Virus record (IMG/VR): IMGVR_UViG_3300046744_000381
Coordinates: 62,001-126,000 of that record
From: a virus
Strand: one strand, 5' to 3'
DNA: 64,000 nucleotides
Each line of letters begins with the position of its first letter. The first letter of the stretch is position 1. A model generated the notes under the pieces. It worked only from the letters and a program-made list of their open reading frames with translations, had not been told where the DNA came from and did not search any database. Below, in pieces: positions 1 through 64,000 of this stretch. The position numbers and the translations under genes are program-made.

Positions 1-831
1 TACGTGATTAATTTTCCTATCATATTCATTATCAAATGTAAAATATTCATCAAAAGTATAATCATCAACTAATTCAATATGGGCAGGAACTACATAAAAC
101 AGTTCTGTTTCTGATTTTTCTAATGCTTGTAAATAATCTTCATAACTGTCAACAAAATAAATTTCATATTTTGCAGGACCTGAACCTGTTTGGCTCCATT
201 CTTTACGTGCTACAGGAAATCTGTAATCAACTTCTTTTTTTGTTAAAGGCCGATTTTTACTACATAAAAATAAACCATTATATAATTTTTTGTCGTTTAC
301 TTGATGCACAAATGCGTGATTCTGTTGTCGTAAATCTGACTTATGATGTGTTATGTAAAAGTCTTTAACTAGATTAGTGGCTTGTATATTTTTACTACTC
401 ATCCAAAACATTTGTGTTTTAGACTTTTCTAATGCAACACTATATTCTTCATAACTATCTATTTCAAAATAATCAAATGACTTTGGTGTACTTGCAGTAA
501 TTTCAACAAATTTTTTATTAATAAAAAATCTATAATCAATTTCTTTTTGTGAAATTTTTGATGTTTTTGGTACAAGACTTATGCCATCGTAATCATCGCC
601 GTTTAAAAACATATGCACATATTTTTGACTCCATTCGTCAGGTTCATAATCAAAATGAAAGTCATCATTTATAACCAAGTCAGGATACACTATCCAAAAG
701 AAGTTAGTAATACAACTTGCCTGTGCTTGTTCTATTGTTTCAGCACATTTAAGGGTCGGTATCTTAGATTTTAGAGCTTTTAACTCAGCTTGATACAAAT
801 TTTTGTTTGCAATTAGATAAACATCGTACAT
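1..831 (-). CDS. Repeat protein, partial (runs off left edge)
   Basis: Open frame of 277 codons from ATG at 831 to the window edge with no stop. I do not know a defined function. The product begins MYDVYLIANKNLYQ and is built of diverged tandem units of about 90-110 residues: each has a (F/Y)xIDSYE(E/D)Y...ALEKS stretch, an aromatic F(W/Y) strand, and a closing KKE(I/V)DYRF motif (seen twice, near residues 100 and 210). The opening resembles the first strand of GT-A glycosyltransferases, so it may be a sugar-transfer or decoration protein, but no DxD site is evident in the visible part. Start chosen because a consensus sigma70 promoter sits immediately upstream. Other ATGs at 835 and 824 are out of frame. 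Confidence 0.75.
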   Translation of the reverse strand, partial: MYDVYLIANKNLYQAELKALKSKIPTLKCAETIEQAQASCITNFFWIVYPDLVINDDFHFDYEPDEWSQKYVHMFLNGDDYDGISLVPKTSKISQKEIDYRFFINKKFVEITASTPKSFDYFEIDSYEEYSVALEKSKTQMFWMSSKNIQATNLVKDFYITHHKSDLRQQNHAFVHQVNDKKLYNGLFLCSKNRPLTKKEVDYRFPVARKEWSQTGSGPAKYEIYFVDSYEDYLQALEKSETELFYVVPAHIELVDDYTFDEYFTFDNEYDRKINHV

Positions 832-837
832 ACATTA

Positions 838-866
838 ATTATACTAAGAAAAACTAATCTTGTCAA
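838..866 (-). promoter_or_regulatory. Consensus sigma70 promoter (leftward)
   Basis: On the minus strand TTGACA (861-866), a 17-base spacer, then TATAAT (838-843): a perfect match to the bacterial housekeeping consensus. The expected +1 lies about seven bases on, at 830-832, i.e. on the ATG at 831, implying a leaderless or nearly leaderless transcript. Confidence 0.85.
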
Positions 867-873
867 CATTAGA

Positions 874-881
874 ATAAATAC
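874..881 (+). promoter_or_regulatory. T4-type late promoter
   Basis: ATAAATAC followed by ATTG, matching the TAAATACATT pattern found before other late genes in this window. It lies 17 bases before the ATG at 898, with an AGGAG ribosome site at 887-891, back to back with the leftward sigma70 promoter. Confidence 0.7.
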
Positions 882-897
882 ATTGTAGGAGAAAAGT

Positions 898-2346
898 ATG
901 ACTGATTTTATACCCGGAGATTCGTATCGAATTGATATTGTAGGTGCTGATAGCACATTAATTATTGATAGCTGGCTAAGCCAAATTAAAGCAAATGTTG
1001 TTAACAGAGATGGCGTTATTCAAGTTGATACAACATTTGGTAAGCTATACGGTCCTATGGTAGGAAATGTTGAGAATGAAGAAGGTGATGTACTAGTAAA
1101 TGCTAGTAGTCGTACAGTTCATATGGATGTTGTCGGTAATTTAAAAGATTCTAACAATAACGTTGTAGTAGATGTACAACGGAGTTTGTTAAAAGGAAAT
1201 TTTGAAGGTAATTTAGTTAACACTAACGGCGATATGATTTACGATGCGTCAACAAATACGTTGGTTGTAGATAGAATAGTAGGAGATTTATATGGAACTC
1301 ATCACGGAGAAGTTGAGTTAGTAGGATCTATTAGCGGAACAGTTAATGGCAATCTAATCGGATCAAGTAATGGTACACACTCGGGCGAAGTAATGGGTAA
1401 TGTAACAGGTGATCTACGTGGTGATGTAGTTGACGGCGAAGGCAACATTATGCTTAATGGCTCCAACGGTACTTTAAATGGAAATTTAAAAGGTGGTATA
1501 TTAACTCCAGACACAGATGAACACGTATTAACGTGGAATTCTACACTAAGACATCACGTTATTAGAGCAGGATTAGAACATCCTGATTCGCACAAATCTG
1601 TTTTAAAATTAGGCAATACTGACAGAGAAACTATGTATACAGGAAACATAAATTGGTATGATGATTCTCCTGTACTTACATTGCTAGATTATGATGGTAC
1701 AGATAAACCAAGTATACTTGCAGAATTTAATGGTTGTGTAATGGGCCAAGTAATTGATGAAAATAGAGCACCAGTGCTGACTGTAAATGAAGGACAAGTT
1801 AGACTCGAAGGCGGTTCGACAGGTGAAATCAATATTGGTTACAACAGCACAGAAACAATACAAGTATATGCTGACAATATAAGTTATAAACTTCAATCAA
1901 ACCCGGTTAACACTTCTAATTTAGGACAAGTAAATTATTTTGCTTTCAACGGTGACCACGAAAATATGCTTCCACTTAATCCTGGAGATCATTTGATGGT
2001 AAACACTTGTCACGCCTGGGACGGATTGTCATATAAAATCGGAGGCGGCTTTGGTTTTTATGCAAACACAGACGTAACACCAGATCCAGACTTAGAAATA
2101 TATCCAACAGATTTTGCAATTACGTTAAGCGATGGAAAAAATTTGCCTAGTGCATTTTGGGATAATCCAACAGGATTAAATTTTGACGGTAAGGGTGTTT
2201 TAGCAGTGCCAATTATGAAGTCAAAAGGTTTTACAGAAGCAGAAAAAACTGATATTGATTATGCAGATGAAGGTATGATTATATTTAATAAATCAACCAA
2301 AAAGTTTCAAGGATACAATGGAACTAGTTGGGTTGATTTAGGATAG
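898..2346 (+). CDS. Tail-fibre-like structural protein
   Basis: 482 residues. The first half (about 30-200) is a run of short beta-strand repeats of the type GNLxG / GDVxG / GEVxGNV with polar turns, typical of fibrous phage adhesins. The C-terminus ends with a DEGMIIFNKSTKKFQGYNG segment and SWVDLG, a common tip motif in marine phage fibres. It has its own late promoter and a good ribosome site (AGGAG). It stands alone on the plus strand and converges with the minus-strand operon: the last 23 bases overlap the end of the neighbouring gene. Likely a virion fibre or whisker; exact position on the particle unknown. Confidence 0.7.
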   Translation: MTDFIPGDSYRIDIVGADSTLIIDSWLSQIKANVVNRDGVIQVDTTFGKLYGPMVGNVENEEGDVLVNASSRTVHMDVVGNLKDSNNNVVVDVQRSLLKGNFEGNLVNTNGDMIYDASTNTLVVDRIVGDLYGTHHGEVELVGSISGTVNGNLIGSSNGTHSGEVMGNVTGDLRGDVVDGEGNIMLNGSNGTLNGNLKGGILTPDTDEHVLTWNSTLRHHVIRAGLEHPDSHKSVLKLGNTDRETMYTGNINWYDDSPVLTLLDYDGTDKPSILAEFNGCVMGQVIDENRAPVLTVNEGQVRLEGGSTGEINIGYNSTETIQVYADNISYKLQSNPVNTSNLGQVNYFAFNGDHENMLPLNPGDHLMVNTCHAWDGLSYKIGGGFGFYANTDVTPDPDLEIYPTDFAITLSDGKNLPSAFWDNPTGLNFDGKGVLAVPIMKSKGFTEAEKTDIDYADEGMIIFNKSTKKFQGYNGTSWVDLG

Positions 2347-2926
2347 GAATAACTGCTTCGGCTTCTGGCCACCTAGTCGAAGATAAAGTTTCGTAAAATT
2401 TATCAACATTAATTTTCCAAAAAGTTTGAAATGTTCCTTTGTATTCAAGCTCTACAGGATTTTGAAGAACACCTGCTTTGTGAAAATACTTTGCCCAAAA
2501 ATTATGCACTTTATTTTGACTACCGACATCACCGGTGTGTGTGCTAAGATATAAAGGTTTATCTCTACCGATGCCTTCAATACAAGCAGGCAACAAAAAT
2601 TGCGAAGCGTGTGAATAATGTATATCGGTCTTCCCTTTAAGACTCTTTACTCTATCTTTTCCGATTAAATGAGTTAACACACAAGTTCTTGCACCGATAC
2701 GGTATGCATTTTTTCCTAGTATTCCTAACTCTTCTAATTTATGTGCAACTACTGTTCCTACAACTCTATTATTAAAAAGTAATAACCAAAGTTTTGCATC
2801 TTCGTATTTTTTAATATAATCTATAAGCATTTCTTGGCTGCTGTTATTATAGAATTTTTTCTTGTGTGCTTCAATAAAAAAATCAGTTAGGTCTATATCG
2901 TTATTGTATAATTTTACTTCAAACAT
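2324..2926 (-). CDS. GNAT-like protein, unrecognised family
   Basis: About 200 residues. I take the ATG at 2926 (MFEVKLYNND) rather than an upstream one at 2974, because it overlaps the end of the radical SAM gene by only eight bases, as other genes in this operon do. A strand pair WLLLFNNRVVGTVVAHK near residues 45-60 resembles the central strands of GNAT acyltransferases; the rest (YRIGARTCVLTHLIG, STHTGDVGSQ) is not diagnostic. Last gene of the coupled operon; its 3' end overlaps the convergent fibre gene. Function as an acetyltransferase is a guess. Confidence 0.6.
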   Translation of the reverse strand: MFEVKLYNNDIDLTDFFIEAHKKKFYNNSSQEMLIDYIKKYEDAKLWLLLFNNRVVGTVVAHKLEELGILGKNAYRIGARTCVLTHLIGKDRVKSLKGKTDIHYSHASQFLLPACIEGIGRDKPLYLSTHTGDVGSQNKVHNFWAKYFHKAGVLQNPVELEYKGTFQTFWKINVDKFYETLSSTRWPEAEAVIPILNQPN

Positions 2927-4292
2927 AAGTTTCGCATAAATCAAAAAAATCTGCCATTTCAGGAAAAACTTCAATATGATTTACTCCGCGTCGACGATTT
3001 TGTTCTTTAAAAAATTTATGAAAATCCTGTCTTCCTTGTATAATCTTTTCTAATGGATATTCTGTTTTTTCCATATAGTCAACCACACGTCTAAACTTTT
3101 CATACTCAATTGTACTAAACGCATCTTTACGTTCGTCGTCTACATTTTCTTTAATAAATTGCAAATGATCACGCATATAACTAAGATATTCTTTTGGCAA
3201 AATATTCATATCATATTGTAAAGGTTCTTTTAAATGTGGAGTATCAAACCCCAAACGTTGCCATCTATGTGTATCGACATTATTGTATTTTTTGCGCCAT
3301 TCTAATATTTTTTCTAACAGTGTACGGAATGTTGTTACACTAAAAATATTAAATGTAATCATTAAAACCATCGGTGCTTCGCAATTACGCATAAAGTAAT
3401 CTAAGTTGCGTTCAAACACTTCAATGTCTAATCCATCACGAATATATTCTGCACGTTTGCCCCAAGTATCAATACTTGTAAACATTTTAAAACGTCTAAT
3501 CTTATTATTTGTTAACAAGTTGTTTACACGATCTGTAAATTTTGCTAATTGTTTCGGTTTGCCGCCTAAGTTACTGTTACAATTAAGTTCTAATTCTGGC
3601 TTCGGATCTGCATCAAGCATATCAAATAATCTATATGTACTTTGCTGGATAGTCGGTTCGCCACCTGTAATACGTAGTATATGTAAATCTTTACTAAGTT
3701 CGGGCCACCATTTCCAAAATGCATCCAAATATGGATTATTTTCTTCTTCAAATATTTGAAACCAATCAATGTCGCATCTATGATTTTTTACCATATCATA
3801 AGGACCGTGTTGCTTGATCTCTTGATAATATCTGCTACTTGCTTTTGGATGACAATATCCGCAACGGAAGTTGCACTCGTTGCCAAACGAAACTTCTAAG
3901 TATTCTGGATTAACATCAAACTCTGCACCACCTTCTTTAACAGCATTTAATCTATGTTTAAAGAAAATAGTTTGATTGCGTTGTTTTCTGTCACTAACAT
4001 AGTCTTTACCCATTGCTTCAATCTTCCAGCAATAGTTGCATCCACTGGGCTGTTCGCCCTTCATCATAGCAGCACGTTCTGCTTTCTTTTGTGCTGTGTT
4101 GTGTATAGCACTAGGATTTTCCAGTAGCGGTGCTGTATCAATCTTGTGAGGAGCAGGATGATAACAACTGTGTGTTTCACCTGTTTGAAAATATATGTTT
4201 GCGTGATACCATTTAGCAAAACAAAACGTTGGAGATATTTCCTGCGTAATCTTATCGATACGCTTGATTTCTTCGCTTTCGCTACGTTCCAT
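2919..4292 (-). CDS. Twitch-type radical SAM protein
   Basis: 457 residues. The core motif ECNFRCGYCHP gives the CxxxCxxC iron-sulfur site at C140, C144 and C147, which binds the 4Fe-4S cluster that cleaves S-adenosylmethionine. LRITGGEPTI (near residue 205) is the usual GGEP SAM-binding element. An N-terminal segment with FCFAKW, HSCYHP and CNYCWKIE supplies further cysteines, as in twitch/SPASM auxiliary-cluster domains that act on peptides. Proteins of this architecture are known in marine T4-like phages, but the substrate is unknown. Start overlaps the preceding stop by one base (TAATG). It lies among glycosyltransferase-like genes, suggesting macromolecule modification. Confidence 0.88.
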   Translation of the reverse strand: MERSESEEIKRIDKITQEISPTFCFAKWYHANIYFQTGETHSCYHPAPHKIDTAPLLENPSAIHNTAQKKAERAAMMKGEQPSGCNYCWKIEAMGKDYVSDRKQRNQTIFFKHRLNAVKEGGAEFDVNPEYLEVSFGNECNFRCGYCHPKASSRYYQEIKQHGPYDMVKNHRCDIDWFQIFEEENNPYLDAFWKWWPELSKDLHILRITGGEPTIQQSTYRLFDMLDADPKPELELNCNSNLGGKPKQLAKFTDRVNNLLTNNKIRRFKMFTSIDTWGKRAEYIRDGLDIEVFERNLDYFMRNCEAPMVLMITFNIFSVTTFRTLLEKILEWRKKYNNVDTHRWQRLGFDTPHLKEPLQYDMNILPKEYLSYMRDHLQFIKENVDDERKDAFSTIEYEKFRRVVDYMEKTEYPLEKIIQGRQDFHKFFKEQNRRRGVNHIEVFPEMADFFDLCETYV

Positions 4293-5215
4293 TACTGTTC
4301 TCTATCTAAGAATTGTTTGCTGTTGTCACGTGCAGGGTTTTGATATACTGTTTTAAAAAACTTGCTTTGATTTCCATCAAATGGTTCGGCAGCAATAGGC
4401 AAATCTAGTTCATCTATTAACGAATATCCAAGGTCAACTGTGTCCTGTTCCATTTGATCTTCATCTAACTCTTTGTTGTCCCAATAATTGTTTAGCCATT
4501 TAAAATCACGTACATTTACAAAGTCCCAATCTGTACACATAGTTTTATATAAACCTTCTCTTGCTCCGTAAATAGCCCAACGTCCATTTTCTACATCTGC
4601 ACCAATCATTTGCCAGATGTATAAACGATGCAAGTTTTTCCAATGATTATTTTTAAATTCGTCAACTGTTACACGTAGTCCTTGATCTAGTGCCATCTTA
4701 ACGCCTTCACGGAACCCAGCACGCCACGCTTGATGAGGTGTAGCATTATTATGTACATCGCTAAAAGTTCCGTTCATCTGTACATATTGTGTATTCCAAC
4801 AAAAATCAACTTGAGCGTGTTGATTATCTGCAGGTGCATTTTCGTGTGTACGCATATCAAGAACATATTGCTTTGGCCAACATTTTATTCCTCCATTACC
4901 GTAGCTCAAGCCATTTATAACATTTTTTGCAGTCCAACTTATAACTTTATCTGTTAAATCTAAATTTTCATCAAAGTCTATTGCTTGTGAAAGGAAATCA
5001 TCTCTAATACAATTATCGCCATCAATAGTAATAAATCGATCAGTTTCACTTAATTCAGCACAAGCCTTATGAGCTGCATCAGATCCTTCGACACCGTGTA
5101 CACGTTTTGCCCACGGAACTTTTTTGCACAGATCTGCATAATTTTTTTCTGCATTTGGTTCATCGTAACTAAGATAAACAATATCATAATCAATTACACG
5201 GAATGTATTAGCCAT
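4292..5215 (-). CDS. Glycosyltransferase-like protein (GT-A fold)
   Basis: 307 residues. An early strand DIVYLSYDEPNAEKNYADL, then FITIDGDNCI near residues 90-100, where DGD is a likely metal and sugar-nucleotide binding DxD equivalent. A tryptophan- and asparagine-rich acceptor region follows (FCWNTQY, NHWKNLHRLYIWQM). This suggests a family-2-like sugar transferase, but donor and acceptor cannot be read. Start ATG overlaps the upstream stop by eight bases, and its own stop overlaps the radical SAM start, so the genes are probably translated together. Confidence 0.7.
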   Translation of the reverse strand: MANTFRVIDYDIVYLSYDEPNAEKNYADLCKKVPWAKRVHGVEGSDAAHKACAELSETDRFITIDGDNCIRDDFLSQAIDFDENLDLTDKVISWTAKNVINGLSYGNGGIKCWPKQYVLDMRTHENAPADNQHAQVDFCWNTQYVQMNGTFSDVHNNATPHQAWRAGFREGVKMALDQGLRVTVDEFKNNHWKNLHRLYIWQMIGADVENGRWAIYGAREGLYKTMCTDWDFVNVRDFKWLNNYWDNKELDEDQMEQDTVDLGYSLIDELDLPIAAEPFDGNQSKFFKTVYQNPARDNSKQFLDREQ

Positions 5216-5768
5216 TTATAACCTCGTGGTAGTATGTAGAAAACTTTCTTATAGTATAAAGGCTTACGTTAATATTGTCAATTTCAAACTTACTGGTAAA
5301 AGGTATTTTTTTTGTTTTAGAGAAATCTAATGTTTTATACAAAACGTTAGGATCGAATAACTTTGTTACACTGTATACCTGATTGCTAGGATTAATAGAG
5401 ATTTTTTGAGATTGCACATAATTTTCAAAGTCTTTGTTCAGTTCTAATTCCCAGCACTTACTTTTGTTATTTTGTTTTATTTTAACTTCGTAAGTGTCTT
5501 TGATTTCTTTTGGTATTTCGTAAACAAAATTTTGTGTATTAAAACTTTCGTTATACTGCTGTTTGCTTTTTAATACATATCTTTTTTCAATAAAGTCATA
5601 TTCAACTTTATAATCACGAAGTGATTCTTTGCCTTCTGCAAAATGACGAACTTGCTCAAAATCTACTAATAAGTTTTCAAAGTTTTCATCAGGGTTGCGT
5701 GTAACTTTATCAATTACACCGTTTTCATCAAAACAAACGTATCTATCAGTGCTAATTGTAATTCTCAT
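5208..5768 (-). CDS. Hypothetical protein in the early operon
   Basis: 186 residues, lysine- and glutamate-rich, mixed alpha/beta, no signal peptide, membrane segment or catalytic motif that I recognise. It begins MRITISTDRYVCFDENG and is held in the operon by four-base overlap upstream and eight-base overlap downstream, which is good evidence that it is expressed. Confidence 0.7.
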   Translation of the reverse strand: MRITISTDRYVCFDENGVIDKVTRNPDENFENLLVDFEQVRHFAEGKESLRDYKVEYDFIEKRYVLKSKQQYNESFNTQNFVYEIPKEIKDTYEVKIKQNNKSKCWELELNKDFENYVQSQKISINPSNQVYSVTKLFDPNVLYKTLDFSKTKKIPFTSKFEIDNINVSLYTIRKFSTYYHEVING

Positions 5769-6610
5769 TGTATTCCTAAATACTTTTCATATATGTTAAT
5801 TATACGGTCAACTACAAAGTCATCTTCTGTATAATGAAAAACTCCAGCTTGTGTATAATTGCCTATTTTAAGTTGCAAGTCTTCACCTAAATATGTGCCT
5901 ACACGATTTTGCCATTTATCAACTACACTGTTTTGCCAATTTTGTATTCTTGGCTTCATATGTACAAAGCTAGGATATTTAGCACGTGGGTTTGTTACTT
6001 GACTTTCTATGCCCATAATCTTTACAGCAATAGCACTTGATAAATCTATACTGCATTTACGTTGATACATTTTACCGCCGGTGTGTTGTCTATAAAATTG
6101 TTGCCAATTATTTGTTATCATTTCTAGCCAGGTGTAAAACTCGTGTGCAGTATCTGATTTTTTATAATAATGTAATCCACTGTATAGATTTGGTAGTTTG
6201 TTTTTTGCAAATGTGTGTCTATAGTAATCATTTGTTACAAGTTCGTTTCTATAAGTGTAAACATTACTTGTAAAAAACAAATCATAGTTTTTTAAAAAGT
6301 TAAACCAACTGCTAATATCTTGCAAAACAAGCATATCAGTATCCATAACTAATGATTCGTCATATGGAGTTGCGTGATATGTTTTCCATCTATTTTCTAT
6401 TTTCCAATCACTATCTTTAGCGTGATCTCCCCAAGGTATTTCTACAATATCATCGAAAATTTGTTTGTATTTGTCTTGCACTGTATCGTTGGTTATTAAA
6501 CATATTTTTGCATTTTCGTTAGTAGCACGAATACTCATAGCATTTAAATATGCTTGTTGTACATAATCAACATCTGTGTTCTGTGCAAGCATTGTAAAGT
6601 TATTGCTCAT
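5765..6610 (-). CDS. Glycosyltransferase-like protein (GT8-like)
   Basis: 281 residues. N-terminal FTMLAQNTDVDYVQQAYLNA and ICLITND match the first strands of GT-A enzymes, and ESLVMDTDMLVLQD (near residue 90) gives a clear DTD (DxD) metal site with the following strand, as in glycogenin/GT8-type enzymes. It is a paralogue of the next gene upstream (same VDYVQQA/INYVNQA and MDTD blocks). Its start lies inside the end of that gene (11-base overlap). Acts presumably in the host cytoplasm with a nucleotide sugar; target not evident. Confidence 0.75.
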   Translation of the reverse strand: MSNNFTMLAQNTDVDYVQQAYLNAMSIRATNENAKICLITNDTVQDKYKQIFDDIVEIPWGDHAKDSDWKIENRWKTYHATPYDESLVMDTDMLVLQDISSWFNFLKNYDLFFTSNVYTYRNELVTNDYYRHTFAKNKLPNLYSGLHYYKKSDTAHEFYTWLEMITNNWQQFYRQHTGGKMYQRKCSIDLSSAIAVKIMGIESQVTNPRAKYPSFVHMKPRIQNWQNSVVDKWQNRVGTYLGEDLQLKIGNYTQAGVFHYTEDDFVVDRIINIYEKYLGIQ

Positions 6611-7418
6611 TGATAACTCTCGCTAAACTAAACTTATTCATAACGTGTAAATTACTGCCTTTAAATTTTACAAAAGTGTATTCCCCAAGTCTGTCTCGTT
6701 TTTCTACTAGTAAATCAAATGCATCGTCTTTTATTGATAGAAGTATGTCTCTATCAATTGCATAAAACTTTTTGCCAGGTATTGTACCAACAAAATTGTT
6801 TTCTGTGTATCCAGATAGTATATGCACTGCTATACTAAATGCAAAATCATTTCTGTACACAGTATTTTTAAATTGATACACACCTCTATAGTGTATATAA
6901 TTTTCTTTTATATGTTTAACTAAATTAAAAAAAACTTCACTTGTGTTGTTTTTTCTAAAATATATTACAGTAGCCCAATAAAAATCTATGCCGCCGTCAC
7001 TAATAGATTTAAATTCAGGTGTGCCATTGTGTATTCCTAAATGTGTTGCATCTTTGTATAACAAAAGATCTTTTTGCTGTGTAAAACAATTTAACAATTT
7101 ATCATTTGCTATTATATAATCAGTGTCCATTACAATAGTTTCTTCATAAGGAGATAAGTCGAAACTATGCTCTCTGCCGTAATTGTTAAAATTAAGAACA
7201 CGTTTGTTTAATGAACCATCTCGGTATGCTTTTCTGCTTGTTAATCCATCTTCTACTTTTATAATCTGATCAAAACACTTGTTGTCAACGTCAACATTGG
7301 TTACTAAACTCACAGGTAATTGTAGATATTTTTGTATGCGGTTCGCACAAAAAATAGCTTGGTTTACGTAATTTATACTTTCATTGTTAAATGCAAATAA
7401 TAGTACACCTTGACTCAT
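6600..7418 (-). CDS. Glycosyltransferase-like protein (GT8-like), paralogue
   Basis: 272 residues. VLLFAFNNESINYVNQAIFCANRI and VSLVTN strands are followed by YEETIVMDTDYIIAND near residue 95, with the DTD metal-binding motif. Similar in length and motif order to the downstream neighbour, indicating tandem duplication and divergence. Start overlaps the stop of the upstream small gene by four bases (ATGA type), so translation is coupled. Confidence 0.75.
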   Translation of the reverse strand: MSQGVLLFAFNNESINYVNQAIFCANRIQKYLQLPVSLVTNVDVDNKCFDQIIKVEDGLTSRKAYRDGSLNKRVLNFNNYGREHSFDLSPYEETIVMDTDYIIANDKLLNCFTQQKDLLLYKDATHLGIHNGTPEFKSISDGGIDFYWATVIYFRKNNTSEVFFNLVKHIKENYIHYRGVYQFKNTVYRNDFAFSIAVHILSGYTENNFVGTIPGKKFYAIDRDILLSIKDDAFDLLVEKRDRLGEYTFVKFKGSNLHVMNKFSLARVINEQ

Positions 7419-7762
7419 AAATTCATAATACTTTCAACAGATCTTTCATTCATAAGTTTATTGTATTCTGTTAGGAATCTATTTGAATATGATTGATAAT
7501 TATTAAGAATTGCATTTGTAAATTCTTGTAAGTCTTCGCATTCAACAGGTATATCATTATCATCAATAATAATAGTTGACTCTTGTTTTAATGAAAGTAA
7601 GCTTTGACAAAAACTTATAAGTTCACGAGTAATGGAAAATTGACCGCCTTTGTAATACAAAACAAGATTTTCTTTGTATTGTTCTTTTAAGATTCTTGTT
7701 TGATTATTCAAGGTAACCATATAATTGCTTATCTCAAGGGCTTTTTCAAGACGTTCGTCCAT
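7415..7762 (-). CDS. Small hypothetical protein, first gene of early operon
   Basis: 115 residues, largely helical, with STIIIDDNDIPVECEDLQEF in the middle and NRFLTEYNKLMNERSVESI at the end. Small proteins of this appearance occur in marine T4-like phages, function unknown to me. It has a strong ribosome site (AGGAG) and follows a sigma70 promoter at 7789-7817, making it the operon leader. Confidence 0.7.
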   Translation of the reverse strand: MDERLEKALEISNYMVTLNNQTRILKEQYKENLVLYYKGGQFSITRELISFCQSLLSLKQESTIIIDDNDIPVECEDLQEFTNAILNNYQSYSNRFLTEYNKLMNERSVESIMNL

Positions 7763-7788
7763 AATTTTCTCCTAACTATACCTAGTAT

Positions 7789-7817
7789 AGTATATAACAA
7801 AATTTGATAAATGTCAA
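7789..7817 (-). promoter_or_regulatory. Sigma70 promoter for the glycosyltransferase/radical SAM operon
   Basis: On the minus strand TTGACA (7812-7817), 17-base spacer, TATACT (7789-7794). It begins just past the stop of the upstream adhesin gene and would start transcripts near 7782. No NTAAATA motif is seen here, so the operon is probably early rather than late. Confidence 0.8.
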
Positions 7818-7820
7818 AGG

Positions 7821-8906
7821 TTAAAGTGAACTATCTACTGCACCTGTTGGTGGTGTTTGTACAATAGCATTAAATGTGCTTGCACCGATATTAAATGTAC
7901 TATTAGGAGTAAAAGTATAAAGATTACTTGTCACTGTGCCGCCGACTTGTTCATCAGTGGGCGAACCTTGCTCGCCTGATTCTACCTGATAACCTGTACC
8001 TGTATCACTGTCATCAAATATAATTTCAAATATCATTTGACTGTCGTTTGGGATAACTAAATTAATTTGATATTCGTTATCATCATAAATTTGTTCTACA
8101 GGAATTGCTCCTGTGTTGCCTCCTGAGACACCGCCGCCTACTTTTGTATATAACCTAGTAGCACTATTAAAAAACCCACCACTAGTTGCACTGTTTGTGC
8201 TTATTGAACCTAGTGCATATTCGCTACCAGTTCCGCCTGTTCCTAATGATTCTGTAAAATAATTTGTTGCTTTTTTCCAAAAACGTATTTTACCCATTTC
8301 TGCTAGTATTCTATTCCAGTCCCAATCTTTACTATTTGTAGTACCAGTTGTTCCTCCTGTGAGACTAGCATCAAATCTTATTTGTCCACCTGCATTAAAA
8401 AAATGATTACGTGCATTCGCACTACTCCAACTTACAGTAACTCTATGTCCGATTCTATAAGTTCCGCCTGTGCCCCAAGCAGTTGATCTTGTGCTTGTTA
8501 CAGTTGTAGAACTACTGGTTAGCATACCTGCTTCGTCAAAATTTGCAGAAGGAAATTCTGTTGTATCTCTGTTGAAAGATATTACATCATTGACAAACAA
8601 AGTAAAATCTGTTATATTGGCCCACTGAATTATATCGCCAACATCAACCCTATTCAATGCTATTCTTGTATTATCAGTAGCAAATTGATGTATATGTCCC
8701 GCTTGCAAATCTTTCCATAAATCGTATTGTTGTAAACTTGTAATTACATCGCTAACGCCAGGGGTACTGCCGCCGACAACTAAATCACTTAAAAGTGTAC
8801 GTCCATATCCTAAATCAACATTACTAGTAGTAGGACCAACAATCGGCGACATCAGATTATGGATGCCGTTATAGTCTGATGCTAATATTGGTGTTCCGAC
8901 TGCCAT
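7821..8906 (-). CDS. Structural/adhesin protein with FFNAGG domain
   Basis: 361 residues. The N-terminus (MAVGTPILASDYNGIHNL) looks like a virion attachment module. The central and C-terminal part carries NHFFNAGGQIRFDASLTGG, the WNRILAEMGKIRF helix, and a beta-rich C-terminus with a VFEIIFDDSD-like block. It shares this domain with the next gene upstream, so the two are paralogues. Nine bases separate it from that gene, and AAGGAA precedes the start. Probably a tail or fibre component in the late minus-strand cluster. Confidence 0.65.
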   Translation of the reverse strand: MAVGTPILASDYNGIHNLMSPIVGPTTSNVDLGYGRTLLSDLVVGGSTPGVSDVITSLQQYDLWKDLQAGHIHQFATDNTRIALNRVDVGDIIQWANITDFTLFVNDVISFNRDTTEFPSANFDEAGMLTSSSTTVTSTRSTAWGTGGTYRIGHRVTVSWSSANARNHFFNAGGQIRFDASLTGGTTGTTNSKDWDWNRILAEMGKIRFWKKATNYFTESLGTGGTGSEYALGSISTNSATSGGFFNSATRLYTKVGGGVSGGNTGAIPVEQIYDDNEYQINLVIPNDSQMIFEIIFDDSDTGTGYQVESGEQGSPTDEQVGGTVTSNLYTFTPNSTFNIGASTFNAIVQTPPTGAVDSSL

Positions 8907-8915
8907 TTGTATTCC

Positions 8916-10097
8916 TTATAACATTTGTATTCTTGTAATTGTAGGAGATGAATTTTCAACATATGGACCTGTTGAACGATATTCAGAGATTACACTGCTC
9001 AACTCGCCTTCTACTCTTTCATCTGCTCCGCCAGAACCGTTTGCATCATCAGTAAATTCAATCTTAAACTGTATTTGTTTTGAACTATTTTCTTTAGCGT
9101 ATATAATATAATCATTTTCGATGTACACTCCGCTACCTGTTTTAGTATACACTACTTGATATGTGCTTGTCAACTCATAATTACCAATAGTGCTGCCTGT
9201 TCCATTATTATTAGAACTTGTTGTATCAGCAAAATTAAATTTTATAGTTCCCATATTTGAAAGCATAGCAGCCCAATCTACTGATTTTTGATAATTCACT
9301 GTACCGCTGTTAGGAAGTCCTGTTAAACTACTTGTAAATCTTAATTCGCCACCTGCGTTAAAAAATCCTCTACGTGCATTACTATCAGCAAATGTAACTT
9401 GAAATTCGTGTATAACTTGCTGAGGTGTTGCTGTTCCGCCCCATAAATCTGTTCTTGTTGCTGTGTCTTTGATGGCCGGATCGGCTTGTGTAGCATCTAC
9501 ATTAAATTTCGCATTTTCACATATTGTGGTTAATGATTCATAAGTTTGATATGATTCTTCACCAATTGTATGCAAAAACGCACCTCCGCTTATGTATGCT
9601 CCCCAACTAGGATCGCCTATTGGAGATGTTAATGGGGTACCTGATGTTCGGTCATATGCATCATATAATTCAAATTCAGTTGCACTTAAAACTTTTGCAT
9701 AGCCTGAGACACCATTAAGTTGTGTCATTCCTTGCACACCAATAATATAGTCTACCCATATTCCTTCAATAAGAAGATGTGCTTCGTTTGTTTGTATTGT
9801 TACAACATTAGAGTTACTTGTGTTAATGGATGCATTTGCGATACTAATTTGTGTGGTATTATCCTTAACTTGCTTAATTAATGATGTCGGTTCGGTACCA
9901 ATTTGATGAGTTCTAATTTTTATAAGGTCTGCATATAATGCATTCATTTCAGTTGCTAATACCACATTTTCTTGAGGAACTTGAGATGAACTAACTGCTT
10001 GATTATATCCGCTAGTTCCAACGCCTACTCCTAAAAGATTACCAATTCTTGATTGTAAAAAATTGTACCTTGCAGCAGAAATTATTTGATTTACCAT
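8916..10097 (-). CDS. Structural/adhesin protein with FFNAGG domain, paralogue
   Basis: 393 residues. MVNQIISAARYNFLQSRIGNLLG at the start, a SH3-like or Ig-like segment with VTIQTNEAHLL, then the shared domain RRGFFNAGGELRFTSSLTG, VDWAAMLSNMGTIKF and QFKIEFTDD near the C-terminus. The same block order occurs in the gene at 7821-8906. An AAGGTGA ribosome site precedes the ATG. Probably a minor tail or fibre protein; no enzymatic motif seen. Confidence 0.65.
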   Translation of the reverse strand: MVNQIISAARYNFLQSRIGNLLGVGVGTSGYNQAVSSSQVPQENVVLATEMNALYADLIKIRTHQIGTEPTSLIKQVKDNTTQISIANASINTSNSNVVTIQTNEAHLLIEGIWVDYIIGVQGMTQLNGVSGYAKVLSATEFELYDAYDRTSGTPLTSPIGDPSWGAYISGGAFLHTIGEESYQTYESLTTICENAKFNVDATQADPAIKDTATRTDLWGGTATPQQVIHEFQVTFADSNARRGFFNAGGELRFTSSLTGLPNSGTVNYQKSVDWAAMLSNMGTIKFNFADTTSSNNNGTGSTIGNYELTSTYQVVYTKTGSGVYIENDYIIYAKENSSKQIQFKIEFTDDANGSGGADERVEGELSSVISEYRSTGPYVENSSPTITRIQML

Positions 10098-10118
10098 ATA
10101 CTTTCACCTTTTATATAC

Positions 10119-11624
10119 TTATGTTTTCAAAACACACTCAACTAATTTCTCGTCTTCACTGTCATTAGATTCTAATGCTACTCCAACAAGTGCGGTTGTT
10201 TGTATAGTGCCGCAAACACCATCTTCCCAAGCATATACTGCCTGACCTTTTGCAATAGGACCTTTAACTCTTACAGGAAGTCTTCCTTTTAAACCAATGT
10301 ATTGACCGTCTGCATCACTGTTCATCATTACAGCTGGATCTGTAGATACTACACCAATACACATATCACTTGCTTTTGCTGGTTCTACTTCGTGATCTGG
10401 ATGTCCGCATACTGCAACTGCTGTACCTGCTGGCAATTCTTCAGCAGTGGTATATTTCTCTGCAAGGTCAGCATATCTAGCACGAGTAGCAGTACCAGTA
10501 AAAATATTTGCAACTAAGTTACCGTTTGCATCTCTGACTGCTACTGTATTAGCATCTGCGTTTATAGAGCCAGTTCTATCAACACCATCTACAACTAATG
10601 CACTGGCTTTTGTAGCTGTGCCATTAAATGTAGTTGCGTGTACTGTATTCCAACGTGCGCTAGATGTTCCAATTGTATAAGCATTGTCAATACCTGGGAT
10701 TAGTGCAATATCTGTTCCATTTGTAAATCTAGCAATTTCTAGTAAGCCAGTACCTGATGTGTATGTTTGAAATTTTATTTCATCGCCAATTAAATTAGAT
10801 AATGTTGCTTCATTGCCGTTAGTTACGTGTACTTGGAAGTCTAAACTATCTCCAATTTTTATACCTGCATCGTCTTGAAAATTAACGGCTGTGCCTGCGC
10901 CTGCAGATCTAATAAATTCACTAGAATCTAAACCATCAAATTTGAGAGCATTACTTGCTGATCCCCAAAAGTAAGGCAAAACTGTGTCATCGTCTACACC
11001 TGTAATACCTGTACTAGGTGTTCTAATTAATGTAATACCTTTTTTTACTACCGGAAAATGTCCCGGAATATCATAATCATCTAATGATGCTGGTTGATTG
11101 CTACTAGGTGTAAATGCTGCATCACTAATCATATAAACTGGATTGTTATCGATTAATGCAATTATAACTGGCACAGTTACATCTGATGGCGCTGATGCAA
11201 CATTTGTACTTAATAATTGTGTTGTTCCTGATCCTGCTGCTTGAGGTCCTACTAAAATAAATTCATTTGCACTTGTTCTTGCAAATAATTGATTTGTATT
11301 ACTATTATACCATAGGTCCCCTTCAACAAGGCCTGCTGGTTGTGAAGAACTTACTTCTGCTCCACCTGCTGTTTTCCAAGTTGTTCCTGTGTAATATTTT
11401 AGTTTGTTTGTTGAACTGTCAAACCAAACTTGTCCGCTAAGTGCTTTGCTTGGACTGGTCGAACCTGCAAAACTTTCTAGTAAAAATAAAAAGTTTTCGT
11501 TTTGCGCCTCTCCATAACCACTATAGTTTTTACCAATTAATTTTAAGTCAGTTGTATTATCAACTGTGCCGTCTTCAAGCGATAGTAATTGCTCTCCGCT
11601 AAATCTGTTAATTATGTATGCCAT
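10119..11624 (-). CDS. Tail fibre/adhesin with shared N-terminal module
   Basis: 501 residues. Residues 1-160 carry LIGKNYSGYGEAQNENFLFL, LLESFA, GQVWFDSSTNKLK and GDLWYNSNTNQLF, a module also at the start of the next two upstream genes. The middle (about 215-380) is fibre-like beta repeats with FDGLDSSEFI and NTVHATTFNGTATKA. The C-terminus has ARYADLAEKYTTAEELPAGT and IGLKGRLPVRVKGPI, a tip domain seen in phage fibres with self-cleaving or capping ends. A late promoter lies at 11644-11650. Probably a receptor-contacting fibre. Confidence 0.75.
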   Translation of the reverse strand: MAYIINRFSGEQLLSLEDGTVDNTTDLKLIGKNYSGYGEAQNENFLFLLESFAGSTSPSKALSGQVWFDSSTNKLKYYTGTTWKTAGGAEVSSSQPAGLVEGDLWYNSNTNQLFARTSANEFILVGPQAAGSGTTQLLSTNVASAPSDVTVPVIIALIDNNPVYMISDAAFTPSSNQPASLDDYDIPGHFPVVKKGITLIRTPSTGITGVDDDTVLPYFWGSASNALKFDGLDSSEFIRSAGAGTAVNFQDDAGIKIGDSLDFQVHVTNGNEATLSNLIGDEIKFQTYTSGTGLLEIARFTNGTDIALIPGIDNAYTIGTSSARWNTVHATTFNGTATKASALVVDGVDRTGSINADANTVAVRDANGNLVANIFTGTATRARYADLAEKYTTAEELPAGTAVAVCGHPDHEVEPAKASDMCIGVVSTDPAVMMNSDADGQYIGLKGRLPVRVKGPIAKGQAVYAWEDGVCGTIQTTALVGVALESNDSEDEKLVECVLKT

Positions 11625-11643
11625 CTTTGTTCCTCATATAGTA

Positions 11644-11650
11644 TATTTAT
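11644..11650 (-). promoter_or_regulatory. T4-type late promoter
   Basis: ATAAATA on the minus strand, about 20 bases before the fibre start at 11624; a GAGGAA ribosome site lies between. Confidence 0.6.
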
Positions 11651-11655
11651 TTGTT

Positions 11656-13629
11656 TTATGGATACGCTACTGTTGATACGTGTTCCCAAGTTCCGGCAAC
11701 TACTTTAAATTTAATAGTATACCTTGTGACAGTAAATGTTGGCGCTATCGGTACAGGACTAATGTTGAAGTCTTGTAATACACTAACGTTTTGTGTACCG
11801 CCGCTATCCACAGCCGTAAAACTTTTATTTAATTCTGCATTCACATCCGCAGTATCAGTTCCTGATGGTGCTATACTACTACCGTGTATTGCAGCTTGCG
11901 TACCATTAGGTATTGTTGAAGGATCAACTAATGAAGTTAAAATTAATAATACATCATTGTTTACACCTGCGCCATTGTTAATTGCTATTGTTAGTCCAGT
12001 AAGATCAAGACCAAAAACAAGTGTTTTAGCACCAATTTCAGTTTCAACATATTGTTTTGTTGCTACCGCATCAGCGTCTGATTCTGTAAGTGCCGGGTTT
12101 TCTGCAACAGCTCTCGGACTTATTGGAGTTTTTACACCTTTTATTTCAACTGGTGTGCCTACCACTTCAATTGGTCCGTTGGATGCTAATTCAATACTTG
12201 CTGCTGTGTTTGTAATTCTGTTTGAATCAATACCAATATTATCAACTGTGATACTTCCTAATGTACCAATGTTAACAAGTCCGGGTGCATCTGTGACAGT
12301 TGCAGCAAGTGCAGTTCTAGTTAATAATGGTGTACCGTCCATCATATAAGCACCATTTATATCTGCAATATCGATATTATCTTCAGTTGTCCAGGCTAGT
12401 GTGCCAATTCTATATGTCCACTTTATACTGCCACCTGTAGTTTCGATTAACAACCCTGCATCATCAATAAATTCGCTAGAACTATCTAACAGTGTACTAT
12501 CCTCTGGAATAGCAAGTTGAATATTTTTATCTGCTATTCTTAAGGATTTAACATCTTCTGTTGTTTGTGTGCCAACACGTAGTTCGCCAGCAACACGCAA
12601 ATCTCCATTTACTATTAGATTGTGTTGATCTCCGTTAGTACCAATTACAACACCTTGTGTAATTGCAGCTACTGGATCGCCTTCACTGTCTATTCTTGAT
12701 ATTGTTGGATCAGGAGCATTGTTAAATATTCCTAATCTATTATTTGTAGCATCAAATTTTAATGCTGAATAGTATGTGCTTGCTACTTTAGAAAGCTTTA
12801 CTTCTAAATCGCCGCCGTTTCGTAAATTTATAATTTCTGAACCAGTGCCTGCTGCTTTAATTTGTATATTTTGTCCTGATGAAACAGTACCTACTTTTAA
12901 TCCCTCAACATTGTTTATAAGTAACGGGCCTACCATTGTATCGCCATTAGTATCGGTAGCACTTACAAAACTATCAACCGTAAAAGAAGTACCAAATTCG
13001 TCAGTAATTGCAAGAGCTTTATCAGCAACACCATCAAATATAAATGAGCTATACGAGTTGTTAATATTTAATCCCATTCTTAAATTAGGAAAACCTGCAA
13101 GTTCGAGCCCTGGGGTAAATGATTCTCTTGCTAATACTGCTAATGGTGTTCCTGCTACGTAAAAAAGTACAATTGTTTTATCTAAACTAAATGAGTCTTT
13201 TATAGTATCAACTTTTATTCCACTCAATCCCTGTGTCTTTGTATATTGAGGGCCTATTAATATCCAGTCGGTTCCGTCCCAAAAATAGACTTGATTATTT
13301 GCACTGTTTATCCAAATATCGCCTACAACTTTTTCCAACGGTGCAGTGCCGCTTACAACGCTGCTATCCGTGCTTCTAAATGTAGATCCATCGTATACTT
13401 TTAATCTATCAGTAACAGTGTCAAACCAAACTTGTCCTTTTATAGGCTTTGCAGGTGCAGAAACATTTGCAAAACTTTCTAATAATTTAATAAAGTTTTC
13501 GTTTATTAATTCACCAAATCCTTGATAATTTTTACCTATAAAAGTTAAATCAGTCGTTGTATTATCAATTTTACCATCAATTAATTCTGTTAATAATGTA
13601 CCGTCGGTTTTGTTTAATCTATAGCTCAT
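11656..13629 (-). CDS. Tail fibre/adhesin with shared N-terminal module
   Basis: 657 residues. The N-terminal module (LTFIGKNYQGFGELINENF, LLESFA, KGQVWFDTVTDRLK, GDIWINSANNQVYFW) matches its two neighbours. A long beta-rich shaft follows, including LIVNGDLRVAGELRVGT and SLRIADKNIQLAI, then a C-terminal domain with ALTESDADAVATKQYVE and a terminal beta-sandwich. No collar domain. The start overlaps the stop of the upstream gene by four bases. Likely a second fibre in the same assembly family. Confidence 0.75.
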   Translation of the reverse strand: MSYRLNKTDGTLLTELIDGKIDNTTTDLTFIGKNYQGFGELINENFIKLLESFANVSAPAKPIKGQVWFDTVTDRLKVYDGSTFRSTDSSVVSGTAPLEKVVGDIWINSANNQVYFWDGTDWILIGPQYTKTQGLSGIKVDTIKDSFSLDKTIVLFYVAGTPLAVLARESFTPGLELAGFPNLRMGLNINNSYSSFIFDGVADKALAITDEFGTSFTVDSFVSATDTNGDTMVGPLLINNVEGLKVGTVSSGQNIQIKAAGTGSEIINLRNGGDLEVKLSKVASTYYSALKFDATNNRLGIFNNAPDPTISRIDSEGDPVAAITQGVVIGTNGDQHNLIVNGDLRVAGELRVGTQTTEDVKSLRIADKNIQLAIPEDSTLLDSSSEFIDDAGLLIETTGGSIKWTYRIGTLAWTTEDNIDIADINGAYMMDGTPLLTRTALAATVTDAPGLVNIGTLGSITVDNIGIDSNRITNTAASIELASNGPIEVVGTPVEIKGVKTPISPRAVAENPALTESDADAVATKQYVETEIGAKTLVFGLDLTGLTIAINNGAGVNNDVLLILTSLVDPSTIPNGTQAAIHGSSIAPSGTDTADVNAELNKSFTAVDSGGTQNVSVLQDFNISPVPIAPTFTVTRYTIKFKVVAGTWEHVSTVAYP

Positions 13630-15653
13630 ATAATCTGCCCCGTATATATAATATAATTCATTGCTACAAATGGATCAGTTGTGTTTAACGGAGTATTAGT
13701 TGCACCTGGTATACTACCTGTAGTTGATATTTTAGTACCGTTTGCACCATCAGCTGCACCGCCGCCTGCGCTTGTATTCGAACCTGTCTGTGATGCAATA
13801 GTTGTAGTTGCATAAAATTGATCGCCTGTGTCACTGTCTAGTGAGTGAGTGTGATCTGGTAAGTTAGATTCTGCAATAGTTGAAGTAGGATTACCACTTA
13901 CACCACCTATTGTGCCTGTACCTGAAGTAATTCTATTATTATTATTTGATGGACTTCCGAGTAAACCTACAGGATGTCTACCTGCTAAATCAGGAACTCT
14001 AAATGTTCCTCCGCCTGCATCGCCATATGTTGTGCCAATAACATCAAATAATAAATTATATGTAGTTGTAATATACGAATCACCATTACATATTAACCAT
14101 CCCGAAGGAGCAGTTGTTCCAGCATATGGTGTAACTGTGCCAATTGGAATTGTTTGTATGCTTCCAATAATATCACTTTGTGTTGTTTTATATAAATTAC
14201 TTCCTCTAGCAACTAAAAATTCGTCTGATCCAACAATAGCACTAGGTAAAGCGCCTTTGTTTGTTACAAATGTAGGATCAATAACACTGTTTGCTAGTGT
14301 TTTTGTTAATCCGCCAGTTTGTCCATCAAACGAAAAGCTATCTGCCGAAACTTCACCTTCAAGTCTAAATGTTGTTGCACTATTTAATTTTCCTGCACTA
14401 GTTGCAGATCCAGTTAGCGTTCCTGTTATACTTAAACTACTACCTGCTTTAGGCTGAATAGATGTTGTATTAAGTCTATTGGCGTAAAGATTGTCGTAAT
14501 AAAGTGCCGAAGTACCTAAATTATGTGTATTATTGTTTTCTGGAATAATGTTTTCTGCTGTAATATTACTTGCTACTGTGAGTGTACCGCCGACGTGTGC
14601 ATCTAATGCTACGCCAATACCACCGGGTGTTGTAATCGATCCTGTAATACTACTAGTTGAATTTGTTGTATCAGCAGTTTTAATTGTTCCACTTACTAAT
14701 AAGTTTCCAGTAACATCTAATGCTTCAGTAGGACTCGCATTGTTAATACCAACTGTGTTTACACTTTCGGTTGGCTTCACTCTGATAGCAGGTGTTTGTG
14801 TAACAGTTGATCTAATATCAAGTGTACCTGTTCCAAAATGTTCTAATACGCTATCTGAATCCTCTACAAAAACACTTAATGTTTTTGTTTGACCAAATTC
14901 TATACCTCTGTTATCGCTTACTCTAATAGGAGCATTGATAGTTTGTTTTCCTGCTTCTGCATCGTTCCTTACAAAACTTGTTCCAGACACTGGCAAGTTG
15001 TTTATAACAAGATTATTAGCTTGTTCGGCTGTACCATTTAGAACACTTGTTAAAGATCTATTTAAATTAATACCAATTTTCAGTGGATAAGATGAAGTAT
15101 AGCCAGCAATGTTACTTTTTGGTGCAAATTCTTCATCGCTTATTAATGCAACAATCACATTTTCACTATAAATTGCTGTAACTTGTTTTGCAGGAGTGTC
15201 GTCGGCTCTATCAATTGAGATCGATAAAGCGCCGGTTATAGCTGCACTACTGTAACTTGGTCCTACTAACACATACCCGCTACCTGTGTAGATATACATT
15301 TGACTATTTTCAGTATCTACCCAAATATCGCCCACTGTACTATTATCAACGGCAGGTTGTACTGCTGATTTTTTAACGCCGCCTGCAGCAACCCATTGGG
15401 TGCCGTCATAAATTTTTAATTGGTCTATACCGGCAGTTGTATCATACCATAACTGTCCTTCAACAGGATTACCTGGAGGATTTGGATTAGCAAAATTTTC
15501 TAACATATTTAAGAAGTTTGTATTAACACTACTTCCATAGTCAGTTAAATTTCTTCCTATAAGTTGTAAACTTGTATCAGTATTAATACTACTATCTTCT
15601 ACAGTGATGGTACCTTTGTTTGCCTCATCTGTAAATGGAATTTCATATGCCAT
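13626..15653 (-). CDS. Tail fibre with C-terminal phage tail collar domain
   Basis: 675 residues. N-terminal module LQLIGRNLTDYGSSVNTNFL, MLENFA, EGQLWYDTTAG and GDIWVDTENSQMYIY is the same as in the two downstream genes. The C-terminus (from about residue 510) is a phage tail collar domain: PIGTVTPYAG, APSGWLICNG, YGDAGGGTFRVPDLAGR, then LPDHTHS and a glycine/serine/threonine-rich loop. In T4 gp12 the equivalent region binds metal through histidines and contacts the host surface. The start overlaps the upstream stop by one base. Confidence 0.85.
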   Translation of the reverse strand: MAYEIPFTDEANKGTITVEDSSINTDTSLQLIGRNLTDYGSSVNTNFLNMLENFANPNPPGNPVEGQLWYDTTAGIDQLKIYDGTQWVAAGGVKKSAVQPAVDNSTVGDIWVDTENSQMYIYTGSGYVLVGPSYSSAAITGALSISIDRADDTPAKQVTAIYSENVIVALISDEEFAPKSNIAGYTSSYPLKIGINLNRSLTSVLNGTAEQANNLVINNLPVSGTSFVRNDAEAGKQTINAPIRVSDNRGIEFGQTKTLSVFVEDSDSVLEHFGTGTLDIRSTVTQTPAIRVKPTESVNTVGINNASPTEALDVTGNLLVSGTIKTADTTNSTSSITGSITTPGGIGVALDAHVGGTLTVASNITAENIIPENNNTHNLGTSALYYDNLYANRLNTTSIQPKAGSSLSITGTLTGSATSAGKLNSATTFRLEGEVSADSFSFDGQTGGLTKTLANSVIDPTFVTNKGALPSAIVGSDEFLVARGSNLYKTTQSDIIGSIQTIPIGTVTPYAGTTAPSGWLICNGDSYITTTYNLLFDVIGTTYGDAGGGTFRVPDLAGRHPVGLLGSPSNNNNRITSGTGTIGGVSGNPTSTIAESNLPDHTHSLDSDTGDQFYATTTIASQTGSNTSAGGGAADGANGTKISTTGSIPGATNTPLNTTDPFVAMNYIIYTGQII

Positions 15654-16258
15654 TAGCTATTACCTCCGCTAAGGCTCTGAACTCTTACAGTATAGTCTAT
15701 TTGGATAAGTCTGTTTAATGATTTTTGCACAGGATGAAAAATTACGTGTGTAATAAGTCTACCCGTTCCACTTGAACTATATCCTCTTAAACCTAGTTCG
15801 TCAAATACAAATTGTTGTTCTGTATCTGCTGCTGTGTCAAATGCATCTTGTCCATCTGGTTCGCCGTAATCAAGTAGAGCACTCACGACTACATCTGTAT
15901 AATTTGTTCCGCTTACGTGTCTGGTTTCGATTTTATTTCTTGTAGGATCAGTATTATTTACATTGTTGCTATCTATAACTTTGGTGTAGGTTTGATTATA
16001 TAAGCTTGCGTTTGTACCAGTGCTGTTAGGAGTAAGATATGTTATGATTCCAGTTGGATCGACTATTGTTCCTCCATTACCAAAACTCATTTCACTAATA
16101 AAACCTTGTCCAATATTGCCTAAACTTTCAGCAAGACTGATACTCATATTTTCATAATGAATTGCATTGCGTTTGTCTACAAACACAAAACCTGATTCAG
16201 GGTTATATATTTTAATATGACCCTCTATGTGTACACCGTTATGTTCTTTTTCTATCAT
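15653..16258 (-). CDS. Small structural protein, fibre-attachment candidate
   Basis: 201 residues. Contains FVDKRNAIHYENMSISLAES near residue 30 and RLITHVIFHPVQKSLNRLI near residue 170. No enzyme motif. It sits between the giant baseplate-type gene and the fibre with the collar domain and overlaps the latter by one base, so an adaptor between baseplate and fibre is plausible, but this is inference from position. Own late promoter at 16275-16281, with AAGGATAG before the ATG. Confidence 0.65.
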   Translation of the reverse strand: MIEKEHNGVHIEGHIKIYNPESGFVFVDKRNAIHYENMSISLAESLGNIGQGFISEMSFGNGGTIVDPTGIITYLTPNSTGTNASLYNQTYTKVIDSNNVNNTDPTRNKIETRHVSGTNYTDVVVSALLDYGEPDGQDAFDTAADTEQQFVFDELGLRGYSSSGTGRLITHVIFHPVQKSLNRLIQIDYTVRVQSLSGGNS

Positions 16259-16274
16259 AATACTATCCTTATTG

Positions 16275-16281
16275 TATTTAT
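16275..16281 (-). promoter_or_regulatory. Late promoter overlapping a stop codon
   Basis: ATAAATA on the minus strand in the context CGATAAATACAATAAGG. The TAA stop of the giant gene (16278-16280) is part of the motif. It drives the 201-residue protein and the fibre genes downstream. Confidence 0.7.
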
Positions 16282-19200
16282 CGGGCGAGCTTATATGTGC
16301 TATCTGTTAGGAATCTGCTTATAGTGTTCTTACTGCTTGCAAGACTTATTCCGTCATCATTCCAAATTTTACCAGTTTTTCTAATTATTCTAATTTCAGT
16401 ATCAGCAAGAGGTGCAGTAACTAATGTTAAAATATTATTTTCAACAGTAAATTCTGCTGGAACTACTACATCTCCTCCTGGACTATCTTGATCTAATGCT
16501 TCGTTGTACTGATAATAATTAGTATCAGCAGTAGAATTATTTGGATCAATTGGTGTAGCTTTTCTTAATCTTGTACCAGCTACAAAAACATCAAATTCAT
16601 TAACACTTGTTGGTGTCCAATTTAAATTAAATGTTTTTGCTGCACCATCACCTGTAAATAGTTGTGTATATGTAGTATCTTGGTAAGGAATAGTCTCGCT
16701 TACACCTTGATGGAAAACTCTGCTATTAGCTGAATGCACATCTTTTACACCAGTTCCTAGTGTTCCTCTTCTTAATTGTCTTAATACATTTCCTTGTTTT
16801 ACAAAATATTCAATTCTTTCACCGTTTATAAAAATTATACCAGGAATTGCAAGCTCTTTATTAGGTTCATCTAAACCATCTGAACTTTTTAAGTTAATAC
16901 TTAGATCATACCAATTTAAATCAACTGCTAAATCATATTCCATTCCGCTGTTAATTCTCTTATAATGATATCTATTGAGAACGTCTTTGAATATTCTATA
17001 TGCAAATTTCTGCTTACTTACATCAGCAGTAAAATATAATATTTCAATTCTATCATTTTTTATTGGGCGCTCACTTAAAATAATTGATTGTCTATTATCA
17101 GATAATGTATAATCTGCTTGCGAAGTTAAAAACTTGCCATTTAGAAATACCCAAGCATATTCAGGACCGGGTATTTTCTTGTCTAGTTTTATTTCACCTC
17201 TGCTAAGTAAGTTTCTTGTAAGATAATTAGCAGATCCTTCTGCTGCATTTGTATCCTCATATGAAACACGTAAACTTAGTCTTTCAAATTCATTTGTATC
17301 GTGATTTGAAAATACATAAATTTTTACATCTTGTGTAGGAATATCTTTTAAACTTAATCTTTCACTATCTACAACTCTGATACTATCAATTTTAAAATCA
17401 GTGCTATCGTCAAAGTATAACGACGGCGTATCGTCTTTAGCAGCAAGTGCTATTAGATCCCTAACATATCCTTGTAACTTAATTGTAACTTCTTGTCCAG
17501 TCTTTGTATATTCCTGTACAGTACCAATTACATTAGTGCTATCATTGAGTGTAAAATTAATTTGATCTAATGGAGCGTAATCAACTAACGTGCCTGCATT
17601 GCTTAATTTAATTACTGTATCTACAAAAAAGTATTCTGCATTGTCTATTAAATATACTCTAAGTATATCTCCAGATTTTCCAATTTCTCTGGTTGTAAAT
17701 TCTATTCTGCCGTTTGTAGTACTGTATATATAATTTATAGGATCAACTAATTGATCATTTATATAAACTAAAATATCTAATTGAGAAATTTTAGTTTGAT
17801 CTAATAATTGCCAATTGTCTATTTCATATGCTCTATCAACTGTCATAGTGTGCTTTTTGACATATCCAGCATCTAAAAATTTATCGCCTACTTTAACTAG
17901 GATATTATGACTAATTGGTTTTTTGTTAAACGGCAGTGGTACTGCACCATTTGATCCAAAAGTGTGTGATCTTTGTGTAGATACAGTTCTATCAAACGTA
18001 TCATCTATTGCAAGTTGACTGTATTGCTTTCCTGTACCTTTATAAAGAGTATATGTTATAATGCTATTAGCCGGTGGCACTTCACCAAATACAAGCATAA
18101 CCTTATTTGCATTATCGCCATATTCAGGTCCTGATGCATCTAATCCAAAAGATGTACTTATGACTCCGTTAACACTTACTACTGCCGTTACGTTTTGTTC
18201 AAACTTATAAAACGTTACAAAGTTAGCAGTGTTACCGTCACCAGTAAACGTATCACTTTCTATTATGTTAGACCCATTTGTACCAATTGTCAAGAAAGAA
18301 AGATGCTTTCCAACTGGTAATAAACTACTATCCGAAATCCTAAGTAGTTTTTCTGAATAATCTATTTCATACTGTGCAGGATCTAAAACAACATTATCTA
18401 ATTTTACAATTACACTATCTTGTGTAGCTGGTAAATTTTCTAAATAGTATTCAGCACTGCCGCCATCTGTTCTAAAATTTTGTACAGTAATTACGCCTTG
18501 TCCGTCATTTACACGCTCGTAAACTTGTAGATCTAGTGTATCTAAAATTTGTCCAGGTACTTGTTCTTCGGTACCTTTACTTGTTGTTGGACTTACAAAA
18601 TCATCACCGTCAATTACAATATTGCCTGCGTCAATGCCTGTTGCTGTACTAAACTGTCCTGCAACATTTGTTAAATCGCCGCCATTTATTTGTGTATCAA
18701 AGATTACGCCACTTGGTGTAACTGCACCATCGCTTGTTTCTTTTCTAACAATTATCGTATCGCCGTCTCTAGTTACTAGTTGATCTTCATCTAGTATAAA
18801 TGTGCTTGTTATTCCGTCACCTGTAATAGTCAACATTATTGAATCTTCTGGTGCTTCTGATGTTCCGTAAGCTTCACTATCAATTCTTACAGGATTATCA
18901 TTAATACCTGCTGTTGCAGCCTTATAATATACATTATATTTTACACCTGCTTCAAATGGCACACTAACAGTTATTGATCCTGTACTACCATCAAGCACAA
19001 ATACTTCATCTTCTAGGTTCCCACTAAATCTATCAAATGGTGTAGAACCAAATAAATCTCCGTTGTTAAAACCTTGTGATGCTCCAAAGCTTGCTGTATC
19101 AATTTGCACACCGCCATAGTCTACGCCATCCATAAGTTGAGATAATTCTTTACCAAACTGACCAGTTGTTGGATTATAGTAAAAATTAATTCTATCTGAT

Positions 19201-22200
19201 GCACTTAGATAATTCACATCTTTGTCGTATTCAATTACGATAGTTTTGTTATTTGATGGTGCATTTGCAAAACTCACTACACCATAATATCTTGGATAGG
19301 TTACAGTTTTATCTAGTATATTACTAATACTGTAATCTGTTGCTAGTTGTTCAACTCCGTCTACTGTGACTGTAATCTTAGAAGGCCTAACATCAATTGG
19401 CCATTTTAAGATAAAATCAATTTGTGATCCTGTACCTGTAAATGTTTGCGTAACATCCAAATCAGTAACAAAATAACTTCCTGTAATCCTATCAAACTTT
19501 ATTAACATATGTGTTGATCTAACCGGAGAATTGCCAATGATAGCAGTTGCTCTAGCTGGCTTGGCTGTACTATAATCTTCTTGATCACCTTCAAATGTTA
19601 AAGTAGGAGCTGTTATATATTTTAAGTTTGCAAAATCAATTACAATACCTGTAACTTTGCCTTCGTTGATAGTGGTAGAACCAATTACTGTTGGGCCGCC
19701 GCCACCGCTCATAACTAATCTAGGTGCATTTGTCCAGCCAGTTCCGCCATCTGTCAATACAACTTCTTTTACTTCAAATCCTACATTGTCAAACCAATTT
19801 TTTTGAGGATAAGTTGTTACAAACTCACTGTAATTTCTAATTTGACTATCTAAGACTTGTGCAGTTTCTGATACAATTTTTTCAGCATTTAAATCATATC
19901 GTGGAGGTAAATCAAAATCAGTTACGTTTGTTTGTGTAGGATCAATATTTTCATAAGCACTAACAAATTCTCTAATTTTTGTGCTATAAGGTTTTACTTC
20001 ATTTACATAGTCGTTGTAGCTTTCTAAACTATCACTCTTGTATGTTGTTTTTTGATCTAATCCACCTACGTTATGTTTTGCTTTTATAAATGCAGTTTTG
20101 AATATCCAATCTATGGTCGGTTGTTCAGCAAGTGCATATCTCACACTACTAAAGAAAAGTTTATTCCACTCTACTTTCAATTCGTCTACAAATATAGTTT
20201 GATTAATTGTGTTTAAAATTATTCTTACTTCTTCGCCTGCATCTCTGTCATACAATGCGCTATCGTAAACTGCTTTGTCGAATCCAAAACGTTCGTTGTT
20301 AAATAACAATCTACTAAATTCTATAGTTCCGTTTTGTCTTCCTATTGTTTCATAGTTTACAGTATAATCTACTTCTAATTGATTATCTATTTTTTTCAAT
20401 AATAACCAACCACCAGAGCCAATAGTTTCTATTTTTATAATATCGCCTAAATTGTCTTTTAGCCCACCGAGAGCATAACTTCCTGGTACTAAGTAATCAA
20501 TATTTGTTTCTTTACTGTAGCCTTCTGCATACCAATCTATGTATTTCCAATAAAGGCTGGCATCATAACTTTGATTATTAATACGTATCCATTCTTTTTC
20601 GGTTGAATTCCAGATATAAGTTGCCCAAAAACCTAACAATGTAGTATCAGTTGTAATTAATGCAGTAAATGGCCTTACAGTAACAGTCGTAGTTGTTGAA
20701 TTATAATTTTTACCTTCATTTATAATATTTGCTTCTATAACTTGACCAAGATTATTAATAACAGTTTCAATTTCAGCTCCTATGCCAGAACCTGTAATTG
20801 TAACTTTTGGACCTCTACGTTTAGTATCAGTTGCACTGTTAAATGCAGGATCAATATAGCCTCTACCTGCATTTGTAATAGTGACTTTTGTCAATCTGCC
20901 ATCTACAATATCAACACTTAATTGTGCTTGGTCTAATTTAGATGTACCGATAAAACGTAACAATGTTTCATTCTCTACAACAGTATCGTATTCTCTTGAG
21001 ACATTAGTAGGTTGTGGATCTTTAGAAGATAGTCCACTTATATCAAATTCATCTACAATTAATTTTTTTGATAAAACAAGATTTATTCTTTCGATAACTT
21101 GCTTTAATGCTTCTGTACGGTTTACAAACATTGTTTGTAAAGGATCATCCAAAATTCCATATCTTCTAGCCGGACTTAAAGTTGTTACAGGTAACAATGT
21201 TCTTTGTTTATCGTATCCTACTAAACTATCTATCCATTTACTTACAACTCTATCATTGGGCTGACTTGTAGCAAGACCTTCTGTAAGAAGGTTGTATTCT
21301 CTATGTATATTATTAATTTTTACTTCTTCAGTATTATAATATTCAAAATGCAAAACAGTGTCAGTGTCTTTTACTAAATTTGTACAATTGTATATTGCAA
21401 AATTATTTCTTCCAAACATACCTAAGAATCTATATCCGTTAGCAGCAGGATCCTCAATTAACGATGCAACAGCATTAGCAGTAATAGTTCTGTTTGTAAT
21501 TGTTGGTAAAACTTTTGAGTTTTTTACCCAATAGTAATATTTTGCCGAAAACAAACCAGTAATTGGATCGTAAACATTTTTTCTTACATATCGTTGATTG
21601 CCGTATCTAGATACACCACTTACACCATCTGCTAAACCTTCTGTGGTATCTGCAATAGCGTCCCATTCGTCTGGTAATAATGTTGAAGATACCCATTCAT
21701 AGATATCAATACTGTAACCAGGTATAATTTTGTTCCAAACATTAGAACTATAATCAGCATTTTTTTGGTATGGATTATACCATTTGACTGCATTCAAATC
21801 CCACAGCAACTCGCCAACACGTTCTTCGCCCCAAGGATTAACTACTCCGGTATTTGTATTACCAATATTATACACTGCTGGATCATAATAAAGTTTATAA
21901 TTTATTTCTCTTTCAGCAGCATTAGCAATTTTACCTTGGATAGGATCTATCAAATCTATATATGTAATTAAATCACTTGTTACACTATCGTATAAAAAGG
22001 CTCCACGCATTTTATCATAATTAATAAAATCTGTTGCTTCGCCAAGCGTGTTCCAGTTTGTAATATCTTTGTCGTGACGTAAATCAAAAATTAAACCAAA
22101 TTTACTATCACCTGTGTCTAATCCTTCAAATCCTAGATACAAGTGATTATTTTGATATAATATTTCTACATCATCGGCAGTTGACAAGTCTCTTTGTAAT

Positions 22201-25200
22201 GTCAGGCCGTTGTCTATATAATATGATTCGTAATCAATAACTTCACTTACAGTGTAAATTTCATTCAAAAGTTCGTAAGTATATGCTTGCGGTCTTCTAC
22301 TTGAAAAATCATATAACTTTGTACTATTATTATCAAAGGAAGTAGCATTTGAATCAAATTGTGTACCACCAATATTTAAACCATTAATACCAATTACACA
22401 TAATTTATTATTACTAAATTCAACCTTATATCCGAATCTTTCATTTTTACTAGAAGCAGGAGCTTGTAACGTCTGTGTGTTTTCAAAAGCAAGCGAAGAT
22501 GAATTATATTTGTAAATATAGACAAGTCCTTTATCTATACCGGTATCGGTATTTGTTTCTATATCTGCTGAATTAGCACCTACTGCTATATAATTTCCAT
22601 CGTCACTTAATGCTACACTTGTTCCCCATAAGATATCTGTATTTGGCGTAGTGATAGCTTCATAAAAAGCATAGCGTCCTTCTTGTAATCTATATACATT
22701 TACTTGAAATTCATCTGTACTAGTATTAAAAGCAGTAAATGTTAAAACTTCACCGTTTGTGCTTACATCAATATTTTTTCCTGCTTGATTCGTATTGTTA
22801 AATGCAGTGCTGTCATTATCGCCTTGAATTGTTGAACTGTAAGGCAAATAACCAAATCTGTCTACATTATTATCAACACTTTCCCATAACGCAATATCTG
22901 TTGGGCCGTTACCGCCTTTTGGAATATCGACTTTTGCTTTATACAGTTGTCCATTTTCTTGAACAATAGCACCAGTTACATATGAATGGAAGTTATCCCA
23001 GTCTCCTCTAAATGTAACATCTATTGTTCCTCTCATTTCCATTATAGAATAAGTTGTGTCGTAAAGATAAACTCTACCGTTATTGCCTTCACTGCGTACA
23101 TAAAGTTTATATGTTTCATCTGTAGTAAATGCAGTTTCCAAGCCAATACCAAATTTTTCATCGCCAGTAGGTTCATTTGAAACAAATTGTTCTAACAAGT
23201 AATATGAGTTATCTAGATTTTTCTTATATACATAAACAATACCTTGGTTGGTTAATCCACTTGCATATCCTTCATCGTCTGCAGGAATTTTGTAGACTTG
23301 TTCCCAATCTCTACTGTTTGTATTAATGCTACTACTATCATCATCTGTAGCCCTTTTTGCTCTCCATAACGTGCCTCTATCGCTTACAATATCATCTTTT
23401 AAAATGTTGAATGATGATTCAGCTTCGCCCCTGTATCGTGTTTTAACATTACTTGCAAGAGGCGCTGCTACGAACATAAACTGACCATCTCCGGAAAATT
23501 TAATTTTTTGGCCAAATGCACTTGCACTATTATGTAAATTTGTAGGTACAATTATTTCTTGTATAAAGTTTAACGTTTGTGTTTCGCTTGACCTAGTATA
23601 AACATAAACCTTGCCATCTATTGGCCTACCGACTGCAAATATACTATTAAAGTCGTTTACAGCAAAACTAGATCCGTATCCGCCGTCTCCGTTTTCTATG
23701 TTAAACAATTCTTGTTTTCCTGAGAAAATTTTGTTGTTTTTAAATACACCAAATTTGTCATTTGCAACATTATCTATCCAGATAGTATTGTTTTCATTTA
23801 ATCCAAATTTATTAATATCTGCATTTACATTACTAGGAGTATCGTAACGTTTTGAAAGTAATTTAGTAATAATACCAGTAGTACTATCATTCAAGTCTAA
23901 AAATTCTTCATTAAAAGTAATATCAGCTACTACACTGACAACAGTACCAGAAATATTGTTTATTTTATAAAATCCGTCGATATTATCGTCAATAAATTGT
24001 ACACCAAATATTTCACCTATAGCTAAATCAGGAATACTATCAAATTTTAAATCAAATCCTGTAGTTGTTTTAGTATATGTTTCAACTCTGTTTGAAATAA
24101 GAGTGTGTTGATATATGTTCCAGCTATTTTTTTCTGACGTTACCCAAATTATATTATCTATCGGGACATTGGCTATATCTAATTCCAAAATATCATTTGG
24201 TGTTTTAGCAAGAAAGTCTATTTGATCTAAACTAACATAGCCAGCAGTTTTAGAATATTCATCTGTGCTATATTTGTAAGGAAATGGATTTTTGGTATAG
24301 TTTTGCGGTTTTATATAAACTTTTGATTCAGGAATTTCATAAACTAAGTCTGTTCTGTTTGTGTCCACAGCATCAACAAGTTCAATTAATTGAGGTTCAA
24401 TTCTAAATTTTGTTTCGTCTAGTTTATATTCAAGTTCATCAAATGTATCAGTTGCGCCGTATTGAGCATTTCTTATTGCCCATTCTTCATAAAACTCTAA
24501 ACTTTCTTGATCTGTACTTCCTAATTTATCAAAGAATTTAGTTAAACTATTCAGTGTTCCTTTTTCTTGGATAAATCCTTGATAAAATTTATATTGGCTA
24601 ATATCATCTTCAATTATATTATCAAGATATTCTCTTTTCTGATAACCAATCAAATGCTGCGCAAGGCGTTGCTGTTCAGTATCAAAATTATCTGTATCTA
24701 AATCATAAAAATCTGCAAACTGATTTACTTTGTAATCAAAGTTTGCTTTGAGACCGCTTTCTGGTCTATCGTCTAATCTATTCCATAAACTGCTGTCAAA
24801 TACAGAATCTCCACTTATAAATATATTGGCTGAATAATAAAATTCTTTATATTTTACTAAATCGCCAAGTGCATAATCCTGCCACTGTTCCCATTCTGTA
24901 ATATTTGCTTGATCGTAAATAAATCCTGGAATATTTAAATTACCATTCCAATTATCTGTTCTATAACCTACAACTTTTATACGTTCTTGTCTATACCCAC
25001 TTGATGGATTATATATTGTATCATTGAACACTGTTTTATTATCTATAATTACCGAATGATCTTTTTGTATCAAACCTAACTTGCAAAAGTAAATTGCATT
25101 GTCAGCAGTGTTTGGCAAAATAGTAACACTATTACCGGTATCTCTACTAATATTAACACTATAATCTTTGACCGCAGTTCCGTCTAAATTAAGTATTTTA

Positions 25201-28200
25201 TAACCAAATATATTTTCCTTAACATTATCTATAACAAAATAATCTTTTCCAAAAGTCAAACTATTTGCACACGGACTTAGTGTAATTATTGTTCCTACAC
25301 TCCAGTTTTGTGTTGTATAGAATAGAAACTCTTTTATGCTTAATGTCCAGTCTTCAACGGCTTCAGTTTCACGGTTAAAAAAGTCAAAAACAAATCCTTG
25401 CTTTTTTAAGTAATCTTCATAACCCTGTATAAAATCTACAACTTCTTGTGCAGTTGCTAATACTGCACCGTAATTAATTGTATTAGTATCGTTGCCAAAG
25501 TTTTTTCTAAGAGTTGCAGTTGCTCCTCCGATAATAGGCAAATTACGTAACGGACTATAGAAACTTGGATCAAATTGATCAGTTGTTGTATGGTTTACAT
25601 TTACTCTATAATATGTATTTTCATATCTTACAATTTTACCTGCAATATATTGTTTATCTTCTGTCCAATATAAAAAGCTTTCACTTATGCCCCCTACATT
25701 AATCGCAATATCATTACTAGATAAAATCGGAGTGCTATAAGTAAATACAGGATTTTCTTTGTCATATCCAGATATTTTGAATCCGTTTGTTCGTTTTTCG
25801 ATAATAACACCGCTATATGTTACAGTTGTAAGTGGAGAACTTTGTACCAAATCTATCTTATAATTTTCAAATGGAACAAAAACATTTCCTTTATTAGAAG
25901 GATTTTTGCTATCTAATACAAGTTTTAATTTTTGTTTTTCACCAAACCCGCCTAACTTGAATGCAATCTTGTGTTTAAGATTTTTTAACTTTTTTGTAAA
26001 ATTTTCATATTGACTAGTTACGTCACTTGCCATATAATCGTAAATGTAGTTACTAAAGCCTGCAGTCAAAATTTGTTCTCCATCTTTTTGTGTGTTGGTA
26101 CACAATAAGTTAGATAATTTTATTCTTTGGCTAGTTTCTCCGTTGTATACAAGTTGCCCTGTTAAATTTCTGCTAATTCTTGATCTATCAAACCCAACAC
26201 CTAATACTTGTGCCGGTCTATTAATCATAATTGCTTTTAATAATGCAAAAGGATATTCGCTACTACGTCTCCAAGCAGTTTCAGTAGGTGTATGATCACC
26301 AAATTTAAATGTTTGGCCATTTTGCACTGAAAAACTAAATTCATTTACATAACCACTGTTTAAAGGACTACGTACATTACCGTTTTGGTCTACAGGAATA
26401 TGTTTTGTTAATCCAGGGCGAATAAATCTTTTATCAGTACGTATTAGGTTGCTAGATCTAATTATACCTTTTTCTAAATCATTCCACAGTACTAGATTAT
26501 TTTGTGTATAAGGTGCAGGGCCGTATTTGCTTTCCCACCACGAAGGCTTTACACTTAATCCAAGCATTTCCCAAGGACGTAAGTTTGGCGAATCAGTATC
26601 ATAAGCATTAATATAAATGCCTCTCCAAAATCCTGCTAACGGTAAATTATTTTTATTGCTTCCAAAACCGTAATTATATGTAAATGTTTGTGTTTCAGAT
26701 ACAAAACTATTATCAGTATAATCAGCATTACCTGCTTTTGTTAACCAGTTTACAAAATCACTAATAAGAATTTTATTTAAATCACCAACTTTTACTTTAC
26801 TATTTCTGTATTCACCACTTACATAATCCCAAATATCAAATATACTCTTGTCATACGAAACTTTTATGTTATTGTAAAATCTTTTTTCTAATTCTAATAA
26901 CAAATTATCTCTATAATCGTTATAACCAATTATTATACTTCCGTCGTGTCCTCTGATCGCTGTTTGCGCTTCTTGATATGTTGTGTCGGAAAATACTTCT
27001 GGCTTGTATGCAGGATACAATCCTAATTTTGTAGGTGTTTGAGGAATATAGCTACCATTAGTAGTTTCATATTCGTATATCTCAATCATATCGTTTAGCA
27101 CTAAATTAAACTCTGTAGTGAATTGCACAAAGCCTTCACTAGTAAAAACATAATCTAAATTTACACAAACTTGCTCACCATTTACATAAACGTTTACAGC
27201 TTTTTCACTTAATGTATCTAGAGTAAACACATTTGATAATGCATAGAATTTAATATCAGGGTCTAAAACTTTGTGTTCTATTTTTTTATTTGCGCCAATA
27301 CCTGTCATATCTGAATGATAAAAAGGCATACTTGATTTTTTATCTTTTACTAATGATAATAAAACTTGATCTACTTGTTCTTTTATTGATCCGTCTAAAT
27401 TTAAATTTTCAGCTTCTTGTACAAACGCCCTTTTAAATTTACTATATTCATTTTTGGCAAAGTTTAGTGCAGCAACTAAATTATTTTCTTTGTTACTGAT
27501 AGTAAATAATGGCAAATTAATCGGTCCACTATGTTGTACAAATTTTCTACCGTATTTTTTTACATTTCCTAGATCACGCAAATTGTTTGCGCCAGGTTGT
27601 GTTCCTACAAAGTTAGGTACTTCTTCTGCAACGCTATCCACGTGGTCGCTGACTTCACCTAAAGTAAATTGTGTAATGTCTTCGTTTAAAGGATTTCTTT
27701 CAAAATTATGAGCAGTTTCATAATATCCTTTACTTGTTTTATTTGCTGTTTTTGAATGAGCTTTAATTATTAAAATATCATCTACATTTAAGTCAGTAAA
27801 AAACTGTACATTTATTCTGTTATTTGCATCAGTGGCAAAATTAAAATCAACGCCTTGTTTTTTTACAATATTGTTTACATAGACTATAATTTTTAAATCA
27901 GCAACAAGAGCACTCTCTTTGAAAACATCAACAATAAAGTTATTTGTACGTTCTTGTCCAGTATATTTTCTTATAACGTATTGTTTACTTAATGAAGGAG
28001 CCTTTACCCAGCCATTAACATAATTAAAATCTACACCTCTATGTTCAAATTTCTTTAAAAATCCAGTTGAGGTAGCAACTTGAAATACTTGATTGTTTAC
28101 TTCATATGTAAATGAATCTTTTAATAAACTAAAATCAAATAAAATATCACCAGTATTGGCTATATTTTTGTAAGACAAAGGAAATCCTAATTCTGGATCA

Positions 28201-30056
28201 TTTACTCCTTCTCCAATAGCATAACTAAAAATTCTACAGCCTTTAAAATCACTTGAAGGATATGTTATTGTATCGGAAAAACTGTTACCATTGGTATCAC
28301 ATAAATCAAACAACGGTGCTTGATTAACACCTGTTTTTTCTTGTGCTACATTCCAAGTCGTACCGTTGTAGTAATACATCTTGCCAGCATTTCGGTTACC
28401 ATCTTTAACAAGCACAGTGTCATTTGTATCAGGAAAAGTATCAGTTGTTTCAACTAAACTAATTTGTCTATTACCTTTAAAATCAAAAAACTTAACTTGT
28501 AAAATTTTTCCATAGACAAAAGAATCTGTATCATTAATAAACATTACTCTCATACCGTCAGATAATTCAATGCCGTCAACACTATAACCGGGTTGTCCTT
28601 CTATTTTTGACTTAACATCATCGGTATAATTGTCTATCAAATCAATATTATTTTTTGCTTTTGTACCAAAGTTAAATAGTTTTAATCCTTGATCAAATTC
28701 AATAATAGGACGTTTTGCTCTGCTATCTTCTGGAAGATCAAATGATTGTCCGTTTAATGCTGCACTCTGTGTAATAACATCTTTATGAAACCATCTATTG
28801 TATCTAGCCCACGGATTTCTGTCTGGACTTGCTTTGTTTACTACTATATAATCTTTTGTTCCAGCAAAACTTTTTGCATCACTAAAAGGAACTCTATCAA
28901 AGCCATTGTTATCAAACGGTACTTTGCTATCAGAAGTAAATATAGCAGGTACTTGTAAATCTTCAGCTGCAACAAGTTTTATTTCATCGCCAACACCTTC
29001 TACATACCACAGCCCTTCAGAATATTTTGCAGGTGTAACTTGACCAATAAAGTATACTTTCATTCCGTTACTTAATGCCCATCCGTCCGATGTGGTATAA
29101 GTTTGCTTGCCAATTATTTCATTGTCTATATCAATTATACTATTAGCATCTATATCTGATATAATTATTCTACTACTAATATTCAAATCGTATTGACTTA
29201 CAAAATATAATGTATCAGGTGCATCATCAGGAATAGTAAATTCTAATATACCTTTTTCGATATAATCTTGTGCAACGAAATCATCTTGATTTAGTAGTAC
29301 ATCATCGGCGTCTGGTGACAGTGTTACACCTTGTGTGTAAGTTTGATTTAGTATAGAACTATCATCAAGTTTTTCGTTTGGATCTACTCCCCTATATAGA
29401 GCAATACTTAAAGGGTTACCCGGAGAATCTATTTCAAACCTATAAGTTTGTCCTCTATATAAATTTAAGTTTGGATTTTTTGTTAAACCATCTGGATGAA
29501 ATAATAAACTAATATCATTATCTTGTTCTAATACCTCGACCCTATATGTGCTAACAACGTCTTTACTTTGACCTCTGACTGCTACTTCTTGCGGTCCATT
29601 AGGCAACCAATAGTATTCTCGGAAGTTAGCAAACTTATCCAGATTAATATTTGGATTCCACGCATAATACTCTTGTTCATTAAGATTACTATGATTTTCT
29701 GTGTTTGCATTGTAAGTCTTAAGCAATCCCATATAGTCATTATAATCACTATAATATTTTGTAGAACCTAAAAAATCTTCGTATATACTGACAGGCTCAA
29801 ACTGATAATCGGTTCTTAATTTAGAAACATCTTCTAAATAATTATCTAAAATAGTTGCTGCTTTTGCTTCTCGTTTTCCAACAAACCCATTTATTTTTTC
29901 AATTACTCCAGGATTAGTCAACTGGTCTAATGTACTACTTAAAAACTTCTTATTTTGTGGAGTTCTAAAAAACCTAGGTAAATGTTCTACACTACTTCTT
30001 TTTTCATTTTTGCCTGCTGGTAACGGAAATTCGTTTTGATCATCATTATATGACAT
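16278..30056 (-). CDS. Giant virion protein, 4592 residues, baseplate/fibre
   Basis: It follows gp6 with a one-base overlap (TAATG), the place of gp7 in T4, but is far longer than T4 gp7 (about 1030 residues). The N-terminal ~1900 residues are aromatic-rich, with many NxxY and WxxGxIxxYNxxxY blocks (for example YWLPNGPQEV, WESKYGPAPY). About 2110-2570 resembles FG-GAP beta-propeller repeats: GYGSSFAVNDFNSIFAVG, WGTSVALSDDGNYIAVGA, ERFGYKVEFSNNKL. About 3060-3490 has GxGYxxPxVxIxGxG repeats also found in the fibre at 59017. The C-terminal third is repeated fibronectin-like DGxxxxxxDYxxS blocks. No protease or hydrolase motif seen. Likely a baseplate wedge or long-fibre hybrid. Confidence 0.8.
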   Translation of the reverse strand: MSYNDDQNEFPLPAGKNEKRSSVEHLPRFFRTPQNKKFLSSTLDQLTNPGVIEKINGFVGKREAKAATILDNYLEDVSKLRTDYQFEPVSIYEDFLGSTKYYSDYNDYMGLLKTYNANTENHSNLNEQEYYAWNPNINLDKFANFREYYWLPNGPQEVAVRGQSKDVVSTYRVEVLEQDNDISLLFHPDGLTKNPNLNLYRGQTYRFEIDSPGNPLSIALYRGVDPNEKLDDSSILNQTYTQGVTLSPDADDVLLNQDDFVAQDYIEKGILEFTIPDDAPDTLYFVSQYDLNISSRIIISDIDANSIIDIDNEIIGKQTYTTSDGWALSNGMKVYFIGQVTPAKYSEGLWYVEGVGDEIKLVAAEDLQVPAIFTSDSKVPFDNNGFDRVPFSDAKSFAGTKDYIVVNKASPDRNPWARYNRWFHKDVITQSAALNGQSFDLPEDSRAKRPIIEFDQGLKLFNFGTKAKNNIDLIDNYTDDVKSKIEGQPGYSVDGIELSDGMRVMFINDTDSFVYGKILQVKFFDFKGNRQISLVETTDTFPDTNDTVLVKDGNRNAGKMYYYNGTTWNVAQEKTGVNQAPLFDLCDTNGNSFSDTITYPSSDFKGCRIFSYAIGEGVNDPELGFPLSYKNIANTGDILFDFSLLKDSFTYEVNNQVFQVATSTGFLKKFEHRGVDFNYVNGWVKAPSLSKQYVIRKYTGQERTNNFIVDVFKESALVADLKIIVYVNNIVKKQGVDFNFATDANNRINVQFFTDLNVDDILIIKAHSKTANKTSKGYYETAHNFERNPLNEDITQFTLGEVSDHVDSVAEEVPNFVGTQPGANNLRDLGNVKKYGRKFVQHSGPINLPLFTISNKENNLVAALNFAKNEYSKFKRAFVQEAENLNLDGSIKEQVDQVLLSLVKDKKSSMPFYHSDMTGIGANKKIEHKVLDPDIKFYALSNVFTLDTLSEKAVNVYVNGEQVCVNLDYVFTSEGFVQFTTEFNLVLNDMIEIYEYETTNGSYIPQTPTKLGLYPAYKPEVFSDTTYQEAQTAIRGHDGSIIIGYNDYRDNLLLELEKRFYNNIKVSYDKSIFDIWDYVSGEYRNSKVKVGDLNKILISDFVNWLTKAGNADYTDNSFVSETQTFTYNYGFGSNKNNLPLAGFWRGIYINAYDTDSPNLRPWEMLGLSVKPSWWESKYGPAPYTQNNLVLWNDLEKGIIRSSNLIRTDKRFIRPGLTKHIPVDQNGNVRSPLNSGYVNEFSFSVQNGQTFKFGDHTPTETAWRRSSEYPFALLKAIMINRPAQVLGVGFDRSRISRNLTGQLVYNGETSQRIKLSNLLCTNTQKDGEQILTAGFSNYIYDYMASDVTSQYENFTKKLKNLKHKIAFKLGGFGEKQKLKLVLDSKNPSNKGNVFVPFENYKIDLVQSSPLTTVTYSGVIIEKRTNGFKISGYDKENPVFTYSTPILSSNDIAINVGGISESFLYWTEDKQYIAGKIVRYENTYYRVNVNHTTTDQFDPSFYSPLRNLPIIGGATATLRKNFGNDTNTINYGAVLATAQEVVDFIQGYEDYLKKQGFVFDFFNRETEAVEDWTLSIKEFLFYTTQNWSVGTIITLSPCANSLTFGKDYFVIDNVKENIFGYKILNLDGTAVKDYSVNISRDTGNSVTILPNTADNAIYFCKLGLIQKDHSVIIDNKTVFNDTIYNPSSGYRQERIKVVGYRTDNWNGNLNIPGFIYDQANITEWEQWQDYALGDLVKYKEFYYSANIFISGDSVFDSSLWNRLDDRPESGLKANFDYKVNQFADFYDLDTDNFDTEQQRLAQHLIGYQKREYLDNIIEDDISQYKFYQGFIQEKGTLNSLTKFFDKLGSTDQESLEFYEEWAIRNAQYGATDTFDELEYKLDETKFRIEPQLIELVDAVDTNRTDLVYEIPESKVYIKPQNYTKNPFPYKYSTDEYSKTAGYVSLDQIDFLAKTPNDILELDIANVPIDNIIWVTSEKNSWNIYQHTLISNRVETYTKTTTGFDLKFDSIPDLAIGEIFGVQFIDDNIDGFYKINNISGTVVSVVADITFNEEFLDLNDSTTGIITKLLSKRYDTPSNVNADINKFGLNENNTIWIDNVANDKFGVFKNNKIFSGKQELFNIENGDGGYGSSFAVNDFNSIFAVGRPIDGKVYVYTRSSETQTLNFIQEIIVPTNLHNSASAFGQKIKFSGDGQFMFVAAPLASNVKTRYRGEAESSFNILKDDIVSDRGTLWRAKRATDDDSSSINTNSRDWEQVYKIPADDEGYASGLTNQGIVYVYKKNLDNSYYLLEQFVSNEPTGDEKFGIGLETAFTTDETYKLYVRSEGNNGRVYLYDTTYSIMEMRGTIDVTFRGDWDNFHSYVTGAIVQENGQLYKAKVDIPKGGNGPTDIALWESVDNNVDRFGYLPYSSTIQGDNDSTAFNNTNQAGKNIDVSTNGEVLTFTAFNTSTDEFQVNVYRLQEGRYAFYEAITTPNTDILWGTSVALSDDGNYIAVGANSADIETNTDTGIDKGLVYIYKYNSSSLAFENTQTLQAPASSKNERFGYKVEFSNNKLCVIGINGLNIGGTQFDSNATSFDNNSTKLYDFSSRRPQAYTYELLNEIYTVSEVIDYESYYIDNGLTLQRDLSTADDVEILYQNNHLYLGFEGLDTGDSKFGLIFDLRHDKDITNWNTLGEATDFINYDKMRGAFLYDSVTSDLITYIDLIDPIQGKIANAAEREINYKLYYDPAVYNIGNTNTGVVNPWGEERVGELLWDLNAVKWYNPYQKNADYSSNVWNKIIPGYSIDIYEWVSSTLLPDEWDAIADTTEGLADGVSGVSRYGNQRYVRKNVYDPITGLFSAKYYYWVKNSKVLPTITNRTITANAVASLIEDPAANGYRFLGMFGRNNFAIYNCTNLVKDTDTVLHFEYYNTEEVKINNIHREYNLLTEGLATSQPNDRVVSKWIDSLVGYDKQRTLLPVTTLSPARRYGILDDPLQTMFVNRTEALKQVIERINLVLSKKLIVDEFDISGLSSKDPQPTNVSREYDTVVENETLLRFIGTSKLDQAQLSVDIVDGRLTKVTITNAGRGYIDPAFNSATDTKRRGPKVTITGSGIGAEIETVINNLGQVIEANIINEGKNYNSTTTTVTVRPFTALITTDTTLLGFWATYIWNSTEKEWIRINNQSYDASLYWKYIDWYAEGYSKETNIDYLVPGSYALGGLKDNLGDIIKIETIGSGGWLLLKKIDNQLEVDYTVNYETIGRQNGTIEFSRLLFNNERFGFDKAVYDSALYDRDAGEEVRIILNTINQTIFVDELKVEWNKLFFSSVRYALAEQPTIDWIFKTAFIKAKHNVGGLDQKTTYKSDSLESYNDYVNEVKPYSTKIREFVSAYENIDPTQTNVTDFDLPPRYDLNAEKIVSETAQVLDSQIRNYSEFVTTYPQKNWFDNVGFEVKEVVLTDGGTGWTNAPRLVMSGGGGPTVIGSTTINEGKVTGIVIDFANLKYITAPTLTFEGDQEDYSTAKPARATAIIGNSPVRSTHMLIKFDRITGSYFVTDLDVTQTFTGTGSQIDFILKWPIDVRPSKITVTVDGVEQLATDYSISNILDKTVTYPRYYGVVSFANAPSNNKTIVIEYDKDVNYLSASDRINFYYNPTTGQFGKELSQLMDGVDYGGVQIDTASFGASQGFNNGDLFGSTPFDRFSGNLEDEVFVLDGSTGSITVSVPFEAGVKYNVYYKAATAGINDNPVRIDSEAYGTSEAPEDSIMLTITGDGITSTFILDEDQLVTRDGDTIIVRKETSDGAVTPSGVIFDTQINGGDLTNVAGQFSTATGIDAGNIVIDGDDFVSPTTSKGTEEQVPGQILDTLDLQVYERVNDGQGVITVQNFRTDGGSAEYYLENLPATQDSVIVKLDNVVLDPAQYEIDYSEKLLRISDSSLLPVGKHLSFLTIGTNGSNIIESDTFTGDGNTANFVTFYKFEQNVTAVVSVNGVISTSFGLDASGPEYGDNANKVMLVFGEVPPANSIITYTLYKGTGKQYSQLAIDDTFDRTVSTQRSHTFGSNGAVPLPFNKKPISHNILVKVGDKFLDAGYVKKHTMTVDRAYEIDNWQLLDQTKISQLDILVYINDQLVDPINYIYSTTNGRIEFTTREIGKSGDILRVYLIDNAEYFFVDTVIKLSNAGTLVDYAPLDQINFTLNDSTNVIGTVQEYTKTGQEVTIKLQGYVRDLIALAAKDDTPSLYFDDSTDFKIDSIRVVDSERLSLKDIPTQDVKIYVFSNHDTNEFERLSLRVSYEDTNAAEGSANYLTRNLLSRGEIKLDKKIPGPEYAWVFLNGKFLTSQADYTLSDNRQSIILSERPIKNDRIEILYFTADVSKQKFAYRIFKDVLNRYHYKRINSGMEYDLAVDLNWYDLSINLKSSDGLDEPNKELAIPGIIFINGERIEYFVKQGNVLRQLRRGTLGTGVKDVHSANSRVFHQGVSETIPYQDTTYTQLFTGDGAAKTFNLNWTPTSVNEFDVFVAGTRLRKATPIDPNNSTADTNYYQYNEALDQDSPGGDVVVPAEFTVENNILTLVTAPLADTEIRIIRKTGKIWNDDGISLASSKNTISRFLTDSTYKLAR

Positions 30057-33000
30057 TAGTAGTTTACGCCTCCGGTAGAAGTTACATCAGAGCTTTGTAC
30101 TCCAACATTCAATATGTCATCGCTGGTTACAACTAACCCCGATGCTTTAAGTCTTGATTGCGTAATCGCATCAATTATTTCTACATCATCCACTGATGCA
30201 CTGCTTATTAGTATTTCGTCATTTTCGCTTTTAATTTCGTACAAGCTACCAAAACTTTGTGTTTCTTGTTTTGGTACTAAAACAACACTAACAATATCCG
30301 GTGCTGATTGATTTATAATATATGTTGCTAATTCGCTAAAATAAAATGTTTCGCCAAAGTCCCAGTTTTCTAATGCAAAGAAAGCATTAACCGAATCTAT
30401 AACACGACTTTTTACATCATTATCATTTACTACTCGGTCACTATTTTTGACTACTTTAATTGTTGCTTGTAAATCCACGTCACTTTTACTGCCCAAAATA
30501 GGTTTATATTTTACAGGATGATAAATTACATCATCACTTATACTTTTAATTGCTTGTACACTAGAGTTATAGTCTAAATACAAATTATCACTGCTAGGCG
30601 GCAAGGGTTTAGTTTGTGTGTTGCCTTTTATATAATCTCTATATTCGTTATCATAACTTTTTGTAAGCAAATATACATCAATAATATTACTACTACTAGG
30701 ATCTATTCTAGCTTGTTCATCAGCAGCGTGTGAATATTCAAATTTAATATCAGTCCTACCAAAATATGCAAGATAATCAGATGTAAACTCTAATGCGTTT
30801 GCAGTTTGATTGTATTTTAAAAATACGTCTCTATCAATTAAGTAAAATACGTCACCATTGTTATACTGACTTAATGCGCCAACTGCGCCCTGACTAGTTT
30901 TTGTATATATAGGCTCTTTATCTGCATCAATATAATTAAATGTTTCAGTTTTATTTACTGTTGTCTTTTTTTGGTAAATGTATTTTGTATTACTGTTAGT
31001 CTCGGGTGCAACAATATGTTCAAATAAATCTGGATCATCAACAACACCATCATTGTCAGTATCAAAAAAACTTATTTCTATCTTTTTGCTATTAATATAC
31101 CCTGCATCATTTTTATACTCTTTAGTAATTTGCCAAGGCCAATCCACAGTAAACGGATTAAGTGCATCAGGTTTTGTATTGATACTCAAAACCTTTATAA
31201 CATCCGAAACTATTGTGCCTGACTTACTGTCATATATTTTATTAGTGCTATCAAAAAAGAACCGTATTTGATCGTTGCTTTCAAATACATATCTGCGTCC
31301 TCTAGCAGTGACAGTATATTTTTGCCCATCTGTTTCAAATAATAATAGCCAACTGTTATCACTTTGTGTGTTTGTACTATCGCCAGTTTTTCCTAATCCA
31401 AATTCTGTACGTGTGTCAAGATTATTAGAAATAATTACACGCCACTGACTATTTTCAAAATCATATCTCAAACCAAATGTTTTAAAAGCAAAAGCTTGAT
31501 CTATAATTTGTGTTTTAACTGCATCAGTTATACTTGTATCAAGCACTGGAATAATTTCAGCTAGGACTGCATTTTGCGGTATTTTATCATTTAAAACAAT
31601 CGGGCCCAATCCTGTATCAGCATTTACTACTGTGCCATTATCTTCTACGCTAATAACCTTTACCCATTTATAAGTCGACGAGCCGGAAGTCGTTGCACTA
31701 CCTAAAGCAAGATCTCCGGTTGATGAAAAATAATAATTATTAGGAGCATCAAATTTTATCAACGCACCCGGAGTGACATATCTCATAATACTTTTTGTAA
31801 AACTAGAAACAGCTATAGGAGTACTATTAATTGTATCTATAAAATATCCAGTCGATCTATTAGTATCAAAAGTGGTAAAATTCCAAGAAAAATTTAAATT
31901 CTTTACACTTGTATTTCTTGGAAAGTTTTTGTAATAAAAGTTTAATAATTTTGTATCTTTTATTGCTGGTATAATTATATTGTTTATTGATGATTCTATA
32001 TCATTCCTAGTTACAAAATCAAAACTATATTTAGAATCTAAATTTTCAGTAAAAAGTATTCCGTCATCGCTGTAAAGCAAAGTATTGCTGTACTTGCCGC
32101 TTGCATCTCTTAAATCAAAATATCTACTGATTCCGCTACTAGTTCTGTTTACAGCTTTTGTTTTTATGATATTTTGATTTATACCTAGTGTTCCTATATT
32201 GTAATCTTCGCCTGTGATTAATCTATTTTGTGTGTAATAGGTACTAGGTGCATTTGTTTTAATTGAAGAATTACTTTCTGCAGCCGCACTGTTATCAATA
32301 ACAGTTTTTAGCTCCATTGTTAACGAAAGAGTTTCTACTTTACCGGCTTTACTTGTATAAGGCACAGTAATTGTTATGCCAGTCATATCACTAGGTACAA
32401 TCTTAAATTGTCTAGCATTACTTGTTCTGTAATAAACTTTAAATTTACCTTTAGGTAATGTACCAAACGTGCCATCACTAAAAATTAAACTAATTCTGTC
32501 TTGCACTCGGCTTAATACACCGTAAATATCTCGCACTTTTTTATTAATACTATTGTAGATAATATTGTTTCCTTCAATATTATCGACCTTGGTCCACAAT
32601 TTATTTTCTAAATTATTACTATCTAATTGATACAACCAAACATCACTGTTGTTTATATTGTCTGTATCAATGTTAATTGTAGTATTTGGAGTAGGGTTGT
32701 CAACAGTCACAACATTATTTTCTAATCTACCTTGTCTAAAATGTAAAAAGAATCCGCTGTTGTTAGAACCTGCTCCTTGACCGTCATCTCTGTATAAAAA
32801 TGCTAGTCTGTTACCTGCCAACGGTTCTTCTTCGTAAATTTTTTCTGCATCTATATCAGTGCTAACAATTTCAAATTGTGTTGTTATGCTATCTACATTT
32901 TTTGTAAAACTGTAAATAGGCAATCCACTATTGCTTATTGAATTTAATCTATATTGTTCTGTTAGAACACTATCGATAGTTTCTTTTTTAATACTTTTAC

Positions 33001-33511
33001 CAAACTTATTATCAGCTGGCAATGCAGAATTCAATATTTTTACAAATTGTTCATACCAGTCTGCATTTGTACTATCATTCCATATTACTGTTTGTCCGCT
33101 TAGATTAGTGCCGTTGCTGTCAATAACATCTTCTGTAGTGCTTATACTGTCAAACTTTAATAATCCGTTAGCTGTTTGATTTCTTTTAACATTATAACTT
33201 ACTAATCTTGCTAGACGTAGAACACTTTCTCTGCGTTCTGCTGTTTCTATGTAGTTCTCACGTGCATTTAAATCTGCACGGAATGCAATATTTTGTCCAA
33301 GGAAAGCAATTAGATCAATTAGTGCAAGGTATTCACTACTTTCAATATAGTCATTGAAATCCTCTGGGTAGTTTTGCCTAATATAGTTTATCATTGTACG
33401 GCGAAGATTATCAAAGTCGTAACTTTGAAAATCGGCATACTTAAAACTTTGATAAACTGTCTTCCAATCTTCTGCTAAAAGAAGTCTATTTTGACGTTCT
33501 GTACTTGACAT
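30056..33511 (-). CDS. gp6: Baseplate wedge protein gp6
   Basis: 1151 residues, against about 660 in T4. The N-terminal 130 residues are characteristic: WKTVYQSFKYADFQSYDFDNL, MINYIRQNYPEDFNDYIES, LALIDLIAFLGQNIAFRADL, ENYIETAERRESVLRLARL. gp6 joins neighbouring wedges in the baseplate. The middle holds extra beta domains, and the C-terminus has the YHPVKYKPILGSKSDVDL and SFGSLYEIKS region typical of the J-like fold. Upstream are gp25 and a late promoter (33535-33541); the giant gene follows, overlapping by one base. Identification is firm; the added length is notable. Confidence 0.9.
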   Translation of the reverse strand: MSSTERQNRLLLAEDWKTVYQSFKYADFQSYDFDNLRRTMINYIRQNYPEDFNDYIESSEYLALIDLIAFLGQNIAFRADLNARENYIETAERRESVLRLARLVSYNVKRNQTANGLLKFDSISTTEDVIDSNGTNLSGQTVIWNDSTNADWYEQFVKILNSALPADNKFGKSIKKETIDSVLTEQYRLNSISNSGLPIYSFTKNVDSITTQFEIVSTDIDAEKIYEEEPLAGNRLAFLYRDDGQGAGSNNSGFFLHFRQGRLENNVVTVDNPTPNTTINIDTDNINNSDVWLYQLDSNNLENKLWTKVDNIEGNNIIYNSINKKVRDIYGVLSRVQDRISLIFSDGTFGTLPKGKFKVYYRTSNARQFKIVPSDMTGITITVPYTSKAGKVETLSLTMELKTVIDNSAAAESNSSIKTNAPSTYYTQNRLITGEDYNIGTLGINQNIIKTKAVNRTSSGISRYFDLRDASGKYSNTLLYSDDGILFTENLDSKYSFDFVTRNDIESSINNIIIPAIKDTKLLNFYYKNFPRNTSVKNLNFSWNFTTFDTNRSTGYFIDTINSTPIAVSSFTKSIMRYVTPGALIKFDAPNNYYFSSTGDLALGSATTSGSSTYKWVKVISVEDNGTVVNADTGLGPIVLNDKIPQNAVLAEIIPVLDTSITDAVKTQIIDQAFAFKTFGLRYDFENSQWRVIISNNLDTRTEFGLGKTGDSTNTQSDNSWLLLFETDGQKYTVTARGRRYVFESNDQIRFFFDSTNKIYDSKSGTIVSDVIKVLSINTKPDALNPFTVDWPWQITKEYKNDAGYINSKKIEISFFDTDNDGVVDDPDLFEHIVAPETNSNTKYIYQKKTTVNKTETFNYIDADKEPIYTKTSQGAVGALSQYNNGDVFYLIDRDVFLKYNQTANALEFTSDYLAYFGRTDIKFEYSHAADEQARIDPSSSNIIDVYLLTKSYDNEYRDYIKGNTQTKPLPPSSDNLYLDYNSSVQAIKSISDDVIYHPVKYKPILGSKSDVDLQATIKVVKNSDRVVNDNDVKSRVIDSVNAFFALENWDFGETFYFSELATYIINQSAPDIVSVVLVPKQETQSFGSLYEIKSENDEILISSASVDDVEIIDAITQSRLKASGLVVTSDDILNVGVQSSDVTSTGGVNY

Positions 33512-33534
33512 TTGCCATTCCTTTACTTATATAA

Positions 33535-33541
33535 TATTTAG
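33535..33541 (-). promoter_or_regulatory. T4-type late promoter for gp6
   Basis: CTAAATA on the minus strand in the short gap between gp25 and gp6, about 25 bases before the gp6 ATG at 33511; AAGGAATGG lies between. Confidence 0.65.
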
Positions 33542-33562
33542 CTGAAAAATAAAGTACGCACT

Positions 33563-34003
33563 TTAAATGAGACCTGCAGATTCATCAAAAGTTAAACGCA
33601 AACTTTCAGATATATTGTATGGCAAATATGTTAACGCACACTCAATTTGAATGCCACTTTCAAATGTTTGTATAGTTACATTATCAACACTTACTCTTGG
33701 ATCGTAATTTATAATATCTGTAACATTTTTTATTATTGCTTCTTTTAAAGAATCAGTTAACGGTTCAAAAAGCACATCCCATATAATTGTTCCAAACTCT
33801 GGATTTTCAAGTTTTTCGCCTTGACGAATGTGAAAATGATTTATTATATCTTGTTTTATAAGTGCAAGATCGTATTTTACAAAATTATTTGTTTTGTTAT
33901 TTACTGTGCTAATACCTCTATATTTTTTACTAGTCACAGGAACATTTGTAGATTCTGCACCTACTGTAATATTTTTATAAAGAGATTTTTCGTTTACTGA
34001 CAT
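33563..34003 (-). CDS. gp25: Baseplate wedge protein gp25
   Basis: 146 residues with the GPW/gp25 domain: DIINHFHIRQGEKLENPEFG, then TIIWDVLFEPLTDSLKEAI and NYDPRVSVDNV. gp25 lies at the inner wedge, next to the sheath and hub, and resembles lysozyme-fold baseplate proteins of contractile systems. There is no convincing ribosome site: a late promoter motif ends only four bases before the ATG, so the message may be leaderless or translation may be coupled to the gene upstream (stop at 34021). Confidence 0.92.
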   Translation of the reverse strand: MSVNEKSLYKNITVGAESTNVPVTSKKYRGISTVNNKTNNFVKYDLALIKQDIINHFHIRQGEKLENPEFGTIIWDVLFEPLTDSLKEAIIKNVTDIINYDPRVSVDNVTIQTFESGIQIECALTYLPYNISESLRLTFDESAGLI

Positions 34004-34007
34004 ATTG

Positions 34008-34014
34008 TATTTAT
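34008..34014 (-). promoter_or_regulatory. Late promoter abutting the gp25 start
   Basis: ATAAATA on the minus strand, followed by CAAT and the ATG at 34003. With T4-like spacing the transcript would begin at or next to the start codon. Confidence 0.6.
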
Positions 34015-34020
34015 TTCCAC

Positions 34021-35145
34021 TTACCTTGGTAAAACGTAAGATTTACCATTTATAGATTTTACTCTTTCATTTCCGTATATAATTCCATTAAATAATCTTG
34101 CACCTTGTGGTATTATATCTTGTACTATGCCATTTGTGACATTTCTAATATCATTGTTTATATCCACTGGCAAGTTAGTTAATCCAAAGTTAATGCCATT
34201 ATTTGTTGTTAAAACTTTATCAAGTTCTGCTGCGGCAAATTCAGCACTTGCAGCTAAACTTCCAAATACATTATTTCCTGTCTGCGGAAATATTTTTGAA
34301 TCCATCTGTCGAGATGTTCCAGCTATTGCTCTAATATTATTTGCAGGATTAGTAGCAAAACTTATGCCTCCAGCGATAAGTCCAGCAGTAGTAGGATCAA
34401 TACTAGGCAATCCAACTTTATCTAAAACACGAGCACCTACACTAGCAATAGATCCATCAACGATAGCTTTCAATTCAGGATTTAAACCTTTATAAGCTGT
34501 ACTTAATGTATCACCTAAGCCTTTCACAGCCCCTGAAAAATCTTGTACAATTGGGCCCAATCCTGGTATACTGCCTATTGCGCCGCCAATATCTTCAAAT
34601 AATGTTTTTCCTACATCAACAAGTCCATTTGCTAATCCTCCTAATGCATCGCCAACTACACTACCAATAGATCCTACAACATTTCCAAACACATTAGTTA
34701 AACTTGTTGTGCTTAAAAGATTGCCCATTACATTTGGCAATAAGTTTGCAATACCTTGCAAAGCACCGCCTATAATTGAACTTAATCCTCCAGGTAATCC
34801 TTGTAAAAAACTATCTACTGTTGGTTGAATTATTCCAGATAATATATCTTCTATGGATGTACGTTCAGTAAGAAAAAATTCCTCAGGAGCAGGTGTTGTT
34901 CCTGAATAAGTTTGAGGTGTTTCGTCATTGTTAGGAGCAACTGGAGATGCAGCAGCAGCAGTTGTGGCAGGCGGGGGTGTATTTCTTTGATCTCTACCTC
35001 GTGGATCGTTTGCATCTGGATCTACTTGCGAACGTGTTCTACCCATTGCAGCATCTGCTTGTTGTTGATTAGTACGAGAAGATATTCTATCTGCACTGCC
35101 TTTAGTGCCAACTGCTCCATTATTTACAGGCCAAGTATCTGCCAT
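34021..35145 (-). CDS. Glycine-rich baseplate-region protein
   Basis: 374 residues, no family recognised. The first 90 residues are polar and disordered (RTNQQQADAAMGRTRS, PPPATTAAAASPVAP). From about 110 to 260 is an amphipathic glycine/isoleucine/valine-rich stretch (LPGGLSSIIGGALQGIANLL, VFGNVVGSIGSVVGDALGGL) that could be a membrane-active or zipper-like helix bundle. The C-terminus ends INGKSYVLPR. It lies between gp5 and gp25, so it is probably a central spike or hub component; a role at the host membrane during infection is speculation. Confidence 0.65.
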   Translation of the reverse strand: MADTWPVNNGAVGTKGSADRISSRTNQQQADAAMGRTRSQVDPDANDPRGRDQRNTPPPATTAAAASPVAPNNDETPQTYSGTTPAPEEFFLTERTSIEDILSGIIQPTVDSFLQGLPGGLSSIIGGALQGIANLLPNVMGNLLSTTSLTNVFGNVVGSIGSVVGDALGGLANGLVDVGKTLFEDIGGAIGSIPGLGPIVQDFSGAVKGLGDTLSTAYKGLNPELKAIVDGSIASVGARVLDKVGLPSIDPTTAGLIAGGISFATNPANNIRAIAGTSRQMDSKIFPQTGNNVFGSLAASAEFAAAELDKVLTTNNGINFGLTNLPVDINNDIRNVTNGIVQDIIPQGARLFNGIIYGNERVKSINGKSYVLPR

Positions 35146-35146
35146 T

Positions 35147-36721
35147 TTATTCTTCCTCTTCCGGTACTAAATCATTCATAGGTGTTCTATCTGTTTGCAC
35201 AGTTCTATTTTCATAATGTTTATCTTGGCTTTCTGTATCAACTGCTTCAGTTTTATCAGGTGCAGTTTCTAGTGGATTTAAATTTTCGTGTCCATTCCAA
35301 GGTTCGTGTTGTGGTATACGCTGAGGAAACTTAGCTTTTAAAGGCAATGTAGCATCTTCTGCTGCTTCAGCTGCCGGTCCGTTCATATCAATTCTGTCAG
35401 CAGTTTCTTTGTGGTGTGTTGATTTAATATGTGTTTCGCCTTCGGCTTGTATTCTAGTATTGCCGCCGCTTTTTTGATTTATTATTCCGCCTACTGTTGT
35501 TTTTAAATCTGTAGTTACAGTTGTTTCTAAATTATTTTTGCATTTTATTTTACCATCTACGCCTACTAATAATTCATAATTTTTTGCTACACTTTGATAA
35601 ATGTTTTCATTTACAATCATATTGATATTTCTACCAGCTTCAAAATTTATATCTCTATCTGCTGTAAAATTCATATCATTTTCTGTGTGAAAACTAATAC
35701 TGTCTTTTGCATACACATCTAGCTTACCATTTGCACTCATTTCAATCCAACAAGTTCCTTCACTATTGTTAATGTAAATCAAGTCTTCACTTGTATGCAT
35801 TAATACTTGTGCGCCGGTTCGTGTACGTAATCTAATTAATTCATTGTGCGGTATTGTTACATCACCGCCACCTTCGCTTGCTTCTTTGTTTAGATATTTT
35901 AAAGGTGTATCTTTTGATGATCCGTCTCTAATAAGTTTGTCATCACCGTCATCTATAACAATACTACTACTTCCAAGCCTACTAACTGGAATATTTGCTT
36001 TTGATTCTTTTAAGCCTACTGGTGCTGTTGGTTTTCCACCCCTTTTGTCTAAAGGTCCTGGACTACTAAAGCCAACTACTGCACTAGGTGTTTCTCTTTG
36101 AGCACTAGTAGAAGTAAGACCTCTAATTTCATCTTCAACTAATCCTTGTTCAATAAGTTTATCAACAAATTCATCATTTACTGGTCTTTTGTATTTTATT
36201 ACATTATTAGTATTAGGTTTTGTGATTGCTTTATTATATTCGCCTGCAGGTAAACGTTTTCCTTTTAGTTCACTTGGCACTTCGCCTGTGAGCTGTTCTG
36301 TAGCAGGCTGTCCTCCGGGTAACATAAAAGTCATTCCCTTTTCTGGAATACAAGCAAACCAATAGCCAAAGTCTCTACTGCCTTCAACAAATGTTACTAA
36401 AACTAAACTGCCAGGATCTGGCGGCACTGCCCAAAATCCATAACTTTTTTGTGTACTTGCATAATCTTCGTTTTTGCGAGGACCATTTTGTGTATTAGTT
36501 GTTCCATAGAAAGGACTTGCATAGTAAACTTCTACTGTTTGTCCTAATGTTTCTCCAATATTTCCAGCTTCTGAAGTTTTTAATAATTCAACTCTTAGCC
36601 CACCTAGATATAAACTATCTAAATGTTCAATTACTCTTGCAATATACGGGCCGGGATTTCGTGTTGAACTTCCGTCGTCACTAATACGTGTTACTTCGTT
36701 TTGATTTGGATTATTGTTCAT
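35147..36721 (-). CDS. gp5: Baseplate central spike protein gp5 (no lysozyme domain)
   Basis: 524 residues. The N-terminus has an OB-fold of gp5/VgrG type: GPYIARVIEHLDSLYLGGLR, then YGFWAVPPDPGSLVLVTF and GYWFACIP. The C-terminal part (about 300-450) is a spike beta-helix: WIEMSANGKLDVYAKDSISF, HTENDMNFTADRDINFEAG, KNYELLVGVDGKIK, ETHIKSTHHKET. In T4 a lysozyme domain lies between these parts; here the linker (about 150-290) is polar and low in complexity, with no lysozyme signature. The acidic tail ends DLVPEEEE. Start and stop abut neighbours, so it is within the late operon. Confidence 0.85.
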   Translation of the reverse strand: MNNNPNQNEVTRISDDGSSTRNPGPYIARVIEHLDSLYLGGLRVELLKTSEAGNIGETLGQTVEVYYASPFYGTTNTQNGPRKNEDYASTQKSYGFWAVPPDPGSLVLVTFVEGSRDFGYWFACIPEKGMTFMLPGGQPATEQLTGEVPSELKGKRLPAGEYNKAITKPNTNNVIKYKRPVNDEFVDKLIEQGLVEDEIRGLTSTSAQRETPSAVVGFSSPGPLDKRGGKPTAPVGLKESKANIPVSRLGSSSIVIDDGDDKLIRDGSSKDTPLKYLNKEASEGGGDVTIPHNELIRLRTRTGAQVLMHTSEDLIYINNSEGTCWIEMSANGKLDVYAKDSISFHTENDMNFTADRDINFEAGRNINMIVNENIYQSVAKNYELLVGVDGKIKCKNNLETTVTTDLKTTVGGIINQKSGGNTRIQAEGETHIKSTHHKETADRIDMNGPAAEAAEDATLPLKAKFPQRIPQHEPWNGHENLNPLETAPDKTEAVDTESQDKHYENRTVQTDRTPMNDLVPEEEE

Positions 36722-39049
36722 TTATTTAGATCCATATGCAGTATAACTTGTTTGATTAGGTGTAGCATTTGTTACTTTAGTCTTTTGATCACTTGTGCCA
36801 GCTTGTTTAGAGTCTTCTGGCTGATTAGGTCTTCTAAGTAACTTTAAACGTTGTGTAAATTGTCCTTTATCAAAAGTACTTTGTAAAGTTGTTACTCTAT
36901 ACAAGCCGCTAAAGCTATCAACTGGAATAGTTTCTTCTGGAAATATCATACTACCGTTTTCATTATAATCAATCGGTGTTCTAAAGTTTACAATTACATC
37001 AACTTCACTTCTTTGATATTCCATTGATTCGTTTTCGTTTTCATTAAAATTTATAGTTGTAGATGTAAAATTGCCCATTCCGCTATCAAACAAATAATAC
37101 GGATCGCCTACAATTTCTAAGTCTAACATCACTAAATCAGTAAAACTATTAATAATATTATCATTAAACATTTTTGCTATCCGTATTTTACTATTATCTA
37201 TGCCTGCGCCGCCACCGCCTTGTAAACTACTTCTGTTTGTTGCAATTTGTTGTGCAAATCCTGTTCCACTTAGACTATTTGTAGCTTGATTTATGATAAA
37301 GGCATCGGTCTTTTGTCCAGTAATATTTTGTTGTAAGCCGCCACCTTTTCTATCTAGGTTATTTTGTCCTAAATCTGACATTATACTCTTAAAAAATGCT
37401 GCATTTATTTGTATATCAAATCCAAGCACATCAACATTTTGTCCTGTGTAGATATAATTGTATTCTCTTTTTGCAAGTGATTTAAGTTGTTCATAATTTA
37501 ATCCAGGATCAGATGGTTTTTGTAATGCACTACTATGAACTTTATACGGAACTACTCTATAATGATAAGTTTTTGCTGTTGTTCCGTCCTGTTGTTCTCT
37601 AGTAGCACCGTCTTTCACAAAAGTTTGAGCATCTATTCTAAACCAATCAATCATACCGTTTTCGTCTGCAGGTTTATCTTTAAGTTCTGTGGCCCAACTA
37701 GAAGTAGTAACAACTTCTTCAATAATTCTTGTTAATTTTGTATCGCTATCAAAAGTAAAACTTCTTTGAACTGGATCTATAACATTTTTACCTCTAGTAT
37801 AAACTTTGTTTTTCTTATCATATTGTTGTCCGCTTTTTCCCATAGGTACTTTGCCGCCATCATTATAACTTTTTGCAATATCTGCATTACCAATTAAGTT
37901 TATACTACCCGCATCTTGCGCAATTCGAGTTAATCCTTCGCCTATACTACTTTTACTAAAAATTAATCCTGTAACACTACTTAAAAAAGCATCAAAATCT
38001 TGCGGTGCTTGTGCTCCAAGGAAACCAGTAACACTTTGAAATACACTATTGATATCTCCTGACCTAAATGCATTTAAAACTCCGTTAAGAGCACCAAAAT
38101 TTGCTCCGCCGAACGCTCCTCCTAGTGCTCCAACTATACCACCGCCAAGTGCAGCCCTGCCAAGATTTTTTTCTCCGGCAATTGCACCTGCTACTACACC
38201 GCCTATAACACCTTTTGCTAAATTTCCAAACAGCGGATTGCGTGATTTTTTAGGAGTAATAGTTGCTCCTCTATCAACTGTATTAGTTTTTTGTGAATTA
38301 CTTATACTCGATGCAATATCACTTGGAAATGATATTACAATTTCGTCAGCAACGGGAAAATTTCCTTCTGCTCGCAGTTCTTCGTATCTTCCATTTATTA
38401 CAGTTGTTAAACTTTCAGGTCCTGTTTGTAATATTTCTACAACATTTTTTCCTGTAACAGTAATATCGCTATATGTTCTGTCTATCTGATCTATTAATGC
38501 TTGTTCGTTCCACGGAATAGCTGTAACAGAATAAGTTGTGCCTTGGGCAGCTATATTAAATTCAACATTTGCTAATTTTAATGGTATTTTCCTTTGTAAA
38601 TTTTTTGTATCAACTGTAACGGGATTACCGTCGTCATCAAATCCTACAAATTCTATAGTTAACAAAAAAGGCGCTTGAATATAGTTTGTATATCCAGCTT
38701 GTAGTGCTCCAATTTGCAAAGTTTGTAAAAATAATCCCATACTATATGGTTCAATTACTTGAAACTCAATATTTGTTGCATTTGTAAGCCTAGTTTTTGT
38801 ATTTGGTACAACAATTGCTTCAATGTTGACATCTTCGATAAAATATTCTAATTTGCCGCCAATTTGCTCTTCAAAAACTGTTGAAACAAAAGATTCGCTT
38901 TTACCACCACTACGTAAAATCTCTAACTGCGGCGTGCCATTGATATATGTCTCGTCAGGATAATTTATTTCTTCTTTTGTTAATACAGCCAAAGTGAAAA
39001 TACAATTATAACTAGAATAAACGTGTAACGGATTAATTTCTTTTGCCAT
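36722..39049 (-). CDS. Baseplate hub protein candidate (gp27 position)
   Basis: 775 residues. The N-terminus (YSSYNCIFTLAVLTKEEINY) and the FIEDVNIEAIVVPNTKTRLT / FQVIEPYSMGLFLQTLQ region are characteristic of marine myovirus hub proteins; the C-terminal LYRVTTLQSTFDKGQFTQRL fits the end of hub (gp27-like) tube domains. Between about 275 and 330 lies a glycine-zipper stretch (GVIGGVVAGAIAG, LGGGIVGALGGAFGG) that could span or pack in a membrane. It directly precedes gp5, the partner of gp27 in T4. Assignment rests on neighbours and general shape. Confidence 0.65.
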   Translation of the reverse strand: MAKEINPLHVYSSYNCIFTLAVLTKEEINYPDETYINGTPQLEILRSGGKSESFVSTVFEEQIGGKLEYFIEDVNIEAIVVPNTKTRLTNATNIEFQVIEPYSMGLFLQTLQIGALQAGYTNYIQAPFLLTIEFVGFDDDGNPVTVDTKNLQRKIPLKLANVEFNIAAQGTTYSVTAIPWNEQALIDQIDRTYSDITVTGKNVVEILQTGPESLTTVINGRYEELRAEGNFPVADEIVISFPSDIASSISNSQKTNTVDRGATITPKKSRNPLFGNLAKGVIGGVVAGAIAGEKNLGRAALGGGIVGALGGAFGGANFGALNGVLNAFRSGDINSVFQSVTGFLGAQAPQDFDAFLSSVTGLIFSKSSIGEGLTRIAQDAGSINLIGNADIAKSYNDGGKVPMGKSGQQYDKKNKVYTRGKNVIDPVQRSFTFDSDTKLTRIIEEVVTTSSWATELKDKPADENGMIDWFRIDAQTFVKDGATREQQDGTTAKTYHYRVVPYKVHSSALQKPSDPGLNYEQLKSLAKREYNYIYTGQNVDVLGFDIQINAAFFKSIMSDLGQNNLDRKGGGLQQNITGQKTDAFIINQATNSLSGTGFAQQIATNRSSLQGGGGAGIDNSKIRIAKMFNDNIINSFTDLVMLDLEIVGDPYYLFDSGMGNFTSTTINFNENENESMEYQRSEVDVIVNFRTPIDYNENGSMIFPEETIPVDSFSGLYRVTTLQSTFDKGQFTQRLKLLRRPNQPEDSKQAGTSDQKTKVTNATPNQTSYTAYGSK

Positions 39050-39355
39050 TTACAATCCTAATTCATCTTTGAGATTACTTTGTTTTGGTAAAAATATCTT
39101 AAGTCCTGATTTTATATCAAATACTGGATCTTTTACTATGTCCATATTGCGCTGCGCAAATACCCACCATAGTTTTGGTGTTCCGTACAAGTCATATGCT
39201 AGTAAATCGGGTCTATGATTGTATTGAGGCTCAACTTCGTATAAAATATCATCATCTTCAGCAGGAATAGGAACTATTTCTAATATTCCTAATTCGCCCG
39301 ATTCGGTTACAGTAGTTTTATTCCAAGGACTTGTTTTTGCATAAGTTGCTACCAT
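39050..39355 (-). CDS. gp53: Baseplate wedge protein gp53
   Basis: 101 residues. PQYNHRPDLLAYDLYGTPKL followed by WWVFAQRNMD and a LysM-like end (DIKSGLKIFLPKQS) is the classical gp53 pattern, though shorter than the T4 protein (196 residues). gp53 is the last wedge protein added and triggers wedge joining around the hub. The stop is adjacent to the next start, and its own start overlaps the upstream stop by one base. Confidence 0.9.
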   Translation of the reverse strand: MVATYAKTSPWNKTTVTESGELGILEIVPIPAEDDDILYEVEPQYNHRPDLLAYDLYGTPKLWWVFAQRNMDIVKDPVFDIKSGLKIFLPKQSNLKDELGL

Positions 39356-40188
39356 TATAAAAACCCTTCACTATTCAAATCACCATTTACAAATCTATCT
39401 AAACTGAAATTTGCTGCTTTTGCTCTACTGTATGTTGGCTGTAATGTTAAACTTATTGTTGATAATGTTGGCACCCAAGAGTATTCTTCAACACCAGCGG
39501 GTTGATTAGTTCCCCTAAAATTAGTTCTTACAGGGACTCTAATATAATCTACACCATTTTCCAAACTATAATTAAAGTTTTGCACAACACAAGGCACATT
39601 ATTTAAAACATATTGTCCGTATCCATTTACTTTAACAAGTGGCGGCGGAGATCCTTTATTACTAGTATCACCAAATGCCATTTTTGTAATACTTTTAAAA
39701 AAATGAACTGCTGCTATCCAATATCTTCCATCTTCTTCTGTTTGTACAGGAAATTCGCCTGCAATTACAAAAGGTTCAACACTGCTATTCTCATATATTG
39801 GAAAAGGATAATTACTATGTGTAGGAGCTGCTAAACTGTAATTCGCTGTATGCTGAAATGTAATATTAGGTACAAGAGGAAAAACAACATTATTCCCTGT
39901 TTGTACAAGAGGAGCTAGAATAGGACTGGATCTAAATGTACTAATGTCAGGAACACTAATTCTCACTCGCCAATCTTCGCCTACAGATTCGTTGCTAGGT
40001 TTAAAATTAGCAGTAGCATATTTTGCACTTGCTGGTTCTGCACCTGGTGATAAATTACGCTTACGCAGGTTACTCATAAATTGGTTTACATTAGTAAGAA
40101 AATCTGATATACCTTGTTTATTTTGTATATTATTTTGACTACCAATGTTACTGTCAATACCTGTGATTGGATCAATTGCCATTGTCAT
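39355..40188 (-). CDS. gp48: Tail tube initiator/cap (gp48-like)
   Basis: 277 residues. EDWRVRISVPDISTFRSSPI, PLVPNITFQHTANYSLAAPT, FPIYENSSVEPFVIAGEFPV and WIAAVHFFKSITKMAFG make up the tube-fold of gp48/gp54 proteins, which cap the hub and start tail-tube polymerisation. Only one such gene is seen here, so gp48 and gp54 cannot be told apart with certainty. First gene of the minus-strand baseplate operon, after a late promoter (40201-40207) and an AGGAGT ribosome site. Confidence 0.82.
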   Translation of the reverse strand: MTMAIDPITGIDSNIGSQNNIQNKQGISDFLTNVNQFMSNLRKRNLSPGAEPASAKYATANFKPSNESVGEDWRVRISVPDISTFRSSPILAPLVQTGNNVVFPLVPNITFQHTANYSLAAPTHSNYPFPIYENSSVEPFVIAGEFPVQTEEDGRYWIAAVHFFKSITKMAFGDTSNKGSPPPLVKVNGYGQYVLNNVPCVVQNFNYSLENGVDYIRVPVRTNFRGTNQPAGVEEYSWVPTLSTISLTLQPTYSRAKAANFSLDRFVNGDLNSEGFL

Positions 40189-40200
40189 ACTCCTATAATG

Positions 40201-40207
40201 TATTTAG
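40201..40207 (-). promoter_or_regulatory. Late promoter for the baseplate operon
   Basis: CTAAATA on the minus strand followed by CATTATAGGAGTATG; 14 bases are identical to the late promoter at 45070. It abuts the -35 box of the rightward gp55 promoter. Confidence 0.75.
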
Positions 40208-40236
40208 TTGACAAAAATAAGTGCGTAGTTTATAAT
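40208..40236 (+). promoter_or_regulatory. Consensus sigma70 promoter for gp55
   Basis: TTGACA (40208-40213), 17 bases, TATAAT (40231-40236); start of transcription expected near 40243, then AAAGGA and the gp55 ATG at 40257. Confidence 0.88.
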
Positions 40237-40256
40237 AGTATAGTAAAGGAACAAAT

Positions 40257-41081
40257 ATGGCAAAACGAGTAAATTATCTTAATAATAAAGATATGTTAAA
40301 AGAAATACATAAAAGCAAAGCTACATTTTGTAGTTATGTTGACCCAGACTACGCTTTATATGATATTATACTACCTAGTGTAGACAAAATTAATGTTAGA
40401 ACAATAGCAGAAGCAAAAAGAAATCGTGCTAAAAAAATGTCAACCGAAGCATATGAAGCAGGTAAAGCAGTTAATAAAAAAGTTAAAATGTCAGAATACG
40501 AAGTTGACTACAAAACTATCAACAAAAATTCTTTAATTTTTAGAGTAATGATGTTTGATCATATCCCAGACGAACCTGGACGCAAAAAAACTCCAAAAAC
40601 TGTTGCTGATACAAAAACAAAACTTAACTTTCCTCCTTTTCAGCATTATAAGTTTGATGAAAATAACGAACTTGTATGTATAGGTAAAAGTCATTGGCAA
40701 GGTGGTATGGAAAATGGGCATTTTGATAAAACTCACGGAAAAGCAACTAATGAGCTTGCACGTATGTGGATGAAACTAGTTGATAGATATGCAACAAGAG
40801 GCAACGTTCGTGGTTATACATATAACGACGAAATGAAAGGCCAAGCAATACTACAATTATCACAAATAGGACTACAATTTGATGAAAGTAAATCTAATAA
40901 TCCTTTTGCATACTACACTGCTGCTGTTACTAATAGTTTTGTTCGTGTTATTAATTTAGAAAAACGTAATCAAAATATAAGAGATGATATATTAGAAATG
41001 AATAATCTCAATCCTTCGCATACTAGACAACATTCAGGCGAATGGGAAGCAGCACTTAAAAGAGAATCAGAGAAGAAATAA
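40257..41081 (+). CDS. gp55: Late-transcription sigma factor gp55
   Basis: 274 residues, longer than T4 gp55 (185). The C-terminal half has the sigma region-2-like helix: YTYNDEMKGQAILQLSQIGL, FDESKSNNPFAYYTAAV and TNSFVRVINLEKRNQNIRDD, matching gp55 of marine T4-like phages. gp55 binds host core polymerase and directs it to NTAAATA promoters, with the sliding clamp as activator. The first ~130 residues are basic with an RNRAKKMSTEAYEAGKA segment. Transcribed from a perfect sigma70 promoter, hence early, and divergent from the late baseplate operon that it would switch on. Confidence 0.92.
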   Translation: MAKRVNYLNNKDMLKEIHKSKATFCSYVDPDYALYDIILPSVDKINVRTIAEAKRNRAKKMSTEAYEAGKAVNKKVKMSEYEVDYKTINKNSLIFRVMMFDHIPDEPGRKKTPKTVADTKTKLNFPPFQHYKFDENNELVCIGKSHWQGGMENGHFDKTHGKATNELARMWMKLVDRYATRGNVRGYTYNDEMKGQAILQLSQIGLQFDESKSNNPFAYYTAAVTNSFVRVINLEKRNQNIRDDILEMNNLNPSHTRQHSGEWEAALKRESEKK

Positions 41082-41083
41082 GG

Positions 41084-41112
41084 TTGATTTTCTGATCAAT
41101 CTACGTTATACT
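41084..41112 (+). promoter_or_regulatory. Sigma70-type promoter for gp47/gp46
   Basis: TTGATT (41084-41089), 17-base spacer, TATACT (41107-41112). Lies in the 53-base gap before gp47, so recombination genes can be read independently of gp55. Confidence 0.7.
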
Positions 41113-41134
41113 GCTAGAGAAATGGAGAATATTC

Positions 41135-42148
41135 GTGTTTAACAAAGCCGCAGTGTTTACTGACATACATTTAGGTATGAAGGGTAACTCACGTGTCCAC
41201 AATCAGGACTGTGAGGACTATATCGAGTGGTATATTGAACAAGCTAAGGCTAATAATTGTGAAACTGGCTTGTTTTGTGGCGACTGGCACCATAATAGAA
41301 ACAGTCTTAACCTTACAACTATGGATACAACTATTAGGCTGCTAGAAAAACTAGGTGCTGCCTTTGAAAACTTTTATATGTTTGCTGGTAACCACGACTT
41401 GTACTACAAAGACAAGCGTGATATCAGTTCAACTGAGTTTGCAAGACACATACCGGGCATTACCGTAATAGATCAAATGATGGTCCAAGACGATGTTGCA
41501 CTGGTTCCGTGGTTAGTTGGTGAAGAGTGGAAGAAGATCGAAAAGTTAAAAGCAAAATACTTGTTTGGTCACTTCGAACTCCCATCGTTTTATATGAACG
41601 CTATGGTACAGATGCCAGACCACGGAGAACTAAAAGCCGAACACTTCAAGAATCAAGAATATGTGTTCAGTGGACACTTCCACAAGCGTCAGAAACAAGG
41701 CAAGGTGCATTACATCGGTAATGCATTTCCTCATAACTACGCTGATGCGTGGGACGATGCACGTGGTATGATGATACTGGACCGCGAAAACAATGCAGAA
41801 CCGGAATATATCAACTGGCCGCAGTGTCCTAAGTATCGTACAGTCAAGCTATCAAAGCTGATCGACGAGAAAGATACACTGATCAAACCGAATATGTATT
41901 TGCGAGTTACACTCGACATTGATATTAGCTACGAAGAAGCAAGCTATATTAAAGAAACATTTATGGAACAGTTTGAATGTAGAGAGATTACATTAATTCC
42001 ACAGAAACATATAGAAGAAATTAACACAGACTTGGATATCGAACAGTTTGAAAGTGTAGATCAAATTGTTAGCAACGAGATTCAAGCAATCGACAGCGAA
42101 CAGTTTAATAAGAAACTGTTATTAGACATTTACAACGAGTTAGTATGA
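41135..42148 (+). CDS. gp47: Recombination nuclease subunit gp47 (Mre11/SbcD-like)
   Basis: 337 residues, starting at GTG (41135) with GGAG eight bases before. Metallophosphoesterase motifs in order: DIHLG (residues 9-13), GDWHHNR, GNHD (near 88), GHF and GHFHKR (near 180). These bind two metal ions for exonuclease/endonuclease action. With gp46 it processes double-strand ends to feed recombination-dependent replication and degrades host DNA. The stop overlaps the gp46 start by four bases. Confidence 0.93.
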   Translation: MFNKAAVFTDIHLGMKGNSRVHNQDCEDYIEWYIEQAKANNCETGLFCGDWHHNRNSLNLTTMDTTIRLLEKLGAAFENFYMFAGNHDLYYKDKRDISSTEFARHIPGITVIDQMMVQDDVALVPWLVGEEWKKIEKLKAKYLFGHFELPSFYMNAMVQMPDHGELKAEHFKNQEYVFSGHFHKRQKQGKVHYIGNAFPHNYADAWDDARGMMILDRENNAEPEYINWPQCPKYRTVKLSKLIDEKDTLIKPNMYLRVTLDIDISYEEASYIKETFMEQFECREITLIPQKHIEEINTDLDIEQFESVDQIVSNEIQAIDSEQFNKKLLLDIYNELV

Positions 42149-43920
42149 TAAAAATTAAAGATTTAACCGTAAAGAACTTTATGAGTGTGGGTAATGTGAC
42201 CCAAGCAGTCGACTTTAACAAAGAACAACTGACTTTAGTACTCGGCGAAAACTTAGATCAAGGCGGCGACGATACTGGATCACGTAATGGTACCGGTAAA
42301 ACAACTATAATTAATGCATTAAGCTATGCATTATATGGTACAGCTTTAACAAATATTAAACGCAACAACTTAATTAACAAAACTAACAGCAAAGGTATGT
42401 TAGTAACACTTAATTTTGAGAAGGCTGGTAACAAATACCGCATTGAACGTGGTCGATCTCCAAATATTCTTAAGTTTTACATAAACGATCACGAACAAAA
42501 AGAAGATATAGACGAATCTCAAGGAGATAGTCGTCAAACACAAAAAGAAATTGACAGTTTACTTGATATGAGCCACGATATGTTCAAACACGTTGTTGCA
42601 TTGAACACATATACAGAACCTTTTCTTAGTATGCGAGCAAATGACCAACGTGCAATCATTGAACAGTTACTTGGTATTACTATTCTCACCGAAAAAGCAG
42701 ATTTGCTAAAAGATAAAGTAAAACAAACAAAAGAATATATCACAGAAGAAACATTAAAAATTAATGCTATCGAATCTAGCAATAAAAAGATTGAACAAAG
42801 CATTGAAACACTAGCCGGAAGACAAAAAGCTTGGTTTGCAAAGCAAAAACAAGATATCGAAAGGCTAGATAACGCAATCGAAGAATTAGAAAAGCTAGAT
42901 ATTGATATTGAACTAGATGCACACGATAAATTAGTCAATTGGACTGAACTAAACAATCGTTTAACAAGTTTAAACAAGGAAAAAGCAACACTTGAGAGTG
43001 CATTAATGAGAGCAACTAAAAGTGTTGACAAAGCAGAGAAAGATGTAAAAGAACTTGACGATGCAACCTGTTATACTTGTGGTCAAGCACTACACGCGGA
43101 TAAAAAAGCAGAAATAGAAACAAGAAAACAAAAAGAACTAACCGATGCATTAGCATATCAAACAGAAGTTGCCGATAAACTAGAAAGTACAATGACTTTG
43201 TTAGAGGATATAGGCGATATTAACGGACGTCCAAATACATTTTATGAAAGTGCAAAAGAAGCTTACGAACATAGAAACAATGTAGATAACTTTCGTCAAA
43301 GTTTGGTAAGTAAACAGCAGGAAGACGATCCATATCAAGCACAAATTGACGATTTAACAGATACAGCTCTTCAAACTATTGATTGGCAAAATGTAAATGA
43401 CTTGACTAATGTAAAAGAACACCAAGAGTTTCTTTTGAAATTGTTAACAAACAAAGACAGTTTCATACGCAAAAAGATAATTGATCAAAACTTAGCATAC
43501 TTAAACAACAGGCTCACATATTATTTAGACAGATTAGGCTTACCACATCAAGTTGAATTCCAAAACGATTTAGCAGTTGAGATTACACAACTAGGACAAG
43601 ACTTAGATTTTGATAACTTGAGTAGAGGCGAACGCAACAGGCTAATACTAGGAATGAGTTTTGCATTTAGAGACGTTTGGGAATCATTGTACCAAGGTGT
43701 AAACTTGCTGTTCATTGATGAACTTATTGACAGTGGTATGGATACTGCTGGCGTTGAAGGTGCATTGGCTGTACTTAAAAAGATGGGTAGAGAACGTCAA
43801 AAAAATGTATTCCTTATTTCACACAAAGATGAATTAGTTGGTAGGGTGAACAATGTAATGAAAGTTATCAAAGAAAATGGTTTTACATCTTACGAAAACG
43901 ACATAGAAATTATAGAATGA
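42145..43920 (+). CDS. gp46: Recombination ATPase subunit gp46 (Rad50/SbcC-like)
   Basis: 591 residues. Walker A SRNGTGKTTIINALSYALYG near residue 47, coiled coil with a zinc hook CYTCGQ (C309-C312), ABC signature LSRGERNRLILG, Walker B LLFIDELIDSGMD and a switch histidine in LISHKDE. It powers gp47 by ATP-driven opening and closing on DNA. Size (T4: 560) and motif order are normal. It overlaps both neighbours by four bases, so gp47, gp46 and the small next gene are translationally coupled. Confidence 0.95.
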   Translation: MIKIKDLTVKNFMSVGNVTQAVDFNKEQLTLVLGENLDQGGDDTGSRNGTGKTTIINALSYALYGTALTNIKRNNLINKTNSKGMLVTLNFEKAGNKYRIERGRSPNILKFYINDHEQKEDIDESQGDSRQTQKEIDSLLDMSHDMFKHVVALNTYTEPFLSMRANDQRAIIEQLLGITILTEKADLLKDKVKQTKEYITEETLKINAIESSNKKIEQSIETLAGRQKAWFAKQKQDIERLDNAIEELEKLDIDIELDAHDKLVNWTELNNRLTSLNKEKATLESALMRATKSVDKAEKDVKELDDATCYTCGQALHADKKAEIETRKQKELTDALAYQTEVADKLESTMTLLEDIGDINGRPNTFYESAKEAYEHRNNVDNFRQSLVSKQQEDDPYQAQIDDLTDTALQTIDWQNVNDLTNVKEHQEFLLKLLTNKDSFIRKKIIDQNLAYLNNRLTYYLDRLGLPHQVEFQNDLAVEITQLGQDLDFDNLSRGERNRLILGMSFAFRDVWESLYQGVNLLFIDELIDSGMDTAGVEGALAVLKKMGRERQKNVFLISHKDELVGRVNNVMKVIKENGFTSYENDIEIIE

Positions 43921-44156
43921 CAGACGACACACACGACAAACTAGTACAAACATATTTAGAATATTTTAGGGCAAACGAAAAGTTTGAACAAAGTCCTAGT
44001 GAAGCAAACAAACGCACAGCTAGAAGAGAACTTAGAAAACTTATTACACTAGCAAAAACAAGGCAAGAAGAAGTTGCAAAAAAATACGAAGAAGTACTTA
44101 GAGGCTACAGAGAAAATCAGAAATGGCAGACTAATAGAAAACATCCGTATACATAA
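43917..44156 (+). CDS. Small charged protein downstream of gp46
   Basis: 79 residues, helical and strongly charged (RRELRKLITLAKTRQEEVAK). No known family that I can name. Start overlaps the gp46 stop (ATGA), so it is probably an accessory to the recombination complex or simply co-expressed. Confidence 0.65.
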   Translation: MTDDTHDKLVQTYLEYFRANEKFEQSPSEANKRTARRELRKLITLAKTRQEEVAKKYEEVLRGYRENQKWQTNRKHPYT

Positions 44157-44159
44157 AGT

Positions 44160-44585
44160 ATGAGTTGGTTATACAAAGGTAAAAAAGTAGACACTATTGA
44201 AGACGAATACGAAGGCTTTGTATATCTAATAACAAACAAAAAGACAAAACAAAAATACGTAGGCAAGAAGTTAGCAAAATTTAAGACAACTAAGCCACCA
44301 TTAAAAGGCAAAAAAAACAAACGCAGAGGTCATAAAGAAAGTGATTGGCGTGAATACTGGGGAAGTTCAGATAGACTGAACGAAGATGTAAAAAATTTAG
44401 GCGAAAAAAACTTTACTCGTGAAATACTTTACTACTGCAAAAGCAGAGCTGAAATGAGTTACATTGAAGCACGAGAACAGTTTGATAGGCGAGTCTTAGA
44501 GACAGACGAATACTACAACGGAATCATCAATGTTAGAGTTGGTGGATCAAATAAACTACGCCAGGCACTACTAGAACAAAAATAG
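44160..44585 (+). CDS. GIY-YIG endonuclease, SegE-like
   Basis: 141 residues. FVYLITNKKTKQKYVGKK is a variant GIY-YIG core (VYL...YVG), with DWREYWGSSDRL as the second motif and IEAREQFDRRVLE, whose Glu fits the catalytic acid. SegE-like enzymes in T4-like phages are free-standing homing nucleases that cut competing phage DNA. Three bases separate it from the gene upstream. It borders a 516-base structured noncoding region. A role in DNA processing rather than homing is possible. Confidence 0.82.
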   Translation: MSWLYKGKKVDTIEDEYEGFVYLITNKKTKQKYVGKKLAKFKTTKPPLKGKKNKRRGHKESDWREYWGSSDRLNEDVKNLGEKNFTREILYYCKSRAEMSYIEAREQFDRRVLETDEYYNGIINVRVGGSNKLRQALLEQK

Positions 44586-44600
44586 GCTATATAACGAGCT

Positions 44601-44607
44601 CTAAATA
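44601..44607 (+). promoter_or_regulatory. Late-promoter motif before the structured noncoding region
   Basis: CTAAATA followed by AAATCC, 16 bases after the nuclease stop. It would launch an RNA from about 44614 into the hairpin region. No long reading frame follows for 490 bases. Confidence 0.45.
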
Positions 44608-44613
44608 AAATCC

Positions 44614-45061
44614 AAGATCCAGCCGAGGTAATGCTCGTCGCCGGTGGTGTGGTATGCTCGCGTGAAGAAACATACGATAGGTTTTAAAGGATTGTGGCTC
44701 TGAGAAAAAGCAACCACAAGGTAAGTGTTTTCGCTTGTTAGGGAATAACTGCCTTCCGTTGATATGACGAAGCTAGAGTAGGAGGATACAGGTCAACCGC
44801 CTCCACTTAATGTTAAGTCAAAGTAACATTAACTTGTTTAGTGTTAAATTGAAATAACATTAAAATCTCTTTTAATAAGATGGCTGAAGCAACTCGAATA
44901 ATGCTCAAAAGCTACCTTCGCCCGGCAACGGGCGAATTATGACTTCACAATCTGAATAATACTAAAAGCATATGCTTTGCATATGCCTTATTAATATTGT
45001 TATCAAGAACTAATGATTCGTGTTGAGTGATAACGAAAACACAGTTGAACTTAGTTCAACT
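44614..45061 (+). ncRNA. Noncoding region with serial hairpins, RNA candidate
   Basis: No gene-sized reading frame. Hairpins seen: 44692-44719 (TTGTGG/CCACAA), 44723-44736 (AAGTG-TTTT-CGCTT), 44781-44804 (GGAGG/CCTCC), two homologous tandem hairpins 44807-44832 and 44837-44864 (nine- and ten-base-pair stems, eight-base loops), 44917-44936 (TTCGCCCG-GCAA-CGGGCGAA, perfect eight-pair stem), 44968-44986 (GCATATGC-TTT-GCATATGC), 44999-45034 (GTTATCA/TGATAAC) and 45043-45061 (AGTTGAAC-TTA-GTTCAACT). The first 200 bases look richer in GC than the flanks. None matches tRNA, tmRNA or RNase P that I can recognise. One or several small RNAs, or terminators plus leader structure. Confidence 0.45.
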
Positions 45062-45069
45062 CATATAAA

Positions 45070-45076
45070 CTAAATA
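45070..45076 (+). promoter_or_regulatory. T4-type late promoter
   Basis: CTAAATA followed by CATTATA, 25 bases before the ATG at 45102. The 14-base stretch is the same as at the gp48 promoter on the other strand. Confidence 0.75.
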
Positions 45077-45101
45077 CATTATACAGCTGGAACACTTGTG
45101 A

Positions 45102-46793
45102 ATGAAATTAGTAGAATTATTATCTGAAGAAAAAATTATTATTAAAGAAGAAGCAGTAGATATTCCAAAGCTAACTACTTTGTCTATTGACAATTTAGAT
45201 TATAAATGGAATGGATCAACTTGGGTCAGGGCTACAGATAATGCTCCTGCAAAACCTAGTGTTGTATCTCGACTTACAAAAAGCTGGAAATCAATAAATC
45301 CTCCGACTGCTATGTTTGATCCTGCAAAAGCAGCACCTGTTGCTGTAGGTGATAGGTATATTGTTAATTTAAAAGATCAAAACTTTAGTTTTGCAAAGCA
45401 GGTTGATGCAGACACGTTTACGAAACGATTACGCAACGGATCGTCAGTAACTAGAGCATTGCGTGGATTTGAAGGTGCTTATAGAGAAATAGGCAGAGGT
45501 TTATATAACAAGCTAAAAATTGGTTCGGTAATGACTCCGGAACAAATTAGCACTGCAATGAAAAATCGACCTACATTAACTAAAATATTTGCTGGTACAG
45601 TTATGTCTGGATTTTTTAAACTACTAGGTGTTTTAGGTATTGGCATTGGTTTATTTCAAAGTTTCATAATAAATTATGACATAGTTAGCGAAATGCCTGA
45701 TAGTGAATTTCCTGGCGGACAAGCAGAAAAAGAAGAATTAAAATCTATCATTACAGGATTATTTGTTTCACAATGTATACTAATGCTGTCTATGGCTTTT
45801 AGAGTAATAAGGATAGCAACGCTTATAAATTTAATTCGTTCGCCTATAAGAGCAATGCAAATTGGCGCAGCAGCCACAGGCGCTGGTACTATTCCTAGTT
45901 TGATCACTATGATTATAACTGAAGCTGCATTTTGGGGTGCAACATATTTGCTTACTCGTCCTGCTTTTCAGATGAAATTAGCAGAATTTGTAGCAGGAAC
46001 TGTAGCCGCAAAAGTGTTTGAAGGCGTGGGTAATGTAGCTGATTTAGCAGCATTAGGATTGGATACAATGACTAATGGTGCATTAGGCGGAAGCACATTA
46101 AGAGATGCATTAACATTTGAAGGTGGTGTAACAAAAATGCCAACAGGCACATCATATGCATCCAGTGAATGGGCAAAACTAGCTTTCCAGGATATGATCT
46201 TTCCGCCAGATATGGAAAAAGTAAAAGTTCCTTATTTGATGTTAGGAGATAGAACAGGTGCAATTTTTGATGCATTAGAAATTGATCCAAGCGAACGTCC
46301 AGCAGAAAGCATTGACCCGAAGCCAATGTCATCTGGTCAACTTGGACAATTAAGTGATTATGTATTTCCTTACACGCCAGAAATGGCCGACCAACTAAAA
46401 GACACGCACGAGCTTGTTGCTGTTAGTGATAGGATGGGAGCAAGACCTGGTGGAATGAATCAAGAATTATATCTAGCTCCAACACCGGAAGCTCTTAGAA
46501 GTGGTAAGCCAATTCCAATGCCTGACAATCGTGTACTTACAAGAACCGGTGCTAAGATAGAACGTCCTGAAAACTCAAATGATAATGATGAGTTAATTAA
46601 ACGTGCAAGCGATGCAATTGATAGTGCAGAAAATCCTGTTAGAACACAAAATACTGGACGAAGTAATTCTCCAGTAGTTCCTGCAGCTAGACAAGGCAGC
46701 GGTAGATCAGTTGGACGACCTGTAAATATTAGACCAGGTGACGAAGAGAATGCATTAGATGCAATAGCAGCAGACAGAAATAGATTCAATTAA
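45102..46793 (+). CDS. Virion protein candidate with membrane segments
   Basis: 563 residues, no family recognised. The start MKLVELLSEEKIIIKEE resembles capsid-targeting leaders of T4 internal proteins, with LSE as a possible gp21 cleavage site. Hydrophobic segments: FFKLLGVLGIGIGLFQSFII (about 170-190), IITGLFVSQCILMLSMAF (about 215-240) and SLITMIITEAAFWGATYLLT (about 265-290). The C-terminal third is polar and disordered (PENSNDNDELIK, RPVNIRPGDEEN). Late promoter upstream. May be an internal protein ejected with DNA that inserts in the host membrane; this is inference. Its stop shares TTAA with the convergent frame on the other strand. Confidence 0.65.
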   Translation: MKLVELLSEEKIIIKEEAVDIPKLTTLSIDNLDYKWNGSTWVRATDNAPAKPSVVSRLTKSWKSINPPTAMFDPAKAAPVAVGDRYIVNLKDQNFSFAKQVDADTFTKRLRNGSSVTRALRGFEGAYREIGRGLYNKLKIGSVMTPEQISTAMKNRPTLTKIFAGTVMSGFFKLLGVLGIGIGLFQSFIINYDIVSEMPDSEFPGGQAEKEELKSIITGLFVSQCILMLSMAFRVIRIATLINLIRSPIRAMQIGAAATGAGTIPSLITMIITEAAFWGATYLLTRPAFQMKLAEFVAGTVAAKVFEGVGNVADLAALGLDTMTNGALGGSTLRDALTFEGGVTKMPTGTSYASSEWAKLAFQDMIFPPDMEKVKVPYLMLGDRTGAIFDALEIDPSERPAESIDPKPMSSGQLGQLSDYVFPYTPEMADQLKDTHELVAVSDRMGARPGGMNQELYLAPTPEALRSGKPIPMPDNRVLTRTGAKIERPENSNDNDELIKRASDAIDSAENPVRTQNTGRSNSPVVPAARQGSGRSVGRPVNIRPGDEENALDAIAADRNRFN

Positions 46794-47023
46794 AGCAACG
46801 GCATTTTAGAATTTTTTGTATTTTCTATATTATCTTTTACAATTTTAGATATAATTTCTTGATCTTCCATATCGGTATCGTATAGCAATGTCTCCACAGA
46901 GACACCGCCTCTCATATACCAACTGAGTCTATAGATAGTGTCTTTTATTCTTTTAATATCGTTCTCAAAATCATTGGCTAATACTTCTACAGCACTATCA
47001 TCTAAGTAGATTAGCCTTTTCCG
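46790..47023 (-). CDS. gp26 frameshift extension (77 codons), start-less frame
   Basis: The frame following gp26 on the minus strand is open from just before the gp26 stop to TAA at 46790-46792 and encodes RKRLIYLDDSAVEVLANDF, then a helical segment with LSWYMRGGVS and a C-terminus ending KNSKMPLL. It has no ATG, GTG or TTG near its 5' end; the first ATG is at 46912 and would leave 41 residues. It lies in the -1 frame of gp26 and is reached by a slippery site at 47023-47029. A fused product would be about 352 residues. Its position matches T4-type hub-assembly genes near gp26 (T4 has gp51 in this group). An ATC start at 47011 is the main alternative. Confidence 0.6.
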   Translation of the reverse strand, partial: RKRLIYLDDSAVEVLANDFENDIKRIKDTIYRLSWYMRGGVSVETLLYDTDMEDQEIISKIVKDNIENTKNSKMPLL

Positions 47024-47029
47024 AAAAAA
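46976..47029 (-). promoter_or_regulatory. Candidate -1 programmed frameshift signal
   Basis: On the minus strand: heptamer T TTT TTC (47029-47023) in the gp26 frame, six-base spacer GGAAAA, then a stem: GGCTAAT (47016-47010) and CTAC (47009-47006), 15-base loop, GTAG (46990-46987), four-base bulge, ATTAGCC (46982-46976). The gp26 stop lies in the stem. All three parts match the classic X XXY YYZ frameshift layout. Confidence 0.65.
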
Positions 47030-47847
47030 TCTGTTTGATCAATGGTTATGCGTATTTCATTTGTTTCTTCACAAGCAGAACATTGAACAGTTTCTTTTGG
47101 TAACAACCACGTTTCGTATTGCTTATCTATATGTGCTTTTATTGCTTTAAACATATCAACATCATAGCTCTCTATGAAATCATAAATTACTTTTTTATCC
47201 TTTTCAACCTCACCATCAACTTCAATACTGTGAATAGAAAGTAAAATTGATTTCATATTCATTTTAGCTATTGAAGACAATACTGTGTCTTGAAATTTAT
47301 TTTTTTCATCTTCGTCTATGATTTTTGGTAACTGTACAGATAATGCTCTTTGAAAACCGACTGATTCTTTTTGTAAATCTGTATAGTCGGAATACGATAA
47401 AGGAACAAAATTAATTTTGAAATCGTTATACAACATAGTATCTTCAAATTCTAATTTGTTCATATAATCGATATACCTTGAAATATCAATTTCGTATGTG
47501 TTATCTTCATTGCATTTTTTACAACGCTGACTAATTTGCATTTTTGTACCATACGTTGCTAAACGTATTGATAGCAGTAATGCGTCAACATCTAAAGTTA
47601 CTAGGTCAAATGGTTTAAGAATAGACGGAATACAACTTTGTATATTTTTTGCAGTTGCTTGCCCGTTTATCAAAGCATCTGGTGTTCTATAAAGTATTTC
47701 ATCATTGGCAGTCATACTAAAAACTGCTAAATTTGAATACGAATCTTCATATAACACACTATCGCTATAGTATTTGCCTTTGCTTGGCAAATCTATATAG
47801 ATTTTTGGCTGTCTTGTATATTTTTTGAGAGGGCTTTCGTTTTCCAT
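47011..47847 (-). CDS. gp26: Baseplate hub subunit gp26
   Basis: 278 residues. KIYIDLPSKGKYYSDSVLYE near the start and YRTPDALINGQATAKNIQSC are the family pattern of gp26-like hub proteins. Two CxxC pairs, RCKKCNEDNTYEI (near 130) and QCSACEETNEIRI (near 258), form a probable zinc ribbon. In T4 gp26 takes part in hub assembly. Ends with FFGKG on a slippery sequence. Transcribed leftward from a TATAAATA promoter at 47879-47886, divergent from the tape-measure gene. Confidence 0.85.
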   Translation of the reverse strand: MENESPLKKYTRQPKIYIDLPSKGKYYSDSVLYEDSYSNLAVFSMTANDEILYRTPDALINGQATAKNIQSCIPSILKPFDLVTLDVDALLLSIRLATYGTKMQISQRCKKCNEDNTYEIDISRYIDYMNKLEFEDTMLYNDFKINFVPLSYSDYTDLQKESVGFQRALSVQLPKIIDEDEKNKFQDTVLSSIAKMNMKSILLSIHSIEVDGEVEKDKKVIYDFIESYDVDMFKAIKAHIDKQYETWLLPKETVQCSACEETNEIRITIDQTDFFGKG

Positions 47848-47860
47848 AATTATTCCCTAG

Positions 47861-47867
47861 GTAAATA
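47861..47867 (+). promoter_or_regulatory. Late promoter motif for the tape-measure gene
   Basis: GTAAATA followed by CTAGTATAG, 45 bases before the TTG start at 47913. It interleaves with the leftward promoter just to its right, so the two transcripts would overlap at their 5' ends. Confidence 0.5.
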
Positions 47868-47878
47868 CTAGTATAGAA

Positions 47879-47886
47879 TATTTATA
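47879..47886 (-). promoter_or_regulatory. T4 consensus late promoter for gp26
   Basis: TATAAATA on the minus strand, the exact T4 late consensus, 31 bases before the gp26 ATG at 47847. Confidence 0.75.
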
Positions 47887-47912
47887 AACAAAAAAATGCA
47901 GGAGTATGTCTT

Positions 47913-50030
47913 TTGGCTTCGGAAATAGACGAATTTTTAACTGGTAGTGGCAACGCCTTAAGTTTCTTAGGTAGAGAAGCAAAGGGCGCAGCAAATTCAG
48001 TTGTTGGTTTAGCTGGTAACTTGTTATCAGGTAGTATGAAACTATCTGACTACAGTAAAGCATTAGATAAAAATACAAAAATATTAGGTAACCTTGGTAA
48101 AGTTGTAAATGCTTTAACAATGTTCGCTGAAAACAGTTTAGCAGAATATCAAAGTTTAACAGGAATTGGTGCAAGCTTTGGCAAGCAAATGACAGAGATA
48201 AAAATTGCTGCTGCTGAATTTGGTATGACTGTTGAAGATATGACCAAGATGTTAAAAGACAACACAGAAGGGTTGAGCGCATTTGGTGGTACAACTGATC
48301 AAGCAATCAGTAGGTTTAGACAATTTAGTACCAGTGTGTTACAAAGTGATGTAGGTACTAATTTACGTAGATTAGGATTTACTGTTGAAGACATAAATGA
48401 AAACTTGTTAACATATGCAGAAATTGCTGAACAAGACAATCAATTAGAACGCAGTGTAGGTAGAGATAGAAATGCAAGTGCATTAGAGTTTGCAAAAGAG
48501 TTAGATGCACTTAGTAAACTTACAGGTAAGCAACGTGAGGATCTTGCTGACCAAATGAAAGAGGCAAGACGTCAAGGCGATGTGCAAGCATTCTTAACTG
48601 GACAAAGTGCTGATGCAAGCGAAGCACTTAGTACAGGACTAACAAAAATTGGTTCTACTATGGGGCCACAATTTTCTGAATTGTTTAAAGACTTGTTAAT
48701 ACGTGGTGCTCCTACTACAGACGAAACTAGACAGGCATTTGTTGCATTAGGCGATAGTGCTGATGAATTTCAAGCACAAGTAGATGCATTTAGATCGGGT
48801 ATGAATACAAATAACTTTGATGCATTTGATCAAAGTATATCACAAACACAAGCAGCATTTACAGATTATCTAGGAACCGAAGAAGCTAGACAAATCGGTA
48901 TGTTAGGCAACCTGACAGGTATAAGCCAAGCACAGAATCAATTAAGAGAAGATTCATATGTGTTTGCAAACAGACTAAATGCAGCAGGAGCAGCAGCAGA
49001 AGACACTCTTGTAAAATTGCAAAGAATTACTGCTGAAATAGAACGTCAACAAGAAATCCAAATGGGTGCCGAAGATACAAAAAATCTCATAGATGAAACT
49101 ATTAAATTAAACGAAGCCACTCAAAAAATGGTGCTTGCAACACAACAAACTGCACTTAAAAACTTAGAAGAAATGGGTGTTACTGCATTACAAAAAGTAC
49201 AAGCTGCAATGCCAAGTGCAGGAGAGATTACAACACAACTTGGCGGAGTTGTTGATAATTTATTTAGAGCATCAGAAAACGTTGCAGGAGTATACGAAAA
49301 GGGACGTTTTGCAATCGAGAATTTGCCTAATATGGAAGTCGGTGATGTTGAAAATATGACAGTAAATGATTTAGGTGTACCTGAACTAGCAACAGACGAA
49401 AATGCAAATACAAATGCTGAAACATTATCAGAAGAATTAAGCGATGCAAGAGCACAAGTTGCAGAAACTGAACAAAAAATTGCGCAGCTTAGTGCAAGAC
49501 AAACTGAAGCAATGCTTACAGGACAAACACAACAAGCAGATAGTATCGGTGCAGAAATAGATAAAATGAAATCCGAACTTTCGACTGCTATACAAAAGAC
49601 AGGACAAGCATTTACAAATAGTAGACTTGCTGACTATAAAAGGAGTGGATTTACCGGAAGAGGGTTTGCATCAGGAGGATATATTAGATCAGGCGAAGTA
49701 GGAGTTACAGGAGAAATGGGTCCTGAACTTATTACCGGGCCAGGAAATGTTTTAAGCACTGAAAATACTCGTAATTTACTTACTATGATGCGAGGATTGC
49801 GATCACAGATTGACAATAATGCCACTTCGTCGTATAATAATGATACAGATACGATAAGTAATAGTATTACAGAAACAATGGTCTCTATGCTTGAAGGAAA
49901 ATTAAACACACAAAATTCGCTATTAGAAAGTTTACTAAGAGTAGAAAGTGGTGCAGCTGATACAGGTAAGAGACAATTTAGAGCTACTAAAGGTTTAAGC
50001 GGCAATATGCTAAAAGGAATAGGCACGTGA
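47913..50030 (+). CDS. Tail tape measure protein (gp29 counterpart)
   Basis: 705 residues. Start is TTG at 47913, eight bases after AGGAG; the only nearby ATG (47906) is in another frame and ends after 13 codons. Long helical and heptad-rich regions (about 20-100, 350-450, 490-560) fit a tape measure that sets tail length and lines the tube. Near the C-terminus, GYIRSGEVGVTGEMGPELIT (about 585-605) is the widespread GExGPE tape-measure motif. The stop overlaps the portal GTG start by four bases. Length is near that of T4 gp29 (590). A head ejection protein is a less likely alternative. Confidence 0.75.
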   Translation: MASEIDEFLTGSGNALSFLGREAKGAANSVVGLAGNLLSGSMKLSDYSKALDKNTKILGNLGKVVNALTMFAENSLAEYQSLTGIGASFGKQMTEIKIAAAEFGMTVEDMTKMLKDNTEGLSAFGGTTDQAISRFRQFSTSVLQSDVGTNLRRLGFTVEDINENLLTYAEIAEQDNQLERSVGRDRNASALEFAKELDALSKLTGKQREDLADQMKEARRQGDVQAFLTGQSADASEALSTGLTKIGSTMGPQFSELFKDLLIRGAPTTDETRQAFVALGDSADEFQAQVDAFRSGMNTNNFDAFDQSISQTQAAFTDYLGTEEARQIGMLGNLTGISQAQNQLREDSYVFANRLNAAGAAAEDTLVKLQRITAEIERQQEIQMGAEDTKNLIDETIKLNEATQKMVLATQQTALKNLEEMGVTALQKVQAAMPSAGEITTQLGGVVDNLFRASENVAGVYEKGRFAIENLPNMEVGDVENMTVNDLGVPELATDENANTNAETLSEELSDARAQVAETEQKIAQLSARQTEAMLTGQTQQADSIGAEIDKMKSELSTAIQKTGQAFTNSRLADYKRSGFTGRGFASGGYIRSGEVGVTGEMGPELITGPGNVLSTENTRNLLTMMRGLRSQIDNNATSSYNNDTDTISNSITETMVSMLEGKLNTQNSLLESLLRVESGAADTGKRQFRATKGLSGNMLKGIGT

Positions 50031-51766
50031 GTTGGAAGAAATTTTTTACACCAGTCCCAACAAGTAATAATTCAAATGGAAGTTATAGTCCATTTACTAT
50101 GAAAGGACAAGCAGGTCCGGGACCAGCTGCTTCTAATTACAGTTCCCATTTACCTGATGTTTATGTAGGTTCGCCTAACCGTATCGAAAGATACAATCAA
50201 TATAATACAATGGATAGTGACAGCGAAGTGAATGCAGCATTAGATATTCTTGCTGAGTTTTGTTCACAAAAAGCTTCTGACAACGATACACATTTTAATA
50301 TAAATTTTAAAAAACAAGCTAATAATTCAGAGGTAAAAATATTAGGAGAGTATCTAAAACAATGGTGTAAAATTCAACAGTTTGATACTCGTATGTTCCG
50401 TATTATACGTAATTCTTTTAAATACGGAGACCAATTTTTTATCAGAGATCCTGAATCACAAAAATGGTTCCACGTTGATCCTAGCCAAGTAACAAAGATT
50501 ATTGTAAACGAAAGTGAAGGAAAACGTCCTGAACAATATGTTGTAAAGAATTTAAATTTTGCATTTGGTGCTTTAGAAGCAACACCTTTAAATCAGCAAA
50601 ACAGCTACGGTCCAGGCGGAACATCGGGCTACCAGACTGTTAGTCAAAAAGCAGCTACAGGATCAGCAACACCTCCATCTGGAACAAGTAGATGGCAAAC
50701 AGACCAAAGCGAAACATTTGTTGATGCAAATAATGTAGTTCACTTATCGATGAGTGAAGGATTGGATCAAAACTTTCCTTTTGGTAATAGTTTACTTGAA
50801 AGTATTTTTAAAGTATACAAACAAAAAGAATTACTCGAAGATGCTATTATTATCTATCGAGTACAACGTGCGCCGGAGCGCAGAGTATTCTACGTTGATG
50901 TGGGCAATATGCCTTCGCACCTTGCTATGCAGTTTGTGGAGCGTGTAAAAACGGAAATACATCAAAGACGCATCCCATCCAAGACAGGTGGCGGAACAAA
51001 TGTCATAGACAGCTCATACAATCCACTGTCAATCAACGAAGATTACTTTTTCCCTCAAACTGCTGAAGGACGTGGATCAAAAGTTGAAACACTACCAGGC
51101 GGTACAAACCTAGGAGAGATTGATGACCTTAGATACTTTACTAACAAATTGGTTCGCGGATTGCGTATTCCTAGCAGTTACTTACCCACAGGCGCAGACG
51201 ATGGGGCAAGTCAATACAACGATGGGCGAGTAGGTACAGCATACATTCAAGAGCTAAGATTTAACAAATATTGCGAACGTTTACAAGGAATGCTTGAAGA
51301 AGTTTTTAACTTAGAATTTAAATTATATCTTAAAAACAAAGGTGTTAATGTTGATTATTCAATGTTTGATTTAGATCTAACACCACCTCAAAACTTTGCT
51401 GCATATAGACAAGCCGAACTTGACAACAATAGAATCAGCACCTTTAGTACTATCCAATCGGTGCCATTTATGTCAAATAGATTTGCATTAAAACGCTTTT
51501 TAGGTATGAGCGATGAAGAAATAGCAGAAAATGAACGTCTATGGCAAGAAGAAAATCAAGACAACTTAGATGCAGCAGCACAGCAGCCCGAAATGGGTGC
51601 AGCAGGATTATCAGGCGCAGGTATTACCGACGACTTTGGAGGCTTAGAAACTGAGCTTGGCGACGAAGGTGATGCAATAGATGCAGGAGAAGGCACTCCG
51701 CCTGAGACTGCAACAGGTGACGATATCGGAGGAGCAGAGGCAGCACCAACTGACCAAACTGTATAA
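50027..51766 (+). CDS. gp20: Portal protein gp20
   Basis: 579 residues, GTG start (GTGA overlap with the preceding stop) with AAAGGA eight bases ahead. Typical T4-like portal blocks: PDVYVGSPNRIERYNQYNTM, SDSEVNAALDILAEFCSQ, FRIIRNSFKYGDQFFIRDPE, YRVQRAPERRVFYVDVGNMP and ENDYFFPQ-type SINEDYFFPQTAEGRGSKVE. The portal forms the twelve-fold DNA gate at the capsid vertex. The C-terminal 70 residues are acidic and variable (GDEGDAIDAGEGTPPE). The stop TAA is embedded in a TATAAATA promoter. Confidence 0.95.
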   Translation: MSWKKFFTPVPTSNNSNGSYSPFTMKGQAGPGPAASNYSSHLPDVYVGSPNRIERYNQYNTMDSDSEVNAALDILAEFCSQKASDNDTHFNINFKKQANNSEVKILGEYLKQWCKIQQFDTRMFRIIRNSFKYGDQFFIRDPESQKWFHVDPSQVTKIIVNESEGKRPEQYVVKNLNFAFGALEATPLNQQNSYGPGGTSGYQTVSQKAATGSATPPSGTSRWQTDQSETFVDANNVVHLSMSEGLDQNFPFGNSLLESIFKVYKQKELLEDAIIIYRVQRAPERRVFYVDVGNMPSHLAMQFVERVKTEIHQRRIPSKTGGGTNVIDSSYNPLSINEDYFFPQTAEGRGSKVETLPGGTNLGEIDDLRYFTNKLVRGLRIPSSYLPTGADDGASQYNDGRVGTAYIQELRFNKYCERLQGMLEEVFNLEFKLYLKNKGVNVDYSMFDLDLTPPQNFAAYRQAELDNNRISTFSTIQSVPFMSNRFALKRFLGMSDEEIAENERLWQEENQDNLDAAAQQPEMGAAGLSGAGITDDFGGLETELGDEGDAIDAGEGTPPETATGDDIGGAEAAPTDQTV

Positions 51767-51769
51767 ATA
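51762..51769 (+). promoter_or_regulatory. T4 consensus late promoter inside the gp20 stop
   Basis: TATAAATA; bases 51764-51766 are the portal TAA stop. The next ATG is five bases later (51775), leaving no room for a normal leader. Confidence 0.65.
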
Positions 51770-51774
51770 AAACT

Positions 51775-52020
51775 ATGATACTTAGAGAACTTTTTTACTT
51801 TGACAAAGACAACCTAGAACCAATTGAAGACCTTACTTATAGTCCGGCTGATGATACCAGTGTGATGAAAGTTGATGATTCAAGGAAAACAAGACTTTCT
51901 TTAAAAGATATCAACAAGGCACGTAAAGCCTCAGAAAATCACCAAAAAGAAACTACAAAAGAGTTAGAATTTGTTAAACAAATGTACGGACTGGCCGCAC
52001 AAGCACAAGCCGCAGTTTAA
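51775..52020 (+). CDS. Small head-region protein (gp67 position)
   Basis: 81 residues. MILRELFYFDKDNLEPIEDL, then DDSRKTRLSLKDINKARKAS and a helical tail. T4 has the small prohead core protein gp67 (80 residues) in exactly this place after gp20; similarity beyond size and position is not clear. There is no ribosome site between promoter and ATG, so either leaderless translation or coupling to the portal stop eight bases upstream. Confidence 0.65.
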   Translation: MILRELFYFDKDNLEPIEDLTYSPADDTSVMKVDDSRKTRLSLKDINKARKASENHQKETTKELEFVKQMYGLAAQAQAAV

Positions 52021-52033
52021 CAAAAGGTGACAA

Positions 52034-52648
52034 ATGTCAAGCAAAAAAGTAGCGTTTGTGCTAGGAAATGGCATAAGTCGTAAAAAAGTTAATCCATTTG
52101 ATTTAAAACAACACGGAACAATATATGGTTGCAATGCACTATATAGAACGTTTGCACCAGATTATCTTGTTGCTGTTGACACAAAAATGATAATGGAAAT
52201 ACAAAAAACAAACTATCATCATAAGCACCAAGTTTGGAGTAATCCAAACAAACTAACCAAGCAAGATCCTAATATCAATAAATTTAATCCTAATAAAGGA
52301 TGGAGTAGCGGACCCACTGCATTGCATATGGCCAGTATGCACGATAATGCAGAAATATATATTTTAGGGTTTGATTATACCGGGCTTGGTGAAAAACAAG
52401 AGTATGTAAACAACATATATGCCGGCACCCAAAATTATAAAAATACACAAGATAGAGCTACATACTACGGTAATTGGCAGAGGCAAACAATGACTTGTAT
52501 AAATCAGTTTGTCCGTACTAAATACGTTAGAGTTACGGCAAATGAGGAAAGCTATATACCGGACACATTAAAAGATTGTAATAATTTAAAACACATCACA
52601 ATTGATAATTTTATTGATTTTTTTGGTTTAACCCCAATGAAATCCTAA
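52034..52648 (+). CDS. Hypothetical alpha/beta protein in the head cluster
   Basis: 204 residues. AFVLGNGISRKKVNP looks like a nucleotide-binding loop after strand 1; IYGCNALYRTFAPDYLVAVD and IYILGFDYTGLGEKQEY follow. The general layout recalls Rossmann-like sugar- or pterin-related enzymes (DUF115/MptE-like), but I cannot assign it. AAAGGTGAC precedes the ATG. It sits where T4 has core gene 68, yet does not look like a scaffold protein. Possibly a cytoplasmic enzyme carried in the head operon. Confidence 0.65.
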   Translation: MSSKKVAFVLGNGISRKKVNPFDLKQHGTIYGCNALYRTFAPDYLVAVDTKMIMEIQKTNYHHKHQVWSNPNKLTKQDPNINKFNPNKGWSSGPTALHMASMHDNAEIYILGFDYTGLGEKQEYVNNIYAGTQNYKNTQDRATYYGNWQRQTMTCINQFVRTKYVRVTANEESYIPDTLKDCNNLKHITIDNFIDFFGLTPMKS

Positions 52649-52740
52649 AATACGCTGTTTTGACCCCATTTTAAGCGTATATTTTATATAAAGTGTAAAT
52701 ATAATAGACAGCCTTGTAAAGATAACTAAAGGAGATAACA
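52649..52740 (+). promoter_or_regulatory. Leader region of the acidic core gene
   Basis: ATACGC/GCGTAT inverted repeat (about 52652-52676), late motif GTAAATA at 52695-52701, and the sequence AATATAATAGACAG (52698-52711), which recurs at 54308-54321 before gp22. The ribosome site AAGGAGATAACAATG (52729-52743) is identical to that of gp23. Confidence 0.5.
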
Positions 52741-53703
52741 ATGACTGACAGCAATAAGTTTGAAGAAATGCTTGAGCATCTTGTTAATGAAGATCGCGAA
52801 AAAGCAGCAGAACTTTTCCACGAAATTGTAGTGGAAAAATCAAGAGATATTTACGAATCATTACTCGAAGATGAAGAAGAAGTAGATGAAACAACTGACG
52901 AAGAAGTTGATGAAGCTACTGACGAAGAAGTCGATGAATCAGATGACGAAGATTTAGACGAAGCAACTGATGAAGAAGTTGACGAAGCTACTGACGAAGA
53001 AGTTGATGAAGCTACTGATGAAGAAGTTGAAGAAGGATTCTTTGATGAACCAGCAGTAGAAGCTGACCCAGCAGACGCTATGATAGGCGACATCGAAATG
53101 CCAGATATGGATATGGACGCCGGCGACGATGAAGCAGGCGACGAAATGGGTATGGACGATGCCGACGGCGACATCGAAGATCGTGTAATGGATCTAGAAG
53201 ATGAATTAGAAGCATTAAAAGCAGAATTTGAATCTATGATGGACGATGAAGCACCAGCAGACGATGAAGCAGGTGACGAAATGCCAATGGATATGGATTC
53301 CGAAGAAGGCGACGACGACGATGCTGAAGAAGAAGCATTTGCATACGAAGCAACTGATGAAGAAGTTGATGAAGCAAGTGACGAAGAAGTAGAAGAGTCA
53401 AAAGTTGCCAAGTCAAACACAGAAGTGATGCGTGAATATACTGATAAAGTAACAGCATCAATGGGTGACAACGGTGCTAATGCAAAATCAGTAGTTGCTG
53501 GTGCAAATAATATGGGCGGATCATCTGCAAATATTGCAAAAGGTGGATCAGCTGATGAAAAAGGTACTGGCGCAAGCGCACCAAAAACAGATACCGCTGG
53601 TAACGTAAACGTTCCTGGTGGAAAAGCTGGGAAAATGAACTCAGCAAAAGCCCCTGCAAAGGGAGACAACGGCGCTAATACTAAATCAACAATTGGCGCT
53701 TAA
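52741..53703 (+). CDS. Very acidic repeat protein, prohead core candidate
   Basis: 320 residues. Residues 51-98 are six tandem octapeptides of the form ATDEEVDE, with two more near 206-220; much of 100-200 is also acidic (MDMDAGDDEAGDEMGMDDAD). A short coiled coil lies at about 145-165 (VMDLEDELEALKAEFESMM). The C-terminal 100 residues are glycine/asparagine/alanine-rich and disordered. It lies between gp20 and gp21 where T4 encodes core proteins 67 and 68, so an internal scaffold or DNA-mimic filler of the prohead is likely. Strong ribosome site, hence abundant. Confidence 0.7.
   Translation: MTDSNKFEEMLEHLVNEDREKAAELFHEIVVEKSRDIYESLLEDEEEVDETTDEEVDEATDEEVDESDDEDLDEATDEEVDEATDEEVDEATDEEVEEGFFDEPAVEADPADAMIGDIEMPDMDMDAGDDEAGDEMGMDDADGDIEDRVMDLEDELEALKAEFESMMDDEAPADDEAGDEMPMDMDSEEGDDDDAEEEAFAYEATDEEVDEASDEEVEESKVAKSNTEVMREYTDKVTASMGDNGANAKSVVAGANNMGGSSANIAKGGSADEKGTGASAPKTDTAGNVNVPGGKAGKMNSAKAPAKGDNGANTKSTIGA
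52891..53034 (+). repeat. Tandem 24-bp coding repeat
   Basis: Six consecutive 24-base units encoding (A/T/S)(T/D)DE(E/D)(V/L)(D/E)E. Units differ mainly at third positions (GAC/GAT, GTT/GTC), so the protein pattern is kept while DNA drifts. Confidence 0.9.
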
Positions 53704-53713
53704 GGACTAAAAG

Positions 53714-54331
53714 ATGAAACACTTAAACGAACATTTGAGTTTCGACCAGGCTAAGATTGTAGTTGAGTCTGCTAATGACGGCAAAGACCTTTTTATGAAA
53801 GGCATTTGTATTCAAGGCGGAGTCAAAAACGCAAATCAGCGTGTTTATCCCGTAAATGAGATTAGCAGGGCTGTCACCACACTCAACGAACAAATTAGTG
53901 GCGGCTACTCAGTGTTAGGCGAAGTAGATCATCCTGAAGGACTTAATATTAACCTAGACCGTGTTAGCCATATGATTAATGAAATGTGGATGGACGGACC
54001 TAATGGTTACGGAAAACTTAAAGTACTACCAACTCCGATGGGACAACTAGTAAAGACAATGCTTGAAAGCGGCGTCAAACTTGGTGTTTCATCGAGAGGT
54101 AGTGGCGAAGTAGACGGCGGCGGAGAAGTCGCCGGATTCGAAATAATAACTGTGGACGTTGTGGCTCAGCCCAGCGCCCCCGGTGCGTATCCAACACCAA
54201 TTTACGAACATTTAATGAACGAAAGAGGCGGATACAAGGCATTTTTAAATTCAAGAGAAGTACAAGGCGACAAAAAGGCACAAAAGTATTTAAAAGAGAG
54301 TCTATTGAATATAATAGACAGGCTCCAATAA
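53714..54331 (+). CDS. gp21: Prohead protease gp21
   Basis: 205 residues. The serine protease triad of the T4 prohead family is visible: H73 in GEVDHPEG, S126/S127 in LGVSSRGSGEV, and D148 in ITVDVVAQPSAPGA. gp21 matures the prohead by cutting scaffold and capsid proteins after short acidic motifs. It is followed by gp22 and gp23 in T4 order. The end of the gene contains AATATAATAGACAG, also present before the acidic core gene. Confidence 0.94.
   Translation: MKHLNEHLSFDQAKIVVESANDGKDLFMKGICIQGGVKNANQRVYPVNEISRAVTTLNEQISGGYSVLGEVDHPEGLNINLDRVSHMINEMWMDGPNGYGKLKVLPTPMGQLVKTMLESGVKLGVSSRGSGEVDGGGEVAGFEIITVDVVAQPSAPGAYPTPIYEHLMNERGGYKAFLNSREVQGDKKAQKYLKESLLNIIDRLQ
54308..54321 (+). repeat. 14-bp repeat shared with 52698-52711
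   Basis: AATATAATAGACAG occurs identically in the last codons of gp21 (36 bases before gp22) and in the noncoding leader at 52698-52711 (42 bases before the acidic gene). It contains TATAAT and could be a shared promoter element. Confidence 0.6.
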
Positions 54332-54344
54332 CGAGGAGAAATTA

Positions 54345-55436
54345 ATGTTAGATGCACTCAAAAATCTCTTCGAAAATGACGCACTATCAGAAGAAGTACG
54401 TTCTGAATTAGAGGAAGCGTGGAACGCAAAAGTTAAAGAAAATCGACTTGAAGTTACTAGTGAACTACGCGAAGAATTTGCTAAAAAGTATGAACACGAT
54501 AAAACTACAATGGTAGAAGCCATTGATAGTCTTGTTACAGAAAAACTAGCAGAAGAAATCGCAGAATTCCAAGACGATCGTAAACAACTAGCAGAAGCAA
54601 AAGCAAAATTTGCTGTTGCTCAGCGTAAAAATGCTAATCTAATGAAATCTTTTGTTTCTGAGCAACTTGCTACAGAAATTAAAGAACTGCACTCCGATCA
54701 AAAAGCAATGGCAGATAAATTTGTTGCTCTAGAAGAGTTTGTAGTAGAATCACTTGCGAAAGAACTTGCAGAATTTTACGAAGACAAAAAAGACTTGGCC
54801 GAAACAAAAGTACGTTTAGTACGTGAAGCCAAAGAACATCTTAGTAGCGTTAAGTCAACGTTTATTAAGAAAAGTGCAGCGTTGGTATCAGAAACAGTAT
54901 CAAAGGGTCTCACAAAAGAGATTTCTTCACTGAAAGAAGATATTGAAGCAGCACGTGAAAATGATTTTGGACGTAAATTATTCGAAGCATTTGCTAACGA
55001 ATATCAACACTCATATCTTAACGAGAAGAGTGAAACTTCTAAACTACTAAGGGTTGTAGGTACTAAAGACCAACAGCTTGCAGAAGCAAAAGAAGCAGCG
55101 TCTAAAGCAATCAAACTTGCAGAAGCACAGGCAGCAGAGAACAAAAAGATCACTGAATCTGTGTCACGCAAAGAAAGTATTGATGGTTTAGTAGCTCCGT
55201 TGAGCATTGACCAGAAAGAAATAATGATGGACTTGTTAGAATCAGTTCAAACAGGAAAATTACAATCACAGTTTGAGAAATACTTACCGGCAGTTATCGA
55301 CGGCAAGAGTCCAACGAAGAAGGCAGTTTTAGCAGAGGCAAAAGAAGTAACAGGCAACAGAACAGAAACAACTGATATAACAGCAAAGGCTGATAGCAAC
55401 GTAGTTGATATCAAGCGTTTAGCTGGTTTGAATTAA
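54345..55436 (+). CDS. gp22: Prohead scaffold protein gp22
   Basis: 363 residues, almost entirely charged helix (MLDALKNLFENDALSEEVRS; LAEEIAEFQDDRKQLAEAKA; LAKELAEFYEDKKDLAETKV), with an internal duplication of the latter segments. A C-terminal conserved block has VAPLSIDQKEIMMDLLESVQ and VDIKRLAGL. gp22 forms the core on which gp23 assembles and is digested by gp21. GAGGAGAA precedes the ATG. Assignment rests on composition, length and position between gp21 and gp23. Confidence 0.9.
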   Translation: MLDALKNLFENDALSEEVRSELEEAWNAKVKENRLEVTSELREEFAKKYEHDKTTMVEAIDSLVTEKLAEEIAEFQDDRKQLAEAKAKFAVAQRKNANLMKSFVSEQLATEIKELHSDQKAMADKFVALEEFVVESLAKELAEFYEDKKDLAETKVRLVREAKEHLSSVKSTFIKKSAALVSETVSKGLTKEISSLKEDIEAARENDFGRKLFEAFANEYQHSYLNEKSETSKLLRVVGTKDQQLAEAKEAASKAIKLAEAQAAENKKITESVSRKESIDGLVAPLSIDQKEIMMDLLESVQTGKLQSQFEKYLPAVIDGKSPTKKAVLAEAKEVTGNRTETTDITAKADSNVVDIKRLAGLN

Positions 55437-55446
55437 GGAGATAACA

Positions 55447-56616
55447 ATGTCAGAACTATTAGAAAGTCGCTGGCAAGAGACTAAAACAGCACTTCTTGAA
55501 GGCCTAAATGGCAATAAGAAAGCAGTTATGGCGTCAACACTTGAGAATACACGCAAGTATTTGGCTGAGACTGCAGGTGCTGGAGCTACCTCTGCCGGCA
55601 ATATCGCAACACTTAACCGTGTGATCCTACCAGTGATCAGACGTGTTATGCCAACAGTGATTGCAAACGAAATCGTTGGTGTTCAGCCAATGACAGGTCC
55701 AGTGGGTCAAATCCACACATTGAGAGTACGTTACTCTGATACAGCAGGCTCAGGCGCAAGCGGAGCAACAGCTGGAGAAGAAGCACTTTCACCATTCAAA
55801 ATTGCTGAAGCATATTCTGGTGCAACCAGTGGTAAAGCAGCAGCAACAGCAGCTCTAGAAGGTGCAGCTGGTAATAAACTTAGCATTCAGATCTTGAAAC
55901 AGACTGTTGAAGCTAAATCACGTAAGTTATCAGCACGTTGGACATTTGAAGCGGCACAAGACGCTCAAAGCCAGCACGGTATCGATGTAGAAGCAGAAAT
56001 TATGGCAGCACTTGCTCAAGAAATTACTGCAGAAATCGATCAAGAGGTCCTAGGATCACTTGCTTCTTTAGCAGGAACAGGTACAGACACTTATAACCAA
56101 GCAGCAGTATCTGGTACAGCTACATTTGTTGGCGACGAACACGCAGCTTTAGCAGTTCTAGTTAACAGAGCAGCAAACAGAATTGCACAGAGAACACGTA
56201 GAGGCGCAGGTAACTGGGCTGTTGTTTCTCCAGCAATTTTGACTGTACTTCAGTCAGCAACAACTTCAGCGTTCGCAAGAACAACTGAAGGTACTTTTGA
56301 AGCACCAACAAATACTAAAATGGTTGGTACTTTGAACGGTGCAATGAAAATCTACGTAAACACATATGCAGCAGATGATGATGTATTAGTTGGATACAAA
56401 GGTTCTTCAGAATCAGACGCAGCAGCGTTCTACTGCCCATACATTCCGTTAATGAGTAGTGGCGTTGTACTTGACCCAACATCATTTGAGCCAGTCGTAT
56501 CATTTATGACTCGTTATGGATATGTTGAGTTGTCAAACACAGCTTCGTCTCTTGGTAACGCAGCTGACTACGTAGAGAAAGTTGAAGTGAACACAGGTAA
56601 CTTGAGTTTCTCATAA
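55447..56616 (+). CDS. gp23: Major capsid protein gp23
   Basis: 389 residues, short compared with T4 (521). Typical sections: TSAGNIATLNRVILPVIRRV, IVGVQPMTGPVGQIHTLRVR, VEAKSRKLSARWTFEAAQDA, IAQRTRRGAGNWAVVSPAIL, DVLVGYKGSSESDAAAFYCP and EPVVSFMTRYGYVELSNT. It forms the HK97-fold shell. The shortness suggests that the T4 insertion domain is absent. The N-terminal 40-50 residues are probably removed by gp21. Strong ribosome site AAGGAGATAACAATG and a terminator just after the gene. Confidence 0.96.
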   Translation: MSELLESRWQETKTALLEGLNGNKKAVMASTLENTRKYLAETAGAGATSAGNIATLNRVILPVIRRVMPTVIANEIVGVQPMTGPVGQIHTLRVRYSDTAGSGASGATAGEEALSPFKIAEAYSGATSGKAAATAALEGAAGNKLSIQILKQTVEAKSRKLSARWTFEAAQDAQSQHGIDVEAEIMAALAQEITAEIDQEVLGSLASLAGTGTDTYNQAAVSGTATFVGDEHAALAVLVNRAANRIAQRTRRGAGNWAVVSPAILTVLQSATTSAFARTTEGTFEAPTNTKMVGTLNGAMKIYVNTYAADDDVLVGYKGSSESDAAAFYCPYIPLMSSGVVLDPTSFEPVVSFMTRYGYVELSNTASSLGNAADYVEKVEVNTGNLSFS

Positions 56617-56637
56617 GCTAAACTTTACAAGTTCAAA

Positions 56638-56661
56638 ATAGGCCCTACGGGGCCTATTTTT
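56638..56661 (+). terminator. Rho-independent terminator after gp23
   Basis: ATAGGCCC-TACG-GGGCCTAT, an eight-pair stem with four-base loop, followed by TTTTTA. Ends the head-gene transcript. Confidence 0.92.
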
Positions 56662-56665
56662 ATGA

Positions 56666-56672
56666 GTAAATA
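56666..56672 (+). promoter_or_regulatory. Late promoter motif
   Basis: GTAAATA followed by CCC, just after the gp23 terminator and 18 bases before the ATG at 56691; AAGGAG lies between. Confidence 0.55.
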
Positions 56673-56690
56673 CCCACAAGGAGTAATATA

Positions 56691-56885
56691 ATGATATACA
56701 AAGGTCAGGTTTATAAGTTTACAGGTAAATGGGGTGTTGTACGTCCAGATGCATTTGGTCAAGTACGTGTTGACGTACTGTTTGATAAAAATCAACATAA
56801 ACTAATTATTGGTGATCGTGTTGAATATGAACAAATTGAAAAAAATAATAGAAGATATGCAGAAAATATTGTAAAAATAGGTTGA
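56691..56885 (+). CDS. Small cold-shock-like (OB-fold) protein
   Basis: 64 residues. GKWGVVRPDAFGQVRVDVLF, LIIGDRVEYEQIE and AENIVKIG follow the strand order and spacing of cold-shock domains (GxVxW, DVFV, GxxVxFE, AxNV), though the RNP aromatic residues are only partly present. Likely binds single-stranded RNA or DNA. AAGGAG precedes the ATG. Its stop TGA overlaps the -35 box of the next promoter. Confidence 0.65.
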   Translation: MIYKGQVYKFTGKWGVVRPDAFGQVRVDVLFDKNQHKLIIGDRVEYEQIEKNNRRYAENIVKIG

Positions 56886-56909
56886 CTTTTATTTTGTATA
56901 TGCTATATT
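56882..56909 (+). promoter_or_regulatory. Sigma70-type promoter for a small RNA
   Basis: TTGACT (56882-56887), 16-base spacer, TATATT (56904-56909). Transcription expected from about 56916 into a region with no reading frame. Confidence 0.7.
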
Positions 56910-56915
56910 AAGTAC

Positions 56916-57160
56916 ATAACAAAGACGACGGTCCTAGTTAGATAGTGCAAGGAAGAGAGATAGCAGGTCTCAAACTTGGCTAGTAGTTGTAGTGACAGCG
57001 TATGAGCGTGGAGACACGAAGATGCGACTTTAAACGTAACTGTTTGATACTAGGCTCTTGGTGATTTAGCAGAACAGACTGCAAAGCCGGGTTGTTGGTA
57101 TTCTGAAGTCCAACCTATCAACATTATAGAAAAAGGTCTACTTCGGTGGGCCTTTTTTTA
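56916..57160 (+). ncRNA. Free-standing small RNA candidate, about 245 nt
   Basis: Bounded by a sigma70-type promoter and a strong intrinsic terminator, with no gene-sized frame inside. Possible pairings: CCTAGT near 56934 with ACTAGG near 57050 (long range), GCAG/CTGC near 57070-57085, GTTGG/CCAAC near 57094-57115, then the terminator hairpin. I do not recognise it as tmRNA, RNase P RNA, 6S RNA or a tRNA. It looks richer in G and C than neighbouring genes. T4 encodes stable RNAs of unknown function; relation to them cannot be shown here. Confidence 0.65.
57131..57159 (+). terminator. Rho-independent terminator of the small RNA
   Basis: AAGGTCTAC-TTCG-GTGGGCCTT with a UUCG tetraloop (57142-57145) and a TTTTTTT tail. 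Confidence 0.93.
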
Positions 57161-57190
57161 CGAACATTATAACCCATTTTTTCGAAAAGG

Positions 57191-57291
57191 ATAAATACTA
57201 TTGTCAGATAGTATGCCGCAAGGCGGACTTATGCTGTACCCGCAGCGTAGCTCATAGAACGGGCATCGGACTTCTAAACAGGAGAAAACAA
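57191..57291 (+). promoter_or_regulatory. Late promoter and structured leader
   Basis: ATAAATAC at 57191-57198, then a leader of about 90 bases with small hairpins: TACTAT/ATAGTA (about 57197-57214), CCGC/GCGG (about 57217-57227) and GCTG/CAGC. AGGAGAAAA precedes the ATG at 57292. Nothing coding is visible in it. Confidence 0.6.
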
Positions 57292-57642
57292 ATGGGAAGA
57301 CCTATTAATAAAAGAAACTTTGGCGCTACTGGAGCCACCACACCAACAATACCAGTTAGATATCACAACGGATCATCAAGTGTAGAAGGTTACATTGTGA
57401 ATCAAAAAGGTACAAACAAATTTACAGTAACAACTAACGGTTCTGATACATTCGTATGCAGACTTGTTAATGAAGTTGCTCCAAATGCAGCAGCAGAAAT
57501 GTCATTAGTTGGCTTAGCAGGCAGTCCTGTTATTCTGAAGAAACTATTCAACAGAACAGCAGTTGATTGGGACGGTAACCGTTATACTTGGACTACTGAG
57601 GACGACTCTACCGAATCATTGTTAAGACTGACAGCCATTTAA
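57292..57642 (+). CDS. Small structural protein
   Basis: 116 residues, beta-rich. MGRPINKRNFGATGATT at the start, then VRYHNGSSSVEGYIVNQKGT and DWDGNRYTWTTEDDSTESL. Proteins with this opening are common in marine myovirus virions, with no assigned job. Late promoter upstream; 11 bases before the next gene. Confidence 0.7.
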   Translation: MGRPINKRNFGATGATTPTIPVRYHNGSSSVEGYIVNQKGTNKFTVTTNGSDTFVCRLVNEVAPNAAAEMSLVGLAGSPVILKKLFNRTAVDWDGNRYTWTTEDDSTESLLRLTAI

Positions 57643-57653
57643 GGAGTTTCTAA

Positions 57654-58673
57654 ATGGCTCAACGTATCAATAGAATCGGCGCAGATTCTTATGTAATCAA
57701 AGTAGATAATGGCGGAAGCATTGAATTAGATGTAGGACCAGCAGGTGCTGTCACAGTAACCGGTGATCTTGCAGTTCAAGGTGAAAGCACATCTATTGGA
57801 TCTAGTGATCTTGTAGTTGAAGATAATACTATTACTGTCAACGCAGGTGAAACAGGCAGCGGAGTTACATTAAACACAGCCGGTTTAATTGTTGAGCGTG
57901 GAATCGCAAATGATGCTTACTTCTTCTGGGACGAAAGAGTACAAAGTATTAGTGGCGGAATAGCTCGTCAAGGTAGTTGGATATTACAAGACTCAACTAA
58001 TGCTATTAACGGATTAGTTGCATCTAGTATTAGACCAGATACTATAGGAAGTAACAATTTAACTTTACTAGCTGAAGGTACAGGTATTGTTACAGTTACA
58101 GGTACCACTGATTACGAAAAGCAAGTGTATGACTACACAGGCGATGACATTACTACTAATGCCAGTAATCCAACAAAATTAGTTTTACCAAACGACGATG
58201 ACGCATTAGTATCGGCTAGATTACTTGAAGACTTTGTAAGAGGATACACAACACAAAACTTACAAACAGGTATTTCAAAAGGCGATACTACACCTACTAG
58301 TGTAAAAACTTTTGACTTTGAAGTTGATTCATCAACAAGTAGAATTGAATTTAAAATCGATGACAATTTGTTAGCAACAATGTTTGAGAATCGCTTAGAA
58401 ATTGGCAATATTAAAATTACTGCTAATTCTATTACATCTAGCGATGTTAATGGCGATGTTGTTCTTGCAGGAGCAGGTACTGGCGGTGTTAGATTAGATA
58501 CTGCTACTACTATCAAAAAATTAGCAGACCCAGTTGTACCAACTGATGGAGTTTCGTTATATAGTAAACCATTAGCAGATGGAGGAACAGGTATATTTTT
58601 TGTAAATGAAGATACAACTCAAGACGAACTAGCAAGTCGGAACAAAGCACTACTTTTCAGTATAATATTTTAA
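57654..58673 (+). CDS. Fibre-like structural protein
   Basis: 339 residues. MAQRINRIGADSYVIKVDNG, then VTVTGDLAVQGESTSIGSSD, LVVEDNTITVNAGETGSGV and AYFFWDERVQ: beta-solenoid style repeats seen in marine phage fibres and similar to the start of the giant fibre at 59017. It is likely a virion component. Preceded by AAGGAG. Confidence 0.7.
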   Translation: MAQRINRIGADSYVIKVDNGGSIELDVGPAGAVTVTGDLAVQGESTSIGSSDLVVEDNTITVNAGETGSGVTLNTAGLIVERGIANDAYFFWDERVQSISGGIARQGSWILQDSTNAINGLVASSIRPDTIGSNNLTLLAEGTGIVTVTGTTDYEKQVYDYTGDDITTNASNPTKLVLPNDDDALVSARLLEDFVRGYTTQNLQTGISKGDTTPTSVKTFDFEVDSSTSRIEFKIDDNLLATMFENRLEIGNIKITANSITSSDVNGDVVLAGAGTGGVRLDTATTIKKLADPVVPTDGVSLYSKPLADGGTGIFFVNEDTTQDELASRNKALLFSIIF

Positions 58674-58683
58674 AGGAACAGAA

Positions 58684-59016
58684 ATGGCAATAGTAAACGC
58701 ACAAATAGCAAGCACAGATACAATATTAATTACTGTCCCAGCAGCTAAGAAATATGCTATAACTACAGTTCTAGTGTGTAACAACCAGTTTGATGACTCT
58801 AGTGGTGCAAATGATACAACATTTGATATGCACGTTATACCAGCTGGTCAAAGTAAAACACTTAGAAATTTAGTTTTAAATGACTTAAAAGTTGCAGCGG
58901 CAGATACATTTACATTTAATGTAGAAAGATTGATTTTAGAGGCAGATGACAGATTAGTGTTTGTAGGTGCTAACCCACAAAATTTAAGTGTTACAGTAAG
59001 TTATTTGGAAGTATAA
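58684..59016 (+). CDS. Small structural protein
   Basis: 110 residues with a beta-sandwich look (TILITVPAAKKYAITTVLVC, FTFNVERLILEADDRLVF). No catalytic motif. AAAGGAAC precedes the ATG, and the next gene's ATG follows its stop directly. Probably a partner of the long fibre. Confidence 0.65.
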   Translation: MAIVNAQIASTDTILITVPAAKKYAITTVLVCNNQFDDSSGANDTTFDMHVIPAGQSKTLRNLVLNDLKVAAADTFTFNVERLILEADDRLVFVGANPQNLSVTVSYLEV

Positions 59017-62000
59017 ATGGATTATTTTAAGAGACAGTCGTTACATAGCAGGTTAATAGGAGACACTAGTGTAACATTAACAGCAGATGGCGAAGTCTTA
59101 ATCGAACCAAGCGGTCGCAAGGTTACGATTGACGGCGACTTAGTTGTTACAGGAAACGCAAGCGGTTCTGAAGTTACTGACATACTTTATGTTACCCAAG
59201 ACGGTAATGATTTAAATGACGGTAAAAGTTTAGGACCAGACGGAGCGAAAGCAACAATTAAAAGTGCTGTCGCTTCATCAAGCCCGGGTACTACAATTCT
59301 TGTAGGACCAGGAGATTTCTATGAATCAAATCCAATAACTCTACCAGATTTTGTTACTATTAGAGGTACTGGTGATTTAAGAAATACTAGAATTTTCCCA
59401 AGAAATAATACGCAAACTATTTTCTATATGGGAAATGGTTGTTACTTACACGAACTTACTATGAGAGGGTTAAGATATCCAGGATGGTGTGCTGAAATAC
59501 GAGAAGGCGCACTTGTAACAACATCACCATATATACAAAACTGTACAAATATGAATGGTCCTTGGTTGAATGACGGCACAGAATTTATTCCATTCGAAAC
59601 AGTGCAGATACCAGGAATTGAACCTGGTGCTAAACCATTAATGGTTGAAGATTATCCTGCTTTACCTTCTGGCAAACAAGTTAATGACACAGGCGGCGGT
59701 GGCGGCCTATATGTTGACGGTAATCAATATGATCCTGCATCACTTGTGTTTAGTTTTGTTGCAGATGCATTTACACAAATTGCACAAGGCGGAGTTGGCT
59801 TTTGGATTGATAATTTTGGTTACACACAAATTGTTAGTTGTTTCTCAGTATTCTGTAGTGTTGGTTTTAAAACCACACGAGGCGGCTATCTATCTATTTC
59901 AAACTCTGTAAGTGACTTTGGATTAAAAGGTATTGAAGCAGACGGATTCTATCCACAAGCATATACAACTGCCAGACCACAGCAAGATTATTTTAGTACT
60001 GTTGCAAGTGTTACAATTAATACACCTGGTGCAAATTATACTTCTGCTCCTACTGTTGTAATAGAAGGACCATCAAAAGTTGGAGGCGTAACAGCGACTG
60101 CCACTGCATCAATAGACACTACTTCAGGAAAACTAGCTGCTGTTACAATACAACAAGCAGGTAGCGGTTATACTAGTGTCCCTTTAATTTCATTTAGTGG
60201 AGGCGGAGCAACTGCTCAAGCCACAGGCACAATTAATCTTGCCTCTAATGTCACAGTAACCCTAAACAGTTTAAGAGACAAACCACAAACAGGTAGTATA
60301 ATTAAATTTGAAGGTGACCCTCTTTATTATTATATTACTGGAACTAATCAAATTAATCCACCTTTTGTTTATGATGAGGTAGTATGTAGAAGAGATTTAC
60401 GTAGGATTATTGACGCTGTCACTGCTGATATTGTTTTAGGCACAAGTTATCAATCACAAGCAGCAGCAACAAGTTACTTGAGAGCAACATCAAGTAAAGT
60501 ATTATCAGATCAATTGGCACCAACTGTTTTTGGTATTGAATCGGCTAGAGACGGAATGAAGGCCGAAACTACTAATCTAGCAATGGAAGAGCAAATTGAT
60601 TATTTGTTTAACATAATTACAAGCACAATTAATGAAGGGGACAGTAGTGTACAGCCCGATAATCAAAATGATATTGCTAATACACTAAACGATCTGAATA
60701 CTATCGACCCTGCAAGAATTGCTGCAAAAAATAATGTTTTAGAAAATAGAGAGTTTATAGTAGAAGAAGTTGCAGCATATGTTAATGATCAGTTTACTGA
60801 ACTAAGTTATAACCAAGCTGATTATACTAGTGATATGACAACACTTATTAATGGTATTCAAATGTTTGCAGCGTTAGAAAGTAACCAGCAAATTATTAGA
60901 CTTGCTCAAGAATACGAAGTACGCACTAGATTCAAACCAATGTTGTTGTCTAGTTTTAGATTCCTAAGCGAAAAATTTGAAGCACTAGCCGAAGTACAAG
61001 CAAGTACAATTGCATTAACAAATGTTAAAGAAGGCTTCAACCAGTTTATGAATATTATTGATGATGGTGATAGTTCGGCAAATGTAATTGTATTTCCTGA
61101 ACACGCAGGAGTTGATAGCAATAGAGCAGATGCTAAAGATCAATTACAAGCAAACAAAAACTTTTTGACAACAGAATTTACAACTTTTCTAGCAGCAGAA
61201 GCTCCAGGATTTAGTTTTGATGTGGATAATTACAAATTAGATTTTGAAAGAATAATCGATGCTATGACCTTTGACGTCCTGTACAACGGTAATAGTAGTA
61301 CAGTTTTAGAAGCTAGATATTATTTTGATAATGGTGCAGACGGAACTTTATTTTCAGATTTAACACCTAATGATAGAAATGCTATCGTACAATCATATGC
61401 ACGTATGAGATTTGTAATAGGTAGAGTAGCTAGAGGTTTAGCTGTAACAGCTACAACCGGTAATGGCGTTAGTCAAGATTTTACAAGCAACAATGCAACA
61501 CAGAGTGAAGCTGATTTTCTAGATACATTATTGTTTAACATTGAAGATATGATAGATAATGTAACACTAGATAGATTGCCTTCAACTTTAACATATCCAA
61601 CATACGGGGACGAACCTGCGTTACAGGTAGATGCTGCAAATATTATTGAAGCTAGACGTAACGGTTTTATTACTGATGCTATATCATATAATTTAGCAAA
61701 TAATCCAACACTTACATACAATCAAGATAAATGTAAAAGAGATATCGGTTACTTGGTTGATGGAATTAATCGTGACATACTATTAGGTACTAATCATAAT
61801 AGTATACAGGCAGCTACAGCATATAAACGTGCAAATGTTGCATATCTAAATTCAGAACAAAAACCAGCTACAATTCTTTCATTAAAATATGCAAAAACAT
61901 TAGGAATAGCAGCAGTTACAACTAATGATTTAATCAGAGACGATGTTTCAGCAAAATGGGATATAATTCTTGATATTATAGAATTTGATCAATTACCTAG

Positions 62001-64000
62001 TGTAGGTATTGAATACCCGGATCCTGGTCCTGCAAGTAATGAACTAATTTATGGAGTTGATCAAGTTCTTGCAAATAAAGCATTTTTACAAGAAGAAACT
62101 GTACAATTTATTAACAATCAATATTTTGTATACAATAGTGCTAAGTGTGAAAGAGATACCGGACTTATTATTGATGCAGCAGCATATGACACATTGCTTG
62201 GTACAAACTACAATGCAGTTACAGCAGGATTATCATATCAAAGAGCAAACAGTGCATATGTTTTAAGTGATCAAAATACAGAAACAATCGGCGGTATTAA
62301 TTTTGCAAAAAGTAGATCCAGTGATGCAACAACACATTCGCCCTCGCAATCAGATGTTGAAGCAGCATTTGACGAAGTAATTGATATTATACAAAACGGT
62401 GCAGTAAGCACACCGCAGGCTGCTGATCCACTTACATTTACAGATCCATCAACTGCATCAACAGCCGAAATAAACACAAAATCTCAATTACAAAATAATA
62501 GAAATTTTATTGCTGCTGAAACAGTTGCTTACATAAATGAGAATTACGTTAATTTTACATATGACAGTTCAAAATGTGAAAGAGATATTGGATTAATATT
62601 AGATGCAATATCAAAAGATGTTGCACTAGGAACAAACTATAATACTGTAACAGCAGGATTAGCCTACTCAAGAGCCACCGCTGCAACTAACAAAGCAGCA
62701 CAAGGTTTACAAACACTCGAATCATTTAAGTTTGCACGTAAAGAAACAATCGAAAAAGGATTAAGTGATACTGGAGAAGCAAGGGCATTAGCATCGTGGA
62801 ATGAAGTTATAGATATATTTGAAAATGGCGTTGTTAGTACAGATACCGCAGCCGATGCTATAACATTTACTACTCCGGTTGGTGCAAGCCAAGATCTAGA
62901 AGATGCAAAAGATCAATTACAAGCAAATAGAGATTTTATTGCAGCTGAGATTGTTGCATATGTAAATGATAACACACCGCCGGCAGGTTATAATCAAACT
63001 AAATGCAATCGTGATGTAAAATATATTGTAGATGGTTTATCACACGATATACTTTATGGTGGTAACTCAGCAACTAGACTAGTAGCAGCTAGTTATTTTG
63101 AAGGTGCAGTAGCACAACTTCCTGTAAACCAGCTAACACCAACTACTAATGCCTATACACACTTAAAAGATACTGTGATTCCAGCAATTATCACAAATAC
63201 TCCACTAACACCTACAACTGGCAACACTGAAACTCAAGACACCACAAACGGTGCAGCAACCGCAACAGAAAGTGCAGCACTTGAATTATTGGTAGATATT
63301 ATTATTGATCACATAAATGGCTACGATAATGTTAATCCGTTAGGTGACGAAGTATTACCAAGTGTTACTTGGTCTACATCAGAACTGCAACAAGATTACA
63401 GCACTATTGTTGCACAGAAGTCAAGTATACAAAGTTTGACAACACAGTTTATTGCAGACACTTTTACTGGATTCAACTTTAATAGCACAAAATGCGATAG
63501 AGATACAAAGTATATTGTTGATGCATTAACATATGATATATTATACGGTGGCAATAGTGCTACGCTTAATGCTGCACGTAGCTATTGGGTAGGTACACAA
63601 ACACAAGTTGAAGGACAAAAAGCAGAAACTGCAACAGCGTTAGAATATACAGCAACTATATTAAATAAAATTATACAAGATCAAGCAGTTGATTATACTT
63701 GGCAATCAAGTGAAGCACAAGATACAACTGCTGGTGCAGGAACTACAACAGAAGCAGCAACCGCAGCTAACTTGTTGCAAATTATACAAGATGTTATAAC
63801 TGACGGTCTAGATAATTTGCCTACAGAAGTCAAGCCAGATTATGCAACATTTGCAAATGCAGATGTGATTGCTGGAGTTAATAATTTATTAACAGAAAAA
63901 GATACTATTGTAGCAGATACAATTACCTATATTAACACAACTTATAATGGATTTAGCTATGATCAAGAAGTATGTAAAAGAGACACAGGCTATATTATTG
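59017..64000 (+). CDS. Giant tail-fibre protein, partial (runs off right edge)
   Basis: 1661 codons from ATG at 59017 with no stop before the edge. Residues 1-60 are a fibre shaft (LTADGEVLIEPSGRKVTIDG). About 60-320 is a right-handed beta-helix of pectate-lyase type (GPGDFYESNPITLPDFVTIR, NGCYLHELTMRG, GGYLSISNSVSDFG). About 330-410 holds GxGYTSxP repeats shared with the giant baseplate protein. From about 450 on there are helical units opening with CxRDxxxIxDAxxxDxxxGxN, dense and regular after residue 900. Immediately follows a small structural gene. Likely a long host-recognition fibre. Confidence 0.85.
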   Translation, partial: MDYFKRQSLHSRLIGDTSVTLTADGEVLIEPSGRKVTIDGDLVVTGNASGSEVTDILYVTQDGNDLNDGKSLGPDGAKATIKSAVASSSPGTTILVGPGDFYESNPITLPDFVTIRGTGDLRNTRIFPRNNTQTIFYMGNGCYLHELTMRGLRYPGWCAEIREGALVTTSPYIQNCTNMNGPWLNDGTEFIPFETVQIPGIEPGAKPLMVEDYPALPSGKQVNDTGGGGGLYVDGNQYDPASLVFSFVADAFTQIAQGGVGFWIDNFGYTQIVSCFSVFCSVGFKTTRGGYLSISNSVSDFGLKGIEADGFYPQAYTTARPQQDYFSTVASVTINTPGANYTSAPTVVIEGPSKVGGVTATATASIDTTSGKLAAVTIQQAGSGYTSVPLISFSGGGATAQATGTINLASNVTVTLNSLRDKPQTGSIIKFEGDPLYYYITGTNQINPPFVYDEVVCRRDLRRIIDAVTADIVLGTSYQSQAAATSYLRATSSKVLSDQLAPTVFGIESARDGMKAETTNLAMEEQIDYLFNIITSTINEGDSSVQPDNQNDIANTLNDLNTIDPARIAAKNNVLENREFIVEEVAAYVNDQFTELSYNQADYTSDMTTLINGIQMFAALESNQQIIRLAQEYEVRTRFKPMLLSSFRFLSEKFEALAEVQASTIALTNVKEGFNQFMNIIDDGDSSANVIVFPEHAGVDSNRADAKDQLQANKNFLTTEFTTFLAAEAPGFSFDVDNYKLDFERIIDAMTFDVLYNGNSSTVLEARYYFDNGADGTLFSDLTPNDRNAIVQSYARMRFVIGRVARGLAVTATTGNGVSQDFTSNNATQSEADFLDTLLFNIEDMIDNVTLDRLPSTLTYPTYGDEPALQVDAANIIEARRNGFITDAISYNLANNPTLTYNQDKCKRDIGYLVDGINRDILLGTNHNSIQAATAYKRANVAYLNSEQKPATILSLKYAKTLGIAAVTTNDLIRDDVSAKWDIILDIIEFDQLPSVGIEYPDPGPASNELIYGVDQVLANKAFLQEETVQFINNQYFVYNSAKCERDTGLIIDAAAYDTLLGTNYNAVTAGLSYQRANSAYVLSDQNTETIGGINFAKSRSSDATTHSPSQSDVEAAFDEVIDIIQNGAVSTPQAADPLTFTDPSTASTAEINTKSQLQNNRNFIAAETVAYINENYVNFTYDSSKCERDIGLILDAISKDVALGTNYNTVTAGLAYSRATAATNKAAQGLQTLESFKFARKETIEKGLSDTGEARALASWNEVIDIFENGVVSTDTAADAITFTTPVGASQDLEDAKDQLQANRDFIAAEIVAYVNDNTPPAGYNQTKCNRDVKYIVDGLSHDILYGGNSATRLVAASYFEGAVAQLPVNQLTPTTNAYTHLKDTVIPAIITNTPLTPTTGNTETQDTTNGAATATESAALELLVDIIIDHINGYDNVNPLGDEVLPSVTWSTSELQQDYSTIVAQKSSIQSLTTQFIADTFTGFNFNSTKCDRDTKYIVDALTYDILYGGNSATLNAARSYWVGTQTQVEGQKAETATALEYTATILNKIIQDQAVDYTWQSSEAQDTTAGAGTTTEAATAANLLQIIQDVITDGLDNLPTEVKPDYATFANADVIAGVNNLLTEKDTIVADTITYINTTYNGFSYDQEVCKRDTGYII
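61715..64000 (+). repeat. Tandem protein repeats of 140-160 residues
   Basis: Units start near 61715, 62137, 62560, 62992, 63478 and 63955, each with (Y/F)(N/D)xxxCxRD, then a (I/L)(I/V)D(A/G) helix, and (L/Y)GxN. Earlier, more diverged copies lie near 60370 and 61230. The last one is cut by the window edge, so more copies may follow. Confidence 0.85.

Follow-up and report, generated by a model that had tools for sequence, protein, structure and literature searches.

A strictly ordered operon of glycosyltransferase-like and radical SAM genes beside the tail genes of uncultured T4-like phages

Related islands and the phage under study

In pelagimyophages, the host recognition cluster combines glycosyltransferases with radical SAM cassettes and has been read as a means of host-surface modification (PMC7029224). 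Hypervariable islands that collect mixed genes are known from these phages and from the hyperplastic region of cyanomyophages (PMC7029224, PMC3037559). Twelve radical SAM genes are present in the T4-like genome TARA_ERS488813_N000010, and the corresponding paper discusses Fe–S supply (PMC5332604). Previous work has treated the glycosyltransferase and radical SAM islands of marine T4-like phages as variable cargo whose use is unclear. In the present case, one part of such an island shows strict conservation and apparently precise regulation, and its genes can be defined one by one.

The window analyzed in this work is a stretch of 64,000 nucleotides, which corresponds to bases 62001–126000 of a virus record of 136,876 bases. 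T4-like markers are present, namely the major head protein gp23, the portal protein gp20, the late sigma factor gp55, and the gp46/47-type SbcCD subunits. The capsid protein is 67–70% identical to those of Vibrio phage 2.275.O, Sinorhizobium phage Phosso, and the PA5oct group, which are its nearest relatives; a close relationship with pelagimyophages was not found. The locus has in common with the pelagimyophage and cyanomyophage islands a marine T4-like background, a position beside tail fibre genes, glycosyltransferases, LPS-type genes, and radical SAM cassettes (PMC7029224, PMC3037559). Unlike those variable cassettes, it contains an operon whose gene order is strict and which has conserved promoters of its own. 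The pelagimyophage island lies between VrlC and gp14; the island considered here is located beside fibre genes. With TARA_ERS488813_N000010, the phage shares the radical SAM expansion in a T4-like genome; an operon with glycosyltransferases is not described in the passages of that paper that were consulted (PMC5332604). The initial annotation supposed that a combined peptide and sugar modification pathway would be new in a phage. This is too strong, given the published islands (PMC7029224) and the twelve radical SAM genes of one T4-like genome (PMC5332604). A prior description of the conserved six-gene operon was not found in the open-access full-text papers searched.

The operon (genes g1–g6) lies next to an island with nine further radical SAM genes, which is situated outside the window on the far side of the fibre gene f_482. 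Together with g6, the genome has ten radical SAM matches, six of which are above the family cut-off. The island also encodes nitroreductases, a SET-domain protein, and aspartyl-hydroxylase-like oxygenases, as well as sugar-type proteins: a UDP-glucose-dehydrogenase-family protein, an aminotransferase, a GNAT, and, as judged by eye, SDR-like proteins. A PP-loop ATPase-like protein that resembles QueC can also be noted there (both assignments by eye). In a relative represented by a 97.8 kb record, about 20 radical SAM genes are located within 40 kb in partly shared order, and ten further records of 81–236 kb have 5–17 radical SAM matches each.

A similar gene combination was found in the Vibrio phages K566 and K567 (OZ196521, OZ196593), where N-twitch-type radical SAM genes are likewise interleaved with GT8 genes. 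In K566, five radical SAM genes of this type alternate with two Pfam GT8 genes and a GT4-like gene, and the cluster adjoins LpxC (140 bits) and an annotated PagP. Unlike the tail-adjacent operon described here, the K566/K567 cluster sits in a nonstructural region, and it has no match to g1–g5. Its g6 relative, 26.7% identical over half its length, is the only match to g6, a partial one, among 50,697 annotated phage records, in which g1–g5 have no match. The cellular g6 homologues found are chromosomal genes of Bacteriovoracaceae and other proteobacterial MAGs, with 37–39% identity; the NF033640 proteins and the Bacteriovoracaceae homologues have the same domain order and cysteines as g6. At the bacterial loci examined, the g6-like genes have no glycosyltransferase neighbours matching g1–g5.

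Genes of the operon and their conservation

Seven minus-strand ORFs occupy positions 2324–7762, and their coordinates agree exactly with those stated, which bears out the series of overlapping genes in the initial annotation. The successive overlaps from g1 to g6 are 4, 11, 4, 8, and 1 bp. The location of the cluster inside a late tail-gene block was also correctly recognized. Directly upstream is u_361 (7821–8906, minus strand), which encodes a tail or virion-type protein, and the tail fibre-like u_501 (10119–11624, minus strand) has a late-type TAAATA motif upstream. On the other side, the fibre-like f_482 (898–2346, plus strand) is convergent with g7 and has a late-type motif at −23. The [AC]TAAATA motif was found upstream of f_482 in 33/33 relatives and of u_501 in 29/29, while sigma-70-like sites occur there in 1/33 and 0/29, respectively.

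The g1 gene (7415–7762) encodes a protein of 115 aa of an unknown family, with a nearly constant length and start (MDERLEKAL...) and without a convincing PDB match. The next two genes, g2 (6600–7418, 272 aa) and g3 (5765–6610, 281 aa), encode GT8-like proteins that are homologous to each other in a profile comparison (E 1e-13). The DTD motif (residues 98–100) is present in all 28 g2 rows of the alignment, together with the invariant C-terminal H258/K262; in g3, both aspartates of the motif (D90 and D92), as well as H217 and H259, are invariant. The profile match and the invariant aspartates confirm the description of g2 and g3 as tandem paralogues with DTD motifs. A weak match of g3 to glycogenin-1 (GT8) was revealed (E 0.007 over 94 positions), and g2 has no PDB match by sequence. 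Neither protein has a Pfam match at E ≤ 0.1, so the Pfam GT8 model PF01501 is missed.

The g4 protein (5208–5768, 186 aa) has an unknown fold and is the fastest-evolving of the block. Its model is fairly confident (pLDDT 83.6); a fold search against the PDB gave no match, and the matches in BFVD are only uncharacterised proteins of uncultured phages. The g5 gene (4292–5215, 307 aa) encodes a protein with a D65-x-D67 motif, the model of which (pLDDT 84.7, pTM 0.86) has 20 PDB matches at E ≤ 1e-3, all of them glycosyltransferases or a polysaccharide polymerase. The S-glycosyltransferase SunS is among these fold matches. The best Foldseek matches are GT-A glycosyltransferases (E 8e-5, probability about 0.99, TM only about 0.3). 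The predicted structure therefore supports a GT-A fold of g5 and, with it, the third GT-A-like enzyme of the initial annotation. A strongly hydrophobic segment of 19 residues was found in none of the g1–g5 proteins, which is consistent with soluble enzymes.

The g6 gene (2919–4292, 457 aa) encodes a protein that scores 300.8 bits against NCBIfam NF033640 (N_Twi_rSAM; cut-off 170; positions 1–398). The N-terminal auxiliary-cluster cysteines C24, C43, C85, and C88, as well as C140, C144, and C147 of the CxxxCxxC motif (CNFRCGYC, 3852–3875, minus strand), the expected SAM [4Fe–4S] site, are all invariant in the orthologues; a GGEP motif is also present. Judging by its sequence, g6 belongs to the N-twitch radical SAM proteins and has the expected cluster cysteines, which confirms the twitch-type enzyme with additional N-terminal cysteines of the initial annotation. 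Radical SAM enzymes of the twitch type have peptides, sugars, or small molecules as substrates. Sequence searches for solved relatives of g1, g2, g5, g6, and g7 gave no convincing match.

Relatives were collected in searches seeded with g6 and, independently, with g1, which yielded 240 viral loci, including overlapping ones; at a ceiling of 95% identity, 90 distinct g1 sequences were obtained. Among 72 distinct relatives with at least 6.5 kb of downstream sequence, g2, g3, and g5 were each detected in 72, g4 in 70, and a radical SAM gene in 71, and the order of all detected genes is identical. The gene set is thus conserved in relatives as a unit. All 72 distinct relatives with enough upstream sequence have homologues of the upstream tail genes on the same strand. 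Of the 46 distinct g6 loci that extend at least 5 kb upstream, the g1/g2/g3/g5 set is complete in 32; in ten, a g5-like gene is present but the set is incomplete, and four have neither. These counts indicate that g1–g5 practically always occur with a radical SAM gene, and that g6 can occur without g1–g4.

The seventh gene does not belong to this unit. The accessory g7 (2324–2926, minus strand, about 200 aa; listed as an ORF at 2324–2974) overlaps g6 by 8 bp if the in-frame ATG at 2926 is used and by 56 bp if the start is the mechanically listed TTG at 2974. In the 22 cases where its orientation could be compared, g7 is on the same strand in four and on the opposite strand in 18, so it was rejected as an operon member; of the supposed seven-gene operon, six genes, g1–g6, remain. 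Its description as a GNAT-like protein is also unsupported, as g7 has no Pfam, NCBIfam, or PDB match and no profile match to the GNAT of the island.

Fourfold sites differ by roughly 40–60% between this phage and most relatives, whereas g6 keeps 76–96% amino-acid identity; tail proteins are mostly 31–60% identical in the more distant pairs. The divergence of silent sites together with the conservation of g6 reflects purifying selection, and recent transfer was rejected as the cause of the high g6 identity. The g1–g6 genes are an ancient, strictly ordered operon of uncultured T4-like phages, always located beside tail genes.

Promoters and timing of expression

The host-type promoter TTGACA-17-TATACT upstream of g1 (P1, 7789–7817, minus strand) was the only one noticed in the initial annotation. 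The site is real: in 35/35 distinct close relatives, 10 or more of the 12 positions match at a site about 50 bases before g1, although the spacer sequence has diverged. In shuffled upstream sequences, at least 10/12 matches are reached in 4.6% and 11/12 in 0.4%, which rules out chance. However, P1 is not the sole promoter, since a second conserved TTGACA-17-TATACT site (P2, 5253–5281, minus strand) is located inside g4, 66 bp upstream of g5. P2 is found at −66 or −67 from g5 in 38/42 close relatives and in 12/32 more distant ones. The aspartate codon within it is GAC in 31/31 sequences, compared with 28% in the rest of g4, and ACT is used for the threonine in 31/32, compared with 33%; these counts come from related sequences and hence carry no formal probability. 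Given its constant position and silent-site choice, P2 appears to be a real promoter for g5–g6, the two most conserved proteins. That silent-site choice preserves a sigma-70 promoter within a coding sequence suggests that it matters when, or in what dosage, g5–g6 are expressed.

Upstream sequence is available for 88 distinct relatives: a sigma-70 site lies in front of g1 in 72 of them, TAAATA without a sigma-70 site in 12, and neither in four. The two classes are almost mutually exclusive, and the promoter type therefore seems, from these sequences, to have been switched in some lineages. Early transcription by the host RNA polymerase is well supported by promoter sequence in this clade and is not universal: exclusively early expression was rejected as a rule, since a late-like motif replaces the sigma-70 site in 12/88 relatives. 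Sigma-70-like sites were also found at u_361 in 29/36 close relatives, some of them overlapping a TAAATAC motif, so a host-type promoter alone does not mark a non-virion gene. Perfect sites of the sigma-70 type are also present at the gp55 gene and at the gene located at 1–831 of the same phage. A simple count of late signals (T4 TATAAATA or CTAAATA) indicated no enrichment in the whole window, and TAAATA is informative only where it precedes tail genes. A search between u_361 and g1 revealed no terminator-like site, and read-through from the upstream tail genes into the operon is possible. The host-type promoter proposed in the initial annotation stands (72/88), and the step from early expression to a role other than virion building is weakened by the late-like motif in 12/88 relatives, the constant presence of tail genes upstream, and the possible read-through.

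Possible functions of the operon

We infer that the operon modifies a glycan or glycoprotein; probably, it either remodels host-surface sugars or decorates the phage tail. This is indicated by its conservation (72/72), by conserved P1 and P2 with silent-site support, by the GT8 resemblance of g3, the paralogy of g2 and g3, the GT-A fold of g5, and the N-twitch assignment of g6. The UDP-sugar dehydrogenase, aminotransferase, GNAT, and SDR-like genes of the island (the last identified by eye) point in the same direction. With its six defined genes, the operon makes the role of phage radical enzymes a testable question.

Tentatively, and without regarding it as established, we prefer a glycoconjugate-modifying operon for which the likeliest acceptor is the envelope glycan of the infected cell. 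The host RNA polymerase would transcribe the operon early in this clade; soluble g2, g3 (GT8-like), and g5 (GT-A) would add sugars to an acceptor; and g6, with its own auxiliary Fe–S domain, would oxidise or epimerise the sugar or the acceptor. The g1 and g4 proteins may be adaptors or scaffolds. The acceptor would most likely be an LPS-like envelope glycan, and the altered receptor might shut out competing phages. Further modifications could be supplied by the radical SAM, sugar, and oxygenase genes of the island beyond the fibre gene. The host envelope is slightly favoured over the tail by the sigma-70 promoters of most relatives, the GT8 resemblance, and the LpxC and PagP neighbours of the K566 radical SAM/GT8 cluster; the pelagimyophage region has been read likewise (PMC7029224). 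Several observations speak against an envelope acceptor: the Pfam GT8 model matches neither g2 nor g3, virion modification would account equally well for the strict link with tail genes and for the late-like motif seen in 12/88, and LpxC and PagP are neighbours only in another phage lineage.

Modification of the phage's own tail adhesins, the genes of which lie just upstream, stays close to the preferred reading and is possible, if somewhat less likely. Glycosylation would be combined with a radical-based peptide change, and early transcription would ready the enzymes before their late substrates appear. The fixed position after tail-type genes in 72/72 distinct relatives, the fibre gene downstream in close relatives, the replacement of P1 by a late-like motif in 12/88, and the possible read-through all fit this. 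However, the fixed position may merely reflect T4-like synteny, the sigma-70 promoter is kept in most relatives, unlike at u_501 and f_482, and the conservation of g6, far above that of neighbouring tail proteins in more distant pairs, does not track them. It is rather doubtful, though conceivable, that the glycosyltransferases and the radical SAM protein act together to make an unusual radical-modified glycoconjugate, either at the host surface or on proteins of the tail, and that the tandem radical SAM array is a diversifying toolkit for it. If a radical-modified glycan or glycoprotein were indeed made, this chemistry would be new for phages, and it would occur in an uncultured group that is abundant.

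It is unlikely that the genes produce a RiPP- or glycocin-like modified peptide, or a small molecule, for use inside the infected cell. The island has many tandem radical SAM genes, as well as nitroreductase, oxygenase, and PP-loop ATPase-like genes (the last by eye), and SunS is among the g5 fold matches; however, this match reflects the common GT-A fold, no precursor peptide gene was identified, and the operon has no maturation protease or exporter. Hypermodification of phage DNA against host nucleases, by radical base chemistry and glycosylation, is very unlikely. T4 relatives glucosylate their DNA, and the early promoter and the QueC-like PP-loop protein of the island (by eye) would suit such a role, but no similarity to DNA glycosyltransferases was found, the operon lies in the tail block, and the GT8 resemblance points to glycans. 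Hypervariable islands do gather mixed genes (PMC7029224, PMC3037559), but ordinary island cargo without a selected joint function is highly improbable for an operon whose order is shared in 69–72 of 72 distinct relatives, whose silent sites have diverged while its proteins are conserved, and whose promoters are conserved as well.

Early and late signals upstream of phage genes

One short intergenic region (window 40188-40257) is shared by the divergent gp55 and structural genes, with a perfect sigma-70-type site on the gp55 side and a CTAAATA late motif on the structural gene side. Upstream of u_361 (the gene preceding g1 of the operon) in sequence stretches L057, L065, and L029, early and late signals overlap, TTGACA-17-TATAAT being fused with AATAAATAC; the gene behind this fused signal is of virion type.

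A perfect 12/12 sigma-70-type promoter (866-838) was also found for the minus-strand gene of a single ~546-aa protein, which extends from window 1-831 into the adjoining left part of the genome (L090:19191-20000). The protein contains degenerate repeats similar to the GT-A N-terminal region and ends with a domain resembling g5, the operon protein with a predicted GT-A fold.

Radical SAM genes in the phage, its relatives, and bacteria

The studied phage carries ten radical SAM genes: g6 of the operon and nine in an island left of the window (L090:1284-15374, genome bases 43284-57374). About 20 are present in the relative G001 (L180-L182). Modules that combine nitroreductase genes with oxygenase-like and SDR-like ones recur in the island (L089:14133-19967 and L090:81-4427), apparently as duplications inside it.

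Chromosomal g6 homologues were located in Bacteriovoracaceae/proteobacterial MAGs (L176:7959-9344 and L178:7845-9389), and their neighbourhood is conserved. The radical SAM/GT8 cluster of Vibrio phage K566 (L265, record 160041-180190) adjoins LpxC and an annotated PagP; this isolated phage is a possible experimental model.

Other tail-region genes

The tail block includes a minus-strand ORF of 4592 aa (window 16278-30056). A subtilase with a plastocyanin-like C-terminal domain is encoded on the plus strand (L089:5605-7539), immediately downstream of a tail fibre-like gene.
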